This document shows, piece by piece, positions 1 through 64,000 of a stretch of 64,000 bases of DNA. The translations under genes were made by a program, and so were the position numbers. Source of the stretch: Limnanthes douglasii subsp. nivea (Eukaryota > Streptophyta > Magnoliopsida > Brassicales > Limnanthaceae); contig JAUPFV010000002.1 of NCBI GenBank assembly GCA_036936605.1, positions 161,750,813 to 161,814,812 of the forward strand, in the 5' to 3' direction. Positions within the stretch are counted from its first letter, which is position 1; every line of letters begins with the position of its first letter. The notes under the pieces were generated by a model. It saw nothing but the letters and a program-made list of their open reading frames with translations. It did not search any database and had not been told where the DNA came from.

Positions 1-337
1 CTCATGATTAATTAATATAAATAGGGTTGAAAACCCTAATTGTAAGAGGGCGATTCATTTGAATAAAAAAATACTAAATTTTATACTTTTTTCTCTCTTT
101 TCTTTCTCAAACGATTATGGTGTTTGATTAGGGTTTCAACCCTATCATTTATGTTCCAATTTCTGTGTTTCTTTCTTAGTTAATGTTGGTGCATGAAACC
201 CTAGTTTCTCAGCCATTAGTGTTGGTCCCTGGTTCGTTACCTTTGGGAAAAGACTATTGTCTCTGGTAATCGTAATTGTGCATGAGTTGTCCTCTCAATT
301 TGTTTAATATTACCCATTTATTTGGCTCATTGCAGAT
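1..337 (+). promoter_or_regulatory. Promoter and leader of the element B antisense ORF
   Basis: A TATAAATAG box sits at 16-24. It is followed by a pyrimidine-rich leader and by a splice-acceptor-like tract ending TTGCAG at 335, just before the first conserved codons of the aORF. Position and sequence match the TATAAAT boxes seen upstream of the aORFs of A, C, D and E. A leader intron is possible (GTAATC near 266 as donor) but is only a suggestion from the consensus. Confidence 0.5.
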
Positions 338-925
338 GTGATGGCCTTAAGAAAGATTATAAAGAAGCAGGGAAAACCAGTTAAAGCTGCGAATACCGAA
401 TTCGAAGATCTTGCGTTTTTGAAAAGTTACTTTGACCGAGTAATGCCCAAGTTTGGGTATCTTGACGAACCTGGTCTGCTGAGATTTAGTGCTATGTATG
501 GTATTCATGACGATGTCATAATTAGGGTTCCAGAATTTGATGAGCATCCATATCAGGCGAGGGAGAACGAGACCTGCCTATATACTATGGTTTTTGACTG
601 GGGCTTACGGCTGCCATTACCGTTAGTTTCATAGGTATATGCCCCCACATAGTTAGCAGCCAATGGGTGGAGAGTTTTACTGAGCATAGTGTTAAGTGCA
701 CACCTGTTTATCTTGATTTTCTTGGCTGACTTGTTGGCCGCTGTGGATGCGATAGAATTGGCAAAGTCACCTTTTTTCTATACCCAATTGAGCGGGTGTA
801 GGAAATAGTTGAGCTTCCTACCTCGGATAAGAACTATAAGAATTATTTTGTGTTTGTATCGGAAAACTAGGAGAATGAAGATACTTTGATGAATCTACGG
901 TTGGAATATCATTGGAAAGCTAAGT
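338..925 (+). pseudogene. Element B antisense ORF (aORF), exon 1, degenerate
   Basis: This is the N-terminal part of the plant putative gypsy-type transposon protein (the family Pfam calls Transposase_28, PF04195, from memory). The first 98 codons are open. They end in a block resembling the FNWGLRFPL core of elements A, C and D (here FDWGLRLPL). After a frameshift, the block around ICPHIVSSQW at about 640-675 matches the ICPSQLTPNAW stretch of D. At 845-925 the frame reads FVFVSEN, stop, EN, matching the FVFLSGYWEN block of D, so one Trp codon has become TAG. The function of the protein is unknown. It is coded on the strand opposite to B's gag-pol. Confidence 0.65.
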
Positions 926-1001
926 CTAAAAAGAAAGATTCCTAGCATGTTGAGTTTAAAGCTTAGTGAGGAAAACTAACTTATGTATTCAATTCATGCA
1001 G
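926..1001 (+). other. Intron of element B aORF (donor mutated)
   Basis: The 3' end is a good plant acceptor: a CTAAC branch-like motif at about 976-980, a T-rich tract, then ATTCATGCAG ending at 1001. Aligning exon 1 to A and C puts the donor 10 nt after the conserved Trp codon, at 926, where the sequence is CTAAAA instead of GT. Length is 76 nt. Exon 1 breaks after the first base of a codon (phase 1) and the frame continues correctly into 1002, as in the other elements. Confidence 0.5.
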
Positions 1002-2775
1002 GTGAGGGAAAGCACCAAGAGTGGTACAAGGAGGGTCTAGCTGAGGGCGCAAAGGATCCTTTAATAAATGTAGCTAACTTAGTCAACGATACGTGGTTAC
1101 AGGAGCCGACGAGGATATTTACTCAAGTTAATTTCTTGAAAGCTGGGCTGTTACCAATTCCTGAATTCACTATTGTGAAGGACAGTAAAGTCACGATGGT
1201 GGATAGTGAAGAGTTGGCCACTACCGAACGACTTCGAGCTTTGATGAAACAAAGGTAAATGGATCGAACAACACGGGGGTGTGGCCGTAAGTGTACTAGG
1301 GTCGTAAAACAAGGGAGGCAGGGAGCTCGTTATCCTTGCAATGTCAGATCGAGAAAGAAGGTAAGCTGGGAGCTGTCAGGAATTGGGGAAGGTTAATCAG
1401 AGGATGGAAGATGCTGCTCCACCAGGAGATGGAGTCGGGAGAGACCGAACTCGACAAATTCGAGAATGAGATGACAAATCAGAGGATCAGGTGAGTCTTT
1501 TGCAAAATAAAGCACGTGTAAAACTAGATGCAGTTACTCTATCAACGATGAAAATCCAACTGGTAGTTTAAGATGACAATTATGAGGCACGAGGGAAATG
1601 TGATCTAGTGGAGAAAAATGTCGACAAGAGTCGAGGCAAAGCATCCGAGGTAATAGTTCTAGATGAAGCCCAAGTAAGAGCTCAACCAAGTAGAGATGAG
1701 GCAGATGATGAAGATGGGGGACTAAAAAAATATATCCCAGAAGAGATAGCCCAGAGAATGAAACAATTTATTAAGACGACGACAGTCCATCCGTTTGCAT
1801 CACTTGTGCAAGAGGTGGGTTCGGGGCCAGACTGTGTGAATCTGGTGAGACCGAATTTGCTACCAACAAAATAGAAAGAGACTGATAAAAAAGGGAAGAG
1901 AATAGCGGAGGAATTCCTGCCACCAGATGTCATAATGCCACCTCCATAAATGTTAATGTTTGAACAACTTAAATGGATCCCAGAGTTTTCCTTTTATGAT
2001 AACATGCCTATGAGTGAGATACTACAGAGGCAAGTGGAGCTGGCGATCGAGGTACTGTGTTAGAGAAATGGAAAATTGAGCCCATGTTCTTTGGATCAGT
2101 AAAAGGTTGACCACCGAGCTGGCTAGATTGAAGAATGTATATGGAGCAACCAAGGTAGTTGAGGATAATGAAAGTACACATCAGAAAGTGATCGTACTCC
2201 AGGGTGTCCTAACTACCTATGAAGCGACATACAAAGAGCTAACCATTGAGAATGCTGTGCTGATAGCCCAGAATAACAGGCTAATTAAAAGAAATGAGGA
2301 GGTGATGTCTTAAAACAGTATGTTGCTTGCTCAGAATGTAGCTCAAACTAAAAGAGTTGAAGATCAGTCTGATCGGTCTTAATTTGGAGAATGTGAGATT
2401 GACATCTGCGATGCAAAGTTAAAGGTAACGATGGAGAAAAAACGCAGACATCTTCTGAAGAATGTGTCAGATTTGGATGAGAGGGAGACCTAGGTAATGG
2501 AGGTTACTATGGCGATGATGGCGCAGAAACAGAAAGAGACTATAGCTGAGTTGATGTCTTTGAACCCGGGTATGAAGTTGGGCTTGTTGGGAAACTTTGC
2601 ACCTTGCAAGAAGCGGTGCCTAGATGGGGGTACATCATCTGACATGCCAGCGCAGTTGCAACATGAGCTAACTGATGTGCCCACCTCAGAAATTAAAATG
2701 TTCGCGGTGCAACTAATAGTTGAACGAGTAAAAGATGTTAAGGTTGATGACCTAAGCTTGGTATCTGATGCCTAA
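1002..2775 (+). pseudogene. Element B antisense ORF, exon 2, degenerate
   Basis: The open frame to 1258 begins EGKHQEWYKEGLAEG and corresponds to the start of exon 2 in the other aORFs. Later pieces (2107-2313, 2497-2775) are charged, heptad-like segments as expected for the C-terminal coiled coil. The last piece contains SLNPGMKLGLLGNF, which aligns loosely with the HEKFPKRNLGDLW block near the C terminus of the element C protein. The reading is broken by many stops (for example after codon MKQR at 1258). A 78-bp noncoding stretch separates the last stop from the element A target site. Confidence 0.55.
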
Positions 2776-2848
2776 AGCATTGCATGTTTGAAAAGTCTTT
2801 GAATCTACTTTGTTTTTTTGTGAATTTTTTGTAATCATAATTGAAATC

Positions 2849-2853
2849 ATATC
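2849..2853. repeat. Target-site duplication of element A, left copy (ATATC)
   Basis: The five bases just before the TGATGAG start of the 5' LTR are identical to 13245-13249, just after the 3' LTR. Confidence 0.93.
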
Positions 2854-3177
2854 TGATGAGTTCGGTTTTTCTCACCACTCACTGTAGAAACCGGACAGGG
2901 GCAATTCAGACAAAAACCACCCACTGCTAATTACCAACATGCATAATAAACTAATGGGTCTTGAATTCGACCCGGGTTCATGAGTTTGACCCGAAAACCC
3001 ATGAGGCCCATAATTAAGGGTATAAATACCCAACCACTTTCATTAATGAGGGTAATGAACATTTAATACAACCAGGCAGCTCAAATCTCTCACTACAAAC
3101 CACTTAAACATTAAATACCCTTAAAACATCACAAAATACCTGACCAAACTACCCTTAGACCAAAATAATCCACACCA
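2854..3177 (+). repeat. Element A 5' LTR (324 bp)
   Basis: Begins TGATGAG and ends CCACACCA. It carries a TATAAATA box at 3021-3028, which would drive the genomic transcript. Compared with the 3' LTR it lacks 52 bp of U3 (after the ACCACCCACT motif) and has about 7 substitutions and one 1-bp gap. The PBS follows after the spacer AAT. Confidence 0.93.
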
Positions 3178-3180
3178 AAT

Positions 3181-3198
3181 TGGCGACCACAGTGGGAG
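3181..3198 (+). other. Element A primer binding site (tRNA-Arg-like)
   Basis: TGGCGACCACAGTGGGAG starts three bases after the LTR. TGG pairs with a tRNA CCA end. The sequence is the same as in element C and resembles the tRNA-Arg sites used by Tat and Ogre elements. The tRNA identity is from memory, not from a search. Confidence 0.8.
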
Positions 3199-3249
3199 GA
3201 GAAGGTTCTTGAATCAAGCATTCGAAACCATCAAGAAAAACCAGTTCGG

Positions 3250-4803
3250 ATGAATCCAGACGAGTAGGAAGTACCACAAGCTTCGGGAGAAGTGGTGGGA
3301 GAAAACGTTGAATATACGATCGCGGAGTGAGATAGACTAAAAATTGAGATAGACGCCTTGAGGGCTGCTAAGAGGGCAGAGATGGGTGTGAAAGAGAAGT
3401 CAAAAGTGTCAACAGTTCATCATACTGACAATCCAAGAGAGCATAAGCCATCAAAAACTCATATGAGCACTAAAAAGACTCATACTAGTTCAAAGAAGTC
3501 TCACCGGTCTAAACCGGTGGAGAGCTCAGATTCAGACTTAAAATCTTCTAGTAGCTCCTCAAGTGAAGACAAAGTCGAAGAATCCCTGTCATCCAGCAGT
3601 GATGAAGGCCGTTCTAAGAAGAAACATAAGTTGGTTAAAAAATACTCAAGAAAAAGGGACATGCATGGAAGGTTGAAGAGGCATCTGGGTAAAGGATCGT
3701 CTCATAGTCACATCCATAGTCGGAGGCACGTAGACCGATTACTAATGGATCCTTTTGCCTTTCATAATGAGCAAGGTATCTTTGAAACTCCCAACGAAGA
3801 TACTGTGTTCAGTCGAGGCCAGAATTGGAGACAATCTCCATTGTCCTCCAAGATACTGTCCGAAAACCTTCCTAAAAGGTTTGACAGTACAAAGATGGAA
3901 AAATATGATGGTAGTAAAGACCCAGATAACCATCTAGAGCAATTCAAAAAATTTATGATGAACTTTGATGATGATGATAAGCTTCTCTGTCGAGCGTTCT
4001 CCCAGTCGTTTACGGGGAGTGCTCTGAAGTGGTACAATAGTTTGCCACAAGGCTGCATCAGAAATTTCGACACTTTTTGGGTGGCTTTTCGAAGATAGTT
4101 CGTTGGAAGTAAAGAAGTGAAGGGCAATGGGGACACTATTATCCATTATGCCCAAGAACCAAATGAATCTTTTAAGGAGTACATAAGTCGCTTTGTGAGC
4201 ACCAAAAATGGACTAGCTGATTGCTTTGAACAAATAACAATAGCTTCTCTAAGGCAGGGTTTGAACCCTGGCAATTTGGCTGATTCTGTAACCAGGAAAA
4301 AGACCATGACGTGGGGAGGTTTGCTGAATCAGGTCGGCAAACAGATAAATGTAGATGAAACAAAGAAATCCAGGGTGCACCGGCAGGTGAGATCTGCTCC
4401 AACTGCACCAAATCAAAACCAGAATCAGTCCGGGTATAAGGCCAAGGAAGCCGGACACGGTCAAAACAGGGCCAAGGAAGCCGGACACGGTCAAAACAGG
4501 GCCAAGGCTCAATCCCACCCAGTTGTACCAGCTCAAAGCCAGCAATCTAGAAATAAGCGAGGACCTTGGGTTCAACCGGAGTGGTTTTCTGAACTAAAAG
4601 AAAATGTAGTTACCATTTATGATAAAACGAAAGATGAAGTACATTTCAGAAAGCCGGCTGCATTACAATCACCCATGAAAAGTCAAAATAACAGCTTTTG
4701 TCAGTATCATCGTGATACTTGCCATACCACTGAAGATTGCATCATGTTGAAACAAGAAGTACATAATTTAATTGAGAGAGGGAAGTTGGGGGCATATGTT
4801 TAA
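3250..4803 (+). pseudogene. Element A gag, degenerate
   Basis: This is the capsid precursor that packages the RNA. It starts at the ATG at 3250 (an MNP start) and breaks after a few codons. Open frames then run 3358-4098 and 4117-4803. The N-terminal third is rich in Ser, Lys and acidic residues. The retrotransposon gag core follows, with KYDGSKDPDNHLEQF, ALKWYNSLPQGCI and a downstream FVGSK block cut off by a TAG at about 4096. A Gln-rich linker holds a perfect 30-bp tandem duplication at 4441-4500. The C-terminal zinc-knuckle-like region reads CQYHRDTCHTTEDC. The end at 4801-4803 is probably a lost Lys codon (AAA in element C), because gag and protease are continuous in the family. Confidence 0.88.
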
Positions 4804-4977
4804 AGAAGAAGTGGCAATAGGCATGATAATGTTCATCGTGCTGGCCCAAACAATACAGGGACATCGGCTCCGGATGGGGTTATGGTAATAATTGAAAGGT
4901 TTGACGTAGAATCAGAGTACTCGGATCCTGATCCAACCTGAAACAAGGTAGGTGTTATCACAGAGCGTTGCAAGACG

Positions 4978-5646
4978 ATGTCCGGACTCATCGGCTTTTT
5001 TGAGTCACTTAAAATATTTGGGGGAGACACCATGATTGCACCAACTGCTTCTTCGAGAAAGAGGCATATACATAATTTAGCCACCCAATTGGAAGGAGGC
5101 ATGACTTCCTATCAATCACAAATTCCTTTTCCCTTTATTGTTTTTGACGAAGATGACTTGAGAGACATAGCTGGTCCCCATGAAGATGCTGTTGTAATAG
5201 GAGCATCCATTGGAGGCAATGACATAAGGCGAATTTTGGTGGACACTGGCAGTTCGACTAATATCCTCTTTTTGACTTCTTATAAACAGATGAAGAATCC
5301 AACAGTGATTCAACGTTCGAACAGGTCAATAGTGGGTTTCACTGGAAGCTCAACTGACGTAATTGGGGAATTTGAAGAAGAAGTTTTTCCGAGCAAGGGC
5401 CCTTTTAAGAAGATAGTCCGAATATTTTTTGTTGTTGTAGATTGTCCTACGTGTTACAATGCCATTTTGGGGAGGTCTTGGCTCTCCAGGATTCATGTTG
5501 TGGCTTCAACAGTCCACCAATGTCTGAAATACGCTGTGCAAGGACAAGTAGGAGTTGTCCGAAGTAGTCAGAAGGTAGCAAGGGAGTGTTATGCAACAAC
5601 ACTGGCCCCTCGAACTTTGGGGGCATTTCGGATCAGTGAGGATTAA
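4978..5646 (+). pseudogene. Element A aspartic protease domain
   Basis: The 222-codon open frame contains the conserved FFESLKIFGGD block, SRKRH, a pepsin-like active site RRILVDTGSSTNILF, IVGFTGSS and NAILGRSWLSR, ending with a conserved RECYATTLAP motif. It is the processing protease of the gag-pol precursor. The active-site Asp-Thr-Gly is intact. It ends in TAA (5644-5646) followed by CAATTT, at the same alignment position as the stop in D, H and C. It is called a pseudogene only because the polyprotein around it is broken. Confidence 0.9.
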
Positions 5647-6728
5647 CAATTTGAGGGGCCCTCTGGGGAGAGGGTGAAATTGATGACCCCAGAGAGACCC
5701 CTGGTGTTTTAATACCTATTGAACAAGTTGAAACTCACTCTCTGGCAGAAGAAAGAAGTGTCAAGATTGGATCCAAAATGACATCAGAGTTAAAGGGTAA
5801 AGTGTTAGCCTTTTTGAAAAACCATCAACATGTTTTCGCTTGGTGCAATGCTGATGTAACCGGAGTACCAGCAGACATTATATCACACAAATTATCCATC
5901 CGTAGGGATATATCACCAATTGTACAAAAGAGGAGAGTTTTTTCTAAAGAAAAGGCTGATGTCATAGTTCAAGAGGTTGACCGACTTACTAAAATGGGAC
6001 ACATAAATGAATCTCAATATCCTTTATGGACAGCCAATCCGGTGCTAGTAAAGAAGAAAAATTGAAAGTGGCGTATGTGCATTGATTTTACAGATCTCAA
6101 TAGGGCTTGCCCAAAAGACTTATATCCTATCCCTCGAATTGATCAGTTGGTGGACTCCACATTTGGGAACAAGCTACTGTCCTTTATGGATGCTTTCTCC
6201 GGGTATAATCAAATTCAAGTAGATCCAAAAGGATCAAGAACATACTACATTTGTTACTGGTATGGGCCTCCATTGTTACAAAGTGATGCCATTTGGGTTA
6301 AAGAATGCTGGGGCTACTTATCAGAGATTAGTAAATAAGGCTTTGCTAATCAGATTGGAAGAAACATGGAAGTCTACATTAATGACATGATGGTAAAGAG
6401 TGTGGACGAAGAGCTACACTTAGCAGATTTCCAAGAAACCTTTGCCAACTTGGTAAAGGTAAATTTAAAATTAAATCCTGAGAAGTGTGTGTTCGGGCTA
6501 CAGTCCGGAAAGTTCTTGGGGTATGTGATAAGTGAGAAAGGGATACAGCCTGATCCGGACCAGTTTAGTGCTTTATTGCAGATGGAGCCTCCTCGGAATA
6601 TTAAAGAAGTGCAAAGATTAACAGGGAGGTTAGCTGCTCTAAACCGTTTTATCTCAAGGTCTTCGGATATGTGTGCTTTGTTTTTTCAAACTTTGAAAGG
6701 TGCAAAAGAGTTTAATTGGTCTCCCTAG
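5647..6728 (+). pseudogene. Element A reverse transcriptase, catalytically dead
   Basis: Behind the protease stop the frame shifts by one base near 5665 and then reads into the RT. Landmarks are HVFAWCNADVTGVP, KRRVF, MGHINESQYPLW, CIDFTDLNRACPKD, IDQLVDST and FMDAFSGYNQIQ. A stop at 6063-6065 and a frameshift near 6230 (after VDPKG) interrupt it. The catalytic YIDD motif reads YIND ([12 protein letters not shown], from 6366), replacing one metal-binding Asp. The thumb region LTGRLAALNRFISRS follows. The family RT copies the genomic RNA into DNA; this copy should be inactive. Confidence 0.92.
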
Positions 6729-7600
6729 TGTGACCAGGCTTTTGATGAAATTAAGAAACTCTTATCCTCCCCTAAAACTTTGTTTAAACATGTTGATGGA
6801 GAGACACTCTACATATACCTGACAGTTTCCGATTGCGCCCTAAGTGTCGTGCTAGTAAGAGAGGCGGATAATTATCCTCGTCCGGTGTACTATATCAGCA
6901 AAAGCTTGATTGATGCAGAAAAAAGATATTTGAAACTTGAAAAAATAGCGCTGGCCTTAGTAATTGCTGCTAGGAAAATGAGGCCCTACTTTCAGTCTCA
7001 TTCGATTATTGTCCGGACGTCTTTTCCCTTGAAAAATGTTCTTCAAAATGCAGATGTTTGAAGCAGAATGACCAAGTGGTCAGTGGAGTTGGGGGACTAT
7101 GATATTGATTTTGCCCCTCGTACAGCAGTCAAGGCTCAGACTGTTGCTGATTTCCTAGTGGAATTTCACTCAGACAGGGACACCAAACAAGCAACAATTG
7201 AAAAAACTAAGAAAGTATGGGTTGTTCGGACTGATGGAGGGTCAAGTACCATGGGCTGTGGTGCTGGAATATGTTTAACCTCTATGTAGGGCGACAAAAT
7301 GTATCAAGCTATATGTTTCGCTTTCAGGGATTGCAATAACGAGTCCGAATATGAATCTGCTATAGCAGGCTTGAAATTAGCTCTAATTTGTGGAGTTAAA
7401 AGGGTCAGGTTGATGAGCGATTCCCAACTTCTAATCCATCATGCACAAGGCCAATCCGAGGCAAAATAGGAGAAATTAGTTAAATATTTATTTATCCTTA
7501 AAGAAATGGCGCTTAATTTCAAAAACATCACCTATGAGCACATACCCCGAACATAAAATATGTTAGCAGATTCATTGGCAACCATATCCTATTCTGAGTC
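6729..7600 (+). pseudogene. Element A dual RNase H region
   Basis: The first part (about 6780-7061) is the usual gypsy RT-linked RNase H, with VYYISKSLIDAEKRYLKLEK and RKMRPYF. After a connection domain (TKWSVELGDYDIDFAPRT), a second, archaeal-type RNase H starts at about 7215: RTDGGSSTMGCGAG, then NNESEYESAIAGLKLA, SDSQL and LADSLATI, holding its D, E, D, D metal ligands. An extra archaeal-type RNase H is a known hallmark of the plant Tat lineage. Stops occur at 7061, 7287 and 7467. Confidence 0.85.
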
Positions 7601-8933
7601 ATATCCATGGATTCATGTGCAAGAATGTTCATCCATTCAACTCAGTCAGAACAAGGAAGAAGAAAGTTTAAATATACAAGTAAATCATCCTCAAGATTGG
7701 AGATTTCCTCTTTTCAAGTACCTCTCAGATGGCATCTTGCCTCCGGAAAAGGTAGTAGCAAGAAAAGTAAAATATAAGGCTCGTGGTTTTGTCATCTTAA
7801 GAAATGTTCTTTAAAAAAAGTCCTTTAGTAGGCCTCTTTTACGATGTTTGGGGTTTGAAGAGTCCCAAATGGTTCTCTCCGAATTGCATGATGGTGAGAG
7901 ACCAGCACACTGTGGGTTCATGGCTCTAACTAGAAGGGTCTTGTTAGCTGGGTACTATTGGCCCTCCATAATGCAAGATGGCAAGGAATTGGTAACAAAG
8001 TGTTATCCATGCCAAAGATACAGTAATGAAATTCATACCCCAGCTGTCCCATTAGAGTCAATTTCTGAGCCAATACCTTTTGCTCGTTGGGGGCTATATT
8101 TGGTGGGACCTCTACCCATGGCATCTAGAGGATGCAGGACTATAATAGTTGCTATTGATTACTTCTCAAAGTGGATTGAAGTAGCCCCATTGGCAGGAAC
8201 TACTTTGAAAGCTGTGATAAAATTCATCATATCTAATATTTGCTGCAGATTTGGGGTTCCACAAAAGATAACCACAAACAATGGGCCACAGTTCGATAAC
8301 AAGGATGTGGAGAATTTCTGTGCCTCTAGAGGAATACAACACTGTTTCTCTTCTCATTTTCACCCACAAGCAAATGGTCAAGTTGAAGTAGCTAACAGAA
8401 CCATCCTGTCCGGTCTTAAAAACAATCTAGAAGGGGCTGTTGGAAAGTGGCCAAGTAATCTACAAGAAGTCCTATGGGCTTACCGGACCACTCCCGGGGC
8501 GACGACACAAGAATCCCCATTTTACTTAGTATATGGTATGGATGTAATAGTTCCCGTAGAGGCCAAACTCCCTTCATTTCGAGTCCACCATTTTTCCGAA
8601 CAAGCTAACAAATAGGCAATCAGAAGCCAGCTTGACTTGATGGAAGAAAGAAGAATCAAGGCTCACCTTAGAGCCACACTCTATCAGGGTTTGATGAGAA
8701 GCAGATTTGCTTCCAGAGTCAAAAGGAGGGATTTTCAATCAGGTGATAAGGTGTTGAGAAAAGTCTTCCTACACACCAAGGAGAAGCAGTTCGGCAAGCT
8801 AGCTCCAACATGGGAAGGACCCTATGTGGTAACTGAAAAGCTCAAACCTGGGACATACAGGCTCAAAGATACAGATGGAAGAATTTTAAATCACCCCTGG
8901 AACATTGAACACCTTCGGTTGTATTTAGAATAA
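7601..8933 (+). pseudogene. Element A integrase, two catalytic Asp lost
   Basis: The zinc-binding part has ELHDGERPAHCGF and CYPCQRYSNEIH. In the catalytic core, the first Asp of the family motif RWGVDFVGPLP is Tyr here (RWGLYLVGPLP), and the second, in TTDNGPQFD, is Asn (TTNNGPQFD); the Glu in NGQVEVANRTI remains. The C-terminal part has the chromodomain-less GPYVV and NHPWNIEHLRLYLE ending. The domain normally joins element DNA to the target. A stop at 7812-7814 and another at 8613-8615 also break the frame. Confidence 0.92.
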
Positions 8934-9377
8934 AGACTATGTAAATATTTACGTGTTTAAAATCCATGTAAATATTTGGGGGCATACTCTTTCCTATCCT
9001 GGTGGCGCGGGGAGGTTTTAATGAGGTGTCTAGGTTTTTTAATAAAGTTCGATGCCTTCTTGAAAAATTCGAAGTGGTCTGACTATTAAATCAGATTAAA
9101 TCAGTGGAGTGATGACCATTTAAACACTTGTCAATAGAGAATTTGAACACTCTCACTTTAAAATATTCAAAGGCCATTTAAATATGAGCCATCAAAATTG
9201 GAAAACTATAAAACATTATAAGAGTTGTGTAAAATGAAACTGCCCGGCAAATACCGGGGAATGATATTAAATATGTAAAATGCCTTGGCCATCCAAGGAC
9301 TTTAGAGTTTCAAAGATAAGGTTTGTCCGGACAAGGGTCAGACACGGTTACAAAATTGCCTTGGCCATCCAAGGACT
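8934..9377. repeat. Element A spacer between convergent genes, with duplicated hairpin
   Basis: This noncoding stretch lies between the integrase stop and the end of the antisense ORF. The palindromic 16-mer CCTTGGCCATCCAAGG occurs twice, at 9283-9298 and 9359-9374, 76 bp apart. Element C has the equivalent CCTTGGAAGGCCAAGG twice, 82 bp apart, in the same place. Six-base stems with four-base loops could form in either transcript, so a role in 3' end formation is possible but unproven. Confidence 0.7.
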
Positions 9378-10966
9378 TTAGTCACAAAAATTAAAGAAAA
9401 ATATGGTTAAAACTTTAAGGCTGAGCTTTCTTGGTGGCCCAACCTCACTTGGTTTCTTCTTGGGGTTTTCGATCTCCTCATCTGGACTCTCTCCAGTCCT
9501 TTCATCTTCATCAGTGGTATCATCCCAACCGCTGGAGTAGCCGTGCTTGTCACCATCAACCATGGTGTGGTGAGGGAGGTCTTCATATTCCACGAATCGC
9601 CATAAATCTCCCAGCGTCCTCTTCGGAAATTTCTCATGCAAGAGCAAGACCATGTCCGATTTGACTTCGGCATACCTTTCCTCTTGGGAGTCTATCACCT
9701 TGTTGGTGTATACATCAATCCTGGCTTGGATTGTCTTTTCTTGTTTCTTTACCAAGTCGTCTTTTTCTTGCTTGGCCTTAGACACGACATCCTCAAGTGA
9801 AATTTTATCGCTAGTCAGGGTCTGAATGATGTTGTCTTTGGCCTTCACCTCTTATTTTGAAGTAGAAAGATTCTTCTCCAAGTCAGAAAATTTGGATTGA
9901 AGTTCTTTCACAACCCCCTTCGAAGTGGCCAGCTTAGTGGCCAAGTCCTCCTTCCCCTTCTTCAGCTTCTCATTTTCTCTCTTTAATGCCTCAAGACTCT
10001 GGTTGGCAGTAAGGAGTTCGTTAGACAAACTCTCCTTGTCAGAATTGAGTGTGTTAATGATGGCTGACTGGTTTCGCACTCGCTTCTCCATGTTGAGCAC
10101 CGGTTGAATATTGCTCAACAAGGAGTGGGTCACCATATCCTTCTCTCTTGAAACAGAAAAAGATTTACCATTGAAAGTGACTATGTTCGAAGAGCTTGGG
10201 GGGAGGTAAGGGCCAGCAAAGTCATCTTTCTCAAGGTCTCCGAAGTAAAGGCCAATCCCTTGAAGGCCATTAATGTCTACCCCATCAATGTTGATGTCCC
10301 CTCCGGCGCCCTCTCTAGTATGAAAGTCCCCTCCAGCGCCCTATCCGGTGTGAAAGTCACTTGGGATTTCCTTTGCTTGAGTTGGGTGTGTTGGGTCGAC
10401 CAGAGGAAGAGACTCCGAAGGCCGAAGAACAATTTCATCTCCCTTTGAGGTTTTCTTCTTCTTAACCTCCCTATCTCCAACTTCTGCTCCCCGTTTTCGA
10501 TCTTTCCTGGGAGCTTTTGGGGGCTTTGGAGATCCAACTGCCACTTTCGTACTCTCATTTTCTACCCCTTGTAGCAAAGCAGCATCAATCCTTCCTTGGT
10601 CCTGCTCCTCCTGGTTTGCTGGGATAGCTTCCTCAACATCACCTGGATTAACCTCAGCCACATCTTGCTAAGCCTTGCCTTTCTTGCCCTTTATTTTTCT
10701 TGGGACTTTAGCTCTGCCCGACAAGGCTAGATTTCCATCCTTTGCATTTGTCTTCTGAAGCATCACCCCCGGAGGGGGTGGAGTGGTGAATTCCTCCCAA
10801 GACAAGTCTCTCCGGCAGGTTGTATTCCAGAGATGAGATCTTACCAAGTTACCTCCGGTGAAACAATTGTGGAAGTGATTTCCCCATTTCTCAGTAGTCC
10901 AAGCATTTAGCTTGGCACAAGTAGTCTGCCCCTCCTTTAAGTAGTCATTGAACTCCTTCAGAAGCA
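9378..10966 (-). pseudogene. Element A antisense ORF (aORF), exon 2, degenerate
   Basis: This is coded opposite to gag-pol. It begins at the acceptor with LLKEFNDYLKEGQ, continues through TTEKWGN and SHLWNTT, a TPPPPGV turn and a basic KKKK/RDRKRGAE stretch (likely nuclear localisation). A long charged coiled coil follows (about 10136-9680), then EKFPKRTLGDLWRFVEYEDLP and an acidic tail. It aligns end to end with element C exon 2. Breaks include a TAA at 9849-9851 and frameshifts around 10140-10340 and 10668. The role of the protein is not known. Confidence 0.85.
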
Positions 10967-11046
10967 CTTTCAAAAAACAAAAGAAGAGAAATTAAATAAA
11001 CAAACTTATTATAAGAAAAGACACAAAGATGTAATGAAATGTATAC
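10967..11046 (-). other. Intron of element A aORF (80 nt)
   Basis: On the minus strand the donor is ACAG|GTATAC (intron starts at 11046) and the acceptor is TTTTTTGAAAG|TGCTTC (intron ends at 10967), with a T-rich 3' half. Joining gives a phase-1 junction and an uninterrupted frame (WKS-T-V-LLKEF). The position is identical to that in element C, judged by the conserved Trp codon 10 nt before the donor. Confidence 0.8.
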
Positions 11047-12426
11047 CTGTGCTCTTCCATCTGTTGATGAGCATGCTTGGATTGTCACTAGCTTTAATCT
11101 TCCTCCCATTCTTCCAAGCACCACTGATAAACAAAAATTGAGTCTTCCAGTTCTTCTCCGACTCAAGCAAGTCATCCACCGCTTTGTAATTGTCACCCAT
11201 ATTGTAATGGTAAAAGGGGATGATATGGTTTCTGCAAAGGTTGGCCACAGTGGCAAATTGCTCAATCTGAAACGGGATTCCAGAGAGGCTGGAGGCCATG
11301 ATGCAGGTCATAAGGGTGTACCAAGCATTGGGAATCAGTTGTCTTGGGCAAAGCTTTATCAGATGGAAATATCTGACGATCTCTGGGTCCAAGGGAAACC
11401 TAAGCCCCAGTTAAATAACTCTGTGAAGAAAACTATCTCACTGAGCTTGCAATCCATTGGCGTCTCCGGATCGACTGGTATCCTCACTTTAACATTTTCT
11501 GGGATCCCCCACTTCGTTCGGATCCGGCCTAGTTCAGCTGTGTGAATAAAATCATAATTAATATTCTGTATGGCTAGAATATATTTCACACTCACTTTGT
11601 GGAAGAAAAGTCCCACTTTTCCAACGAGGCACTCCGATAGGTCCGGGTGTTTCAAGCATAGGTTCTCTTTGCCCTTGTTTTTCTTGACAATGACGGTCTC
11701 ACTTGTCTGCCCGAAGACATCGGTCTCAAAAGGGGCTTCTTCAACACTATCCTCTATTACGTCTTCCATTACCATGGAAGGGTTATCAGCTATTTTTGGG
11801 AGGGAAGTGCTAGTGGTTGGCTCATTAAGCTGTCCAGATAGCTGAGCACTGCTTTCTTTTTGTGGTCTGGAGTCCGGCTGGGGCTCAGATCCGGAAGGTT
11901 CGTTTCGAAGGCTTGAACCGGTGGCCTTCGGACCAGACAATTTGTCCTTAGGAACTTTAATGGGCGCTTCTGACCCTAAAATTTTGTCTTTGGCCCCAGA
12001 TTTAGAAGGCACAAATTTTGGAGATTTAGACTGTAGAGCAACAGCGTGACCTTTTACTAAGCGGCCTCTTCGTCGAAGGTTTAGCTATTCTGGGGAAACG
12101 TCAGGATCCGATCCCATAGCTATGAATTTAGAGGGTCTCCTAGCACTTGTAACTACTTGCTCTTATTCAACAATAGGCTCCGACTCCTGAATCGATGAGC
12201 CTGAGATGATCGGTGAAAGACTAGGTTGAAATAACCTTCTAGGTTTGGAGCTCATGGCAGAAGGCGAACCTCGATCAGGCTCTGAGGTTGGTGTTTCAGG
12301 CTGGTCAATAGGAGAGACTGGGAGGCCTGCTGCGATGCGCCTTTCTCGTTCGACACTTTGTGCTTTCTCTAACTCCGACAAATTCAGCCACTCACCTTTT
12401 ACTAGAGCGTTTCTTGTTGTAAACAT
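11047..12426 (-). pseudogene. Element A antisense ORF, exon 1, degenerate
   Basis: It starts with the ATG at 12426-12424 (MFTTRNALVKGEWLNLSEL), matching the start in C. A Ser/Pro-rich low-complexity region follows, then the conserved domain: KWGIPENVKVRIPVDPETP, FFTELFNWGLGFP, LCPRQLIPNAWYTLM, SLSGIPFQIEQFA and FLFISGAWKNGRK. It is broken by a stop at about 12164-12166 and by a frameshift at about 11380. The family is the plant putative gypsy-type transposon protein; its molecular function is not established. Confidence 0.88.
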
Positions 12427-12523
12427 AAATTTACACTAAAATTTGGTTTGGGAAAAGAGAGATAAAAGCTCTGAATATTAGAAGTGAAAAGATGTTGAAG
12501 ATGGTAAAACAATGAAAAATGAT

Positions 12524-12533
12524 TTAATTTATA
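12524..12533 (-). promoter_or_regulatory. TATA box of element A aORF
   Basis: TATAAATTAA on the minus strand, 98 bp upstream of the aORF ATG. The same 10-mer lies 96 bp upstream of the aORF ATG in element C. Confidence 0.6.
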
Positions 12534-12853
12534 TTAAAGAAACAAAAGATACCTTGAAACCTAGGAGAATTCGAAAAGATAGGGTAATGATTAAAGAGGG
12601 CGCTGACATCGCCATCATTAATTAAAGAGGTTACTTTTTGAAGTTAGTGGGAGCGCCATTCTAGGAGAAAAACGGCTGGTGAAGTAAATCAGGAAGGGAC
12701 ACATGTCCCACGATCTGTGGCAAAACTGTTGAGCTTCTGAGAGATTTGCCAGTCCGGATAAATTCGTTATACTAATCGAAATATGTCCGGACATTATTAC
12801 AGGTGCTCATGAGCGATTTTTTAGGTCTTGTCAAAGGCCTTCGAACATAACCT

Positions 12854-12868
12854 AAAAAAAGGGGCTAC
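12854..12868 (+). other. Element A polypurine tract
   Basis: AAAAAAAGGGGCTAC directly precedes the 3' LTR and would prime plus-strand DNA synthesis. The same GGGCTAC form precedes the 3' LTRs of C and D. Confidence 0.85.
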
Positions 12869-13244
12869 TGATGAGTCTGGTTTTTCTCACCACTCACTGT
12901 AGAAACCGGACAAGGGCAATTCAGACAAAAACCACCCACTGAACCATCCGAACAGGACTAAAGTATAAAAAACTAATCACTTTATGACTAAGATAATTAC
13001 CAACCTGCTTAATAAACTAATGAGTCTTTGAATTCGACCCGGGTTCATGAGTTTGACCCGAAAACCCATGAGGCCCATAATTAAGGGTATAAATACCCAA
13101 CCACTTTCATTAATGAGGGTAATGAACATTTAATACAACCAGGCAGCTCAAATCTCTCACTACAAACCACTTAAACATTAAATACCCTTTAAACATCACA
13201 AAATACCTGACCAAACTACCCTTAGACCAAAATAATCCACACCA
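12869..13244 (+). repeat. Element A 3' LTR (376 bp)
   Basis: TGATGAG...CCACACCA. It carries the 52-bp U3 segment missing from the 5' LTR. About 98% identical to the 5' LTR over shared bases. Confidence 0.93.
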
Positions 13245-13249
13245 ATATC
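13245..13249. repeat. Target-site duplication of element A, right copy (ATATC)
   Basis: Identical to 2849-2853. Sequence beyond it continues element B. Confidence 0.93.
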
Positions 13250-13870
13250 TATCTATTTTTATCATATTCTGCAGACAATTAAACTATTTTAATCACATCT
13301 ATATGATGTCGTCGTTGTTTGTACTAGTGTATAATAGAAATTGTGGAGCTTCTTTATTTATGGAGGCATGTGTTTATCTATTATAAATATGGAGCATTTC
13401 CTTACAATGTCGAGCTTTATTATGCTTGTTGCGTAAGTCAGTTAGACCCTATTCTGCGGCAAGGTTAGTTAGACCCTATTACGTGGCCCGTTCAAGGGTT
13501 TGATCCAAGATTAGTTCACGTTACGTAGCTATGAGTGAGATATACTCAGCTTATTCGTGGCAAGGTCATTTAAACCCTATTGCTTAGCCCTATTAAAAGC
13601 TTGATGCTAGATCAGCTTGCGTTACATAGCCCGTAGGTGTGGCACGTAGCCCTTTCGTAATAATAGACTCTATGGTCTAGGCTCAGCATGGCCCCTTGCG
13701 TAGCCCGTAGGCGTGGTCGTTGACTTGTTTCACTTTTATAAGGATGGAGAAAATGAATAAATAAACACATGCATTGGCGAAAATAATAAACTGTATTATA
13801 GTAAACAAAAAGAGAAGTCTGATGCCTCATTAAAAAAACTTCATGCACCATCAAGAAGAAAAATAGCGCA
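13250..13870. repeat. Element B spacer with degenerate ~100-bp repeats
   Basis: Between integrase and aORF of B, imperfect copies of a unit built on CAAGG...TTAGACCCTATT and TTGCGTTACGTAGCCCGTAGG recur at about 13430, 13460, 13560, 13617 and 13694. The spacing of the clearest pair is about 100 bp. No reliable coding frame is seen. This is the same location that holds tandem repeats in D and E. Confidence 0.55.
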
Positions 13871-13879
13871 TCGTCTAAG

Positions 13880-15076
13880 TTACATATTGTGGCAATATAA
13901 TTTTGAATGGTGAATATTCCATGAGTACTTAAGTGTGTTCCATTCGGCATCAGCGAGGTGGTGTGCTCCCTTGTGTCCCATGGAGATGATTGTGTACGAC
14001 CCTTTCTCATTTGGTCCGAGCTTGCGTAGTGCTTTATCAACTAAGCGTTGGAAAACTTTCTTCATTACCTTATCGCTAACTTGCAAGATATGAGGCTTTA
14101 GTCAAGCGTTAAAATGCCCTCGCATGAGGCTCCTATAGTGCTCTGCTCGGACTCGTTCCTGGTCATGTCGTTCTTCGATAACATCTACACTTACTGCTCA
14201 GTCAGTATTATTGATATCCTCATCATAATTACTGATCCTGTGAGTTGGGATAATAAACTCTGCTAGGACCACAACCTCACTGCCATAGATCAGGGAAAAA
14301 AGAGTTTCCCCAGTTTTAGTTCGCGAGGTAGTTCGATATGCCTAAATAATATTGGTCAGCTTGTCCAACCGTTTGCCCTTGACCCCTTCAAGCTTTTTTT
14401 GATGCCGTCCAATATAGTATGGTTTGTGACCTCCACCTATCCAATATAGTGGGGAAAAGTATTGGTTGATGCCAATACGTTTGCAGAATGTAGTGACCAC
14501 CATATAGTGAAACTAAGGACTATTGTCTCTCATCAGGATGCGAGTTATTCCGAATTGAGCCAAAATCTATTGAAAAATGAAGTTATATATTTCTTCGGCT
14601 CGGGTACAAGAGAGAGCCTTGGCCTCAACCCATTTAGTGAAATATAATCTACTGCCACCACCAAAACCTGTCGTTTACTGATCGCCATAGGAAGCGACCC
14701 TCCTAAGGAAATGCCTAATTTATCGAAAAGAAATGGGATAATAACTACTTGCATTGGCTCACTCGAGAGATGACCAATGTTGGCGAAATATTGGCATTAA
14801 ATTCATTTTCAAACAATTTTTCAAGCGTTGACGGCCAGAGAAGGTTAGTAATAACCTGCTAATAAAAAACGTCGAATAAAGTTGCGATACCCTCAATGTG
14901 CCCCAGCGTCGCCAAAATGTAGGTAATGGAAAATTGAGGTGGCCTCGGCAAAATCCAAACAACGGAGCAAAGGTTGTGTCAAGAATTTTTTATAAGATGT
15001 ATTCTAGTATACAATGTTTAGCTGCTCTCAGTTGGAGAGCTCGAGCGGCTACTTTTTTAGTTGGTAAGGTGCTAAA
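13880..15076 (-). pseudogene. Element B integrase, degenerate
   Basis: Reading leftward, the core is recognisable as SLPMAISKRQVLVVAVDY (near 14690), with the second Asp in RDNSP and QYFSPLYW at about 14440-14500. The C-terminal part has VSDKVMKKVFQ, LRKLGPNEKGSY and a WNIHHSKLY ending near 13890. Multiple stops and frameshifts make it nonfunctional. It would have integrated element DNA. Sequence similarity to A, C and D is weak, so B is a separate Tat-type family. Confidence 0.7.
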
Positions 15077-16074
15077 TCAGAGATATAGGAGGTAAGGTTT
15101 CCTCCAGTCATCGGTGTGGTCGAGTATGCAAAACACGTCGCTCTGATGCATAATTTCTGTGGTGGGTAACTGCAGTAGTAGTATGAGAGGATGTTCGCCT
15201 ATTACCAATGTTTTAGCTAAGGTATCGACGTCAGAGTTGTGCAACCAGGGAAATTGATCGTATGCTACCGCATCGAATTTGGATTTGAATTCCTTAAGTG
15301 CTGTCAAATACCCACGAATACCCTTCTTATTTGCATCATATGAACCGCTGCTTGATTGGTGACTAATTGTGAATCTGATCGGATTCGTAGAATCATGGCC
15401 CCGCATATAAGTGCTAACTTCATTCAACAAATCACAGCATCGTATTCTACTATCTTGTTAGTTATGAATAAATTAAATCGGACGGTTTGGCGGATTTTCT
15501 CTCCATAGGATGCTTGAGAGGCCTCATCTCTTGTGATAATTCATTCTAACTGTTCGGGTTCAACCAAAGTTTTATTTGGCAGGGGTCGTTTGCGGGGTGT
15601 GGAAAATGTTGTGAGGAAATCGGCTATAGCTTGAACCTTAATTGCAGTGCGAAATTCAAACTTGATGTCCTATTCTCCTAATTCCATACTCCATTTGGTC
15701 AGTCTGCATGATGCATCGGGTTTCTGCAACACAACTTTGAGTAAGAAAGAGGTTCGGACGATAATTGTGTGTCTTTGAAAATAAGGTCGCATATTTTGAG
15801 TTGCTACCACCAGGGCGAGCACAAGTTTCTCCAGATTGAGTGACCGAGTCTCGGTGTCTACTAAAGTTTTATTGGTGTAGTAAATTTGTCGTTGTACACC
15901 ATCTGGTTCTCTAATTAAGACTGTATTGGCCGAGAAAAGTGAAACAGATATATATATGAACGAAGTCTCACCTGTTAGTGGTGCTGAAAATATATCAGGC
16001 AAGGTGAGATAATTTTTTAGTGCCTCGAAGGCAGTGGTACATTCATCTGGCCACGTAAATTTTTTTAACTCCAT
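15077..16074 (-). pseudogene. Element B RNase H region, degenerate
   Basis: The open stretch 16074-15670 has the RT-linked RNase H pattern: IYYTNKTLVDTETRSLNLEK, NMRPYFQRHTIIVRTSF and LTKWSMELGE. Further left, 15430-15077 contains the tail of the second RNase H (LHNSDVDTLAK) and the DDWRKPYLLYL lead into integrase. Several stops separate the pieces. Confidence 0.7.
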
Positions 16075-16860
16075 AGAAAATCTCGAATAAGGGGTGAATT
16101 TTACCGGAGGCTTGGGAAATAAAACGCGATAATACTGCTAACCAACCCTTAAAACATTGAACATCTTCCACGATTGCAGGTGGGGCCATTTGGATAACTT
16201 CCTGCACTTGCGTCGAGTCCCCCTCGATTCCTCTTTTGCTCAACACATAACCGAGGAAGTTTCCACTTTGTACGACAAATAATAATTTACTGGGTTAAAC
16301 TTTAAATTATATTTACGCACAACGTCGAACACAGGTTGAAGTACGTTAAGCTTCTTGTCTGGTATGTGTGTTTTAATAATCATGTCATCTATGTAGGCCT
16401 CGATGTGTTTACCCAGATGGCCTTAAAAGATGTGATTGACCAAACGTTGGTATGTGGATCCGACATTTTTGAAACCAAATGGCATCAATGTATAGCAATA
16501 CAACTCGCGCTTGGTTTGAAATGCCGTGTGCTCTTCGTCAGACGGGGTAAGGAGAATTTGGTGATATCCGGAGTTTGCGTCTATAAAAAAAAGATATACA
16601 CAACCCGAAGTTGAATCCACCAACTGATCAATACGAGGCAAAAAAACACGTCTTTTGGGCAAACTTGATTTAGATCGGTAAAATCGACGCACTTTCTCCA
16701 CTGGCCTCCCTTCGTTTTTACCAGTACTGAGTTCGCTATCCAACCTGGATATCGAGCTCGCCCGATATGCCCACCTAGGTACTTATAGCCTCCTGGTTCT
16801 CGAGAGAAAATGACCATCGCTTTTGCCGCACGCATTTGGCATATGGATATATTGTTAACT
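16075..16860 (-). pseudogene. Element B reverse transcriptase, degenerate
   Basis: Landmarks in order: PGWIANSVLVK, CVDFTDLNQVCPKD, PRIDQLVDSTSG, FFIDANSGYHQI, LMPFGFKNVGSTYQRL, the catalytic motif AYIDDM (minus strand of 16381-16395, intact) and WLAVLSRFIS. Frames change near 16640 and 16420, and the thumb is rearranged. It clearly belongs to Ty3/gypsy. Confidence 0.8.
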
Positions 16861-17128
16861 CATGGTGAATAATAGGGGGGTCTACCTTTGATACATCACG
16901 AGTATCCCAGGGGAAAATATCCAAGGTTCTCTCTAACAAGTCAAGTAATATTTTTTTAAAACAGAATCCAAACTTTATTTAATCGCTGAGTATGACCCTT
17001 TACCACTATTTTTTCAATCAAATCGTTTTGGTCTGCCTCGGGTTGTTCAATCTCCCGAGGATGATCAACAGGATCAGGCGATAACAGTCCTCGGTCGTCG
17101 TTTTTATGCACCCCCCACTCGTTAATTA

Positions 17129-17600
17129 CTATCGGATGGGGTTTGTCGAGTTCACTTTGACTGCGTAACATGTTCTGGCCGTCCTCTGGCTTCCACGAAT
17201 GATCCTGACTGTATATCCTATTGGATACTTGATGAATTTCCTAAACATGCAGGGAGTAGCCTCCATCATGTGAAGCCAATGCCAACCAATGATCGCATGA
17301 TAAGGGTTTGGGGCGTTGGAAATCATAAACAATTTTTTCAAATCTTTTTTGGTGGCCTTATACCCGACTTTAACCATCAGCTCGACTTCACCCACGCATT
17401 GTGAGGCCTTTCATTTGTATCCTATCAAGGTCTGTGGTGTTTCTTTGTAGGGTAGGACCTCGTGCATATGGTCATAGCTGGACTTGAAGATAATATTGGC
17501 TGAGCTCCCTCCATCTACTTAGACACGGATTACCATGACTTCCCCAATGTCTTGGTTTACTGTTAGAGCATCTTCATGCGGCGTGCTGACCTCCTTAAAT
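17129..17600 (-). pseudogene. Element B protease, active site altered
   Basis: The C-terminal half (17395-17129) reads ISNAPNPYHAIIGWHWLHMM and RIIRGSQRTARTCYAV, matching the NAILGRSWL and SSQKVARECYA blocks of A. Upstream, near 17510, the active-site motif reads VDGGSSANIIF where the family has VDTGSSANIIF; a stop lies just before it. Probably dead. Confidence 0.65.
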
Positions 17601-18438
17601 CGTTGTCATTAAACGTGAGGTTGGAAATACGATCCCGATAGTTGTGATAGGACGAAGCCTCGACTGTTTGAATCTCGTGATCGACCCTTGCAATCTTGTT
17701 GGATTTTATGTCGTGAGATATCTCAGATTTTCCTCCAGCGATGGTGAATAATGATACCGCATGGTCCTAACTATGCATTACAAAATTGCTAGCCACCTCG
17801 AAATGTGATTCAGCCAAAATAAGTCGTGCCCTCAGATCGTTTTCGTCTACACCCTCGTGCTCAGTTATTTCTGCACGCCCTTCCATAATGGCGAACAACC
17901 ACTGTTGTTTTCCCGTATTCGCTCTTTTGTCCTCGTTGGGGTTTCCTCATTCTTCTGGAAAACTTCCTCTCTCTGCTCGGTTTGGCAATGACGATCATAT
18001 TGACATCTGAATTGAACAAACTTCCCATTATCGATCAACCTCTAGATCTCCTGCTTGAGCTGCGATCATTCATCAATGGGGGTGGCCATGGTCATTGTGA
18101 TAGGAGCAAAAGTACATGTTGGATCTCTTATAGCCTGGAGCTCTCATCACTCGTAGAGGCTAATATCTCGTTATAACATTCGTTCGATCGTAGATTAAAT
18201 AAATAGACTCGGTTGACGGTGTAAATTATCTGGACGGATTATCAAGATGTATCGTTCATCGAAACGTATTCCTGCAAGGCACCTTGTCTGTATTTTTTCG
18301 GTCAGACTGCCCTTTAGTCGAGTCGTAGAAGAGTCTTTCTAAGGAGTTTCCTTTCCTGGCGTCGTCCACTCGTATGAATGTGCCTGCCCTAGCCAGCAGG
18401 TCTCCCATATTTTCGGTCGGTAATCGGATCGAATCAGT
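17601..18438 (-). pseudogene. Element B gag-protease linker, unreadable
   Basis: Position and composition suggest the C-terminal gag and linker, but no frame of useful length on the minus strand matches the zinc-knuckle or FFESL blocks of the other elements. I see no other gene here. Confidence 0.35.
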
Positions 18439-19503
18439 TCAGAGCTCCCCTCGCCGATGGAGGTATTTTTTGAGCAAGGCGAGGGTCATATTTTCCGCTA
18501 GATCTGGTAAACCCTTCATGCAATGGACAAAACGCCTGAAATAGCTTTCCAATGAATCAATTTTTTTATTGTAAAGATCCATGATTGAGTCGCGCTCGCG
18601 TCTGGGATCTTTGTTGCCTACAAAACTCTCTCTAAAGGCTCTCCAGAATCCTGCGAAATCATAAATCGATGATTTAGGTAAACTACTGAACCAATCCATT
18701 TGCATTACCTTTAAGGTTCATAGACAGAGCTTGGCAGAGTATAGCATCATCAGGGTTATATGCCATCATCATATTACAGAATTGTTCCAAGTGCCTTTCC
18801 GGATCTCCCGTGCCATCAGAGGATTCATCCTAAATGGATTGAATTTTCTAGGGAGTTGTGCATCAAGAATGTTTTCGAAAAATGGGGATTATTTGAGTAT
18901 ATATGTCGATGGTTTCGGCCGTACTTGATTGTACTGGACGACCTAAACCTCTTTAGCTTGCTTAGAAGCGCGAGGCTCCTTCGTCTGTAAGGGTTCGTGA
19001 TCCTTCGAGCGTCTTTTGCCTCGACTTTCACCTTCTCCTTATCTTATCTCCTCGCACTTGGAAAACCGGTCCCCATGATTCGCGTGACTACCATAGGGCC
19101 TTGACATGGGATTGGCATGGTTGGTACCTCGGACTTTAGTTTTTAGTGCGTTCATTGCGTTATTTAGTCTGACAATAGAAGCATGCATAACTTGATCTCT
19201 AGTGTCGCGTTCACAGGCCATCCTATGTTGCTCATGCTGCAGGTGTTGAAGTTGCTTCTCAAGTTTCTGGACCGCTGTCTTGGCCACGGGATCCATGCTC
19301 ATCGTTTCCTGCAAGATGAGATTTGTAATATTTTCTGGTGCTTGTGGTGCTAAATCCGATTCTATCATAGTCGCCGGTGGTCCAAGTTGGGGTGAAATTT
19401 TCACAGGCGACACTATTGTCACCCCATTGTCAGTGACTACTATGTGGGGCCATTGATCCTGTCCCCTTGACGGGTTTATCGTTACTCTCCGTTGATCCGT
19501 CAC
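18439..19503 (-). pseudogene. Element B gag, degenerate
   Basis: The open part 19503-19039 (154 codons) starts at an ATG shortly after the LTR. It holds a heptad-like Gln/Leu region (KLEKQLQHLQHEQ), probably a coiled coil. The piece 18705-18439 has the gag core WFSSLPKSSIYDFAGFW and FRESFVGNKDPRRERDSIMD, aligning with the KWYN.LP..I.NF..FW and FVGSK blocks of A and D. Gag forms the particle. The middle is frameshifted. Confidence 0.7.
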
Positions 19504-19594
19504 CTCTCATGGCTCCTATATCTTTCACCCCCGACCTTGTTACTACCATGGTTAGATAACTCTAGTTTTAAGTGCTAGTTCGTTCTCAGAATGC

Positions 19595-20508
19595 CCCCTA
19601 TTTGTTATAGAACAATAATATAAGGATTATAACAAGTAGAGGTTTTTATTTTTTATGAGCAAAAAATACAATTCTTTACACATGGGAGCTTATTTATACT
19701 CCCTCTTGGTCCTATTAAGTAGCTAATTAATACACATTCCCACTGATATAATACGTATACTGGAGTTTATGACATAAAGCCTAATTTTACGGTCATTACT
19801 TCAAAATAAATTTTATTAATACCATTGACCAGTATATTATGTGTGGCATTTATTAGCTTCCTTGATTATCTATCAATCACAGTAGGCTTCGATCGGTCTC
19901 GTCTGCTCTGCTCATTCTTTGTTTACTTGCTCGGTAGAAGTCTGATCGTTTCTTTAATACCGACTCCTGCTCAGCTTGCTCAACGAGGCGTCTATTCAGC
20001 CGAGCTACTCGTTGTACTATGAGCCATTGTCACTCTCCATTGAACGGTTGCCTTGCTGGCTCCTCTTTTCTTCTCAGCTAACCCTCAGTGATATGTTTCT
20101 ACTCTGTACCGTTCCTTCATGAGGCATCTGTGTATATACTAAGTCTCATATGCTCTGTTCATTCTTAGTATATTTACTCGATAGATATTCGAACGTTTCT
20201 TTATTGTTGATTCCTGCTTGGTTTGCTCAGCTAGGCGTCTGCTTAAATGAGCTCAACTTTGTCGTAAGAGATATTATTATCCTCCATTTATCGTTTGCTT
20301 TGTCGGATCCCTTTTTCTTTTTGGCTGACCCTCTATGATGTAGCTCTGCTCTGCATGGGGCCTCAGTTATGTTACGTCTGTTGGTTTCCAATGTGCCTCA
20401 TTGTTTAAGCATCTGCTCTTATTATTACCTGCTCAGTTTGTACTTATTTATGGGTTCTTTCTTTTCCTTTCTGCTCGAACATACTAGGTGATGGGAATTC
20501 CCTCATCA
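19595..20508 (-). repeat. Element B 5' LTR (probable, ~914 bp)
   Basis: On the minus strand it starts TGATGAGGG at 20508 and ends CTATAACA at 19595, just upstream of a decayed PBS-like stretch and gag. Inside, two direct copies of a ~247-bp segment lie head to tail (for example TGCTCTGCTCATTC at 19904 and TGCTCTGTTCATTC at 20151). The partner LTR is outside the window, so the boundaries are inferred from the TG...CA ends. Confidence 0.6.
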
Positions 20509-21437
20509 ATGATAATGATGAATAAAATAGTAAATACTTTTTCAATTTATTATGAGCAAATTAACACAACATTAATCAACTATATAGATCTATTACAGTG
20601 TGTGTCATAAGAAATATGAAGAGTAACTGGACATATATATTCGTAAATGCCCATACTTAAATGGAGATCTACTTAATAAACTAAATAAATCAGTACAACG
20701 TAAATGAACATTAAGTATATACAACCAAATAGAAATATATCTCAGACTTATAAAAAACTCACACTGTAAAAAATAAGGTAGTACTACTTTAGTAAAAAGA
20801 TATACTATCGTGGAAATTATACTGATTTTCTCTATATTGATTTGAAGACTCGATACTCTCTATATTTGGAGTTTATCCATAGTGGATGATGCAACTAGTG
20901 TTGCTTTACATTTTTCTATCGTATCATACCTCAAAATAATAAGTATATATTATCTGAAGGGATACAAAATGTGCCCATACGGCCTACCAAAATATAAGTC
21001 TAAATACCCAATGGTCTCTATATTATCTAACTTCATCTATTTGGACATGTGTTCTTTTTTATTGGATATACCAGAGAATACTATTCAGCACTTACTAATG
21101 GTACATCTTCGGATTACTTAAATCCTTTAAACAACCCAACTATAAATAAAAATCTGAACTTTTACAAACTTGAGCATACATATGAATCTCGACTGCTAAA
21201 ATGTGTAAAATATTTTGTATATTCTCAATCTCAAAGTTTGTCTTTAGACACTGAATTACACTTAGTTTGTCTCCTTATAAATAAAAGTATTAAAGGGCTT
21301 ATTATTTATCATTTCGTAATGTTATAACATACTATATATATATATATGGATTTTATGTCAATCTCATGATTCCACTAGAACAATCATAGTGAGTATGGAT
21401 TCCTAACACAAATTTTGCATCACCAAGGTCTTTTATA
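20509..21437 (-). pseudogene. Element F: Ty1/copia RT-RNase H remnant, 3' part
   Basis: On the minus strand, just left of element E, the sequence reads KDLGDAKFVLGI, the well-known copia RT motif (MKDLGEA.FVLGI). It is followed across frameshifts by a MYAQVC, LSNPKMYHW pattern and, near 20890-20920, TLVASSTMDK, matching the copia RNase H STMEAEF motif. Many stops. 20509-20870 shows no firm coding match. The right half of the same RT lies at 33168-34012, beyond element E. Confidence 0.75.
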
Positions 21438-21720
21438 TTGAAATTTCTTATAAAAGATTGTAAAGTTAGAAAAGAAATTTAGAACTACGTAAATTAATCA
21501 GAGACTATCGTGTAATTAACCCTTTATTGTAACTGCTTTAAGTTAAGAGTTTGAGTCGTCGCACCTCTGTATAAAGGCCAAGACTAATCTAATAAAGTGG
21601 TTGGCTTTTTAAGTTAGATCTTCTGAGCACTTTATTTTTCTCTCTCTAGAATCTATTTCTTTCTCTATAATCAATTCTCTCTCGAACTAACTAAAGCAAT
21701 CTAGATTATCAAACTCACCA
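21438..21720 (+). repeat. Element E 5' LTR, 5' end missing
   Basis: Aligns with the last ~285 bp of the 303-bp 3' LTR and ends AAACTCACCA. The copia F frame runs up to about 21437, which sets the left limit within a few bases. Contains the CTGTATAAAGG box near 21570 and a CTCTCTCT-rich U5. Confidence 0.8.
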
Positions 21721-21723
21721 AAT

Positions 21724-21741
21724 TGGCGACTCCACTAGGGA
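21724..21741 (+). other. Element E primer binding site
   Basis: TGGCGACTCCACTAGGGA, three bases after the LTR (spacer AAT, as in A, C and H). It resembles a tRNA-Arg 3' end complement. Confidence 0.75.
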
Positions 21742-21758
21742 TCGATCAATGATTGGTG

Positions 21759-21767
21759 CCTACTTTG
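21759..21767. repeat. MULE target-site duplication, left (CCTACTTTG)
   Basis: Identical to 23522-23530. Confidence 0.93.
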
Positions 21768-22245
21768 GGGTAAAAAACACCAGTCGTCCTTCAAATTTGC
21801 CACTTGTAACAAGTTGGTCCCTTTCCTTTGAGGCTGTAATAAAGGGGACTCTCATGTTTTAGGAACCAGAATAAAACCATCGTTTTTTACCACAACCCAA
21901 ATTTTATTCCCTTAATACTCTTTGACCAGCCATATCAGCGATCCACATAGGACACTGATGTGTCAACAGTAAAAAAAGTAAAAACAAGTTTTACTTTTAC
22001 CTATTACTTTTAACCTATTTCCAAACCTTAAACTCGACCCATTAAGTATTATAACCCGGTTAGCCCTAAACCCATCTCTTATCCAGCCCAGCTTCTAACC
22101 CTAGGTCCAACCCTGACCCAATAACCCAGCCCAACCCTAACTTCTAACCTGAAATCTAATCAAAACCCCCTTTCACTCCAGAATCCCTAATCCCTTCGCT
22201 CTTTTTCCAATTCTCCTAACCAAACCCTAATTTCTTCCCCAATTC
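21768..22245. repeat. MULE left terminal inverted repeat
   Basis: Reverse complement of 23044-23521, with scattered mismatches. It is recognisable up to the TTTCTTCCCCAATT motif. Confidence 0.88.
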
Positions 22246-23043
<798 letters not shown>

Positions 23044-23521
23044 CAATTTGGGGAAGAAATTAGGGTTTCGTTAGGAGAATTGGAAAAATAGTGAAGGGAT
23101 TAGGGATTCTGGAGTGAAAGGGGGTTTCGATTAGATTTCAGGTTAGAAGTTAGGGCTGGGATGGGTTATTGGGTCACGGTTGGATCTAGGGTTAGAAGCT
23201 GGCTAGATAAGAGATGGGTTTAGGGCTAATCGGGTTATAATACTTAATGGGCCGGGTTTAAGGTTTGGAAATAGGGTAAAAGTAATAGGTAAAAGTAAAA
23301 CTTGTTTTTACTTTTTTTACTGTTGCCACATGAGCGTCCTACGTGGATCGCTGCTGTGGCTGGTCAAAGGGTATTAGGGGAACACAAGTTGGGCTGGGGT
23401 GAAAAAGGATGATTTTATTCTGGTTCCTAAAACACGAGGGACCCATTTATTACAGCCTCAAAGGAAAATGACCAACTTGTTACAAGTGGTAAATGTGAAG
23501 GATGACTGGTAATTTTTACCC
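23044..23521. repeat. MULE right terminal inverted repeat
   Basis: Inverted copy of 21768-22245; ends TTTTTACCC before the 9-bp duplication. Confidence 0.88.
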
Positions 23522-23530
23522 CCTACTTTG
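23522..23530. repeat. MULE target-site duplication, right (CCTACTTTG)
   Basis: Identical to 21759-21767. Confidence 0.93.
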
Positions 23531-23576
23531 CTAGTTTGAATTTAGTTGATCTTGAATAACAATCTTAAAGTTTACA

Positions 23577-25090
23577 ATGAATCCAGAAAAATACCCATTG
23601 GTTCGATCAGCTTTCGAAACACTGAAAAAAATATATTTACAAAGGACATATGATAAACAAGAAGGGTCTACCCCGATTCACCAGACTCAATATAAGATAG
23701 AGTTGCGAATGAATCAACTTCTAGATAACAATCAGAGAGAATAAGAGATTCCGTCAGTAAGGCTGAAATCCGAGGTAAGGCAGATGAATGACCAAAATGA
23801 TGGTGATGGTCAATCTGATCGATCTTACACTAATCGTCAAGTTATAAGTGAGCATACAAATGCGTGCTTTGAGGTATATCACATCTAGTGATGAGTAGGT
23901 TGAAAGCTCTGGAGCAGGTTTTAAAAGATATCGAGGCTCTTCGAAAGAAGAGAATGATCAACCTCGTAAATCTAAGAAAGAACATATGGCTAGAAGAGAT
24001 AGTGTACCTCGATGTTTGAGTGAACCTAACTGGTGTGAAGGGATAAATAAAATCAGTATAATGGGGATGATCAGAATTTGTATGCGGTGATGGAAACCGA
24101 GGATCAGTATGTTGAATATGTTGATTGGAGGAATTCTCCATTGACAAATGAGATTAGATCTATCACGCATCAAAGCGTTTTGACATTTCAAAAGTTGTAA
24201 AGTTCGATGGGATGCAAGATCGAGATGATCACATCGAACAATTCAAAACTTATATGATGAATTTTGAGTAGGACGACATGCTAGTGTGTCGGGATTTTTC
24301 TCAAACTTGTAAGGGAACCGCTATGAAATGGTATAAGTAAATTTCGAGGGGATCCATTTCAAACTTCAGAGATTTTTATACTGCATTTTGAAGAAAATTT
24401 GTTAGGAGTAAGTAAATGAGGGAAAATGGGGATACAATCATCCAATGAAAGCAAGAGGTTGGAGAAAAGTTAAAGGATCATACGAAGATCTTTGTCTTGA
24501 CAAAATCAAGTCTGGATAATTATAAAGAACTGGTGGCGATGATAGCTTTTCGCCAAGGAATACTGCCAAGAGATTTGGCTAATGAAACAACAAAAAGAAG
24601 AGCCTTAACTTTGGGGGCTTTAATGGCTTAAGTCGAAGATCAAATCATGGTTGAAGAATCAACCAGGGTTCGAGGGGCAACAGTTAACATTCCAAAATAT
24701 TTGGGGCAGATGTCATATAACCAGGGGCAATCTTCGAATTCTGCTCAGTAAACACGTCCGCGGAACAATAAACTTCCACCTCAGACTGGAGGGTATTCGA
24801 ATCAAGCTTCGTCATACCAATTCAATAGGCCAAGGCGAAATCAATGGATAAGGCCTGAGTATTATGTAGACCTGACTGAAAATGTGGCTGTAATCTTTGA
24901 TAAAACTAAAGAATATGTAAATTTCAGGAAGCCTGCTTCAATCAACAGACGTAGGGAGGAGTGAAACAATAAGTTCTGTAGGTATCACAATGATATTGGT
25001 CCTGATACTGCTGACTGCATCGCTTTAAAGAATAAAGTTCATACTTTAATTGAAAATGGGAATTTATTGAACTATGTAAAAGCATAGAGC
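23577..25090 (+). pseudogene. Element E gag, degenerate
   Basis: Starts at ATG 23577 (an MNPEKY start). The core is recognisable across stops at 24180-24480: KFDGMQDRDDHIEQF, MNFE, then KWYK, ISNFRDFY and FVRSK. Downstream are IAFRQGILPRDLANETTKRRALT and a zinc-knuckle-like RYHNDIGPDTADC around 24980-25020. A dozen or more stop codons interrupt it. It most resembles element H gag. Confidence 0.8.
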
Positions 25091-25207
25091 AATGCATCGA
25101 AAAATCCCATAGCATCAACTTCACAACCAACCAATCCAGGTGCACAGGCTGAAAATTTTATAATTCTGGATTCGAAGGTTGATGATTTTGATGCTGCATC
25201 AGAATAC

Positions 25208-25850
25208 TTGGACATGGATCCAGATCAGTTAATTTTGATGGCAGTGGAAAAACCAGTAAATAAGGGCCATGTTCGAAGCTTGTGTGAGTATTTTGAGTCA
25301 TTGGCCATTTTCGGGGGTGATTCCATAGTTGGCAATACTGATAGCTCTAGAAAAAGACATATTGTGAGCTTGGCTACTCAAATTGAGGGAACAATATCAA
25401 CTCACTTGTATGGAAAGAAAGACGTTCTCTTTATAATTTTTGATGAAGATGATTTGCAGGGTACTGGAGAACCACATGAGGATGTAGTGGTCATTGAGGT
25501 AGAAATTGCTGGCGTTGAAATTTGACGCGTATTAATAGATAGTGGGAGTTTTGCGAACATATTTTTGAAAGCTACTTATAACAAGATGCGTAATCCTCCT
25601 TGGATTTCACAATCAGAGCGCACCATCATCAATTTTACTGGAGTAACTTAGGGGAATTCGGGGAGGAGGTAAGTTTGGAAGATGCCCTTTTAAGAAGAAG
25701 GTTCAGGTGCTTTTCATGGTAGTGGACTGTCCAACAAGCTATAAGGCCATTTTTGGAAGATCCTTGTTGTCGAGGATGTATGGCGTTGTATCAACAATCC
25801 ATCAATGTTTCAAGTATGTTATTGGAGACTCTGTGTTGATTTTACAGACT
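25208..25850 (+). pseudogene. Element E protease, followed by a deletion into RT
   Basis: The frame to 25525 has CEYFESLAIFGGDS, SRKRHIVSLATQIEG and FIIFDEDDLQG. After a TGA the active site reads VLIDSGSFANIF (DSG instead of DTG), then YKAIFGRSLLSRM and STIHQCFKYV. At about 25830 the text jumps straight into RT (DFTDLN-like), so the end of the protease, the conserved stop region and the RT fingers are missing. Confidence 0.8.
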
Positions 25851-26540
25851 TAAACTGAACATGTCCAAAAGACGCGTTTCCCATTCCTTGAATAGATCAA
25901 TTGATTGATTCCACTTCGGGAAATAAAATATTAAATTCCATGGATGTTTTTTTTGGTTATAATCAGATTCAAATGGATCTAAATGATCAAGAATGCACCA
26001 CTTTCATCACAGATAGAGGCTTGCACTATTATAGCGTTATGCATTTTGGATTAAAAAATATTGGGGCCACATACCAAAGATTAATAAACAAAGAATTTGC
26101 TACTCTATTCGGGAAAAACATAGAGGTATACATTGACGATATGGTGGTAAAACCTTAGCAGATAATGCACATTTGGAAGTAAATGAGACATTTCTGAATT
26201 TAAGGGCAATAAGGTTAAAATTAAATATGGAAAAGTGTACTTTTGGAGTTCGATCAGGGAAGTTTCTAGGATATGTTATCAGTGAAAAAAAGGAATAGAA
26301 GTTGACCTGGAGTAGTTAAAAGTTGTAATTATGAAATCACCTCGAACTATCAAAGAAGTGAAAATTTTGACCGAAAGGTTAGCTGCACTTAATAGATTTA
26401 TATCTAGATTTTCTGATAAATGTTTCCCTTTCTTTCAAGTGTTACGAAGACCAAAAAAATTTGAATGGACTTCAGATTGTGAAGAAAATTTTACAAGCAT
26501 TAAATATTTTTTTATCACTACCAGAATTATTATCTAAGCC
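25851..26540 (+). pseudogene. Element E reverse transcriptase, N-terminally deleted
   Basis: Contains DSTSGNKILNSMDVFFGYNQIQ, TTFITDRGLHYYSVMHFGLK, TYQRL and the intact catalytic motif VYIDDMVVK. The RLAALNRFISRFSDKC thumb follows. The fingers before DFTDL are gone and several stops follow. Confidence 0.85.
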
Positions 26541-27340
26541 TCGTAGTGGAGAACAATGGTTTTTTATACATCGCGGTATCAAATTTTACAGTAAGTGCAG
26601 TATTGGTAAGTGAAGATTCAGGAATTCCAAAGCCGGTGTATTATATCAGCAAAATTTTGGTGGCAGTTGAAAAGATTAGCATTAGCACTGGTGGGGGCTG
26701 CTAGAAAAATGCATCTTATTTTCAAGGACATACCATTGAAGTTCGAACCTCATTTCCATTGAGAATGTTTTGCAACGTCTGGATATTTCGGGGAGAATGA
26801 CTAAGTGATCAGTGGAATTGGAGGATATTGACATCAATTTTTCGCCTCGAACAACAATTAAAACACAAGATTTGGCAGATTTCTTTGTTGAATTTCATTC
26901 AAGCAGGACGGATGAAGAGGCTAGCAAGGTTGTCTTGCCATTTAATTCGACGTGGATTGTTCGAACCGATGGAGGATCTAGTATTTTGGGATGCATTGGT
27001 GGGTTTCGAATGGTTGCTCTATATGGAGAAATAATGCTTCAGTCTATTAAATTTGGTTTTCATGCTTCGAATAATGAAGTTGAGTACGAAGCTGCATTAG
27101 CTGGATTGAGACTTGCAAAGATATGTGATGAAACTTCAGTACAGTTAGAGACAGATTCCCAATTAGTGGCAAACCAATTGTCGAGAGTTTCCGAAGCAAA
27201 AAAGGATCACTTAATTTTGTATCTTAGAGAGCTTCGAAAACTAACGCTTTTATTTGATCATGTTGTTGTGGACCATATAAATTGAGGGAGTAACATGGTA
27301 GCTGATTCCTTAGCAACTATTGCATATAATGAAGATCATC
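26541..27340 (+). pseudogene. Element E dual RNase H region
   Basis: The first RNase H is broken (YYISKILVAVEK, then a gap in the LKLEK area). The second, archaeal-type domain is largely open at 26812-27285: RTDGGSSILGCIGGF, NNEVEYEAALAGLRLAKI, TDSQLVANQL and, after a stop, MVADSLATI. Ligand residues D, E, D and D are present. Confidence 0.82.
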
Positions 27341-28672
27341 CTTGGATTTTACTACAAGAAAGTCCATAGATTTTAGCCCATTCAGATCAGTGTGAACATA
27401 TTGAGGAACTGTTTGTCACCCAGAGACAGTCTGAGGTGACTAGAGAACTGATATTTTGAATTTTCTGAGTAGAGGGGAGGTGCCTGAGGATGCGAAATTG
27501 GCCAAAACATTACGAGGCAAAGCTTTTGGTTATATAGTATTAAATGAGGTTTTGTACAAGAAAACATTGAGTAGGCCATTATTGTAACGTTTAAGCAGAT
27601 AAGAATCATAAGAGGTTTTATCTGAACTACACGACGGGGAAGGATCATCGCATTGTGGTTTCAAGGTATTGACTCGTCGAGTTTCACTCGCAGGGCTTTA
27701 TTGGCCCTCGATTATGAACGATGCCAAGAACTTGGTTCGAAGCTGTGATATTTGTTAAAGGTTTGCTAACTCTATTCATAAATCAACAGTTCTACTTATG
27801 TCTATTACCGAAGCCATTCCGTTTGATAGATGTGGAATAGATTTAGTGGGACCTTTACCAATGGACTTTGGAGGATGACAAATGATAATTGTGCCAGTAG
27901 GTTATTTTACAAAGTGGGCAGAAGCAGAACCTCTGTGTGGAAAAAAAGCTAAAGATGTGATTAAATTCATTGTAAATAGTATTTGTTGCTGTTTTGGAAT
28001 GCCTAGAAGAGCTACTACAGACAATGGTTCTCGGTTCAATGATAAAAAATGGCTTTATTTTGTGCTTCGAAGGTGAGGTGATAAATTCAAGAAATGTTTT
28101 CTACACCCTTACATCCTTAAGAAAATAGACAATTAGAGGTGACAAACAGATTTATTTTAGAAGGTCTGAAGAAGAATTTAACAGAAGCACCATGAAAATG
28201 GCCTAATTACTTACATGAGGTACTATGGGGTTATAGAACAACCTATAGGGAGGCTACTTAACCTTTTTCTTTGGCATATGGGATGAATGTTGTCAGTCCT
28301 GTGGAATCTATCTTGCCTTCTTTTAGGATAATCCAATATTCCGAAAACTTGAATGATGAAGCTAAAAGAGCGAGTTTGGATCTAGTTGAAGACAAACGAG
28401 TTCGAGCATATTTATATATAATTCATGATCAAACTCTTATGAGAAACATATATAATTCTAGGGTGAAAAGGAGGGAGTTTAAGGTAGGTGACAAGGTGTT
28501 AATAATGGTATTCCTTCATACCAGGGAAAAGAGCCTCCATAAGATAGTGCCAAATTGGGAAGGACCTTATATGGTTGTGGAAAGTATAAGGCCAAGTTCT
28601 TATCGCCTTTGTGATGATCATGGGAGGATTCTTCAACATCCGTGGAATATTCAACATCTAAAACTGTACTAG
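27341..28672 (+). pseudogene. Element E integrase, degenerate
   Basis: ELHDGEGSSHCGF and CDIC mark the zinc-binding part. The core has RCGIDLVGPLP, ATTDNGSRFND and QLEVTNRF, so all three DDE residues can still be seen. The C-terminal part (28271-28672) is open: VKRREFKVGDKV, KIVPNWEGPYMV and HPWNIQHLKLY. Stops at about 27460, 27586, 28075 and others break it. Confidence 0.88.
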
Positions 28673-28933
28673 GAGTGATTGTGTCAGACTATGAAATTGT
28701 TTTCTTTGATTGTTCAACGCATTCTTTCTTACCCTGTTGCCCCAAGAAGGTTTTAACGAGGCGGTATGTACATATTCAATCTATCAATAAATATTCTTTT
28801 TGGCCAATGGTTGTTTAACGAATGCTTGGTTAAACTATTTTAGTAACTAATCAAAGATGTTCCGAACTGTTGAAGTTGACTAAGAGTAGAATGTTCCGAA
28901 CTGTTGAATACACTTTTTGAAAAAGCAACCATA

Positions 28934-29130
28934 TTCGAGGTGCCACGTCCATTATACACTATAATATACGAAATGCTACGTCGATTAATACACTATATTA
29001 TTCACAGTGCTACGTCCATTAATGCACTATAATATTCGAAGTGCTACGTCCATTAATGCACTATAATATTCGAAGTGCAACATCCATTAATGCACTATAA
29101 TAATTCAAAGTGTTACGTCTTTGAAGTGTT
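28934..29130. repeat. 34-bp tandem repeat, ~6 units, in element E spacer
   Basis: Units contain GTGCTACGTCCATTAATGCA followed by CTATAATATTCGAA. Starts of the TACGTCCATT motif fall at 28944, 28977, 29011, 29045 and 29079 (steps 33, 34, 34, 34), with decayed units after. It lies between the integrase end and the antisense ORF end, the same place as the repeats of B and D. Confidence 0.9.
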
Positions 29131-29364
29131 ACGCATTGGAATGATGATTTAAAATATCATGTTACGTTTTCACTCTGAATAACTAACATAAATAAAAGTC
29201 AGATGTGAATATAACTTGAAGAAATTAAAGCATAAACAAAAATAGTTATCATTCAATTTAATCCGATGAAACACAATGTCATTTCATAGATACCAAGTGA
29301 CAAGGGTATCTATTCAAACAAAATATCATAGTAATGATATGGCATATACAAAAAAAAACTAAAA

Positions 29365-30922
29365 TCATTCATCCTCAGAGCTCTTTTCAGAATCCTCCTT
29401 TGAATTTTCCTCCTCGGATGATGAGTTTGGAACAGGATAGAAAGCCTAACTAGGGCGTCGTTCGATGGGAATTTCACCCCAAAAGCTGGAAATATTAATT
29501 TTCGGATATGTGGCGTGGATTTCACAAAGGAGCGTGATAATGTTTTGTTCTTTGCCGTTATTAATGGATGCGAACATGTCTTTTGTACACTCATCTTCAG
29601 CGGCAATAACAACAAGTTTCTTCTTCTTATCAAATTGGGCCTTGAAGGCTGTCAAGTCGTCTTCCTATATCTTTTTCTCTGCCTCACTATTGTCAAAAGA
29701 AACTTGAAGGCATTCTAATTTTTTCTTCTCTGCAGATAACTCTTCGGAATGTTTAACCTTGAGTTGGTCCATTTCATTCTCATGTGAAGTGATGAGATTT
29801 TTTTTTCCGATGCAATTCTCTAAGATTCTTTTTAACATGGAGAATCCCTCTAAGAAATTTAGATATGGCCATCTGAAATTGATAGAACTGACTTATTACG
29901 AGGTCATAAAAAATCTCCCTCATCCTTTTCTTAGCTGCAACAACACCTTTATACTGAACCGTGTCTTTAGCCATCTGATTTAAATGACTTTGAGAATATA
30001 CAATTTCTTGAGTCAACTTTTGTACTGCAGCATCGAGATCAGTGAAAGGTTGAAGTGAATCAAGAAAGTCCGGGGATGGTTTAACATGAGGAAAGACAAC
30101 TTGACTAGGTTGAGGAATAAGAGTTAAGGAGGTTGTAGGAACAATAACCTCAGGAGATGTGACTTCGATAATAGCAGGTGCAGGTCTTCTACCAAGATTG
30201 TGTAGATGATGTTGAATTTATTGAACAATGGGATTCTCATCTCCAACAGACTCCTCTGATTCGTTGAAGTTGATAAGGTTGTCATGATCGAAGTGGTCAT
30301 CATCTTGATCATCTCTATAGCCACAGTTACCTTTTGTTGATTGGTAGCATTTTCAGCAAGAGCTTCATTTTCTTTCTGTTGATTTTGCTTGTTATCTGCA
30401 CCATCATCGCCATCAAACTATACTTCATCGACAATCTTCATAGTTGTTGTTTTTTTCTTCTTCTTTTGGGGACTTGTTTTGATGACACCTTTATTTTTTG
30501 AAGGATCAACTGTATTATTCTTCTTTGAGAAATGTTCGACTTCTACTCATTCATCGATGGTGGAGAGAGTGTTTTCATTTGTTTTCCTCTTCGAACCTCT
30601 CGACTTTGGATCTGGTTGCTAGCTTTTGTTTTTATTCTTTTTTGCCTTCTTCTTCTGAGGAAGATGGTTATCTGATCAACTACGAATTGGCAAGAATACC
30701 TTACAATCAGGATGGACTAACCTTTTGACAGCTTGTCGAGGATTGGGTTACTCCATCAAATTTTCAGGAGGCAGAGCTCCAAACGTGATCGGGAACAGGT
30801 GGCTATTAAGAAAATTGATAGGTTTGAAAGTAGTGTGGAAGGAGTTATTCCCTTCCTTTTCAGCCCAAGCAGCAAGTTTGATGAAAGTCTCGTTTGCTTT
30901 CTCTCGACGAAGGGCATATCGC
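29365..30922 (-). pseudogene. Element E antisense ORF, exon 2, degenerate
   Basis: The exon start reads RRYALRREKANETFIKLAAWAE and NFLNSHLFPITFGALPPENLME. A basic, Lys-rich middle and a charged coiled-coil region follow (around 29446-30060), then an INISSFWGEIP block and an acidic tail ending at the stop 29367-29365 (SSEEENSKEDSEKSSEDE). It is frameshifted in several places. The domain order is the same as in C, with low sequence identity. Confidence 0.7.
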
Positions 30923-31017
30923 CTTAAAATTTATGTTCAGAATATATAAGTTAATATAAAATAAGGACAACATCGATTGAAAATATAACTTAGATACATT
31001 AAGGTTTAAAGACTTAC
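30923..31017 (-). other. Intron of element E aORF (95 nt)
   Basis: Donor AATT|GTAAGTC at 31017, acceptor TTTTAAG ending at 30923, AT-rich interior. The donor is exactly 12 residues after the Asn-Pro-Ser of the preceding exon, as in element A (NPSMLINRWKST versus NPSRLNLVQRSN), phase 1. The downstream frame is one base off, so the exon has since gained or lost a base. Confidence 0.65.
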
Positions 31018-32242
31018 AATTACTCCTCTGGACGAGGTTCAATCTAGAAGGATTAACGTCGGAAATTTCTTTGCCATTCTCCCAGGCCATAGAAATAAAG
31101 ACAAATTTCTGCTTCCAAAAACTTGTCTGCCTCCAATAGGTCATCGATTATATTTAAGTCATCGTACAAGGTGAGATAATAAAATGGAAGCATTGGTCCC
31201 TTTGACAATTTAATTAGAGATATGAAGTCTTCAATTTAGATCGAAATTTTGGGCAAACGGGAGGCCATGATTATAGAAATCTGCGTGAACCATTGATTTG
31301 GTGTTATTTGGGTTGGACACAGATCTAAAAGCTCGAACTAATCCACTATCATCGGGTCTAGTGGAAATCGAAGACCACAATTGATGATCTCTGGGTAGAC
31401 CACCAATTCGTCTTTTCTTTACAATCTAAATGTGTCTCTCCTTTTTTGGGAAGACAAAGCGTAATATTGTCTCTCATTCCTCATTGCTTCTTCAAAACAA
31501 CTGCTTGGCTCTCTTTGTAATATATATACAGAATATTTTTAGAGCCACTAAGTAGTTCGCATAATGAGTCCTCAAGTTCTCACTATTGACACACGTTCCT
31601 CGTCCGATATTGTGATAAGAACTTTCGTTTTCCTCGGTCTACGAGTCTTTTCTTTTGCATAATTTTCTGATTTTTTGAAGCTTTTTCTTTTGTTTCAGCT
31701 TTGGTATTTGATTATGTAGCGTCAGAATCAATTTCTACTTCGGATGCCTCGTTCATCAATCAAGAAGGTTCACTTGAGGGATTTTGTTGACACACTGTTA
31801 CCGTTTCAACAATATCCCTCGGGTGAGGAGAAGTGGTTGATGGGTTCAAAGTAATGTCGGCATCATCTCCCATGGTTATGAAAGTCTTTTTTCTTAGATT
31901 TCGAGGAGGATAAGTTTATGTGATATTGGTTGAGGAAGGAGTTTTTTCGGATATTTTCGAAGATTTTTTAGGGTTCGAGTTTTTTATGACTGGATTTCTT
32001 TTGTATGAGGAGAAGGTGAGAAAACTGGAGTTTTGGAAGGATCGAAATTACCGTAGTATATGGTCTTCAAAGATAGAACAAAGGGAGTGTTGCGTATTAA
32101 ACCAGCTGCTCTGTACTCATCTGCCCTTTCACTGATACAGAGGTTGTCGTAAGCTCTAAAGACGTTGTTATCTGATTTTAAAGATTTGGGTTTTTTTGGA
32201 AATTATGGCTTTAGATTTTCTAGGTTTTGGATGCTTTCTCAT
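31018..32242 (-). pseudogene. Element E antisense ORF, exon 1, degenerate
   Basis: The conserved domain is clear: CGLRFPLDPMIVD, LCPTQITPNQWFTQ, IIMASRLPKI, PMLPFYYL and KFVFISMAWENGKE. Upstream is a Ser/Pro-rich region with MGDDADITLNP, matching MGSDADTSPN in element C. The start is uncertain; the first ATG in a suitable basic stretch (MRKHPKPRK) is at 32242. Frameshifts lie near 31150 and 31450 and stops in the N-terminal part. Confidence 0.7.
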
Positions 32243-32397
32243 AAACTGGATGAAGATTAAACGAAAAGTTTGAAGTTTTTGATGAAGGTATCTTGTAGAT
32301 TGAAGAAGGCGATGAAGGTGACAAAGAAATTTTAAGACTTTTTATAGTTTCTCTCTCAAGGAATTTGATATGCGAATCAAACAATGGGTCACAGTGT

Positions 32398-32405
32398 TAT
32401 TTATA
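32398..32405 (-). promoter_or_regulatory. TATA box of element E aORF
   Basis: TATAAATA on the minus strand upstream of the presumed aORF start, at a place comparable with the TATA boxes of A, C and D. Confidence 0.5.
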
Positions 32406-32850
32406 AGAGGAGAAACGAAGTTTTGAGAAGTGGAAGAGGTGGATGGTGATTGGGTAAGATTTGAAGCAGTTACGTGGATAAGGAACCAACATCTGTTACA
32501 CTATGAGAGCAGACCTATTGCCTAGGGTATTATTATTTGCTAGAAGATAGAATTAGCATTTAGAGTGTCACCCTAGGTTTAATTTTTGCTTCGAATCATG
32601 ATATGAGGAAAATATGCATGGTTTAAAATAATTCGATGTGTAAGACAGATTCAAGTGAAATAACATCTCTGGAGCACGTCGAATTGGGGACAACGGGGGG
32701 TTTCTTCGCTTATAAATATATTCGACGCATGTGATGTAAATTTTAGGATAACAACATGTTATAAGCACTTAGAATTTCAAATAAGGGGATTTCATTTACC
32801 TCTGAATATGTTCGAGGCCAATTAGTTCTCATTCATTTACTTACATGAGA

Positions 32851-32864
32851 ACTAAGGGGGTTAC
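32851..32864 (+). other. Element E polypurine tract
   Basis: ACTAAGGGGGTTAC directly precedes the TGATAAGG start of the 3' LTR. Confidence 0.75.
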
Positions 32865-33167
32865 TGATAAGGAAATGAAACTTTGAGGGCTAAAATATAA
32901 AGAATGAAACTTCTTATAGCAGATTGTAAAGTTAGAGGCGGAATTTAGAACTATGTAAATTAATCACGGACTATCGTGTAATTAACCTTTTATTGTAATT
33001 GTTTTCTGTTAAGAGTTTAAGTCTTTGCGCCTCTATATAAAGGCCACGATTGATCTAATAAAGGGGTTGGATTTTTAAGTTAGATCTTATGAGCACTATA
33101 ATTTTCTCTCTCTACAATCAGTTCTCTCTCAAATTAACTAAGGAAATCCAGAATATCAAACTCATCA
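32865..33167 (+). repeat. Element E 3' LTR (303 bp)
   Basis: TGATAAGG...CTCATCA, aligned over most of its length with 21438-21720. It is followed at once by copia F sequence. Confidence 0.88.
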
Positions 33168-34012
33168 CACATAGCCTTTAACCGAGTTTTCATCTCAAAA
33201 TTAAAGGAGACTATTACCTCAAATAACTTATTGTATCACTATTGAGAAATCTATTTGAGATAATAGATAGATTTCTTAAGTTTATATACCATTGACTTTG
33301 AATCACCATTACAAATATCTCAGACTGTACCATATATAATGTTTTCTCAATGTTACCATTAATAAAAAAAATCCTAACATCCATTTGATGAAGCTCTAGG
33401 TGAAAGTGTGTAACCAATGCTATGATTATTTTAAAGGAGTCCTTCTTAAAAACTCAGCAAAGGTTTCTTTAAAGTTACCTTTACGTTGAATATAACTTAT
33501 TGGCATAAGTCACACTTTATGTCTCTCAATATTACTTTTAAAATCTTGCTTAGTTTTGTAAATTCACTTACAACCAATCAACTTCTTTTATTTAGGTGAT
33601 GAGACAAGCTCACAAATCGCATTATCTTGAGAATCAAAACTCTTCATGGCTTTACAAAAATATGACGAATTATTTATAATTACACCACATGAATATTTAT
33701 GTTCATGAAAATACATAATATGATACCATATATAGTGTTCTTTATATCTCCAATGAACCTTTGAAAGGGTACTAGTTTTAAGTTTGCACTTTTTAAAGAA
33801 GTAGAGTTTGACTTTCTTGAACAATTTCATTTAGTTACCTATTTTGATGACAAATATCATCTTGAATAACTTCATGTTCTAATTGGACTAAAATAACGGA
33901 CATTGAAACCAAAGCATTTGATATATGAGTATTATTTCACCAACACGAGTCATTATGGTGTGATATGATGCCTTTTTGAACTACTTATCTTTGAGAAACC
34001 ATTCACCAATAT
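33168..34012 (-). pseudogene. Element F: Ty1/copia RT 5' part and linker, remnant
   Basis: Minus-strand translation gives the copia RT signature VTHFHLELHQMDV, an FFINGNIEKTLYMVQ block and VIVSFNFEM, then breaks at the element E junction. Upstream are KSFDSQDNAICELV and a KVHWRYKEH stretch from the integrase-RT linker. The frame is broken by stops and small deletions. Together with 20509-21437 this is one copia element interrupted by E. Confidence 0.82.
34008..34012. repeat. Target-site duplication of element C, left (AATAT)
   Basis: Identical to 44308-44312. Confidence 0.93.
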
Positions 34013-34420
34013 TGGCGAGGTTTATTTTCGTTTGAGGGTAAGTTTGTAATTTATTTTTGGAGTTTTGTGGAAGTTTGTGAGTATTTAATGTTTGAGTAGT
34101 GAGTAGAGGGAGAATTAAGCAGCCTGGTTGTATTTAATTTTCATTACCCTCATTTAATGTTGGTGGTTAGGTATTTATACCCTTACATTTGGGCCTTATG
34201 GGCTTTCGGGTCATGTTTAATGGACCCGGGTCAAGTTTAAGGACCCATGAGCTCTTAGTAGGAGAGCAGACAGCTTAGTCAAGAAGTGATTAGGTTTTTA
34301 AGTACTTTAGTTCTTGTTCGAACAGTCCATTGGATGAGGTGTTCGAACTGCCCTGTCCGGTTAGGTGGTCTTTGTCCGAACTGTCCCTGTCCGAAGAGGC
34401 AACAGAATCCGGACTCATCA
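34013..34420 (-). repeat. Element C 3' LTR (408 bp)
   Basis: On the minus strand TGATGAGTCCGG...CCTCGCCA. The TATAAATA promoter box is at 34172-34179 (minus). The R/U5 part is similar to the element A LTR, while the U3 part is different. Confidence 0.95.
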
Positions 34421-34434
34421 GTAGCCCTTTTTTT
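34421..34434 (-). other. Element C polypurine tract
   Basis: AAAAAAAGGGCTAC on the minus strand next to the 3' LTR, nearly the same as in A. Confidence 0.85.
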
Positions 34435-34759
34435 AGATGTTTGCTCAAATAACCTTTGTCAAACCCTGAAAAGCAGTCCGTTGTCAGTGGCAGTTTTATC
34501 CGGATAGGTCTTTCGAATTATGTTATGGTTTTATCTGGACTGAACAAGCTCTTGGAATCTAAACGGTTTTTTGCCAAAGTTCATGGGACACGTGTCACTC
34601 TTTGGTTCGTTTCTTTAGCCATTTTTCACCTTGAATTTCGCACCCACCTTTTCTGAAAAGCAACCTCTTCATTAATGAAGGTGACATCAGCGCCGTCTCT
34701 TAATCATTGCTAATCTTTTCGAATTCTCCTAGGAATCAAGACTTCCTTTTGAGGTTTAC

Positions 34760-34769
34760 TATAAATTAA
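34760..34769 (+). promoter_or_regulatory. TATA box of element C aORF
   Basis: TATAAATTAA 96 bp before the ATG, identical to the element A box. It is in plus orientation, opposite to the element transcript, just inside the 3' LTR. Confidence 0.65.
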
Positions 34770-34864
34770 GATACTTTTCCACTGTTTTACTATCAGTTTC
34801 ATTTTCACTTTGATAATTTTCAGAGCTTTCTCTCTCAAACACAAGTTCTTTACTTAGGTTGTTT

Positions 34865-36224
34865 ATGTTCACAGCTAGGAACGCTCTAATCAAAGGTGGG
34901 TGGCTCAATCTATCTGAACTAGAAAAAGCACAAAAAGTCGAAAGGGAAAGGCGCATTGTAGCAGGCTTACCCACTTCCCGCATCGACAAACCAGCAATCT
35001 CAGCTACAGAATCTGACCAGGGTTCTTCCTCCACAAAGGGTGTCAAACCGAAGAGATTGTGTCAAACCAGTATTTCCCCTATCATCTCAGGTTCTTCGGT
35101 TCAAGAGTCAGAACCCACGGTTGAACCAGGTTTAACAGTTACTAGTTTTAAAAAACCTTCCCCGTTCTTAGCCATGGGGTCAGATGCTGATACTTCTCCC
35201 AACAAGCTGGTTGATCGAAGAAAAGGCCGGCTGGTCAAAGGGCAGGCTTCCAAGGGCACCCTTTCGAAATCAGGTGCCAAGGACATCAGTACAGGGTCAG
35301 AAGTACCCATAAAAGCACCCAGGAACAGGCTGTCCGGTCCGGAGGCCACTGGCTCAAGCCCCCGAAGAGAAATCTCCACCTCAGAGCCCCAGCCGGAGGC
35401 TAGAGTGCAGGAGAGCACTGAAACTCATCAGTCCGGTGGTCAGACTGAACCAACTCCAAACTCCCCCTTCATCAATACAACTGAAAACCCTTATTCAATA
35501 ATGGAGGAAATAATGGAGGACTCTATCGAAGAGGCTCCATTTGAGTCCAAACCTTCCGGACAGACCAGTGGTGCTGTTGCTGCTCAGAAGGATAAAGGCA
35601 AGGAGAAGCTATGCTTAAGGCATCCGGATCTGCCGGAGTGTCTTGAAGGAAAAGCAGGACCTTGTTTCCACAAGTACAATGTTAAATATATTCTTGCCTT
35701 GCAAAAGATTAATTATGCCTTCATTCATACATCTGAGTTGGGCCGGATGTGTACGAAGTGGGGGATTCCAGAGAATGTGAAGATAAGAATCCCCATAGAC
35801 CCCGAAACCCCAATGGACTGCAAACTCAGTGAAATAGTCATATTTACTGAGCTCTTTAACTGGGGTTTAAGGTTCCCATTGGATCCGGAAATAGTTAGAT
35901 ATTTCCATCTTATCAAGCTCTGTCCCAGTCAACTAAGCCCCAACGCCTGGTACACACTTATGGCCCGCATCATGGCCTCCAGGCTCTCCGGGATTCCTCA
36001 ACCAATGGAGGAATTCGCAGCTGTGGCCAGTCTCTGCAAGAACCACCACATTCCCTTCTATCGCTTCAACATCGGTGATGATTATAAAGCAGTGGACGAT
36101 CTGCTTGAGTCAGAGAGAAACTGGAGGACCTAATTCCTGTTCGTAAGTGGTGCTTGGGAGAACGGGAGGAAAATTAAAGCCGGAGTCAATCCAGGTCTCC
36201 TCACCAGCAGATGGATGAGTGATC
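34865..36224 (+). pseudogene. Element C antisense ORF (aORF), exon 1, one nonsense codon
   Basis: The ATG at 34865 gives MFTARNALIKGGWLNLSELE. Codons 20-270 are Ser/Pro/Thr-rich with basic patches. Codons about 290-450 form the conserved domain: KWGIPENVKIRIPIDPETP, FTELFNWGLRFPLDPEIVR, LCPSQLSPNAWYTLMARIM, HIPFYRFNIGDDYKAVDDLL, FVSGAWENGRK. One TAA at 36131-36133 replaces a Gln codon (CAA in element A). The exon breaks after base 1 of a codon at 36224. With exon 2 the spliced length is 2883 nt, an exact multiple of three, about 960 residues. The function is unknown. Confidence 0.88.
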
Positions 36225-36305
36225 GTAAGGCTCCTATTTTATATTCTTTTTTCTACTTTTATCGAATTTTCTTAAACTGACTGTTCTTATCTTTTTTCTT
36301 AGCAG
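36225..36305 (+). other. Intron of element C aORF (81 nt)
   Basis: Donor GATC|GTAAGG, T-rich interior with an ACTGAC branch-like motif, acceptor TTCTTAGCAG|TGCTG. A tandem acceptor (TAG then CAG, three bases apart) would allow two in-frame products differing by one residue. Splicing restores the frame in phase 1 (MSD-L-LPKEFSDYL). Confidence 0.85.
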
Positions 36306-37828
36306 TGCTGCCCAAAGAATTTAGTGACTACCTAAAGGCCGGACAGGTTACTTGCACCAAGATCAACACTTAGACTGCGGAGAAATGGGGAAACCGGTTT
36401 CACGATGCTTTCACAGGAGGCAACTTGACAACGTCTCACCTCTGGAACACTACTGGCTGGAGGGACTTGACCTGGGAAGAAATCACCACTCCACCCCCTC
36501 CGGATGTAGTCCTCAATAGAACACACGAACTGGATGGGTTACTTTACTTGCCAAGCCGGGCCAAGGCCCCGAGTAAAATGAAAGGCAAGAAAAAGAAGGG
36601 CAAGAAGGTTGTAGGTGAGGCTAACCCTGCTGAGGTGGAGAAGGCTGCTCCAACAAATCCAGAGGGGCCATCCCCAAGCCAGATCGATGATGCTCTCTTA
36701 GAAGTGGTGGAGCAGGAGAGTGTTAGCGAAGAGGTTCAATCCCCAAAACCCCTAAGGGCTCCCAAGAGAGACCGAAAACGGGGAGCAGAAAGCAAGGACA
36801 GGGAAGCTAAGAAGAAAAAGACCTCTAGGGGTGATGAACTTTCTCTCCGGCCTCCGGAGCCTCTCCCCCCTGTAGATCCTACTGATCCAACACGAGCAAA
36901 GGAGATCCCTGGTGATTTTCAAACTGACGAGGTCGGAGGAGGAGACCTTAGCATTGATGGGGTTTTCATCACCGGGCTTGATGGACTTGGTGACTATTTT
37001 GCCAACCTCCCTAGAGACGATTTTGCTGGGGCTTACCTCCCTCCGAGTACTTCGAAAACCGTCACTTTTAATGGCAAGACTTTTACTGTTTCAAGTGAAA
37101 GGAATATTATAGCTCACTCCATATTAAGTAGTGTTCAGCCAGTGCTTGTGTTGGAGAAACAAGTTCGAAGTCAGGCAGATACTATCAAAAATCTCAAATC
37201 TGACAAAGAGAGACTGTCCGATGATCTTCTTACTTCCACTCAACATGTTGACATCCTGAAGGGAGAAAACGAGGAGTTAAAGAAGAGCCAAGAGGGGTGG
37301 ATCACAAAGGTTGCCACTTCAGAAGACACTATCAAAGAGCTCCGGGAGAAGCTGTCCGGATTGGAGAAAGATCTCATCTCTTCGAAAGAGGAGGCAAAGG
37401 CCAAGGATCAAGTCATTCACAACTTGACAAGTGACAAAATTTCGCTCGAGAACACAGTGTCCAAGGCCGTAGAGAAGAAAGTTGATCTGCTAAGAGAGCA
37501 AGAGGCCAAAATTCAGGCCAAGATCGATGCTTATGCCAACAACGTAATAGACACTAAAGAGCAGATGTATGCCAAGGTGAAATCGGACATGGTCCTTCTC
37601 TTTCATGAGAAGTTCCCGAAGAGGAACCTGGGAGATTTGTGGCTTCATGTAGAGTACGAAGACCTTCCCTTCCACACCATGGCTGATGGAGACTTGCATG
37701 ATTATTCCAGTGCTTCATCCTTTGACGAAGAAGAAAACACCGGGGAGGGTTCTCACGAAGAGAAAGACGATCCCAAGAAGAAGATGAAGACAAGTGAGGC
37801 TGAGCCATCTTCAAAGGCTCAGTCTTAG
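36306..37828 (+). pseudogene. Element C antisense ORF, exon 2, one nonsense codon
   Basis: From the acceptor: LPKEFSDYLKAGQ, EKWGNRFHDAFTGGN, SHLWNTTGWRDLTWEE, TPPPPDV, then basic clusters (KMKGKKKKGKK and PKRDRKRGAESKDREAKKKK, probable nuclear localisation). Then come GDFQTDEVGGG, a long coiled coil (about 37100-37560), HEKFPKRNLGDLWLHVEYEDLP and an acidic, Lys-containing tail. A TAG at 36371-36373 replaces Trp (TGG in A); otherwise 467 codons are open from 36425. The architecture suggests a nuclear, oligomerising protein, which is inference only. Confidence 0.88.
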
Positions 37829-38332
37829 ACTATGAATTATTTTTTACTTTTCATGTTACCTGAACTAAAGTCCTTGGAAGGCCAAGGCAAATTTGTTATC
37901 GTGTACGTCATTTGACCGGATAGATCTTTTGTTTTGTTTGAGAATTTAAAAGTCCTTGGAAGGCCAAGGCACTTAAGTTATTTCAATGAATATCTTTGTT
38001 TTGCACAACTCTTGCATCCTCTCATAGTTTGTTTCAATTTTGGTGGCTAGTGTTTAAATAGCCCTTAGTTATTTCATAAGCATTCTAAAGTGAGAGTGTT
38101 TAAATTCTCCGATGACAAAATGTTTAAGAAGTCATCATTCCCTTAATTCAATCCGGATGGTATGACAAAAAACAAAGTAAGAACACTTCATTTTTTTAAG
38201 AAGGCATCAAATTTCATTAAACAGCCCGGACACCTCATTAAAACCTCCCCGTGCCACCAGGGTAGGAAAAAGTATGCCCCCAAATATTTACATGGATTTT
38301 TAAACAAGTAAATATTTACATAGCTTCTATTC
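37829..38332. repeat. Element C spacer with duplicated hairpin
   Basis: Holds CCTTGGAAGGCCAAGG at 37872-37887 and again at 37954-37969, downstream of the aORF stop. Otherwise AT-rich and noncoding, up to the integrase end. Counterpart of 9283-9374 in A. Confidence 0.72.
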
Positions 38333-39640
38333 CCAGTACATTCGGAGATGTTCAATATTCCAAGGGTGATTTAAAACCTTTCAATCTTTGTCTTCTAGCC
38401 AATATGTTCCAGGTTTAAGCCTTTCAATGACCACATAAGGTCCTTCCCAAGTTGGGGCCAGTTTGCCGAGGAGCTTCTCTTTAGTGTGTAAGAAGACTTT
38501 CCTCAATACCTTGTCCCCCGGCTGGAAATCTCTTCTTTTAACTCTAGAAGCAAACCTGCTTCTCATCAAACCCTGATAGTGTATAGCTCTAAGGTGAGGC
38601 TTAACTCGTCTTTCCCCTATTAGGTCAAGCTGACCTATGATTTCCACTTCGTTAGAGTGTTCGGAGAAGTTGTGAACCCGAAATGAAGGGAGAGTTTCTT
38701 CTATGGGGGCTATTGCATCCATCCCATAGACCAAGGCAAAAGGTGACTCTTGTGTTGCAGCCCGAGGTGTAGTCCGGTAGGCCCACAAAACCTCTTTAAA
38801 CCGGACAGTATAGTTCTGTTAGCCACTTCAACCTGACCATTTGCTTGTGGGTGGAAAGGTGAAGAGAAAAAATGTTGTATACCCCTTGAGGCACAGAAAC
38901 TCTCCATTGCCTTGTTGTCGAACTGTGGCCCATTGTCTGTCGTTATCTTTTGTGGAACACCAAATCTGCAACAGATGTTGGATAAAATGAATTTTATGAC
39001 AGCTTTTGATGTTGTTCCTGCCAGGGGGGCTTCTTCAACCCACTTCGAAAAGTAATCTATAGCAAAAATTATAGTTCTGCGCCCTCCGGACGCCATAGGA
39101 AGAGGTCCCACAAAATCCACCCCCCAATCGAGCAAAATGTATAGGCTCAGAAATTGACTCTGAAGGGATGGTTGTGACATGAATTTCATTACTATATCTC
39201 TGGCATGGATCACACCTTCTCACCAGCTCCTTAGCATCTTGCATTATAGAGGGCCAATAATAGCCAGCCAGTAAAACTCTCCTTGTTAGAGCCCTGAATC
39301 CACAGTGAGCTGTTCCCTCACCATCATGCAATTCGGAGAGGACTACTTGAGACTCATCATCTCCTAAACATCGCAAAAGAGGTTTACTGTAAGACTTTTT
39401 ATACAGAACGTCCCTTAGTATGATAAAACCACGAGCTTTGTGCTTCATTTTTCTTGCCAATGATTTATCCGGAGGCAAGATGCCATCAGAGAGATACTGC
39501 AGGAGAGGGAATCTCCAATCTTGAGGCTGTTTCATCTGTACATCAAAAATTTCTTCCTCTTTGCTCATATTGAGTTGAATAGAAGGGCACTCCAGCACAT
39601 GGATCCAAGGATATGACTCAGTATATGCTATGGTTGCCAA
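38333..39640 (-). pseudogene. Element C integrase, frameshifted
   Basis: Zinc-binding ELHDGEGTAHCGF and CDPCQRYSNEIH; core WGVDFVGPLPMASGG, TTDNGPQFDN and NGQVEVANRTI, so all three catalytic residues remain. The frame shifts near 39100 and again at about 38790, where roughly 50 bp between ILSGLK and EVLWAYR are deleted relative to A. The C terminus has KLAPTWEGPYVV and continues past a TAG at 38379-38381 to the WNIEHL ending near 38350. Confidence 0.9.
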
Positions 39641-40560
39641 GGAATCTGCTAGTTCATTCTCTGCCCGGGGTATATGCTCATAAACAACGCTTTTGAATTT
39701 AAGAGCTTTATTTTTAAAAAGAAGTAAGTACTTCACTAGTTGCTCTTTTTTGGCCTCAGATTGACCTTGCGCATGGTGTATAAGAAGCTGGGAATCGCTC
39801 ATCAGCTTGACCCTTTTGGCCCCACAAATATCAGCCAACTTTAAACCAGCTATAGCTGCTTCGTAGTCGGACTCATTGTTGGAAGCCCTAAAAGAAAAAC
39901 ATATAGCCTGGTACATTTTGTCACCATATGGAGAAGTCAAGCACACCCCTGCACCACATCCCATAGTACTGGATCCACCATCCGTCCGGACGACCCAGAC
40001 CTTTTTGTCTTTCATCTCAGTAGTCTGCTCCGTATCCCTTTCAGAGTGGAATTCAACTAAAAAATCAGCCACAACTTGGGCTTTAACTGCTGTTCGAGGA
40101 GCAAAATCAATATCGAAGTCCCCCAATTCCACTGACCATTTAGTCATTCTACTTGAAATGTATGCCTTTTGAAGGACATTCTTCAAAGGAAAAGATGTCT
40201 GGACGATAATATGATGAGCCTGAAAATATGGCCTCATCTTCATTGCAGCAATTGCTAAGGCTAGTGCTAATTTTTCGAGCATCTATCAAGCTCTTGCTAA
40301 TGTAGTATACTGGATGGGGGTAATTATCCACCTCTCTTACCAATACAGCACTGATGTCACAACTTGAAACTTCCAAGTATACGAAGAGTGTCTCTCCATC
40401 AACAGGTTTAAATAAAGTCTTGGGGGAGGACAGATGTTTCTTAATCTCATTGAAGGCCTCATCGCACTGTGAAGTCCAGTCGAATCCCTTTGCACCCTTT
40501 AGAGTTTGAAAAAACGGGGCACATCTGTCCGAAGACCTTGAGATGAATTGATTTAAAGCA
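39641..40560 (-). pseudogene. Element C dual RNase H region
   Basis: The first RNase H has VYYISKSLIDA, then loses about 25 bp covering the EKRYLK block (frameshift at about 40290) and continues LEKLALALAIAAMKMRPYF. The second, archaeal-type domain (about 40000-39640) is fully open: RTDGGSSTMGCGAG, NNESDYEAAIAGLKLADI, SDSQLLIHHAQ, ENELADSLATI. Connection motif TKWSVELGDFDIDFAPRT lies between. Confidence 0.88.
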
Positions 40561-41417
40561 GCCAACCTTCCAGTCAACCGTTGTACATCTTTAACATTCC
40601 GAGGAGGCTCCATTTGGAACAAAGCATTAAGCTGGTCCAGATCGGGCTGTATCCCTTGCTCACTTATTATATAACCTAGGAACTTCCCGGACTGCACTCC
40701 GAACACACATTTTTCTGGGTTTAGCTTTAAATTCACTTTTACTAAGTTAGCAAAAGTTTCTTGGAGGTCTGCCAAGTGAGGTTGTTCATCCACACTTTTC
40801 ACCATCACGTCATCAATGTATACTTCCATATTTCTTCCAATTTAATCAGCAAAGGCTTTGTTCACCAATCTCTGATAAGTAGCCCCAGCATTTTTCAATC
40901 CGAATGGCATCACCTTGTAGCAATGAAGACCCCTATCAGTGACAAATGTGGTATGCTCCCGATCCTTCGGATCTACTTGAATCTGATTGTACCCGGAGAA
41001 AGCATCCATAAAGGATAGTAGCTTATTTCCAGAAGTGGAATCTACCAGCTGATCAATCTGGGGGACTGGATATAAATCTTTTGGGCAGGCCCTATTGAGA
41101 TCTGTGAAGTCAATGCACATACGCCACTTGCCATTTTTCTTTTTCACCAAGACCGGGTTGGCAGTCCACAAAGGATATTGAGACTCCTTTATATGTCCCA
41201 TTTTTGTGAGCATGTCAACTTCTTGAACAATAACATCAGCCTTTTCCTTGGTAAAAGCCCTTCTCTTTTGTACCACATGTGCTATGTCTCTCCGGATGGA
41301 TATGTGATGTGATATAATATCTGTTGGAACCCCTGTAACATCAGCGTTGCACCAAGCAAAAACATGCTGATGGTCTTTTAGAAACTTTAACATCTTAATC
41401 TTCAGTTCGGATGGCAT
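40561..41417 (-). pseudogene. Element C reverse transcriptase, one nonsense codon
   Basis: Open from 41417 with [60 protein letters not shown] and [20 protein letters not shown] at 40844-40842 replaces the Gln of the family motif FADQIGRN, then VYIDDVMVKS (catalytic Asp pair intact) and LTGRLAALNQFISRSSDRC. Apart from this stop the RT fold is complete. Confidence 0.92.
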
Positions 41418-41459
41418 TTTGGACCCTATCTTAACACTCTGGGGTCATCAATTTCACCC

Positions 41460-42210
41460 TCACCCCTAGAAAGCCCCTCAAACTGCTATTCTTCGTTGGT
41501 ACGAACTACCCCAACGTCCGTGGAGCCAGTGTTGTAGCATAACACTCTCTTGCAATCTTTTGACTGCTCCGGACAACTCCCACTTGTCCTTGAACAACAT
41601 ATTTCAAACATTGGTGGACTGTCGAGGCCATTGCATGCATCCTAGAGAGTCAAGACCTCCCTAAAATAGCATTATAACAAATGGGACAATCCACCACAAT
41701 AAAAAGTATCATGACCATCTTCTTAAAAGGGCTCTTGCCCAATAAAAGTTCCTCTTCGAACTCCCCGATCACATATGCTGAGCTCCCAGTGAAGCCCACA
41801 ATTGATCTGTCCGAACGCTGAATTACGACTGTATTTTTAATCTTTTTGTAAGTGTTTAAGAAGAAGATATTGGCTGAACTCCCAGTATCCACCAAGATTC
41901 GTCTTATGTCATTGCCCCCAATGGATGCTCCTATGACAACAACATCTTCATGAGGGCCAGCTATATCCCTTAAGTCATCTTCATTGAAAACAATGAAGGG
42001 AAATGGAATTTGTGATTGATAGGAGGTCATGCCTCCTTCCAGCTGGGTCGCTAAAGTATGAACGTGCCTCTTCCTTGAAGAAGCAGTAGGAGTTGTCATA
42101 GTATCCCCTCCGAAAATTGTGAGTGACTCAAAAAACTCAATAAGCCCGGAGACTGTTTTACAACGTTCCTGAATGGAACCCACCCTATTTCGAGTTAGAT
42201 CAGGATCCAA
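41460..42210 (-). pseudogene. Element C protease domain
   Basis: FFESLTIFGGDT, SRKRHVHTLATQLEGGM, active site RRILVDTGSSANIFF, VGFTGSSA, NAILGRS, then a TGA at 41652-41650 (Trp in A) and STVHQCLKYVVQGQVGVV, RECYATTLAP. The position of the family stop codon holds TAG-CAG-TTT (41485-41477), but a one-base loss puts it out of frame in this copy. Confidence 0.85.
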
Positions 42211-42213
42211 ATA

Positions 42214-43871
42214 TTATGACTCTACATCAAATATTTCGATTATAACCATAGCTCCCTCCGGAGCAACATTGCTTGGACCAACCCGATGAGCATTATCAGG
42301 CATATTTCCTCCTCTTCTTTTCACATATGCCCCCAACTTCCCTCTTTCAATCAAGTTCTGAACTTCTTGTTTCAAGGCTATACAATCATCAGTGGTATGG
42401 CCAGTATCATTATGGTACCGACAGAAAGAGTTGTTACGATGTTCCATAGGAGATTGCAGCGCGGCCGGCCTTCTATAGTGCACTTCTTCCTTTGTTTTAT
42501 CGTAAATGGTGACCACACTTTCTTTGAATTCTGCAAACCACTCCGGTTGAACCCAAGACCCTCTCTAATTTCTAGATTTTTAACTCTGGGCAGGTGCAGC
42601 TGGCTGAGATTGAGCTTTAGCCCTGTTATGCCCCTGTTTGGTCTCCCTCACTTTGTTCCCGGACTGATTTTGGTTGGGGTTTGGTGCAACCGGGGCAGAC
42701 CTCACCTGCATGTGCACCCTAGTTTTCTTTGTTTCATCAATATTGATTTGCTTTCCGACTTGATTCAGCAAACCTCCCCAAGTCATGGCTTTCTTTCTGG
42801 TCACTGAATCAGCCAAATTTCCAGGGTTTAAGCCCTGTCTCAAGGATGGTATTGCTACTTGCTCGAAGCAATCAGCAACCCATTTTTGGTGTTTACAAAA
42901 CGACTTATGTATTCTTTCAATGATTCGTTTGGTTCTTGGGCACAATGGATTATTGTGTCCCCATTGCCTTTTAATTCCTTACTCCCAACAAACTGCCTTC
43001 AAAAGGCCACCCAGAAGATATCAAAGTTCCTGATGCAGCCTTGAGGTAGAATGTTATACCACTTTAGAGCACTCCCCGTAAAAGATTGGGAGAATGCTCT
43101 ACAGAGTAACTTATCGTCATCATCAAAATTCATCATGAAGTTTTTAAATTGCTCCAAGTGGTTGTCCGGATCATTACTACCATCGTACTTCTCCATTTTA
43201 GTACTATCGAACCTCTTAGGGAGGTTTCCGGACATAATCTTGGAAGACAATGGAGATTGTATCCAATTCCGGCCACGACTGAACACAATATCCTCATTGG
43301 GAGTTGCAAAGATTCTTGGTTCATCGTGGAAGGCGAAAGGATCCATCAGCATCCGTTCTACATGCCTTCGGCTGTGAGATGATCCTTTGACTATATTCTT
43401 CTTCAATTTCCCATGTCTATCCCTTTTTCTTGAATACTTTTTAATCAACTTTTGCTTCTTTTTGGATCGGCCCTCATCACTACTGGAGGATAAGGATTCT
43501 TCGACTCCATCCTCGTCAGAGGAGCTATCAGAAGACTCTGAGTCTGAATCAGAACTCTCCACTGGTTTAGACCGGTGAGAATTTTTGGAGCTAGCATGAG
43601 TCTTCTTGGTACTCACATGAGTCTTCGAAGGCTCATGCTCTCTAGGGTTGTCGGTATGATGAGCGACTGATGCTTTTGACTTTTCTTTCATGCCCATCTT
43701 AGCCTTCTCTGCCCTCAGAGCTTCTATCTCGCCCTTTAATCTATCATGCTCCTCGATGGTGTATTCATCATTTTCACCCACCATTTCAAGCAAAGCTCGT
43801 GGTACTTCCGGGGCGTCCGGATTAATTCGGACTGATTTTTCCTGTTGGTTTCGAATGCTTGATTCAGGCAC
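42214..43871 (-). pseudogene. Element C gag, frameshifted
   Basis: 290 codons are open from 43871 (an MPESSIRN start): an acidic/Ser/Lys-rich N terminus, RFDSTKMEKYDGSNDPDNHLEQF-type core, KWYNILPQGCIRNFDIFW. Then breaks near 43000 and 42870, the ADCFEQVAIPSLRQGLNPGNLA block, a Gln/Asn-rich linker and a zinc-knuckle-like CRYHNDTGHTTDDC at 42214-42516. No stop separates the end from protease except TAA 42216-42214, which lies in the linker. Confidence 0.88.
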
Positions 43872-43878
43872 CGTCGTC

Positions 43879-43896
43879 CTCCCACTGTGGTCGCCA
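43879..43896 (-). other. Element C primer binding site
   Basis: TGGCGACCACAGTGGGAG on the minus strand, identical to element A; spacer AAT to the LTR. Confidence 0.82.
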
Positions 43897-43899
43897 ATT

Positions 43900-44307
43900 T
43901 GGTGAGGTTTATTTTCGTCTGAGGGTAAGTTTGTAATTTTTGTTTGGAGTTTTGTGGAAGTTTGTAAGTATTTAATGTTTGAGTAGTGAGTAAAGGGAGA
44001 ATTAAGGAGCCCAATTGTATTTAATTTTCATTACCCTCATTTAATATTGGTGGTTGGGTATTTATACCCTTACATTTGGGCCTTATGGGCTTTCGGGTCA
44101 TGTTTAATGGACCCAAGTCAAGTTTAAGGACCCATGAGCTCTTAGTAGGAGAGCAGGCAGCTTAGTCAAGAAGTGATTAGGTTTTTAAGTACTTTAGTTC
44201 TTGTTCGAATAGTCCAATGGATGAGGTGTTCGAACTGTCCTGTCCGGTTAGGTGGTCTTTGTCCGAACTGTCCCTGTCCGAAGAGGCAACAGAATCCGGA
44301 CTCATCA
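43900..44307 (-). repeat. Element C 5' LTR (408 bp)
   Basis: TGATGAG...CCTCACCA on the minus strand, same length as 34013-34420 with about 18 mismatches and no gap. Confidence 0.95.
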
Positions 44308-44312
44308 AATAT
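44308..44312. repeat. Target-site duplication of element C, right (AATAT)
   Basis: Identical to 34008-34012. Confidence 0.93.
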
Positions 44313-44649
44313 GGATCACTTTAGTGATATGATGGCTCTATGACCTAATTATATTTGTTAGATCCTTCATGAATCTAAATGGATTTTTCCTCAAAATGAA
44401 CTATATCCCAGTAGGTTTAAGTAACTAAATATGTAAAGATCGACATGCAGAGCCCATCATAGAAAATTAAGATTTAATATGGAAGGATTCATCTTCCTAA
44501 TCAAGACTAATCAACTATTTAGGAGAGCCGAGACCCAACAATTGAAATGCTATATATAAAATATTAAATAATCTAAAGTATAAGGAAAACCTAATTGACA
44601 TTCAGAAGAAAAGACAAGACACCTCAACAAGTCGAGAGCCCTACTACTT
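44313..44649. other. No gene recognised
   Basis: AT-rich, stops in all frames. It should continue copia F upstream of 34012 on the minus strand, but I could not find a copia motif in it. Confidence 0.4.
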
Positions 44650-45900
44650 AGAAATATGTTGCACAATTAAAACATGAAATTCCGTGGCCCTCCAAATTTG
44701 GTTCAAAATAAATAACTAGTACTTTAGCCTTCCAAGGACTTTTGTTCAAAAATGAAATAAAGTACGTAACTAGAAATGAATACATACGAATTTTACATAG
44801 TTGGTTTCAGTGTCATCTCTATTATTGTTGGCTTAAGCTATGATATATTTGTTGGCATGCATATCATTTAACGAAGCATGACCTATAGCTTTTGAGTTAT
44901 AGGATTGACCTGAGTCGTTGAGATCAAGGTATCTAGGGATTAATAGTGTTATCAATGAAGATGGTGGATCATCCTAACCCTCATCAACTTTCTTCTTGAA
45001 GTCACCTAGGTCAAATTCTTTGGGAAGATCATCCTGTAATATAATGAGATAAAAATTCCCTAAGTGCAAGTTAAGGAACATCTGTTAGAAACTGATGACC
45101 ATCTCAATCTAGATTTTTTCACCTTGCTCTTTAGATACATCCAATATCCACTCGTTGGTCTCTGTGATAGCCTGTTCTTTGGATTTTTTTATTGAGTTTG
45201 AATTTCTCCTCCAAGTACAAGACTTCGCCTCCCAATTTCTCCTTCAATTTCATATTTTTGACCCTATGAGTTTTCTTCTCCCAAACTAAGATATTTGTCT
45301 CCCAACGGTTTTTGAGCTCGACCTTATAACCTTGATATCAACCTCAACTTCAAACATTTCTCTATTTTTTGTAAATAAAATTTTATTAAATTGGGAAAAT
45401 CGGGTAAAGGCACACTATAAAGAAAGAATATGCTTCTATTGACACCATTTTTAAGTATGGTCAAAGCAAAGTTATGATACTTACCTCAACATTGGGGCCA
45501 CTTATCATGCATATATATCGACCGATTTATACTTCTTAGGAGTAATAGGAAGTTTATTGGTTACTTCTCCATATGTGACTAAAATATACCATAAGTCTTG
45601 CACCTCACCCCGGCTAGTTGGTGATGCTATTTTTCCTCCTCCATTGACTTAACTATCGGTCGAGCCTGACGTGAGACCAACATGTGATGAACCACCAATT
45701 CTTTCTCTATGACATTTTGGCATCAATTTCTGCCGAGTTGGCCGATCCTTAAGCAGAGCCAACTATGCTCGTGAAATATTTGGTCGTGATGAGGCTCATG
45801 TTTGTTTTCCTCTTTTTTTTGTTTCTATTTTTGATATGTTTTGATGGAGGAATGTAAACTTTCCTCTTTAGACATTTTCTTGAAAACCTTTCCCTTGTCA
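44650..45900 (-). pseudogene. Decayed antisense-ORF remnant of another Tat element (tentative)
   Basis: Near 44735 the motif CCTTCCAAGGACTTTT resembles the hairpin spacer of A and C. On the minus strand around 45050-44990 the text reads LPKEFDLGDFKKKVDEG, loosely like FPKRNLGDLWLHVEYEDLP at the end of the element C aORF. Upstream is charged sequence with heptad-like spacing. No domain core (FNWGLRFPL) was found and no LTR. If real, it is the 3' end of an otherwise lost plus-strand element. Confidence 0.35.
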
Positions 45901-46921
45901 AAATAAATAACTTAGTCGAGGGGGTTGATATACCTGCAATTACTTAAGCTTTTGTATTTTCTGTTGTAAGAGGTTTTTTATGGGGTTTGTTTTGTTAGAG
46001 GTTTCTTTGTGGGGTTTGTTGGATTGGAAGCTTAAATCGAATATTTGTCCCTTAACTATAGCGATTTATTTCATATAATCTATTGACTTCAAAATGTCTG
46101 ATGAGGGTCATCTGACTTGTCAATTTCGATAAATTTACTACATAACATATGAACTTCTTCATAGATTTATCACGTAAAAACAAAGTTAGTCTAAAAAATA
46201 TCACATATATAATCCTTCTATATCTATACCATTTATTTCCAGAATATCTTTCAAGGGGTATATTATCATTTTTACATATATAATTTGACTACGTGATACA
46301 TAGTTTTTTTCTTCCTTTTTCATTAGTTTAATTTGTCTCATTTTTCTTATGTTGAAAAACAGTCATTTTATGCTAAATTTATTATTTTTAGAATATGTTA
46401 TTTCAAGTAAAATATCACATACATGGATGATATGAAACATGAATATTTGATTATTAAACGATTTATTGTTCAATGCCAAAAGATAGGTGAGAGATGCAAT
46501 CATATTTGTAGATTAATAAAAAAATTTATATAAAAATTGTTAAACTAATCCGAGAAAAGTAATAGTTTTGTTTATTTAACAATAATTATTATTTTTCATG
46601 ATATAATATTATAAGTGTTAAACTAATCCGAGCAAAGTACATATATAAAACACCGTCATCGACAACCAAACGACCCTAAACACACGACATTAACCTTTTA
46701 AAAACGAAGTGAATAAAGTAGATATGAAATTTTGAAATTTACTGAAGTAAATTTTAAACTGTCGATAACCACATAAATTTTGAAATTTACTGAAAATCAC
46801 TTGTGGTATGAATTTTTCTAACCATAGTATTGAGAACACAAACACATAAAGTTTTTAACTATTGGGAATTTTTAACCTTTTAAAACTCCATGTGTAAAAA
46901 ATCTAATTTAAAAAATTACAA

Positions 46922-46922
<1 letters not shown>

Positions 46923-46976
<54 letters not shown>
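46923..46976. repeat. (AC)n(AT)n microsatellite
   Basis: Short CA run followed by about 22 TA units. Confidence 0.9.
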
Positions 46977-46977
<1 letters not shown>

Positions 46978-47082
46978 AAAATTAAACAAAATGAAATTCA
47001 TGAGTGATATGTTTAGAAAATAAATTCAGTGCCAAATTTGCAACTAAATTGTTTGTAATTTAATAATATTAAAAAAAACTTA

Positions 47083-47500
47083 TTTTGCAACGAAATCGCA
47101 CATAATTCCATAACTAAATTCTTTAAAAAGTTTTTTTACCACAAAAGTGCACATATTTTCGTAATTATAAAAATGTTTGTTATTTGACACCCAATTAACA
47201 CTTATTGTTTTAGAAAAATTATTTTATTTTTTCACATAATCAGACTTATTTAGCTTTGTACATAATTCCACAAGTCGATCTTTTTAAAAAGTTGTTTTAC
47301 CATAACAATGAATATATTTTTTCAAATATAAAAAAATTATTTATTTCACACCCAATTTATATTTATTTTTACAAAATAAGTTTATATTTCTTTTCACACA
47401 AACATACTTATTTAGCAACCAAAGTCATATTTCCGTAAAACATTTGTATGTATTTTCCGTAACTAAACAATAATTTATTTTTTACAAAGAAATTACGATA
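47083..47500. repeat. Diverged ~160-bp tandem repeat, about 2.5 copies
   Basis: The block TTAGC/TTTGC...CACATAATTCC...AAAAAGTTTTTTTACCA...CACCCAATT...TTTTCACA recurs. CATAATTCCA is at 47101 and 47261, and CATATTTCCG at 47426, giving steps of 160 and 165 bp. AT-rich and noncoding. Confidence 0.7.
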
Positions 47501-48077
47501 ATTCTACAACTAAAAATAATCAAAAAATATATTTCATAGATCTAGTTTTATTCGTCTTAAAAAAACAAAACGAATAGTATTTTAATTTTTTTTTTTGGAG
47601 TTATAGTTTAAAAGAAATGACGTTTAAAATAAACACAAAAACATGAGAGAGATAATAGAAAAAGGTAGGGGTATATCACACTACCATGTGGTTATATATA
47701 AATACTAATTTATCGATATGTTGTTAACTATATTTTATTATTTTTGGAGTTGTTATTGGTAAGTAAGTTCGATATTGGGTGGTTATTAGTAGATTATCCA
47801 AAAACATAAATTGAATTTAAACTCCAATTTGAGTTTAGTACAACACATATGTATTATCAAATAGTACATTTATAATTATTTCACTAAAATTAACATAATT
47901 CTTAACATCTGAATTCGATAAAATATAATATATAAATATAACTATAGAAAACGAGTTTAAGAAATTTATAAGGTTCATTTTAACAGCATTCAATATCTGA
48001 GAAAATCCTTTCACGACAACCTAAAACACAGTTTTGATTCGGTTCAACACTGCACGAAAAACGACACTACTAATGAA

Positions 48078-48370
48078 TGTTAGATTATACTTGAAAATGA
48101 GTTGTTGTTATGTAAGGCATTTTTACTTTTACACTACTGTTTACATTTTGTGTACTATGTTTATGTTAATATACTCTGTTTTGATAAGCAATACAAATTC
48201 AACTAATCAAAAATCTGTTTTGCTCCATCAAACTAATTAACTAACTAACTAACAATAGGTGAGTTAAATCTATATATATATATATATATATGAACAACTC
48301 ACATTATAATCCAAGTTAAGCAATAGATAAATATTTCTTTTATCTCTTTGTTTTTCTAAGAACTTTTATA
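48078..48370 (+). repeat. Element G 5' LTR (probable)
   Basis: A TGTTAGA start typical of copia LTRs and a position directly upstream of the PBS. It contains a (TA)n run at about 48272-48290. No partner LTR is in the window, so the start is an estimate. Confidence 0.5.
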
Positions 48371-48382
48371 TGATATCAGAGC
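48371..48382 (+). other. Element G primer binding site (initiator-Met type)
   Basis: TGATATCAGAGC, one base from the common plant copia site TGGTATCAGAGC that pairs with initiator tRNA-Met. Confidence 0.75.
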
Positions 48383-48398
48383 AGTATCTTAATAAGAT

Positions 48399-48739
48399 TT
48401 GAATCTTAAAAGTGAAAGCAATGTTCATAGCAATAGCAGTGAAATAAATGTGAATCATCATTCTGACAACCTAGGTATGTTGATCACAAAAAAAACTATA
48501 TTGCTTGATGTAGAGTTATTAGATTATTATAGGTTGCTAAACAGGAATTTAGCCTCATTGATGGTAGATCAATGGAGATTTTGTTGTTTTCTGCCAAATA
48601 TGATATGTGGAATCAAATGAACAACACGGTATGTTCTTGGATCATAAACTCGATCTCTGATCCTTTGAAAGAATAATTCATGCTCTTGTACAATGCAAAC
48701 GAATTATGGGAAGAAATAGGCCAAAGATATGACTGCTAC
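48399..48739 (+). pseudogene. Element G gag, first part
   Basis: HSDNLGMLITKKTIL leads in, then a frameshift, then MWNQMNNTVCSWIINSISDP and NANELWEEI, matching the copia UBN2-type gag pattern. The element D insertion follows RYDC. Confidence 0.8.
48735..48739. repeat. Target-site duplication of element D, left (GCTAC)
   Basis: Identical to 59505-59509. Confidence 0.93.
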
Positions 48740-49070
48740 TGATGAGTCGATAATTGTTTGGGGAATATATTTAGGATCTTTGTGCTAGATGTGACTAGAT
48801 AGAGAAAGTGTAGAGAGATAAAGGAAGATTCAGAGAAAATATTATTCAATGCCCTTTTTTAGGCAAGTGGGTCACCCTTTTATACTAAAATAAGGAGGAC
48901 CCATTTAAGCTCTTAGTGGGCCGTTCATCACATATTAATGAGGCCCCTCTACTATCTTTATCTTTATACATTGGTCCCTGATTGACTCTGAATACTCTTT
49001 AACTACATCAAATATTTATTTATTGTGTTTTTACCCCTCTAATTGAGATCGGCGAATTCCGCCCTCATCA
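48740..49070 (-). repeat. Element D 3' LTR (331 bp)
   Basis: Ends form a perfect inverted repeat TGATGAG...CTCATCA. It differs from 59174-59504 by three substitutions. Confidence 0.96.
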
Positions 49071-49082
49071 GTAGCCCCCTAG
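49071..49082 (-). other. Element D polypurine tract
   Basis: AGGGGGCTAC-type purine run on the minus strand next to the 3' LTR. Confidence 0.8.
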
Positions 49083-49594
49083 TCTTCAGGAGCTTCGTGA
49101 GCAGAGACTTGCGAAAGAGCCATCGCCACTCGTCCGATCTCTTATCAAGCTTCAGGCTCTGTAAGTTCTGACTGCCCGATGCTCGAGGCTTCCTCATTGG
49201 TGATATTCCCGAGCCTCCTATTCCTGTTCTGCTGGGATTTTCATCCCGGGCCTCTTGTGATGGGCCTATCCTTCTTTCCGATCTCGGTGGTGCCGGCCCA
49301 TATCGTCGATGGGTTCGTGATGAGTTGCTTATGTCAGCCCTTGTCAGTCGGTGGTCGACACGTGTCTTTAGCTAACGGGTCACCCCTCTGTCAGACTAGG
49401 CTCCTAGTGAGACTCTTCATCTTCCCGCTGTCTTTTCGTCGATTGGTATCCCCCGATCCTTCAATCCAGCCTATAAATACCCCAAGGTTCTTAGTGTCTC
49501 TCAGAGGCATTTTAGAGAGAGAAAACGCTGTCCGATCATTTCTAGAGAGAGAAAGAGCTCGTTCGACCCTTCTTCATTCTGGTATGTTTGTTGC
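49083..49594 (+). promoter_or_regulatory. Promoter and leader of element D aORF, TATA box at 49472-49479
   Basis: TATAAATA lies 123 bp before the aORF ATG. The leader is pyrimidine-rich with GAGAGAGA runs and holds a very short upstream frame starting at ATG 49584 (four codons). The strand is opposite to the element transcript. Confidence 0.6.
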
Positions 49595-50916
49595 ATGAAA
49601 CCCAGACGTTCACAGAAAAAACCGACCAAGAAAAAGAAATCTGAGTGGAGCTTTGAAGAGTGGTCTAGTATCGGAGATCGAGCAGAGGAATACCGACGCG
49701 CTGGTCTGATCTGGGGGTCTAACTCCAAACCTTTTGTTCCCGCTCCACTTCCTCACGATCCCGTTCTTGCCACCCCGGTTCCCGCAGAATCTTTCTTGGT
49801 ATCTGACCTTCCGGTTTCTCCTATTCCTGAGGCTAGCCTATCCCCAGAACCCATTATCCTTTCCTCCAGTGACAGTTCCCATTTTTCAGTAGTCGGGCCA
49901 AGAAATCCGACCTTACCGTCCGTCAACTCGCCCGCTTCCCGACGTGTCCGTAAATCCACATTCTTGATAATGGGAGAAGACGATCTATCCAAGTACTCAG
50001 CAGGAGGTAATAGTCCCGAAATGGTTCAACTTACGCCCTCGATTAGAGGGATTCGGACCGGTATTAACACTGCGGTCACTTTTTTAGGTTTTCCCAAAAT
50101 GCGGCTAACACCCGAGCAAGCGGAGGAGGCTCATAGGGCCATGGCACGCGACGCTGCCGACGCTTCTTCCTCTCGAGTCCGGCCGTCTGAAACAGATGCC
50201 GCTACCGCCCGCAGCTCTAGTCAAGTTCCGACCCAAGAAGCTGGAGAGTCGGAAGTCGATGTTGCTCCCGCGGGAGTCTGTATTGCTGCTGCTGGCCACG
50301 CGGCTAACCCCCAGGATGACCCCTTGCCCGAAGAGGTTGCGGCCGCCATTTCCACCAAGTACTTCAGCTGGCTTCTAACCAGGGACGTGGTTTCTCTCTT
50401 CGAATGGAAGTATCTCTACTTCCCCGAGGCCGATCATAGAGACTTACTGACCCGCTGGGGGATCCCTGAGTGTGTCAGCGTCCGATTCCCGACCCCAGGA
50501 GACCCCCGTCCACGTCAGACCCAGAGAGATCGTGGTGTTCACCGAATTGTTCAACTGGGGTTTGCGTTTCCCCTTGGACCCTGAGATTGCGCTCTATTTT
50601 CGCACCCTCCAAATCTGCCCGTCGCAGCTGACGCCAAATGCTTGGTATACCTTGATGTCCTGCATCATGGCTTCCCGCCTTTCTGGTCAAGTTATGCCGA
50701 TGGAGGAGTGTATCGCCATGTCGGGTCTGTCCAAGTCCCCGAAATCCCCATTCTTCTACTCTTCTCTTGGCAATAAGTGGAAAATTGTCAACGACTTCTT
50801 GGAAGGGGACAAAGGGTGGAAGCATCGGTTCGTATTTCTGAGCGGGTATTGGGAGAACGGTCTTCCATACTCTCCGGAGAACCCGAGGCAACTGCTGCGG
50901 ACCTGTGTCCATGATG
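49595..50916 (+). pseudogene. Element D antisense ORF (aORF), exon 1, one frameshift
   Basis: The ATG at 49595 gives MKPRRSQKKPTKKKKSEWSF, a strongly basic N terminus. A Pro/Ser-rich region follows, then MGEDDLSKYSAGG and an Ala-rich stretch. The conserved domain begins WGIPECVSVRFP. A frameshift near 50505 in a C-rich stretch moves the frame to FTELFNWGLRFPLDPEIALYF, ICPSQLTPNAWYTLM, MASRLSGQ, SPFFYSSLGNKWKIVNDFL, FVFLSGYWENG. The exon ends phase 1 at 50916. The function is unknown; it is the same family as in A, B, C and E. Confidence 0.88.
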
Positions 50917-50992
50917 GTACTACCTTCCCCTATAAATATATATATTTTTTTTTTTTTTTTTATATACCTTTATCTACCGTTCCTTTGCATAG
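50917..50992 (+). other. Intron of element D aORF (76 nt)
   Basis: Donor GATG|GTACTA, acceptor TTTGCATAG|TGTCG, with a 17-base T run between. Joined in phase 1 the text reads HD-V-SKDWLQGVKKD, matching the exon 2 start of A and C. Without splicing the frame meets TAG at the acceptor. Confidence 0.82.
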
Positions 50993-52241
50993 TGTCGAAG
51001 GACTGGCTGCAGGGGGTGAAGAAGGACCATTCGGAAGCCGCGGAGGTCACTTTCGAGGTGCTGAAAAACTACTCCCGAAGGAATTGGGGTCGGGGCATGC
51101 ACCGCACTTTCATGGATAAGAACTTGTTCATGAGCAACTTCTGGCGGTGCTCATCCGAGGCTCTTACCATTGAACAACTGCGGGAGCCTCCAAGTCTGGA
51201 CGACGTGCTTGCCCGAACCGGGCGTCCCGGGTACATACTATACCTGCCCAAACGCAACAAGGCACCCAGTAAGCGTCCAAAGTCAGAGGACGACGAGGCA
51301 GTAGGTGACCCGATCAGGGTAGCGGCGCCGAGGCAGGACGACTGGATGCGAGTCATAACCCGGCCGCGGTGCAAAAGAGGAAAAAACGTGCAGAGACGGG
51401 GGGGGGGGGGGGGGGGTCTAAGTCGAAGAAATCCAAAACTGCGGTAGAGGATCTGGCGGTGGTCAGCGCCGGGGTGGGTGCTTCGGGGCCTAAACTCGTG
51501 GATCAAGTTGACGACGGCGGAGGTCCTGTAATGGACGACGTTGTGTTAATTCCAGACGACACTGAGCCCCCCGAGGCTGCAAACCCGGACGCCTCTTCGT
51601 CAAGTGGCCCCAAATTCCCGGTGCTGACGATGCTTAGTAGCCCGCACCCTTTTCCTCTTCGGGGCACTGATGGACTTGCTCTGTCGCTATATAACTTGCT
51701 GGTTCCGGCAGCCTTGAAAGAGCGTCGGGCAAAGGAGCTTAGCAAAAAGTTAGCCTTGGCGGAGACAAAGATTACCAGTCTTGCTGCGAAGGTCAAAACT
51801 GCCGAGGAGGCCCAGGCGTTGGCGGAAGGTCGGGTTGTTGAAGCTGAAAATCTCGCTACCGAAGCGAAGACGGCCGCGGAGACGGCGAAGCAGGCGATGG
51901 CGACAGCGAAGAAAACCGCGGAGGACGCGGTGAACGTTGCGGAGACGGCGAGGAAAGCCGCGGAAGACCGCGCCTCATCTCTGGCACTGGAGGTTCAAAA
52001 GTTAAAATCCTCGAACGTCGCTTACATCAACCGATGTAGATAGTGGTCGGACAAGGAGACTGCGGATGCCAAAGCCGCATACGTGCTGTCACTCCATAAC
52101 CGCTTCCCGGACCTTCGCCTTGGGTCGCTGTGGCTCGACGTACCAGAGAAAGACCGGCCCGAGGGAGTCGATTGGGGGGAATCCGACGATGTTGACGATG
52201 AAGAAGACGATGAGGATGTGGATGAAGATGGGGACCAGTGA
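50993..52241 (+). pseudogene. Element D antisense ORF, exon 2
   Basis: SKDWLQGVKKD, NWGRGMHRTFM, FWRCSSEALT, REPPSLDDVLA, YLPKRNKAPSKR, then a basic KRKKRAE and SKSKKSK region interrupted by a 19-base G run (51398-51416) where the frame changes. A long Ala/Lys/Glu coiled coil follows (about 51700-52010), a TAG at 52041-52043, then LHNRFPDLRLGSLWLDVPEKD and an acidic tail to the TGA at 52239-52241. The order of parts is the same as in C. Confidence 0.85.
51398..51416 (+). repeat. Poly-G tract (19 bases) in element D aORF
   Basis: Mononucleotide run between frames 50905-51447 and 51369-52043. It encodes a poly-Gly linker and marks the point where the frame must change. Confidence 0.9.
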
Positions 52242-52415
52242 TTTCGTTTCCCCCTTCGTTTTTTTTGAAAATTCTGTAACTCTTTGGGGGCCGTAGGCCC
52301 CTCTGTTTTTTTTATCGAACCACTTTAACTCTTATGTTTTTTGGGGGTCACGGGGCCCCCTGTGACGATCATATTTAATTTGCTGGGTATACTATTTCGC
52401 ACATCGTAAATCTTA
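52242..52415. other. Element D aORF 3' region
   Basis: Short noncoding stretch with GGGGGCCGTAGGCCCC and GGGGGTCACGGGGCCCCC palindrome-like motifs followed by T runs. This is a possible hairpin pair analogous to the duplicated hairpins of A and C. Confidence 0.4.
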
Positions 52416-52791
52416 ATGTTCGGTAGGTTAATTTGTTACCGAAAGTTTTCCAGAGGTTCGGGAAAACCAAAGCGTAGATCGGTAGAACCGAAAAACCTAT
52501 TTTTAGGCTCTGTAGATCGATTTGTTATCGAAAGTTTTTCCAAAGGTTCGGGAAAACCAAAATGTAGATCGGTAGAACCGAAAAACCTAGTTTTAGGCTC
52601 TGTAGATCGATTCGTTATCGAAAGTTTTTCCAAAGGTTCGGGAAAACCCAAATGTAGATCGGTAGAACCGAAAAACCTATTTTTAGGCTCTGTAGATCGA
52701 TTCGTGATCGAAAGTTTTTCCAAAGGTTCGGGAAAACCAAAATGTAGATCGGTAGAACCGAAAAACCTATTTTTAGGCTCTGTAAATCGAG
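52416..52791. repeat. 90-bp tandem repeat, 4 copies, in element D spacer
   Basis: GGCTCTGTAGATCGATT starts at 52506, 52596, 52686 and 52776, exactly 90 bp apart, with an earlier diverged copy from 52416. As 90 is a multiple of three and each unit lacks stops, both strands show a spurious repetitive frame of about 150 codons. Located between the aORF stop and the integrase end. Confidence 0.95.
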
Positions 52792-53019
52792 TAATATTAA
52801 AAGAAAAGGACGACGTCCAGCTCGTCAGCTGTCCGAAGTCACAACAATTTAATATGTAGAAGGCAAAAGATTTTTTGATTATAAAAAACGTGGGTCGGGT
52901 TTTGACTGATGCCTCGTTAAAACCTCCTCGCGCCACCGAGGTAGGAAAGAGTGCATCCCCGACCGTTTACAACCTTGAATCAAGTGGAAAATACAGCGAA
53001 GTACATCGTAAATTACAAA

Positions 53020-54346
53020 CTATTCTAGATACAATTTTAAGTGCTCAATATTCCATGGTAGCCTTAGGAGGTGTCCGAGCCGATTCGGCAGGCGGTACGT
53101 CCCGCTCTTGATTTTCTCGACAATTTCGTATGGTCCCTCCCAATTTGGGGCCAGCTTTCCGAGGCTCTTGTCCTTTGTGTGGAGGAACACGCGTCGTAGA
53201 ACCTTATCTCCGACCTTGAACTCCCGACGGCGGACTTTGGCTGCGTATCGACTTCTCATTAAAGTTTGGTAGTGTAAAGAATTTAAATGGGCGCGGTGGC
53301 GCTTCTCTTCTATGAGGTCGAGCTCGAGTCGTCGGCTGTCGTCATTCGTCTCCTCCTGATAAGTTCCGACCCTGAAAGAAGGAAAAATAGATTTTGCGGG
53401 AGTGACCGCGTCCATACCATACACTAAAGCGTAAGGCGACTCTTGAGTGGCCGTGCGGGGTGTGGTTCGGTAAGCCCACAATACTTCTTGCAAGTAGTCT
53501 GGCCATTTCCCGGCCTTTCCCTCGAGGTTCTTTCTGAGGCCATCCAGAATGGTTCGGTTTGTTACTTCGACCTGACCGTTGGCTTGTGGATGAAAAGGAG
53601 CAGAGAAACATTGTAGGATATTATGAGTGGTGCCGAACGCCTTCATCTCCGCACTATCAAACTGTGGCCCGTTGTCCATAGTTAGCCGCTGGGGCACTCC
53701 GAACCGGCAACAAATGTTCGCCCAAATGAATTTGACAATATCTTTGGTCTTCGTGGCGGATAGAGGTTCGGCTTCGACCCACTTGGAGAAGTAATCTACT
53801 GCCACGACAATCTACTGCCACGACAATCGTCTGCCTTCCTCCGACGAGGTCGATTCCCCAGCGGTAAAAAGGCAGCCCTTCGGATATGGATTCTAGGGGA
53901 GCTGCTGGTACGTTGATGGCGTTACCGAACCTTTGACACGTATCGCAGGTTTTTACTATGAGTCTTGCGTCTGCCGTTATTGTCGGCCAATAGAACCCCG
54001 CAAGAAAAATTCTCCTAATCAGAGCCTTGTATCCGCAATGCGCCGTGCCTTCACCATCATGCAGTTAGGACAAGATTACCTGGGATTCGTCGAAACCTAA
54101 ACATCAAAGCAGAGGTCGGCTAAAAGATTTTTTGTACAGCACATCCCCTAAAAGGACGTAGCCCTGCGCTTTGTTGCGCAATTTTCGTGCCGAAGCGGTG
54201 TCGTCGGGAAGCCGACCTTCAGCCAAGAAAGAGATAATACCCCGGCGCCAGTCTGAAGTTGCAACCGAAGAGATCTGGCATGCGATTTCAGGTCGGTTAG
54301 CTAACTCATGTCGTTTAATGATGGACGGGATTTCTTGCTCTATCAT
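53020..54346 (-). pseudogene. Element D integrase, small in-frame loss and 16-bp duplication
   Basis: DDTASARKLRNKAQGYVLL leads in; the zinc-binding part has LHDGEGTAHCGY and CDTCQRFGN. The core reads RWGIDLVGGRQT, lacking the PLPMAS residues that follow in A and C. A perfect 16-bp tandem duplication (about 53791-53822) then shifts the frame before VDYFSKWVEAEPL. TMDNGPQFD and NGQVEVTNRTI keep the second Asp and the Glu. The C-terminal 261 codons (53805-53020) are open and end WNIEHLKLYLE. Confidence 0.9.
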
Positions 54347-55299
54347 CTATGGATAACTGGTGGAGCAGGAAATCGTTGCCAAAGAATCCGCTGTGGTGTT
54401 TTTGCTTCGTGGTACATGCTCGTAAGTAATTTTGTCAAAGGAAGCGGCCAGAATTCTTAATGCCGCAAGGTACTGTACCAGGTGTTCCTTCCGAGCCTCC
54501 GCGCTTCCCGAGGCTTGGTTTATTAGAAGTTGGGAGTCGCTTATGAGTCGTACTTGTCTTGCCCCGCATACCTGTGCCAACCGTAACCCTGCCAAAGCAG
54601 CCTCGTATTCAGCTTCATTGTTCGACGTGTGGAAAATAAAACGGATAGCCTGGAGCATCCTAACACCCGAGGGAGTTACAATTTGGACTCCCGCCCCACA
54701 ACCACTAACGTTTGCTCCCCCATCGGTGCGGACGGTCCACTCGCCCTCTGCTTTCTCTTGTGAGTGCGCTTCCTGTTCGGGTCGTTCTGAGTGAAACTCA
54801 ACTAGAAAATCGGCCAAGACCTGGCCTTTGATAGCTGTTCGGGGTTCAAATTCAATGTCGAAATCCCCCAGTTCAACGACCATTTGGATAATCTCCCGGA
54901 CATGTCTGGTCGTTAAAAAATGTATTTTAGCGGAAGTGATGTGCGGAAAACAATAGGGTGGGCTTGGAAGTATGGTCGCATTTTCCGCGCTGCTGTCACC
55001 AGAGCCAGCGCCATTTTTTCCAATTTGAGGTACCGAGTTTCGGCGTCCAGTAAACTTTTGCTCACATAGTATACCGCTGTCGGAGCTGGCCCTGATTCGC
55101 TGATTAGAGCAGCGCTGACCGCATAATCCGTGACCGCAATGTAAAGGAAAAGGGTTTCCCCCGCAGTCGGCTTGGTGAGGCGGTTCAGGGTCGATAGGTA
55201 CTCTTTGATCCCTAAAAAAGCCTTGGTACACTCAGGATTCCAAACAAAATTTTTTGCCTGTCGTAGGACCTGAAAAAACGGAGCGCATTTATCAGACGA
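54347..55299 (-). pseudogene. Element D dual RNase H region
   Basis: The first RNase H (about 55230-54900) has VYYVSKSLLDAETRYLKLEK and RKMRPYFQAH, with a frameshift near 54945. The second, archaeal-type domain is open: RTDGGANVSGCGAG, NNEAEYEAALAGLRLAQV, SDSQLLINQ, KNTTADSLATI. D, E, D, D ligands are present. Confidence 0.88.
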
Positions 55300-56306
55300 T
55301 CAAGAAATGAAACGATTTAGGGCGGCCAGACGCCCGGTCAGAATCTGAACTTCCTTCACACTCCGGGGAGGCGTCATGTCGGCTAGGGCTCGGAGCTGAA
55401 TAGGGTCTGCTTCAATTCCTTTCTCGCTGACGAAGAACCCCAAGAATTGCCCTGATCGGACCCCAAAAGAACATTTCTCCAGGTTTAGCTTAAGGTTGAT
55501 CCCTCGTAGATTACCAAAAGTTTCCCTGAGATCGGCGAGATGGGCTTCATCGGTACCGCTTTTGACCAACATGTCATCGATGTAAACCTCCATGTTTCTC
55601 CCGATCTGGCCTTCGAATGTTCTGTTTACTAGCCTTTGGTATGTCGCGCCAGCGTTTTTAGTCCGAAGGGCATCACTTTGTAAAAATATAATCCCCGACC
55701 CGTAATGAACGTAGTATTCTCCTGATCTGCGTCATGTAACTTAATTTGATTGTAACCGGCATAGGCGTCCATAAACGAGAGTAGCTTGTTGCCCGACGTC
55801 GAGTCTACCAGCTGGTCGATCCTCGGCATCGGGAAAGAGTCCTTCGGGCATGCCCGATTAAGATCAGTAAAGTCCACGCACATCCTCAATTTCCCGCTTT
55901 TCTTTTTAACCAGCATGGGGTTAGAGATCCATAAAGGGTATTTTGCTTCCTTGATGTGTCCGACGCTGGTCATTCTCTCAACTTCCCGCAGAATTACTTC
56001 CGCCTTTTCGGGGGAAAAAGCCCGACGCTTCTGGACGATTGGTCTGATATTTCCGTTGATAGTCAACTTGTGAATCGCGAAGGATTCTAGTACCCCCATG
56101 ACATCCCCTGAGCACCATGCAAACAAGTCTAGGTTCTCTCGTAGGAGGGTCATTAGCTGTTCCCTTAGGGTTGGCAAAAGGTTTACCCTGACCCGCAGAT
56201 ATTGCCCGTCTGCAAAATAATGTAGTTCGCATTCCTCGTCTGTCGTCAAAAGGCTTGGGGCCTCCCGGGGGTCATCCACCGGTTGCGATCCCGGAGGCAC
56301 CCCCCT
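55300..56306 (-). pseudogene. Element D reverse transcriptase, one frameshift
   Basis: The frame is continuous with protease behind the UAG: DDPREAPSLLTTDEECELHY, then [59 protein letters not shown] base is lost in the A-run at about 55660, then VYIDDMLVKS (intact) and LTGRLAALNRFIS. The remaining fold is normal, so one indel and a stop at about 55300 disable it. Confidence 0.92.
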
Positions 56307-56312
56307 TAATTG

Positions 56313-56960
56313 CTATTCTTGAGCCGGAAACATCTCTTGGTCTTTTTTCGGAGCTAACGCAGCTCGGTAACATTCCCGCGCTGCTTTTTGGCTGCTTCGG
56401 ACCACTCCTACATTGTTCCCGACCACGTACTTCACACACTGATGAATAGTAGACGTCACAGCATGCATGCGCGATATCCAAGATCGGCCAAGAATGGCGT
56501 TGTGTGAGGTCGGCGCGTCCACTACTACAAACAAAATCGTGACCTCCTTTTTAAATGGGCCGCGGCCTAACTGGACCACGCCCTCGAACTCCCCGACTAC
56601 GTCGGCTGCTGATCCGGTAAACCCGACAATGGTGCGGTCAGATCGCGCAATCACCGGTCGCGTCCTGAACTTAGCGATGGTAGATGCGAAGATGATATTG
56701 GCCGAACTCCCGGTGTCTACCAAGATGCGCCGAACCTCCTCTCCCGCTATTGCTGCCCCGATCACAATGGCGTCCTCATGCGGTCCAGCTATGTCTCTCA
56801 TGTCGTCGTCGTCGAAATGTAAAATCGGTGAGGGGGCGCTTCTGGTTTGGAAGCAAGTTCTGGCTTCCAACTGGGTGGTCAAGTTGACAATGTGCCTTTT
56901 CCTGGAGGAATGCATGACTCCCGCCATCGAATCCCCCCCCGAAAATCGTTAGAGATTCAA
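56313..56960 (-). pseudogene. Element D protease, ends in UAG with readthrough-like context
   Basis: SSRKRHIVNLTTQLE, FDDDDMRDIAGPHEDAIVIG, active site RRILVDTGSSANIIF, VGFTGSAADVVGEFEG, NAILGRSWISRMHAV, STIHQCVKYV, ARECYRAALAP. It ends E-UAG (56315-56313), directly followed by CAA-UUA, and the same frame runs on into RT. A G8/C8 homopolymer near 56931-56938 sets it one frame off from gag in this copy. Confidence 0.9.
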
Positions 56961-56989
56961 AAAGATTACAGAGGTCTCGCACTTTACCG

Positions 56990-59124
56990 ATATTCTCCTC
57001 AATCTCTTCCTTGATGATCCCGATAACATCGTGATTAGATTTTGGGTCACCGAAGCGCGAGGTCGGGGAAAGGGCGCTTCCGGTTTGGAAGCAAGTTTGC
57101 GTTTTCAGCGGAACGGTTTGGTCGGGGAAAGGGCACTTCCGGTTTGGAAGCAAGTTTGCGTTTCCCCTCATCGGTCCTCCCCTGGAGACGGTTAATGATT
57201 CAAAAAATTCACAAAAACCACGGATGCTACCGACACCTTCCTTTGCCCCCTCCTCAATGACCCCGATGATATTGCGGTTGGCTTCGGGATCAAGGTACTC
57301 AATTGTCACGTCGAAGTGGTCAGTCACCTCTGAAATGGCCATGGTCGTTTCTGGTTTTGGTACGATCACCACCTCCTTCGAGGTCGTGCCTTCCTGTGCC
57401 TTTTTTACATACTCCAACAAGTTCCCGTGCTCTATGAGCATCTGTATCTCCTTCTTCAAGGCTATGCAATCCTTCGTGTCATGCCCGATGTCTTCGTGGT
57501 AGCGGCAATAGCGGTTAATCCTTTGTTCCCGGGGCGTCGGGATGGGGAAAGGCCTTCGCTACATTCCGCTCCTCTTGGTTTTTTCGTAGATCGATGACAC
57601 GCATTCCGTAAGGTCTGTGAAATAGGCAGGTCGCGTCCACTTGTTGGACATGGGTCGAGAGATCGCCGGTCTTGTTTGCCTTGGTTTCAGACCGGTCGGG
57701 GTCGGAGGTTTGGTTAACACTGGTGTGCTCGGGTGTATCGCGCTAACTGGTTGGGCCGACCTGGCGTAATCTGATCGGGAAACCTGCTTTATTACGACCG
57801 ACGCTTGGGCGCTCTGTTGAATCTGTGCTGCCAGTTCAGACGCTTCTGTTTCTTCAATCAATATTTGCTTCTCTATCTGTGCCAGCAATGCGGAAAAAGT
57901 GAACGCTTGCTTCTTGGTCACAGCTTGCTTCATCGGTCCTGGGAGCAAGCCTAAACGAAACGCCGTTAAAGCCACATTCTCTTCACAATGGTCCAGGTCG
58001 GTTTTTGCGTCAATGAACCGCCTAGTATAGTCTCTGAGGCTCTCCCCCAGCTTCTGTCGACAATTCATGATAGTATCTCCGTTGGCACATAAACTCTTAC
58101 TTCCGACGAAGTGTTGCCTGAACATCGTCCAGAAAGTCCCGAAGTTCCGAATGCACCCCTGCGGCAAGTGGTTGTACCACTTTGAGGCTCTGTCTTTGAA
58201 AGTCATAGAAAATGCTCTGCACAGGAGCTTGTCATCATTGTCGAAGCTTAACATGAAATTTTTGAAAGCCTCCAAATGGTTATCCGGGTCCTTTTTTCTG
58301 TCGTATTTTTCTAACTTAGAAATGTCAAATCTCCTCGGGAGCTGTCCCGCCAATATTTCATCGGATAATGGAGAGGCCCTCCAGTTGACTCCGAGCTCAC
58401 ATGCTCCTCCCCCAAGACCCTCGGTCCTAACTCCATAAAGCCCCTCGACCCCTGGGCTGATGAATTGGCTACTGGTTCTGTAACCATGGTTCTGGCTATT
58501 CGATGGTTGCCACAGAATCGTTGGCAATACTTCCCGTTCTCCGCGGTTGGCGGTATGCATTTCCTCTTTCTCAAAAGATACCGGGGTCGGCTTATCGGCG
58601 CCGCCCTTCTTATACTGCAGAGGGTCGGCCCTGGACCCTCGAAGGCGTCGGGATCGATTCTTCTACGCTCGCTGAACCCTTTCCCGCCGTAGATATTCTT
58701 TGCCCGACGAATCGTCTGAGGGGTAGTCCGACGTCATGGCCCGATGGTTCTCGAGGTTCCGACGAGTCCTAGCATCTTCTTCGTCATCGGGGAGAGGATC
58801 CCTGTAGTACCTAACAGGTCGGGCCTCTATTCGCGGATCGTTGCCATGGCCAGCTGCCCCCCGGTCCTCCAGGAGGGGCTCTTTGCCCTTCCCTTCCCAG
58901 GCTCTTTTCTCGCCCAACGCCCGCTCCCTTTCTTCTTCCAACCGAGAAATGTCCTCAAGGAGCTGCTTTCGGGTCATTATCAGAGTTGACCGCTTGTCCC
59001 GTCCGCCGTGCCATTCTCGGGCGGGGACTACCGTGCCTCCCGAACCTGAGACGGCTCGGACGAATTCTCTACCGTCCCTCTCTATCGCCGCATCGTTGTT
59101 CATCCCGAAAAATGTGATTTTCAA
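56990..59124 (-). pseudogene. Element D gag, two in-frame UAG codons and a duplicated linker
   Basis: One frame runs from 59124 through 56990 with only UAG at 58665-58663 and 57561-57559. The N-terminal part has a charged coiled coil (TRKQLLEDISRLEEERERAL). The core has KYDRKKDPDNHLEAF, KWYNHLPQGCIRNFGTFW, HFVGSKSL, AFRLGLLPGPM, then RPAYFTDL. The zinc-knuckle-like CRYHEDIGHDTKDC follows. The linker holds two copies of the CFFESL-type block (CEFFESLTVSRGG and CNLFESLTIFGG), which other elements have only once. Confidence 0.9.
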
Positions 59125-59153
59125 CGGACAAAAGATTCCTTTTTGGTATCACT

Positions 59154-59172
59154 GTTCCCACAGACGGCGCCA
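59154..59172 (-). other. Element D primer binding site
   Basis: TGGCGCCGTCTGTGGGAAC on the minus strand, one base from the LTR. It differs from the TGGCGAC sites of A, C, E and H, so another tRNA is used; which one I cannot say. Confidence 0.82.
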
Positions 59173-59173
59173 A

Positions 59174-59504
59174 TGATGAGTCGATAATTGTTTGGGGAAT
59201 ATATTTAGGATCTTTGTGCTAGATGTGACTAGAGAGAGAAAGTGTAGAGAGATAAAGGAATATTCAGAGAAAATATTATTCAATGCCCTTTTTAAGGCAA
59301 GTGGGTCACCCTTTTATACTAAAATAAGGAGGACCCATTTAAGCTCTTAGTGGGCCGTTCATCACATATTAATGAGGCCCCTCTACTATCTTTATCTTTA
59401 TACATTGGTCCCTGATTGACTCTGAATACTCTTTAACTACATCAAATATTTATTTATTGTGTTTTTACCCCTCTAATTGAGATCGGCGAATTCCGCCCTC
59501 ATCA
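59174..59504 (-). repeat. Element D 5' LTR (331 bp)
   Basis: Partner of 48740-49070 with three substitutions. A TATAAAAG-type box lies on the minus strand in the middle. Confidence 0.96.
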
Positions 59505-59509
59505 GCTAC
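59505..59509. repeat. Target-site duplication of element D, right (GCTAC)
   Basis: Identical to 48735-48739. Copia G gag resumes here. Confidence 0.93.
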
Positions 59510-60290
59510 AATGGTCTATTAGTTAAAGAGAGAAATATGTCTTCTTACTCCACGAATCCTGAGCGTAATGGATTTTTTAAGCTTAAAAGACTATGGGATA
59601 AAAGAAATGCATTGAGACCATTTTTAATATGTAAATGTCAAAACAATTGTGATTGTAGTGTTTACTTAGAGCTAACGAAAAGAGAGGAATAAGTTATGTT
59701 AATGCAGTTTATTCTTGGGCTTAATAGAAGCCTTAAAGAACTTAAATATTAAATTCTCTTGATGGATCCCATGCCTTTCATCAACATAGCATATGCTCTT
59801 GTTCTTTCGATTGAAAAATACTAGTTGGAATGATTTGAGTGAAGAAAATGCTAATGAAACTTCAGCCATGATGGTGAGAATGATTTCAAGTTGATAGAAA
59901 AAGAAATCTTGATAAGGGAAAGAAAGAATACTTGAGATGTACTTCCCGTCTTCAAATGGGACACATTAAAGAAAATTGTTTTAAACTAAAAGGTTATCGT
60001 GAATGGTGGGAAAAGAAGAAATAGAATAATAAAATTGGCTCAAACAATTCCAGTGGCTCAAACAATGCCACTGTTTATTATACTGTAAGCCCTCTAGATG
60101 ATGGTCAAGAAGACATATATAATATGCAAGAATAAATGCATACGATTATGAAAGTTCAACAAGACTTGTGAAAAATTCTTGCAAATGGTAAGAAATCATA
60201 AGATCATAAAAAAATGCAAGTGTTAATCTGGCTTTTCATCCAATAATGATAAAATTAGTAGTAAAAATGAAGTTTCTGGATCATAAACAC
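59510..60290 (+). pseudogene. Element G gag, second part, with zinc knuckle and protease start
   Basis: NGLLVKERNMSSYS, FFKLKRLWDKRNALRP, then across a stop QFILGLNRSLKELK and LLMDPMPFINIAYALVL, the usual copia gag pattern. Near 59940 a knuckle MGHIKENCFKLKGYREWW is seen with its first Cys pair decayed. About 60280-60330 reads NTEASSHMWC, corresponding to the copia protease DTGASSHM motif with a changed active site. Confidence 0.82.
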
Positions 60291-60907
60291 AGAAGCGTCC
60301 AGTCATATGTGGTGTGATCCTTATATTTTTTCAAAGATTTCTCCATTGCAAAAACCTTCTTCCATCACTTTGCCTGATGTCTAAATTAAAACTGTTTTAT
60401 TTAAAGGGCCAGTCATAGTGCATGATAAGCTAGTTTTACATTATTATTTGTATGTCCCATATTTCAAGTTCAATTTACTATTTGTAACAAGTGTGTGACT
60501 ACTTCATGTACTTCTTGTAAGTTCTTAAGTGATCACTGATTTCTTCAGGACAAACACTTTCAACAAGTTCTTGGGTTCGGAAAGCAGTACAAAAGGCTAT
60601 ACCTTATCAAAAACCTTTTTTTATAATCAAAGTTGCATTAAATCTCATTGTTCTAAATTTTATTTTTATGATCCTAGAGATCATAATGTAGCTTTTGTAA
60701 TAAAGCCAAACATTGGGCATCTAAGACTTCGACATTGTTCCAATAAAGTTGTGAAGGTTTTAAATGTAATGAATTATGTTGGTGATAATACAGTTTGTGA
60801 CATTTTTCCTCTAGCCAAACAACAAAGAACCACCTTTCCTTCAAGTGCTTCTACCAATTTTAGAGCTTTTGAATTGATACATTTAGACTTATGGGGACCC
60901 TATAGGG
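60291..60907 (+). pseudogene. Element G pre-integrase region, truncated by H
   Basis: The frame from 60529 has HLRLRHCSNKVVKVLNVMN (copia gag-pre-integrase, HKRLGH-like), CDIFPLAKQQRTTFPSS (zinc-binding His-Cys end) and FELIHLDLWGPYR. That last motif carries the first integrase Asp. Element H begins right after it, so the rest of pol is missing here. Confidence 0.85.
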
Positions 60908-61313
60908 TGATAAGGATATAAAATATTGAAGGTTTGAATGTAATGAATTAAATTCTTATATGATCAATTGTAAAGATGTAAGATAAGGTTTAGACTGTTT
61001 GTAAAGAAGTGGGAATAAAGTGCAATTAGCCCATTTGTGCAATTAATTCTGTTACACTAAGTCTGAACACCTATAAATAAAGGTTGAGGCTATTAATACA
61101 AGGATCGATATTTTCTTAAGTTGAGGCTATTAATACAAAGATCAAAACTTCCTTAAGCTGAGGCTGTTAATACAATGATCGATACTTTCTTAAGCTGAGG
61201 TTGTTGATACAATGATCGATACTTTCGTAAGCTGAGACTACTTTCTACTTTCATTTTCTCTCTCTGAAATCAATCTCTCTCTTTTATTTTAAGAAGTAGA
61301 TTAAATCTTAACA
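60908..61313 (+). repeat. Element H 5' LTR (~406 bp)
   Basis: Starts TGATAAGG like element E and ends CTTAACA, three bases before the PBS. It carries a CTATAAATAAAGG box at about 61071 and the 37-bp repeats downstream of it. The partner LTR is outside the window. Confidence 0.75.
61083..61236. repeat. 37-bp tandem repeat, 4 units, in element H LTR
   Basis: G(T/C)TGAGGCTATTAATACAA units start at 61083, 61120, 61157, 61194 and 61231 (last partial), exactly 37 bp apart. They lie just downstream of the TATA-like box, probably in the R/U5 region. Confidence 0.92.
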
Positions 61314-61316
61314 AAT

Positions 61317-61334
61317 TGACGATCATAGTGGGAG
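61317..61334 (+). other. Element H primer binding site, mutated
   Basis: TGACGATCATAGTGGGAG aligns with TGGCGACCACAGTGGGAG of A and C with three changes. Confidence 0.65.
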
Positions 61335-61419
61335 TTTTCAATCGATCAGTACCTTGATTTCGAAATATAAACCAGATAAATTGAATTTCTGATCAATTAC
61401 AGTTGTTTTTTTATTGATA

Positions 61420-63010
61420 ATGGAGCTAGGGAATGAGAATGATCCTTTGGTTTGAAAGGAAATCAAAACGTTGAGATCTGATTTGTGAAGAGAGGAAAAA
61501 GATCATGAAATTTCAGTTCAACAAACTCATTCAGACATTGAAGCTCGAATGAATTAGCTATTGGATAAAATCACAATTCCAAATAAGAAGTATGTTCAAA
61601 GAGAGTAAAATATTCAATCAGGTAGGTTGAAATCTGAGGTGCGACAAATGGATGAGAATAACGATTTGGACAATCAATCTGATCGATCTTATATAACTCA
61701 CCAGATTTTAAGTGACTGGAGGAAACACATTTTGAATGTGATAAAAAGCATTGTAATTCACGAAAATAGAAAAAAACAAGCATAAGTATGTTACATCAAG
61801 TGATGATGAGTTTGACAGTTCGAAAAAGGAACAAAAGAGGTAACGGGGATATTCAAAGGAAGAAAAATATCGGCCTCGAAAATTACGTTAAGAATATAGA
61901 TCAAGAAGAGACAACGTGCCTCGTTGTTTGAAGGAAACATAATGGTTTGAAAGAAATACATCAAATCAGTAGACAAGTTTAGATGATCAAAATTTGTACA
62001 TTGTCATGGGAACATGAGGATATGACTAATACGTGCAAAGAGTTGACTGTAGAAATTCTCCTCTCACAACTGAGATTAGGTCTATTACTCTTCCGAAGTG
62101 GTTCGATATTTCTAAGGTCGATAAAATTGGTGGGATGCAAGATCCCGATGATCACATCGAACAATTCAATAACTATGTGATGAACTTCGAAGATGATGAT
62201 AAGTTGGTATGCATAGCCTTTTCACATACATTTAAGGACACAACTTTGAAATGGTACAATAGGATTCCGAGGGTATCTATTTTTAATTTCAGAGATTTCG
62301 ATACAACGTTTCGACGATAATTTGTGAGAAGTAAAGAAATACGAGAAAATGGTGACACTATCATACAGTGTAAGCAGGATGTGTGAGTGAAGCTGAAGGG
62401 CTATACAAAGAGTTTTGTGTTAACAAAACACAGAATTAGATAATTGTGGAGAGTTGATAGCCATCACTGCAATTTGAGAAGGTTTATTACCAGGTGATTT
62501 AGCAAATAAAACAACAAAGAAGAAAACTTTAACTTTTGGAGCGTTGTGGCTCCAGTCGAGGATTAAATTAAAGTAGAGGAATCAAGTAAAGTTCGAGGGA
62601 TGGTTGGACCTAGTCAAAAGAACTCAAGGCAGGTGCCAAGTAATCAAAGACATTTTTTGAATTTAACTCAACCATCTTGTCCAAGAAATAACAATAGTTT
62701 TCGTCCTCGAGCTGGAAGGTACCCAATTCAAGCTACAAAGCATTAATTTCAAAGACCAAGGCCAAATAAGTGGATAAGGCCAAAATATCATGCTGATTTA
62801 ACTAAGAATGTTGTTGCGATTTATGAAAAGGCTAAAGGATACGTCAGCTTTAAAAAACCAGCTCCGATAAATAGACCAAGAGAAGAACGCAATAACAGAT
62901 TCTGTAAGTATCATAATGATATATGACATGATACTACAGATTGTATAGTTTTGAAAAAGGAAATACAGATTTTAATAGAAAATGGAAAATTAGCTGTTTT
63001 TATCAAAGGG
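61420..63010 (+). pseudogene. Element H gag, degenerate
   Basis: ATG 61420 (an MELGNEND start), N-terminal part stop-rich. The core at 62033-62320 is open: PKWFDISKVDKIGGMQDPDD, HIEQFNNYVMNFEDDDKLVC, KWYNRIPRVSIFNFRDFD, then FVRSKEIRENGDTII. Zinc-knuckle-like CKYHND and TTDC near 62905-62945. It resembles E. Confidence 0.82.
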
Positions 63011-63189
63011 TAGAGGAGTGGATCAAATGCATCAAGTGCATCAACTTTGCAAGCAGTGAAATCCAAATTCAAAGGAAGAAAATCTGATGATTTTAGACTC
63101 TAAGTTCCATGAGTTTGACGCAACTTTAAAATATTTCGACACAGATCTGGATCGGTTAATTTTGTTTGTTGTGGATGAATCGGTAGAGC

Positions 63190-63869
63190 AAGGATGAATT
63201 TGAAGCATATGTGAGTATTTTGAGTCCTTTGAATTTTTTTGGGGATATTCAATGACTGGTAATACTAATAACTCCAGGAAAAGATATGTGGTAAGTTTAA
63301 CTACTCAAATGGAAGGGAGGATGTCTATTCATTTGTATGGAAATAAATATATTCCTCTTATTATTTTTAATGAAGACGATTTGAAAGGCATTTTAGGTCC
63401 TTTTGAAGATGCAGTGGTTCTTGCAGTAGAAATAATTGGGATTGAAATCCGACGTGTTTTAATAGATACTGGAAGTTCTGCGAATGTTTTGTTCAAGTCA
63501 ACATATGATAAGATGCATAATCCACCTCAGATTTGTCAATCTGACTGTACTATAATTGAATTTACAAGTGTAACTGCTCATGTAATTGGATAAATCGAGG
63601 ATGAAGTGTGTTTGGGAAAAGGGCCTTTGAAAAAGAAAGTTCAAGTTTTATTCATGGTGGTGGATTGTTCGACCAGCTATAATGCTATTTTTGGAAGATC
63701 TTGGCTTTCGAGAATGTGTGAAGTTGTTTCCACCATTCATCAGTGCTTGAAATATGTCAATGAAGATTGTGTTGGGGTGGTGCGAAGTGATCAAAAGGTA
63801 GCCAGAGAATGTTATGCAACAACTCTTCGTATCCAAAGTCCTAACAGTGAAGATCAAATGGCTGAATAA
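63190..63869 (+). pseudogene. Element H protease, ends in UAA with readthrough-like context
   Basis: CEYFESFEFF, SRKRYVVSLTTQMEGRM, FNEDDLKGILGPFEDAVVLAV, active site RRVLIDTGSSANVLF, then a TAA at 63591-63593 and LGKGPLKKKVQVLFMVVDC, NAIFGRSWLSRMCEVV, HQCLKYVNEDCVGVV, ARECYATTLR. The terminal UAA (63867-63869) is followed by CAA-UCA and the frame stays open to the window end. Confidence 0.85.
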
Positions 63870-64000
63870 CAATCAGGAGGGTTGACCTCGAAAGAAGAAG
63901 GAATTGATGATCTGAGGGAAACCACGAGTTCTCTAATAGTAAGTAAAGGCATAGAAGAGTATTCTTTTCCCAATGGAAATATTCTTCAAATAGGGACATT
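63870..64000 (+). pseudogene. Element H start of RT polyprotein, runs off the window
   Basis: In frame with the protease: QSGGLTSKEEGIDDLRETTS and SLIVSKGIEEYSFPNGNILQ, matching QLRGV...DDPREAPSLLTTDEECELHYF of element D, which leads into RT. No RT catalytic motif is reached. Confidence 0.7.

Follow-up and report, generated by a model that had tools for sequence, protein, structure and literature searches.

The antisense TRP28 gene of Retand retrotransposons is already known (PMC11963269, PMC7264820). In a survey of 63 element clusters that relied upon ORF Finder, TRP28 was reported in all but two clusters, always in antisense orientation, and in 97% of the recently active ones; the representative elements of those clusters yielded 104 antisense ORFs, called by ORF Finder without splicing (PMC11963269). 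In the available text of that paper the string 'intron' occurs 0 times and 'splic' twice, one of these within the title of a reference. The gene23 of maize Grande has been described as an antisense gene that is transcribed from a promoter of its own and whose product is nuclear (PMC7264820); in the text available from that source 'intron' occurs 0 times, and the authors urge attention to antisense and spliced transcripts.

Two further systems offer partial likenesses. The HBZ gene of HTLV-1, as presented in the accessible part of PMC1459196, is alike in the way it works: this regulatory gene belongs to an LTR retroelement, is antisense and spliced, and acts in the nucleus. It is unlike the genes described here in that it starts in the 3' LTR, is alternatively spliced and encodes a bZIP protein of an animal retrovirus, and no membership is implied. 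The gag-pol intron of Ogre (PMC6317226, in the portion at hand) provides a case of a host-removed intron in an element of the Tat clade.

The locus considered here is a window of 64,000 nucleotides (the whole stretch of DNA analysed, from Limnanthes douglasii subsp. nivea) that holds five Retand-like Ty3/gypsy elements, termed A to E, with one antisense gene each, located between pol and the 3' LTR. These genes resemble the published Retand ORFs in that location, in their TRP28 region, in the size of the elements and in the tandem arrays that accompany them; however, the published ORFs were annotated unspliced (PMC11963269, in its available text), whereas here the TRP28 part and the coiled-coil part appear to be two exons of one gene. 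They also resemble Grande gene23 (via what is available of PMC7264820) as antisense accessory genes with what is probably a promoter of their own, a nuclear product being reported there.

Judged from the sequence, what Retand carries as antisense TRP28 is probably a single two-exon gene, spliced by the host, equipped with its own TATA promoter and convergent with pol. The observations behind this reading are a homologous intron position, the splice ends, a frame relation kept in four of the five elements, constraint on the exons between A and C, and three TATA spacings; the conservation evidence covers the elements of this window, in one genome. A description of this antisense intron was not found in the open-licence papers searched, and an earlier account, for example in the original Grande paper, is possible. 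New here are the TATAAA boxes of A, C and D, which stand 105-123 nt ahead of the antisense start codon.

Five Retand-like elements

Elements A, C and D are bounded by matching LTR pairs (~324/376, 408/408 and 332/332 bp, respectively) and by 5-bp TSDs (Table 1). With internal regions of ~9.7, 9.5 and 10.1 kb, all three are of a size within the Retand range (LTRs of 315-1194 bp, internal regions of 7.4-12.9 kb), and the position and strand of their antisense TRP28 gene are as in Retand. Element E is an old copy on the plus strand, with an LTR match of 86%. Element B, on the minus strand, extends past the left edge of the window, and its integrase, RT and gag relics (~13.9-18.9 kb, minus strand) lie on the far side of A, so that A appears, from this order, to be nested in B.

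In C, whose gag-pol runs on the minus strand, RH, RVT_3 and an integrase zinc domain succeed one another within one ORF, an order that places an extra RNase H (aRH) between RH and INT. In D, RVT_3 lies upstream of the integrase, the RH domain itself being uncalled in the ORFs examined, and A and E are assigned the trait only through their similarity to C. This extra RNase H is, according to the available text of PMC6317226, a trait of Ogre as well as of Retand.

The original prediction spoke of five different elements. All five do carry the interval described below; however, A and C are close relatives (~79% nucleotide identity in pol), so that the five elements represent about four lineages. 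The integrase of D is 60-64% identical to those of A and C, 55-58% to that of E and 36% to that of B; a shared intron would then predate these splits, unless it was gained in parallel.

Several further features of the elements may be recorded. The gag-pol of D is split into several ORFs (53020-58560) despite LTRs that are 99.1% identical, for which recent damage, a non-autonomous copy and assembly indels are alternative explanations. In D (90 bp x 4.0, at 52431-52790) and E (34 bp x 5.6, at 28931-29119), tandem arrays lie in the stretch that separates pol from the antisense gene; many Retand elements carry such arrays in this region (PMC11963269, available text). A sixth related element, with a gag that resembles those of C, A and E, starts near the right edge (61769-63774, plus strand), and its antisense gene would fall outside the window.

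Table 1. Elements, proposed antisense exons and introns, and TATA boxes in the window
Feature	Positions	Strand	Description
Element A	2854..13244	+	LTRs ~2854-3177 and ~12869-13244; TSD ATATC; apparently nested in B
Element C	34013..44307	-	LTRs ~34013-34420 and ~43900-44307; TSD AATAT; defined by LTR match and element ends
Element D	48740..59505	-	LTRs 48740-49071 and 59174-59505, 99.1% identical; TSD GCTAC
A exon 1	11047..12426	-	stops and one frameshift
A intron	10967..11046	-	80 nt, GTATAC...TGAAAG
A exon 2	9378..10966	-	end taken from translation; internal stops
B exon 1, partial	347..925	+	decayed
B intron	926..1001	+	76 nt, CTAAAA...ATGCAG; non-GT donor
C exon 1	34865..36224	+	TRP28 region; one in-frame stop, 36131-36133; weak PF04195 match
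C intron	36225..36305	+	81 nt, GTAAGG...TTAGCAG
C exon 2	36306..37828	+	basic, NLS-like stretch and a tail like a coiled coil; a single stop within
D exon 1	49595..50916	+	frameshift near 50500
D intron	50917..50992	+	76 nt, GTACTA...GCATAG
D exon 2	50993..52208	+	end approximate; frameshift and stop
E exon 1	31018..32130	-	begun at conserved N-terminal motif, not a known start; decayed
E intron	30923..31017	-	95 nt, GTAAGT...TTTAAG; removal does not restore the homologous frame
TATAAA of A	12528..12533	-	107 nt upstream of antisense ATG
TATAAA of C	34760..34765	+	105 nt upstream of antisense ATG
TATAAA of D	49472..49477	+	123 nt upstream of antisense ATG

The antisense gene and the state of its copies

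The five antisense genes encode relatives of one protein: exon 1 of C is 63-76% identical to that of A, 58% to D, 41-47% to E and 27-29% to B. Matches to PF04195 (Transposase_28, TRP28) reach 16.8 bits in C and 18.8 bits in D, both below the 26.2-bit gathering cutoff, and Pfam searches gave no family for pieces of the antisense gene of A and B, nor for three exon-2 pieces near the junction (from D, A and C). When C exon 1 was used as a query in protein searches, whole and as residues 300-422, no relatives were returned, and scans of viral contigs and plasmids yielded none either; neither Rfam at its gathering threshold nor ARAGORN reported anything on the window. Among prokaryote genome contigs, a match of 28% identity over query residues 37-89, from a WWE3 bacterium, was taken as chance.

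All five copies are damaged: there are two stops in C, stops and a frameshift in A, and frameshifts in D, and E and B are strongly decayed. Drawn from the five copies that this window holds, the case made here bears on the history of these families and not on their present copies.

A probable homologous intron in five elements

Five intervals of 76-95 nt had been predicted within the antisense genes, at one alignment position, 10 nt after a conserved Trp or its counterpart and in phase 1. All five were found where they had been placed (Table 1), with a GT donor in four (A, C, D and E, the donor of B being CT) and an AG acceptor in every one. The acceptor of C is ambiguous by 3 nt (36302 or 36305). 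For B, an alternative GT donor at 924-925, 2 nt upstream of the CT, was rejected, since the resulting 78 nt misfits the residue needed modulo 3.

The position of the intervals can be judged without any alignment. Read back from the donor, an Asn-Pro pair is met exactly 10 codons plus 1 nt upstream in A, C, D and E, and in each of these a W-[EK]-N-G motif precedes it in the phase 1 reading (the last 30 codons ahead of the donor run ...FLFISGAWKNG...NP-x10 in A, and those of C, D and E are similar). The corresponding region of B can be aligned but lacks the Pro; its Asn-Leu comes one codon later, and a stop stands where the first Trp would be. A Trp four codons before the donor, 10 nt from the junction, is common to A, B and C, and its counterparts are Cys in D and Gln in E; the predicted common position is borne out, and the predicted phase as well except in E, where it misfits.

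When the five sequences were aligned with MAFFT, using equal flanks of 250 nt, all five donors fell in one column. Because equal flanks favour a shared donor column, a control with random unequal flanks was run 40 times: the donor then occupied the column of C in 40 runs for A, 32 for D, 32 for E and 21 for B, and every donor lay within 15 columns of that of C in 40 of 40. In alignments of A, C and D only, the donor of D was 11 columns off with equal flanks, and with random flanks (40 runs) it was exact in 17, 11 columns off in 22 and 22 columns off in 1.

Reading frame and T content of the interval

With the frame fixed by homologous anchors, removal of the interval restores the homologous frame in four of the five elements, the lengths of 80 nt in A, 76 in B, 81 in C and 76 in D having just the remainders modulo 3 (2, 1, 0 and 1) that are required. 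E is off by one, with a residue of 2 where 1 is needed; a donor at 31013, 4 nt inside the one assigned to E, would restore its frame, and an indel in this old copy is as likely. The joined exons of C (1360 + 1523 nt) do amount to the predicted 961 codons, final stop included, but they are interrupted by two in-frame stops, one per exon, at points where A has Gln and Trp.

Between the same anchors, GT-AG pairs of 60-160 nt that restore the frame number 7 in A, 11 in C and 14 in D. The interval itself is the most T-rich of these in both A and D. It ranks third in C (0.53), where its acceptor twin has 0.55 and a pair whose donor lies 6 nt farther upstream has 0.54, and in B several frame-restoring pairs tie at 0.30 T. 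The T content of the interval, 0.575 in A, 0.531 in C, 0.526 in D and 0.463 in E, is reached by no window elsewhere in the respective gene (0/2735, 0/2722, 0/2339 and 0/2017); the interval of B is not T-rich (0.30), and B was left out of this comparison.

It could be argued that TRP28 and the coiled coil belong to two separate antisense ORFs, with a T-rich, unspliced spacer between them, which is how an ORF-based survey would annotate the region and how the 104 published antisense ORFs were obtained (PMC11963269, available text). The unspliced reading does stop inside the interval in A and C, though not in D or E. However, conservation of exon 2 sets in at its very first codons, yet Met is absent from the first 67 codons in A and the first 90 in C (the first Met stands at codon 35 in D and 65 in B, and the piece from E, which was read in a non-homologous frame, is left aside), and the GT/AG ends, together with a frame restored in four of five elements even though the lengths differ modulo 3, speak against such a spacer and make this arrangement improbable.

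Putative promoter and transcript end

In A, C and D alike, TATAAA occurs a single time between the LTR and the antisense ATG (Table 1), and the chance of finding one at 90-125 nt under an order-1 Markov model is 0.015, 0.007 and 0.003, respectively; as A and C are aligned relatives, only two of the three boxes are independent. In E, TATAAA occurs at 32346 and 32405, which is 216 and 275 nt before the conserved N-terminal motif, and there is no clear ATG; the start of B fell outside the test. No clear conserved AATAAA was seen after the gene, only ATTAAA, ~390-430 nt past the end of the stretch in A and C.

Selection on the exons

Over the 250-nt exon flanks A and C are 72.8% and 71.6% identical; over the interval the figure is 55%, a value reached by 64 of 100 shuffled intervals (mean identity 56.7%), which puts the intron at the shuffled level. 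The original prediction had proposed dN/dS of the exons as a check, and in the comparison of A with C both exons prove to be under purifying selection: the Nei-Gojobori ratio, with codons containing stops or gaps excluded, is 0.116 in exon 1 (336 codons) and 0.165 in exon 2 (498 codons), these ratios being rough because dS (1.3-2.0) is near saturation. In a second exon 1 block of 118 codons, dS is saturated (pN 0.115, pS 0.755). Elsewhere in the same two elements the ratio is 0.066 in gag, 0.058 in RT (185 codons) and 0.094 in RH-INT, and 1.22 in another RT block of 41 codons.

Mismatches between A and C cluster, in both exons, at the third position of the antisense codons. Counted by codon position, they number 8, 7 and 16 in the first 40 codons of exon 2, and 4, 5 and 7 in the last 20 codons of exon 1 (14, 14 and 38 in the last 80); this close to the junction, the excess at the third position is plain for exon 2 and less marked for exon 1. 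The interval is without such an excess (16, 13 and 11).

These figures bear on the notion, to which we assign just as little probability as to a pair of unspliced ORFs, that a captured gene with an inherited intron is a mere passenger, neither needed nor expressed by the element, and decaying. Damage in all five copies, with B and E strongly decayed, fits that notion; however, the exon ratios of 0.12-0.17 are near those of RH-INT, gag and RT, the third-position excess is present, the TATA spacing is conserved, and TRP28 is found in 97% of recently active clusters (PMC11963269, available text). Least probable of all, and by some distance, is that the structure or packaging of the sense genomic RNA, and no antisense protein, accounts for the conservation. 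A and C do share conserved noncoding sequence between pol and the LTR as well (95% in one 80-column window), but the mismatches in both exons pile up at the third antisense codon position, and the longest stop-free runs of A, C and D are shorter on the sense strand (176, 112 and 164 codons) than on the antisense strand (241, 484 and 329).

The predicted protein

Exon 2 of A and exon 2 of C have in common an NLS-like basic stretch at residue 153, so called by reference to the bipartite NLS consensus. A home-made heptad score is higher for exon 2 of C (0.72) than for its exon 1 (0.47), and the Pfam matches of coiled-coil type are weak, below the cut-off. The predicted structure of the TRP28 stretch, made from three sequences, has a mean pLDDT of 57.8.

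A probable host-spliced antisense gene

According to the preferred reading, that of one two-exon antisense gene, exon 1 would contribute the TRP28 region and exon 2 the NLS-like basic stretch and the coiled-coil-like tail, and the host spliceosome would take a U-rich intron of ~80 nt out of the antisense mRNA. Seen in the direction of gag-pol, this intron is CT...AC, so that genomic RNA would retain it and new copies would inherit it. We infer transcription, splicing and nuclear localisation of the antisense product.

Expression over the history of these families had been deduced from the retention of the intron. That deduction is insufficient by itself, because an antisense intron cannot be removed in retrotransposition, whether it is used or not, so that retention alone is no proof of expression. 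The evidence for use lies instead in the maintained splice ends and frame; together with the homologous position of the interval, the exon constraint and the TATA boxes, these support the original interpretation in part.

The likeliest role for the product, which we offer tentatively and with considerable doubt, would be a nuclear one: that of an accessory protein acting upon the DNA or chromatin of the element and regulating its expression or silencing. A broader scenario, more speculative again and on balance unlikely, would extend to Retand as a whole: an independent spliced gene would have been acquired as DNA, with its intron, before the deepest split among these elements, that of D and B (whose integrases are 36% identical), and splicing would serve as a switch, in which retention of the intron (in A and C) gives a TRP28-only protein lacking the NLS-like and coiled-coil part, and splicing gives the full nuclear protein.

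If the gene is indeed spliced, ORF-only surveys of Retand cut one gene in two and lose half of its protein. The splice junction would also serve as a strand-specific tag, in that a junction read would prove antisense expression and could not arise from genomic RNA. An intron in the antisense gene would also speak for an entry of the gene in the form of DNA, rather than by way of a copied spliced mRNA, and the position of that intron would be a marker for tracing the source gene.

Conserved sense-strand motifs downstream of pol

Just past the stop codon of pol, a noncoding block of ~100 nt is common to A and C (8935-9040 on the plus strand and ~38210-38320 on the minus strand, respectively), within which one 80-column window is 95% identical as against ~60-80% around it. 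The block holds two copies of TGTAAATATTT, which resemble PUF-protein sites in the sense RNA. A GGRGGTTTTAAYGAGGY-like motif, in the sense direction, is found downstream of pol in four elements, at 9011 (A), 28746 (E), 38232 (C) and 52911 (D), with 0-2 mismatches, where 0.07 would be expected by chance.
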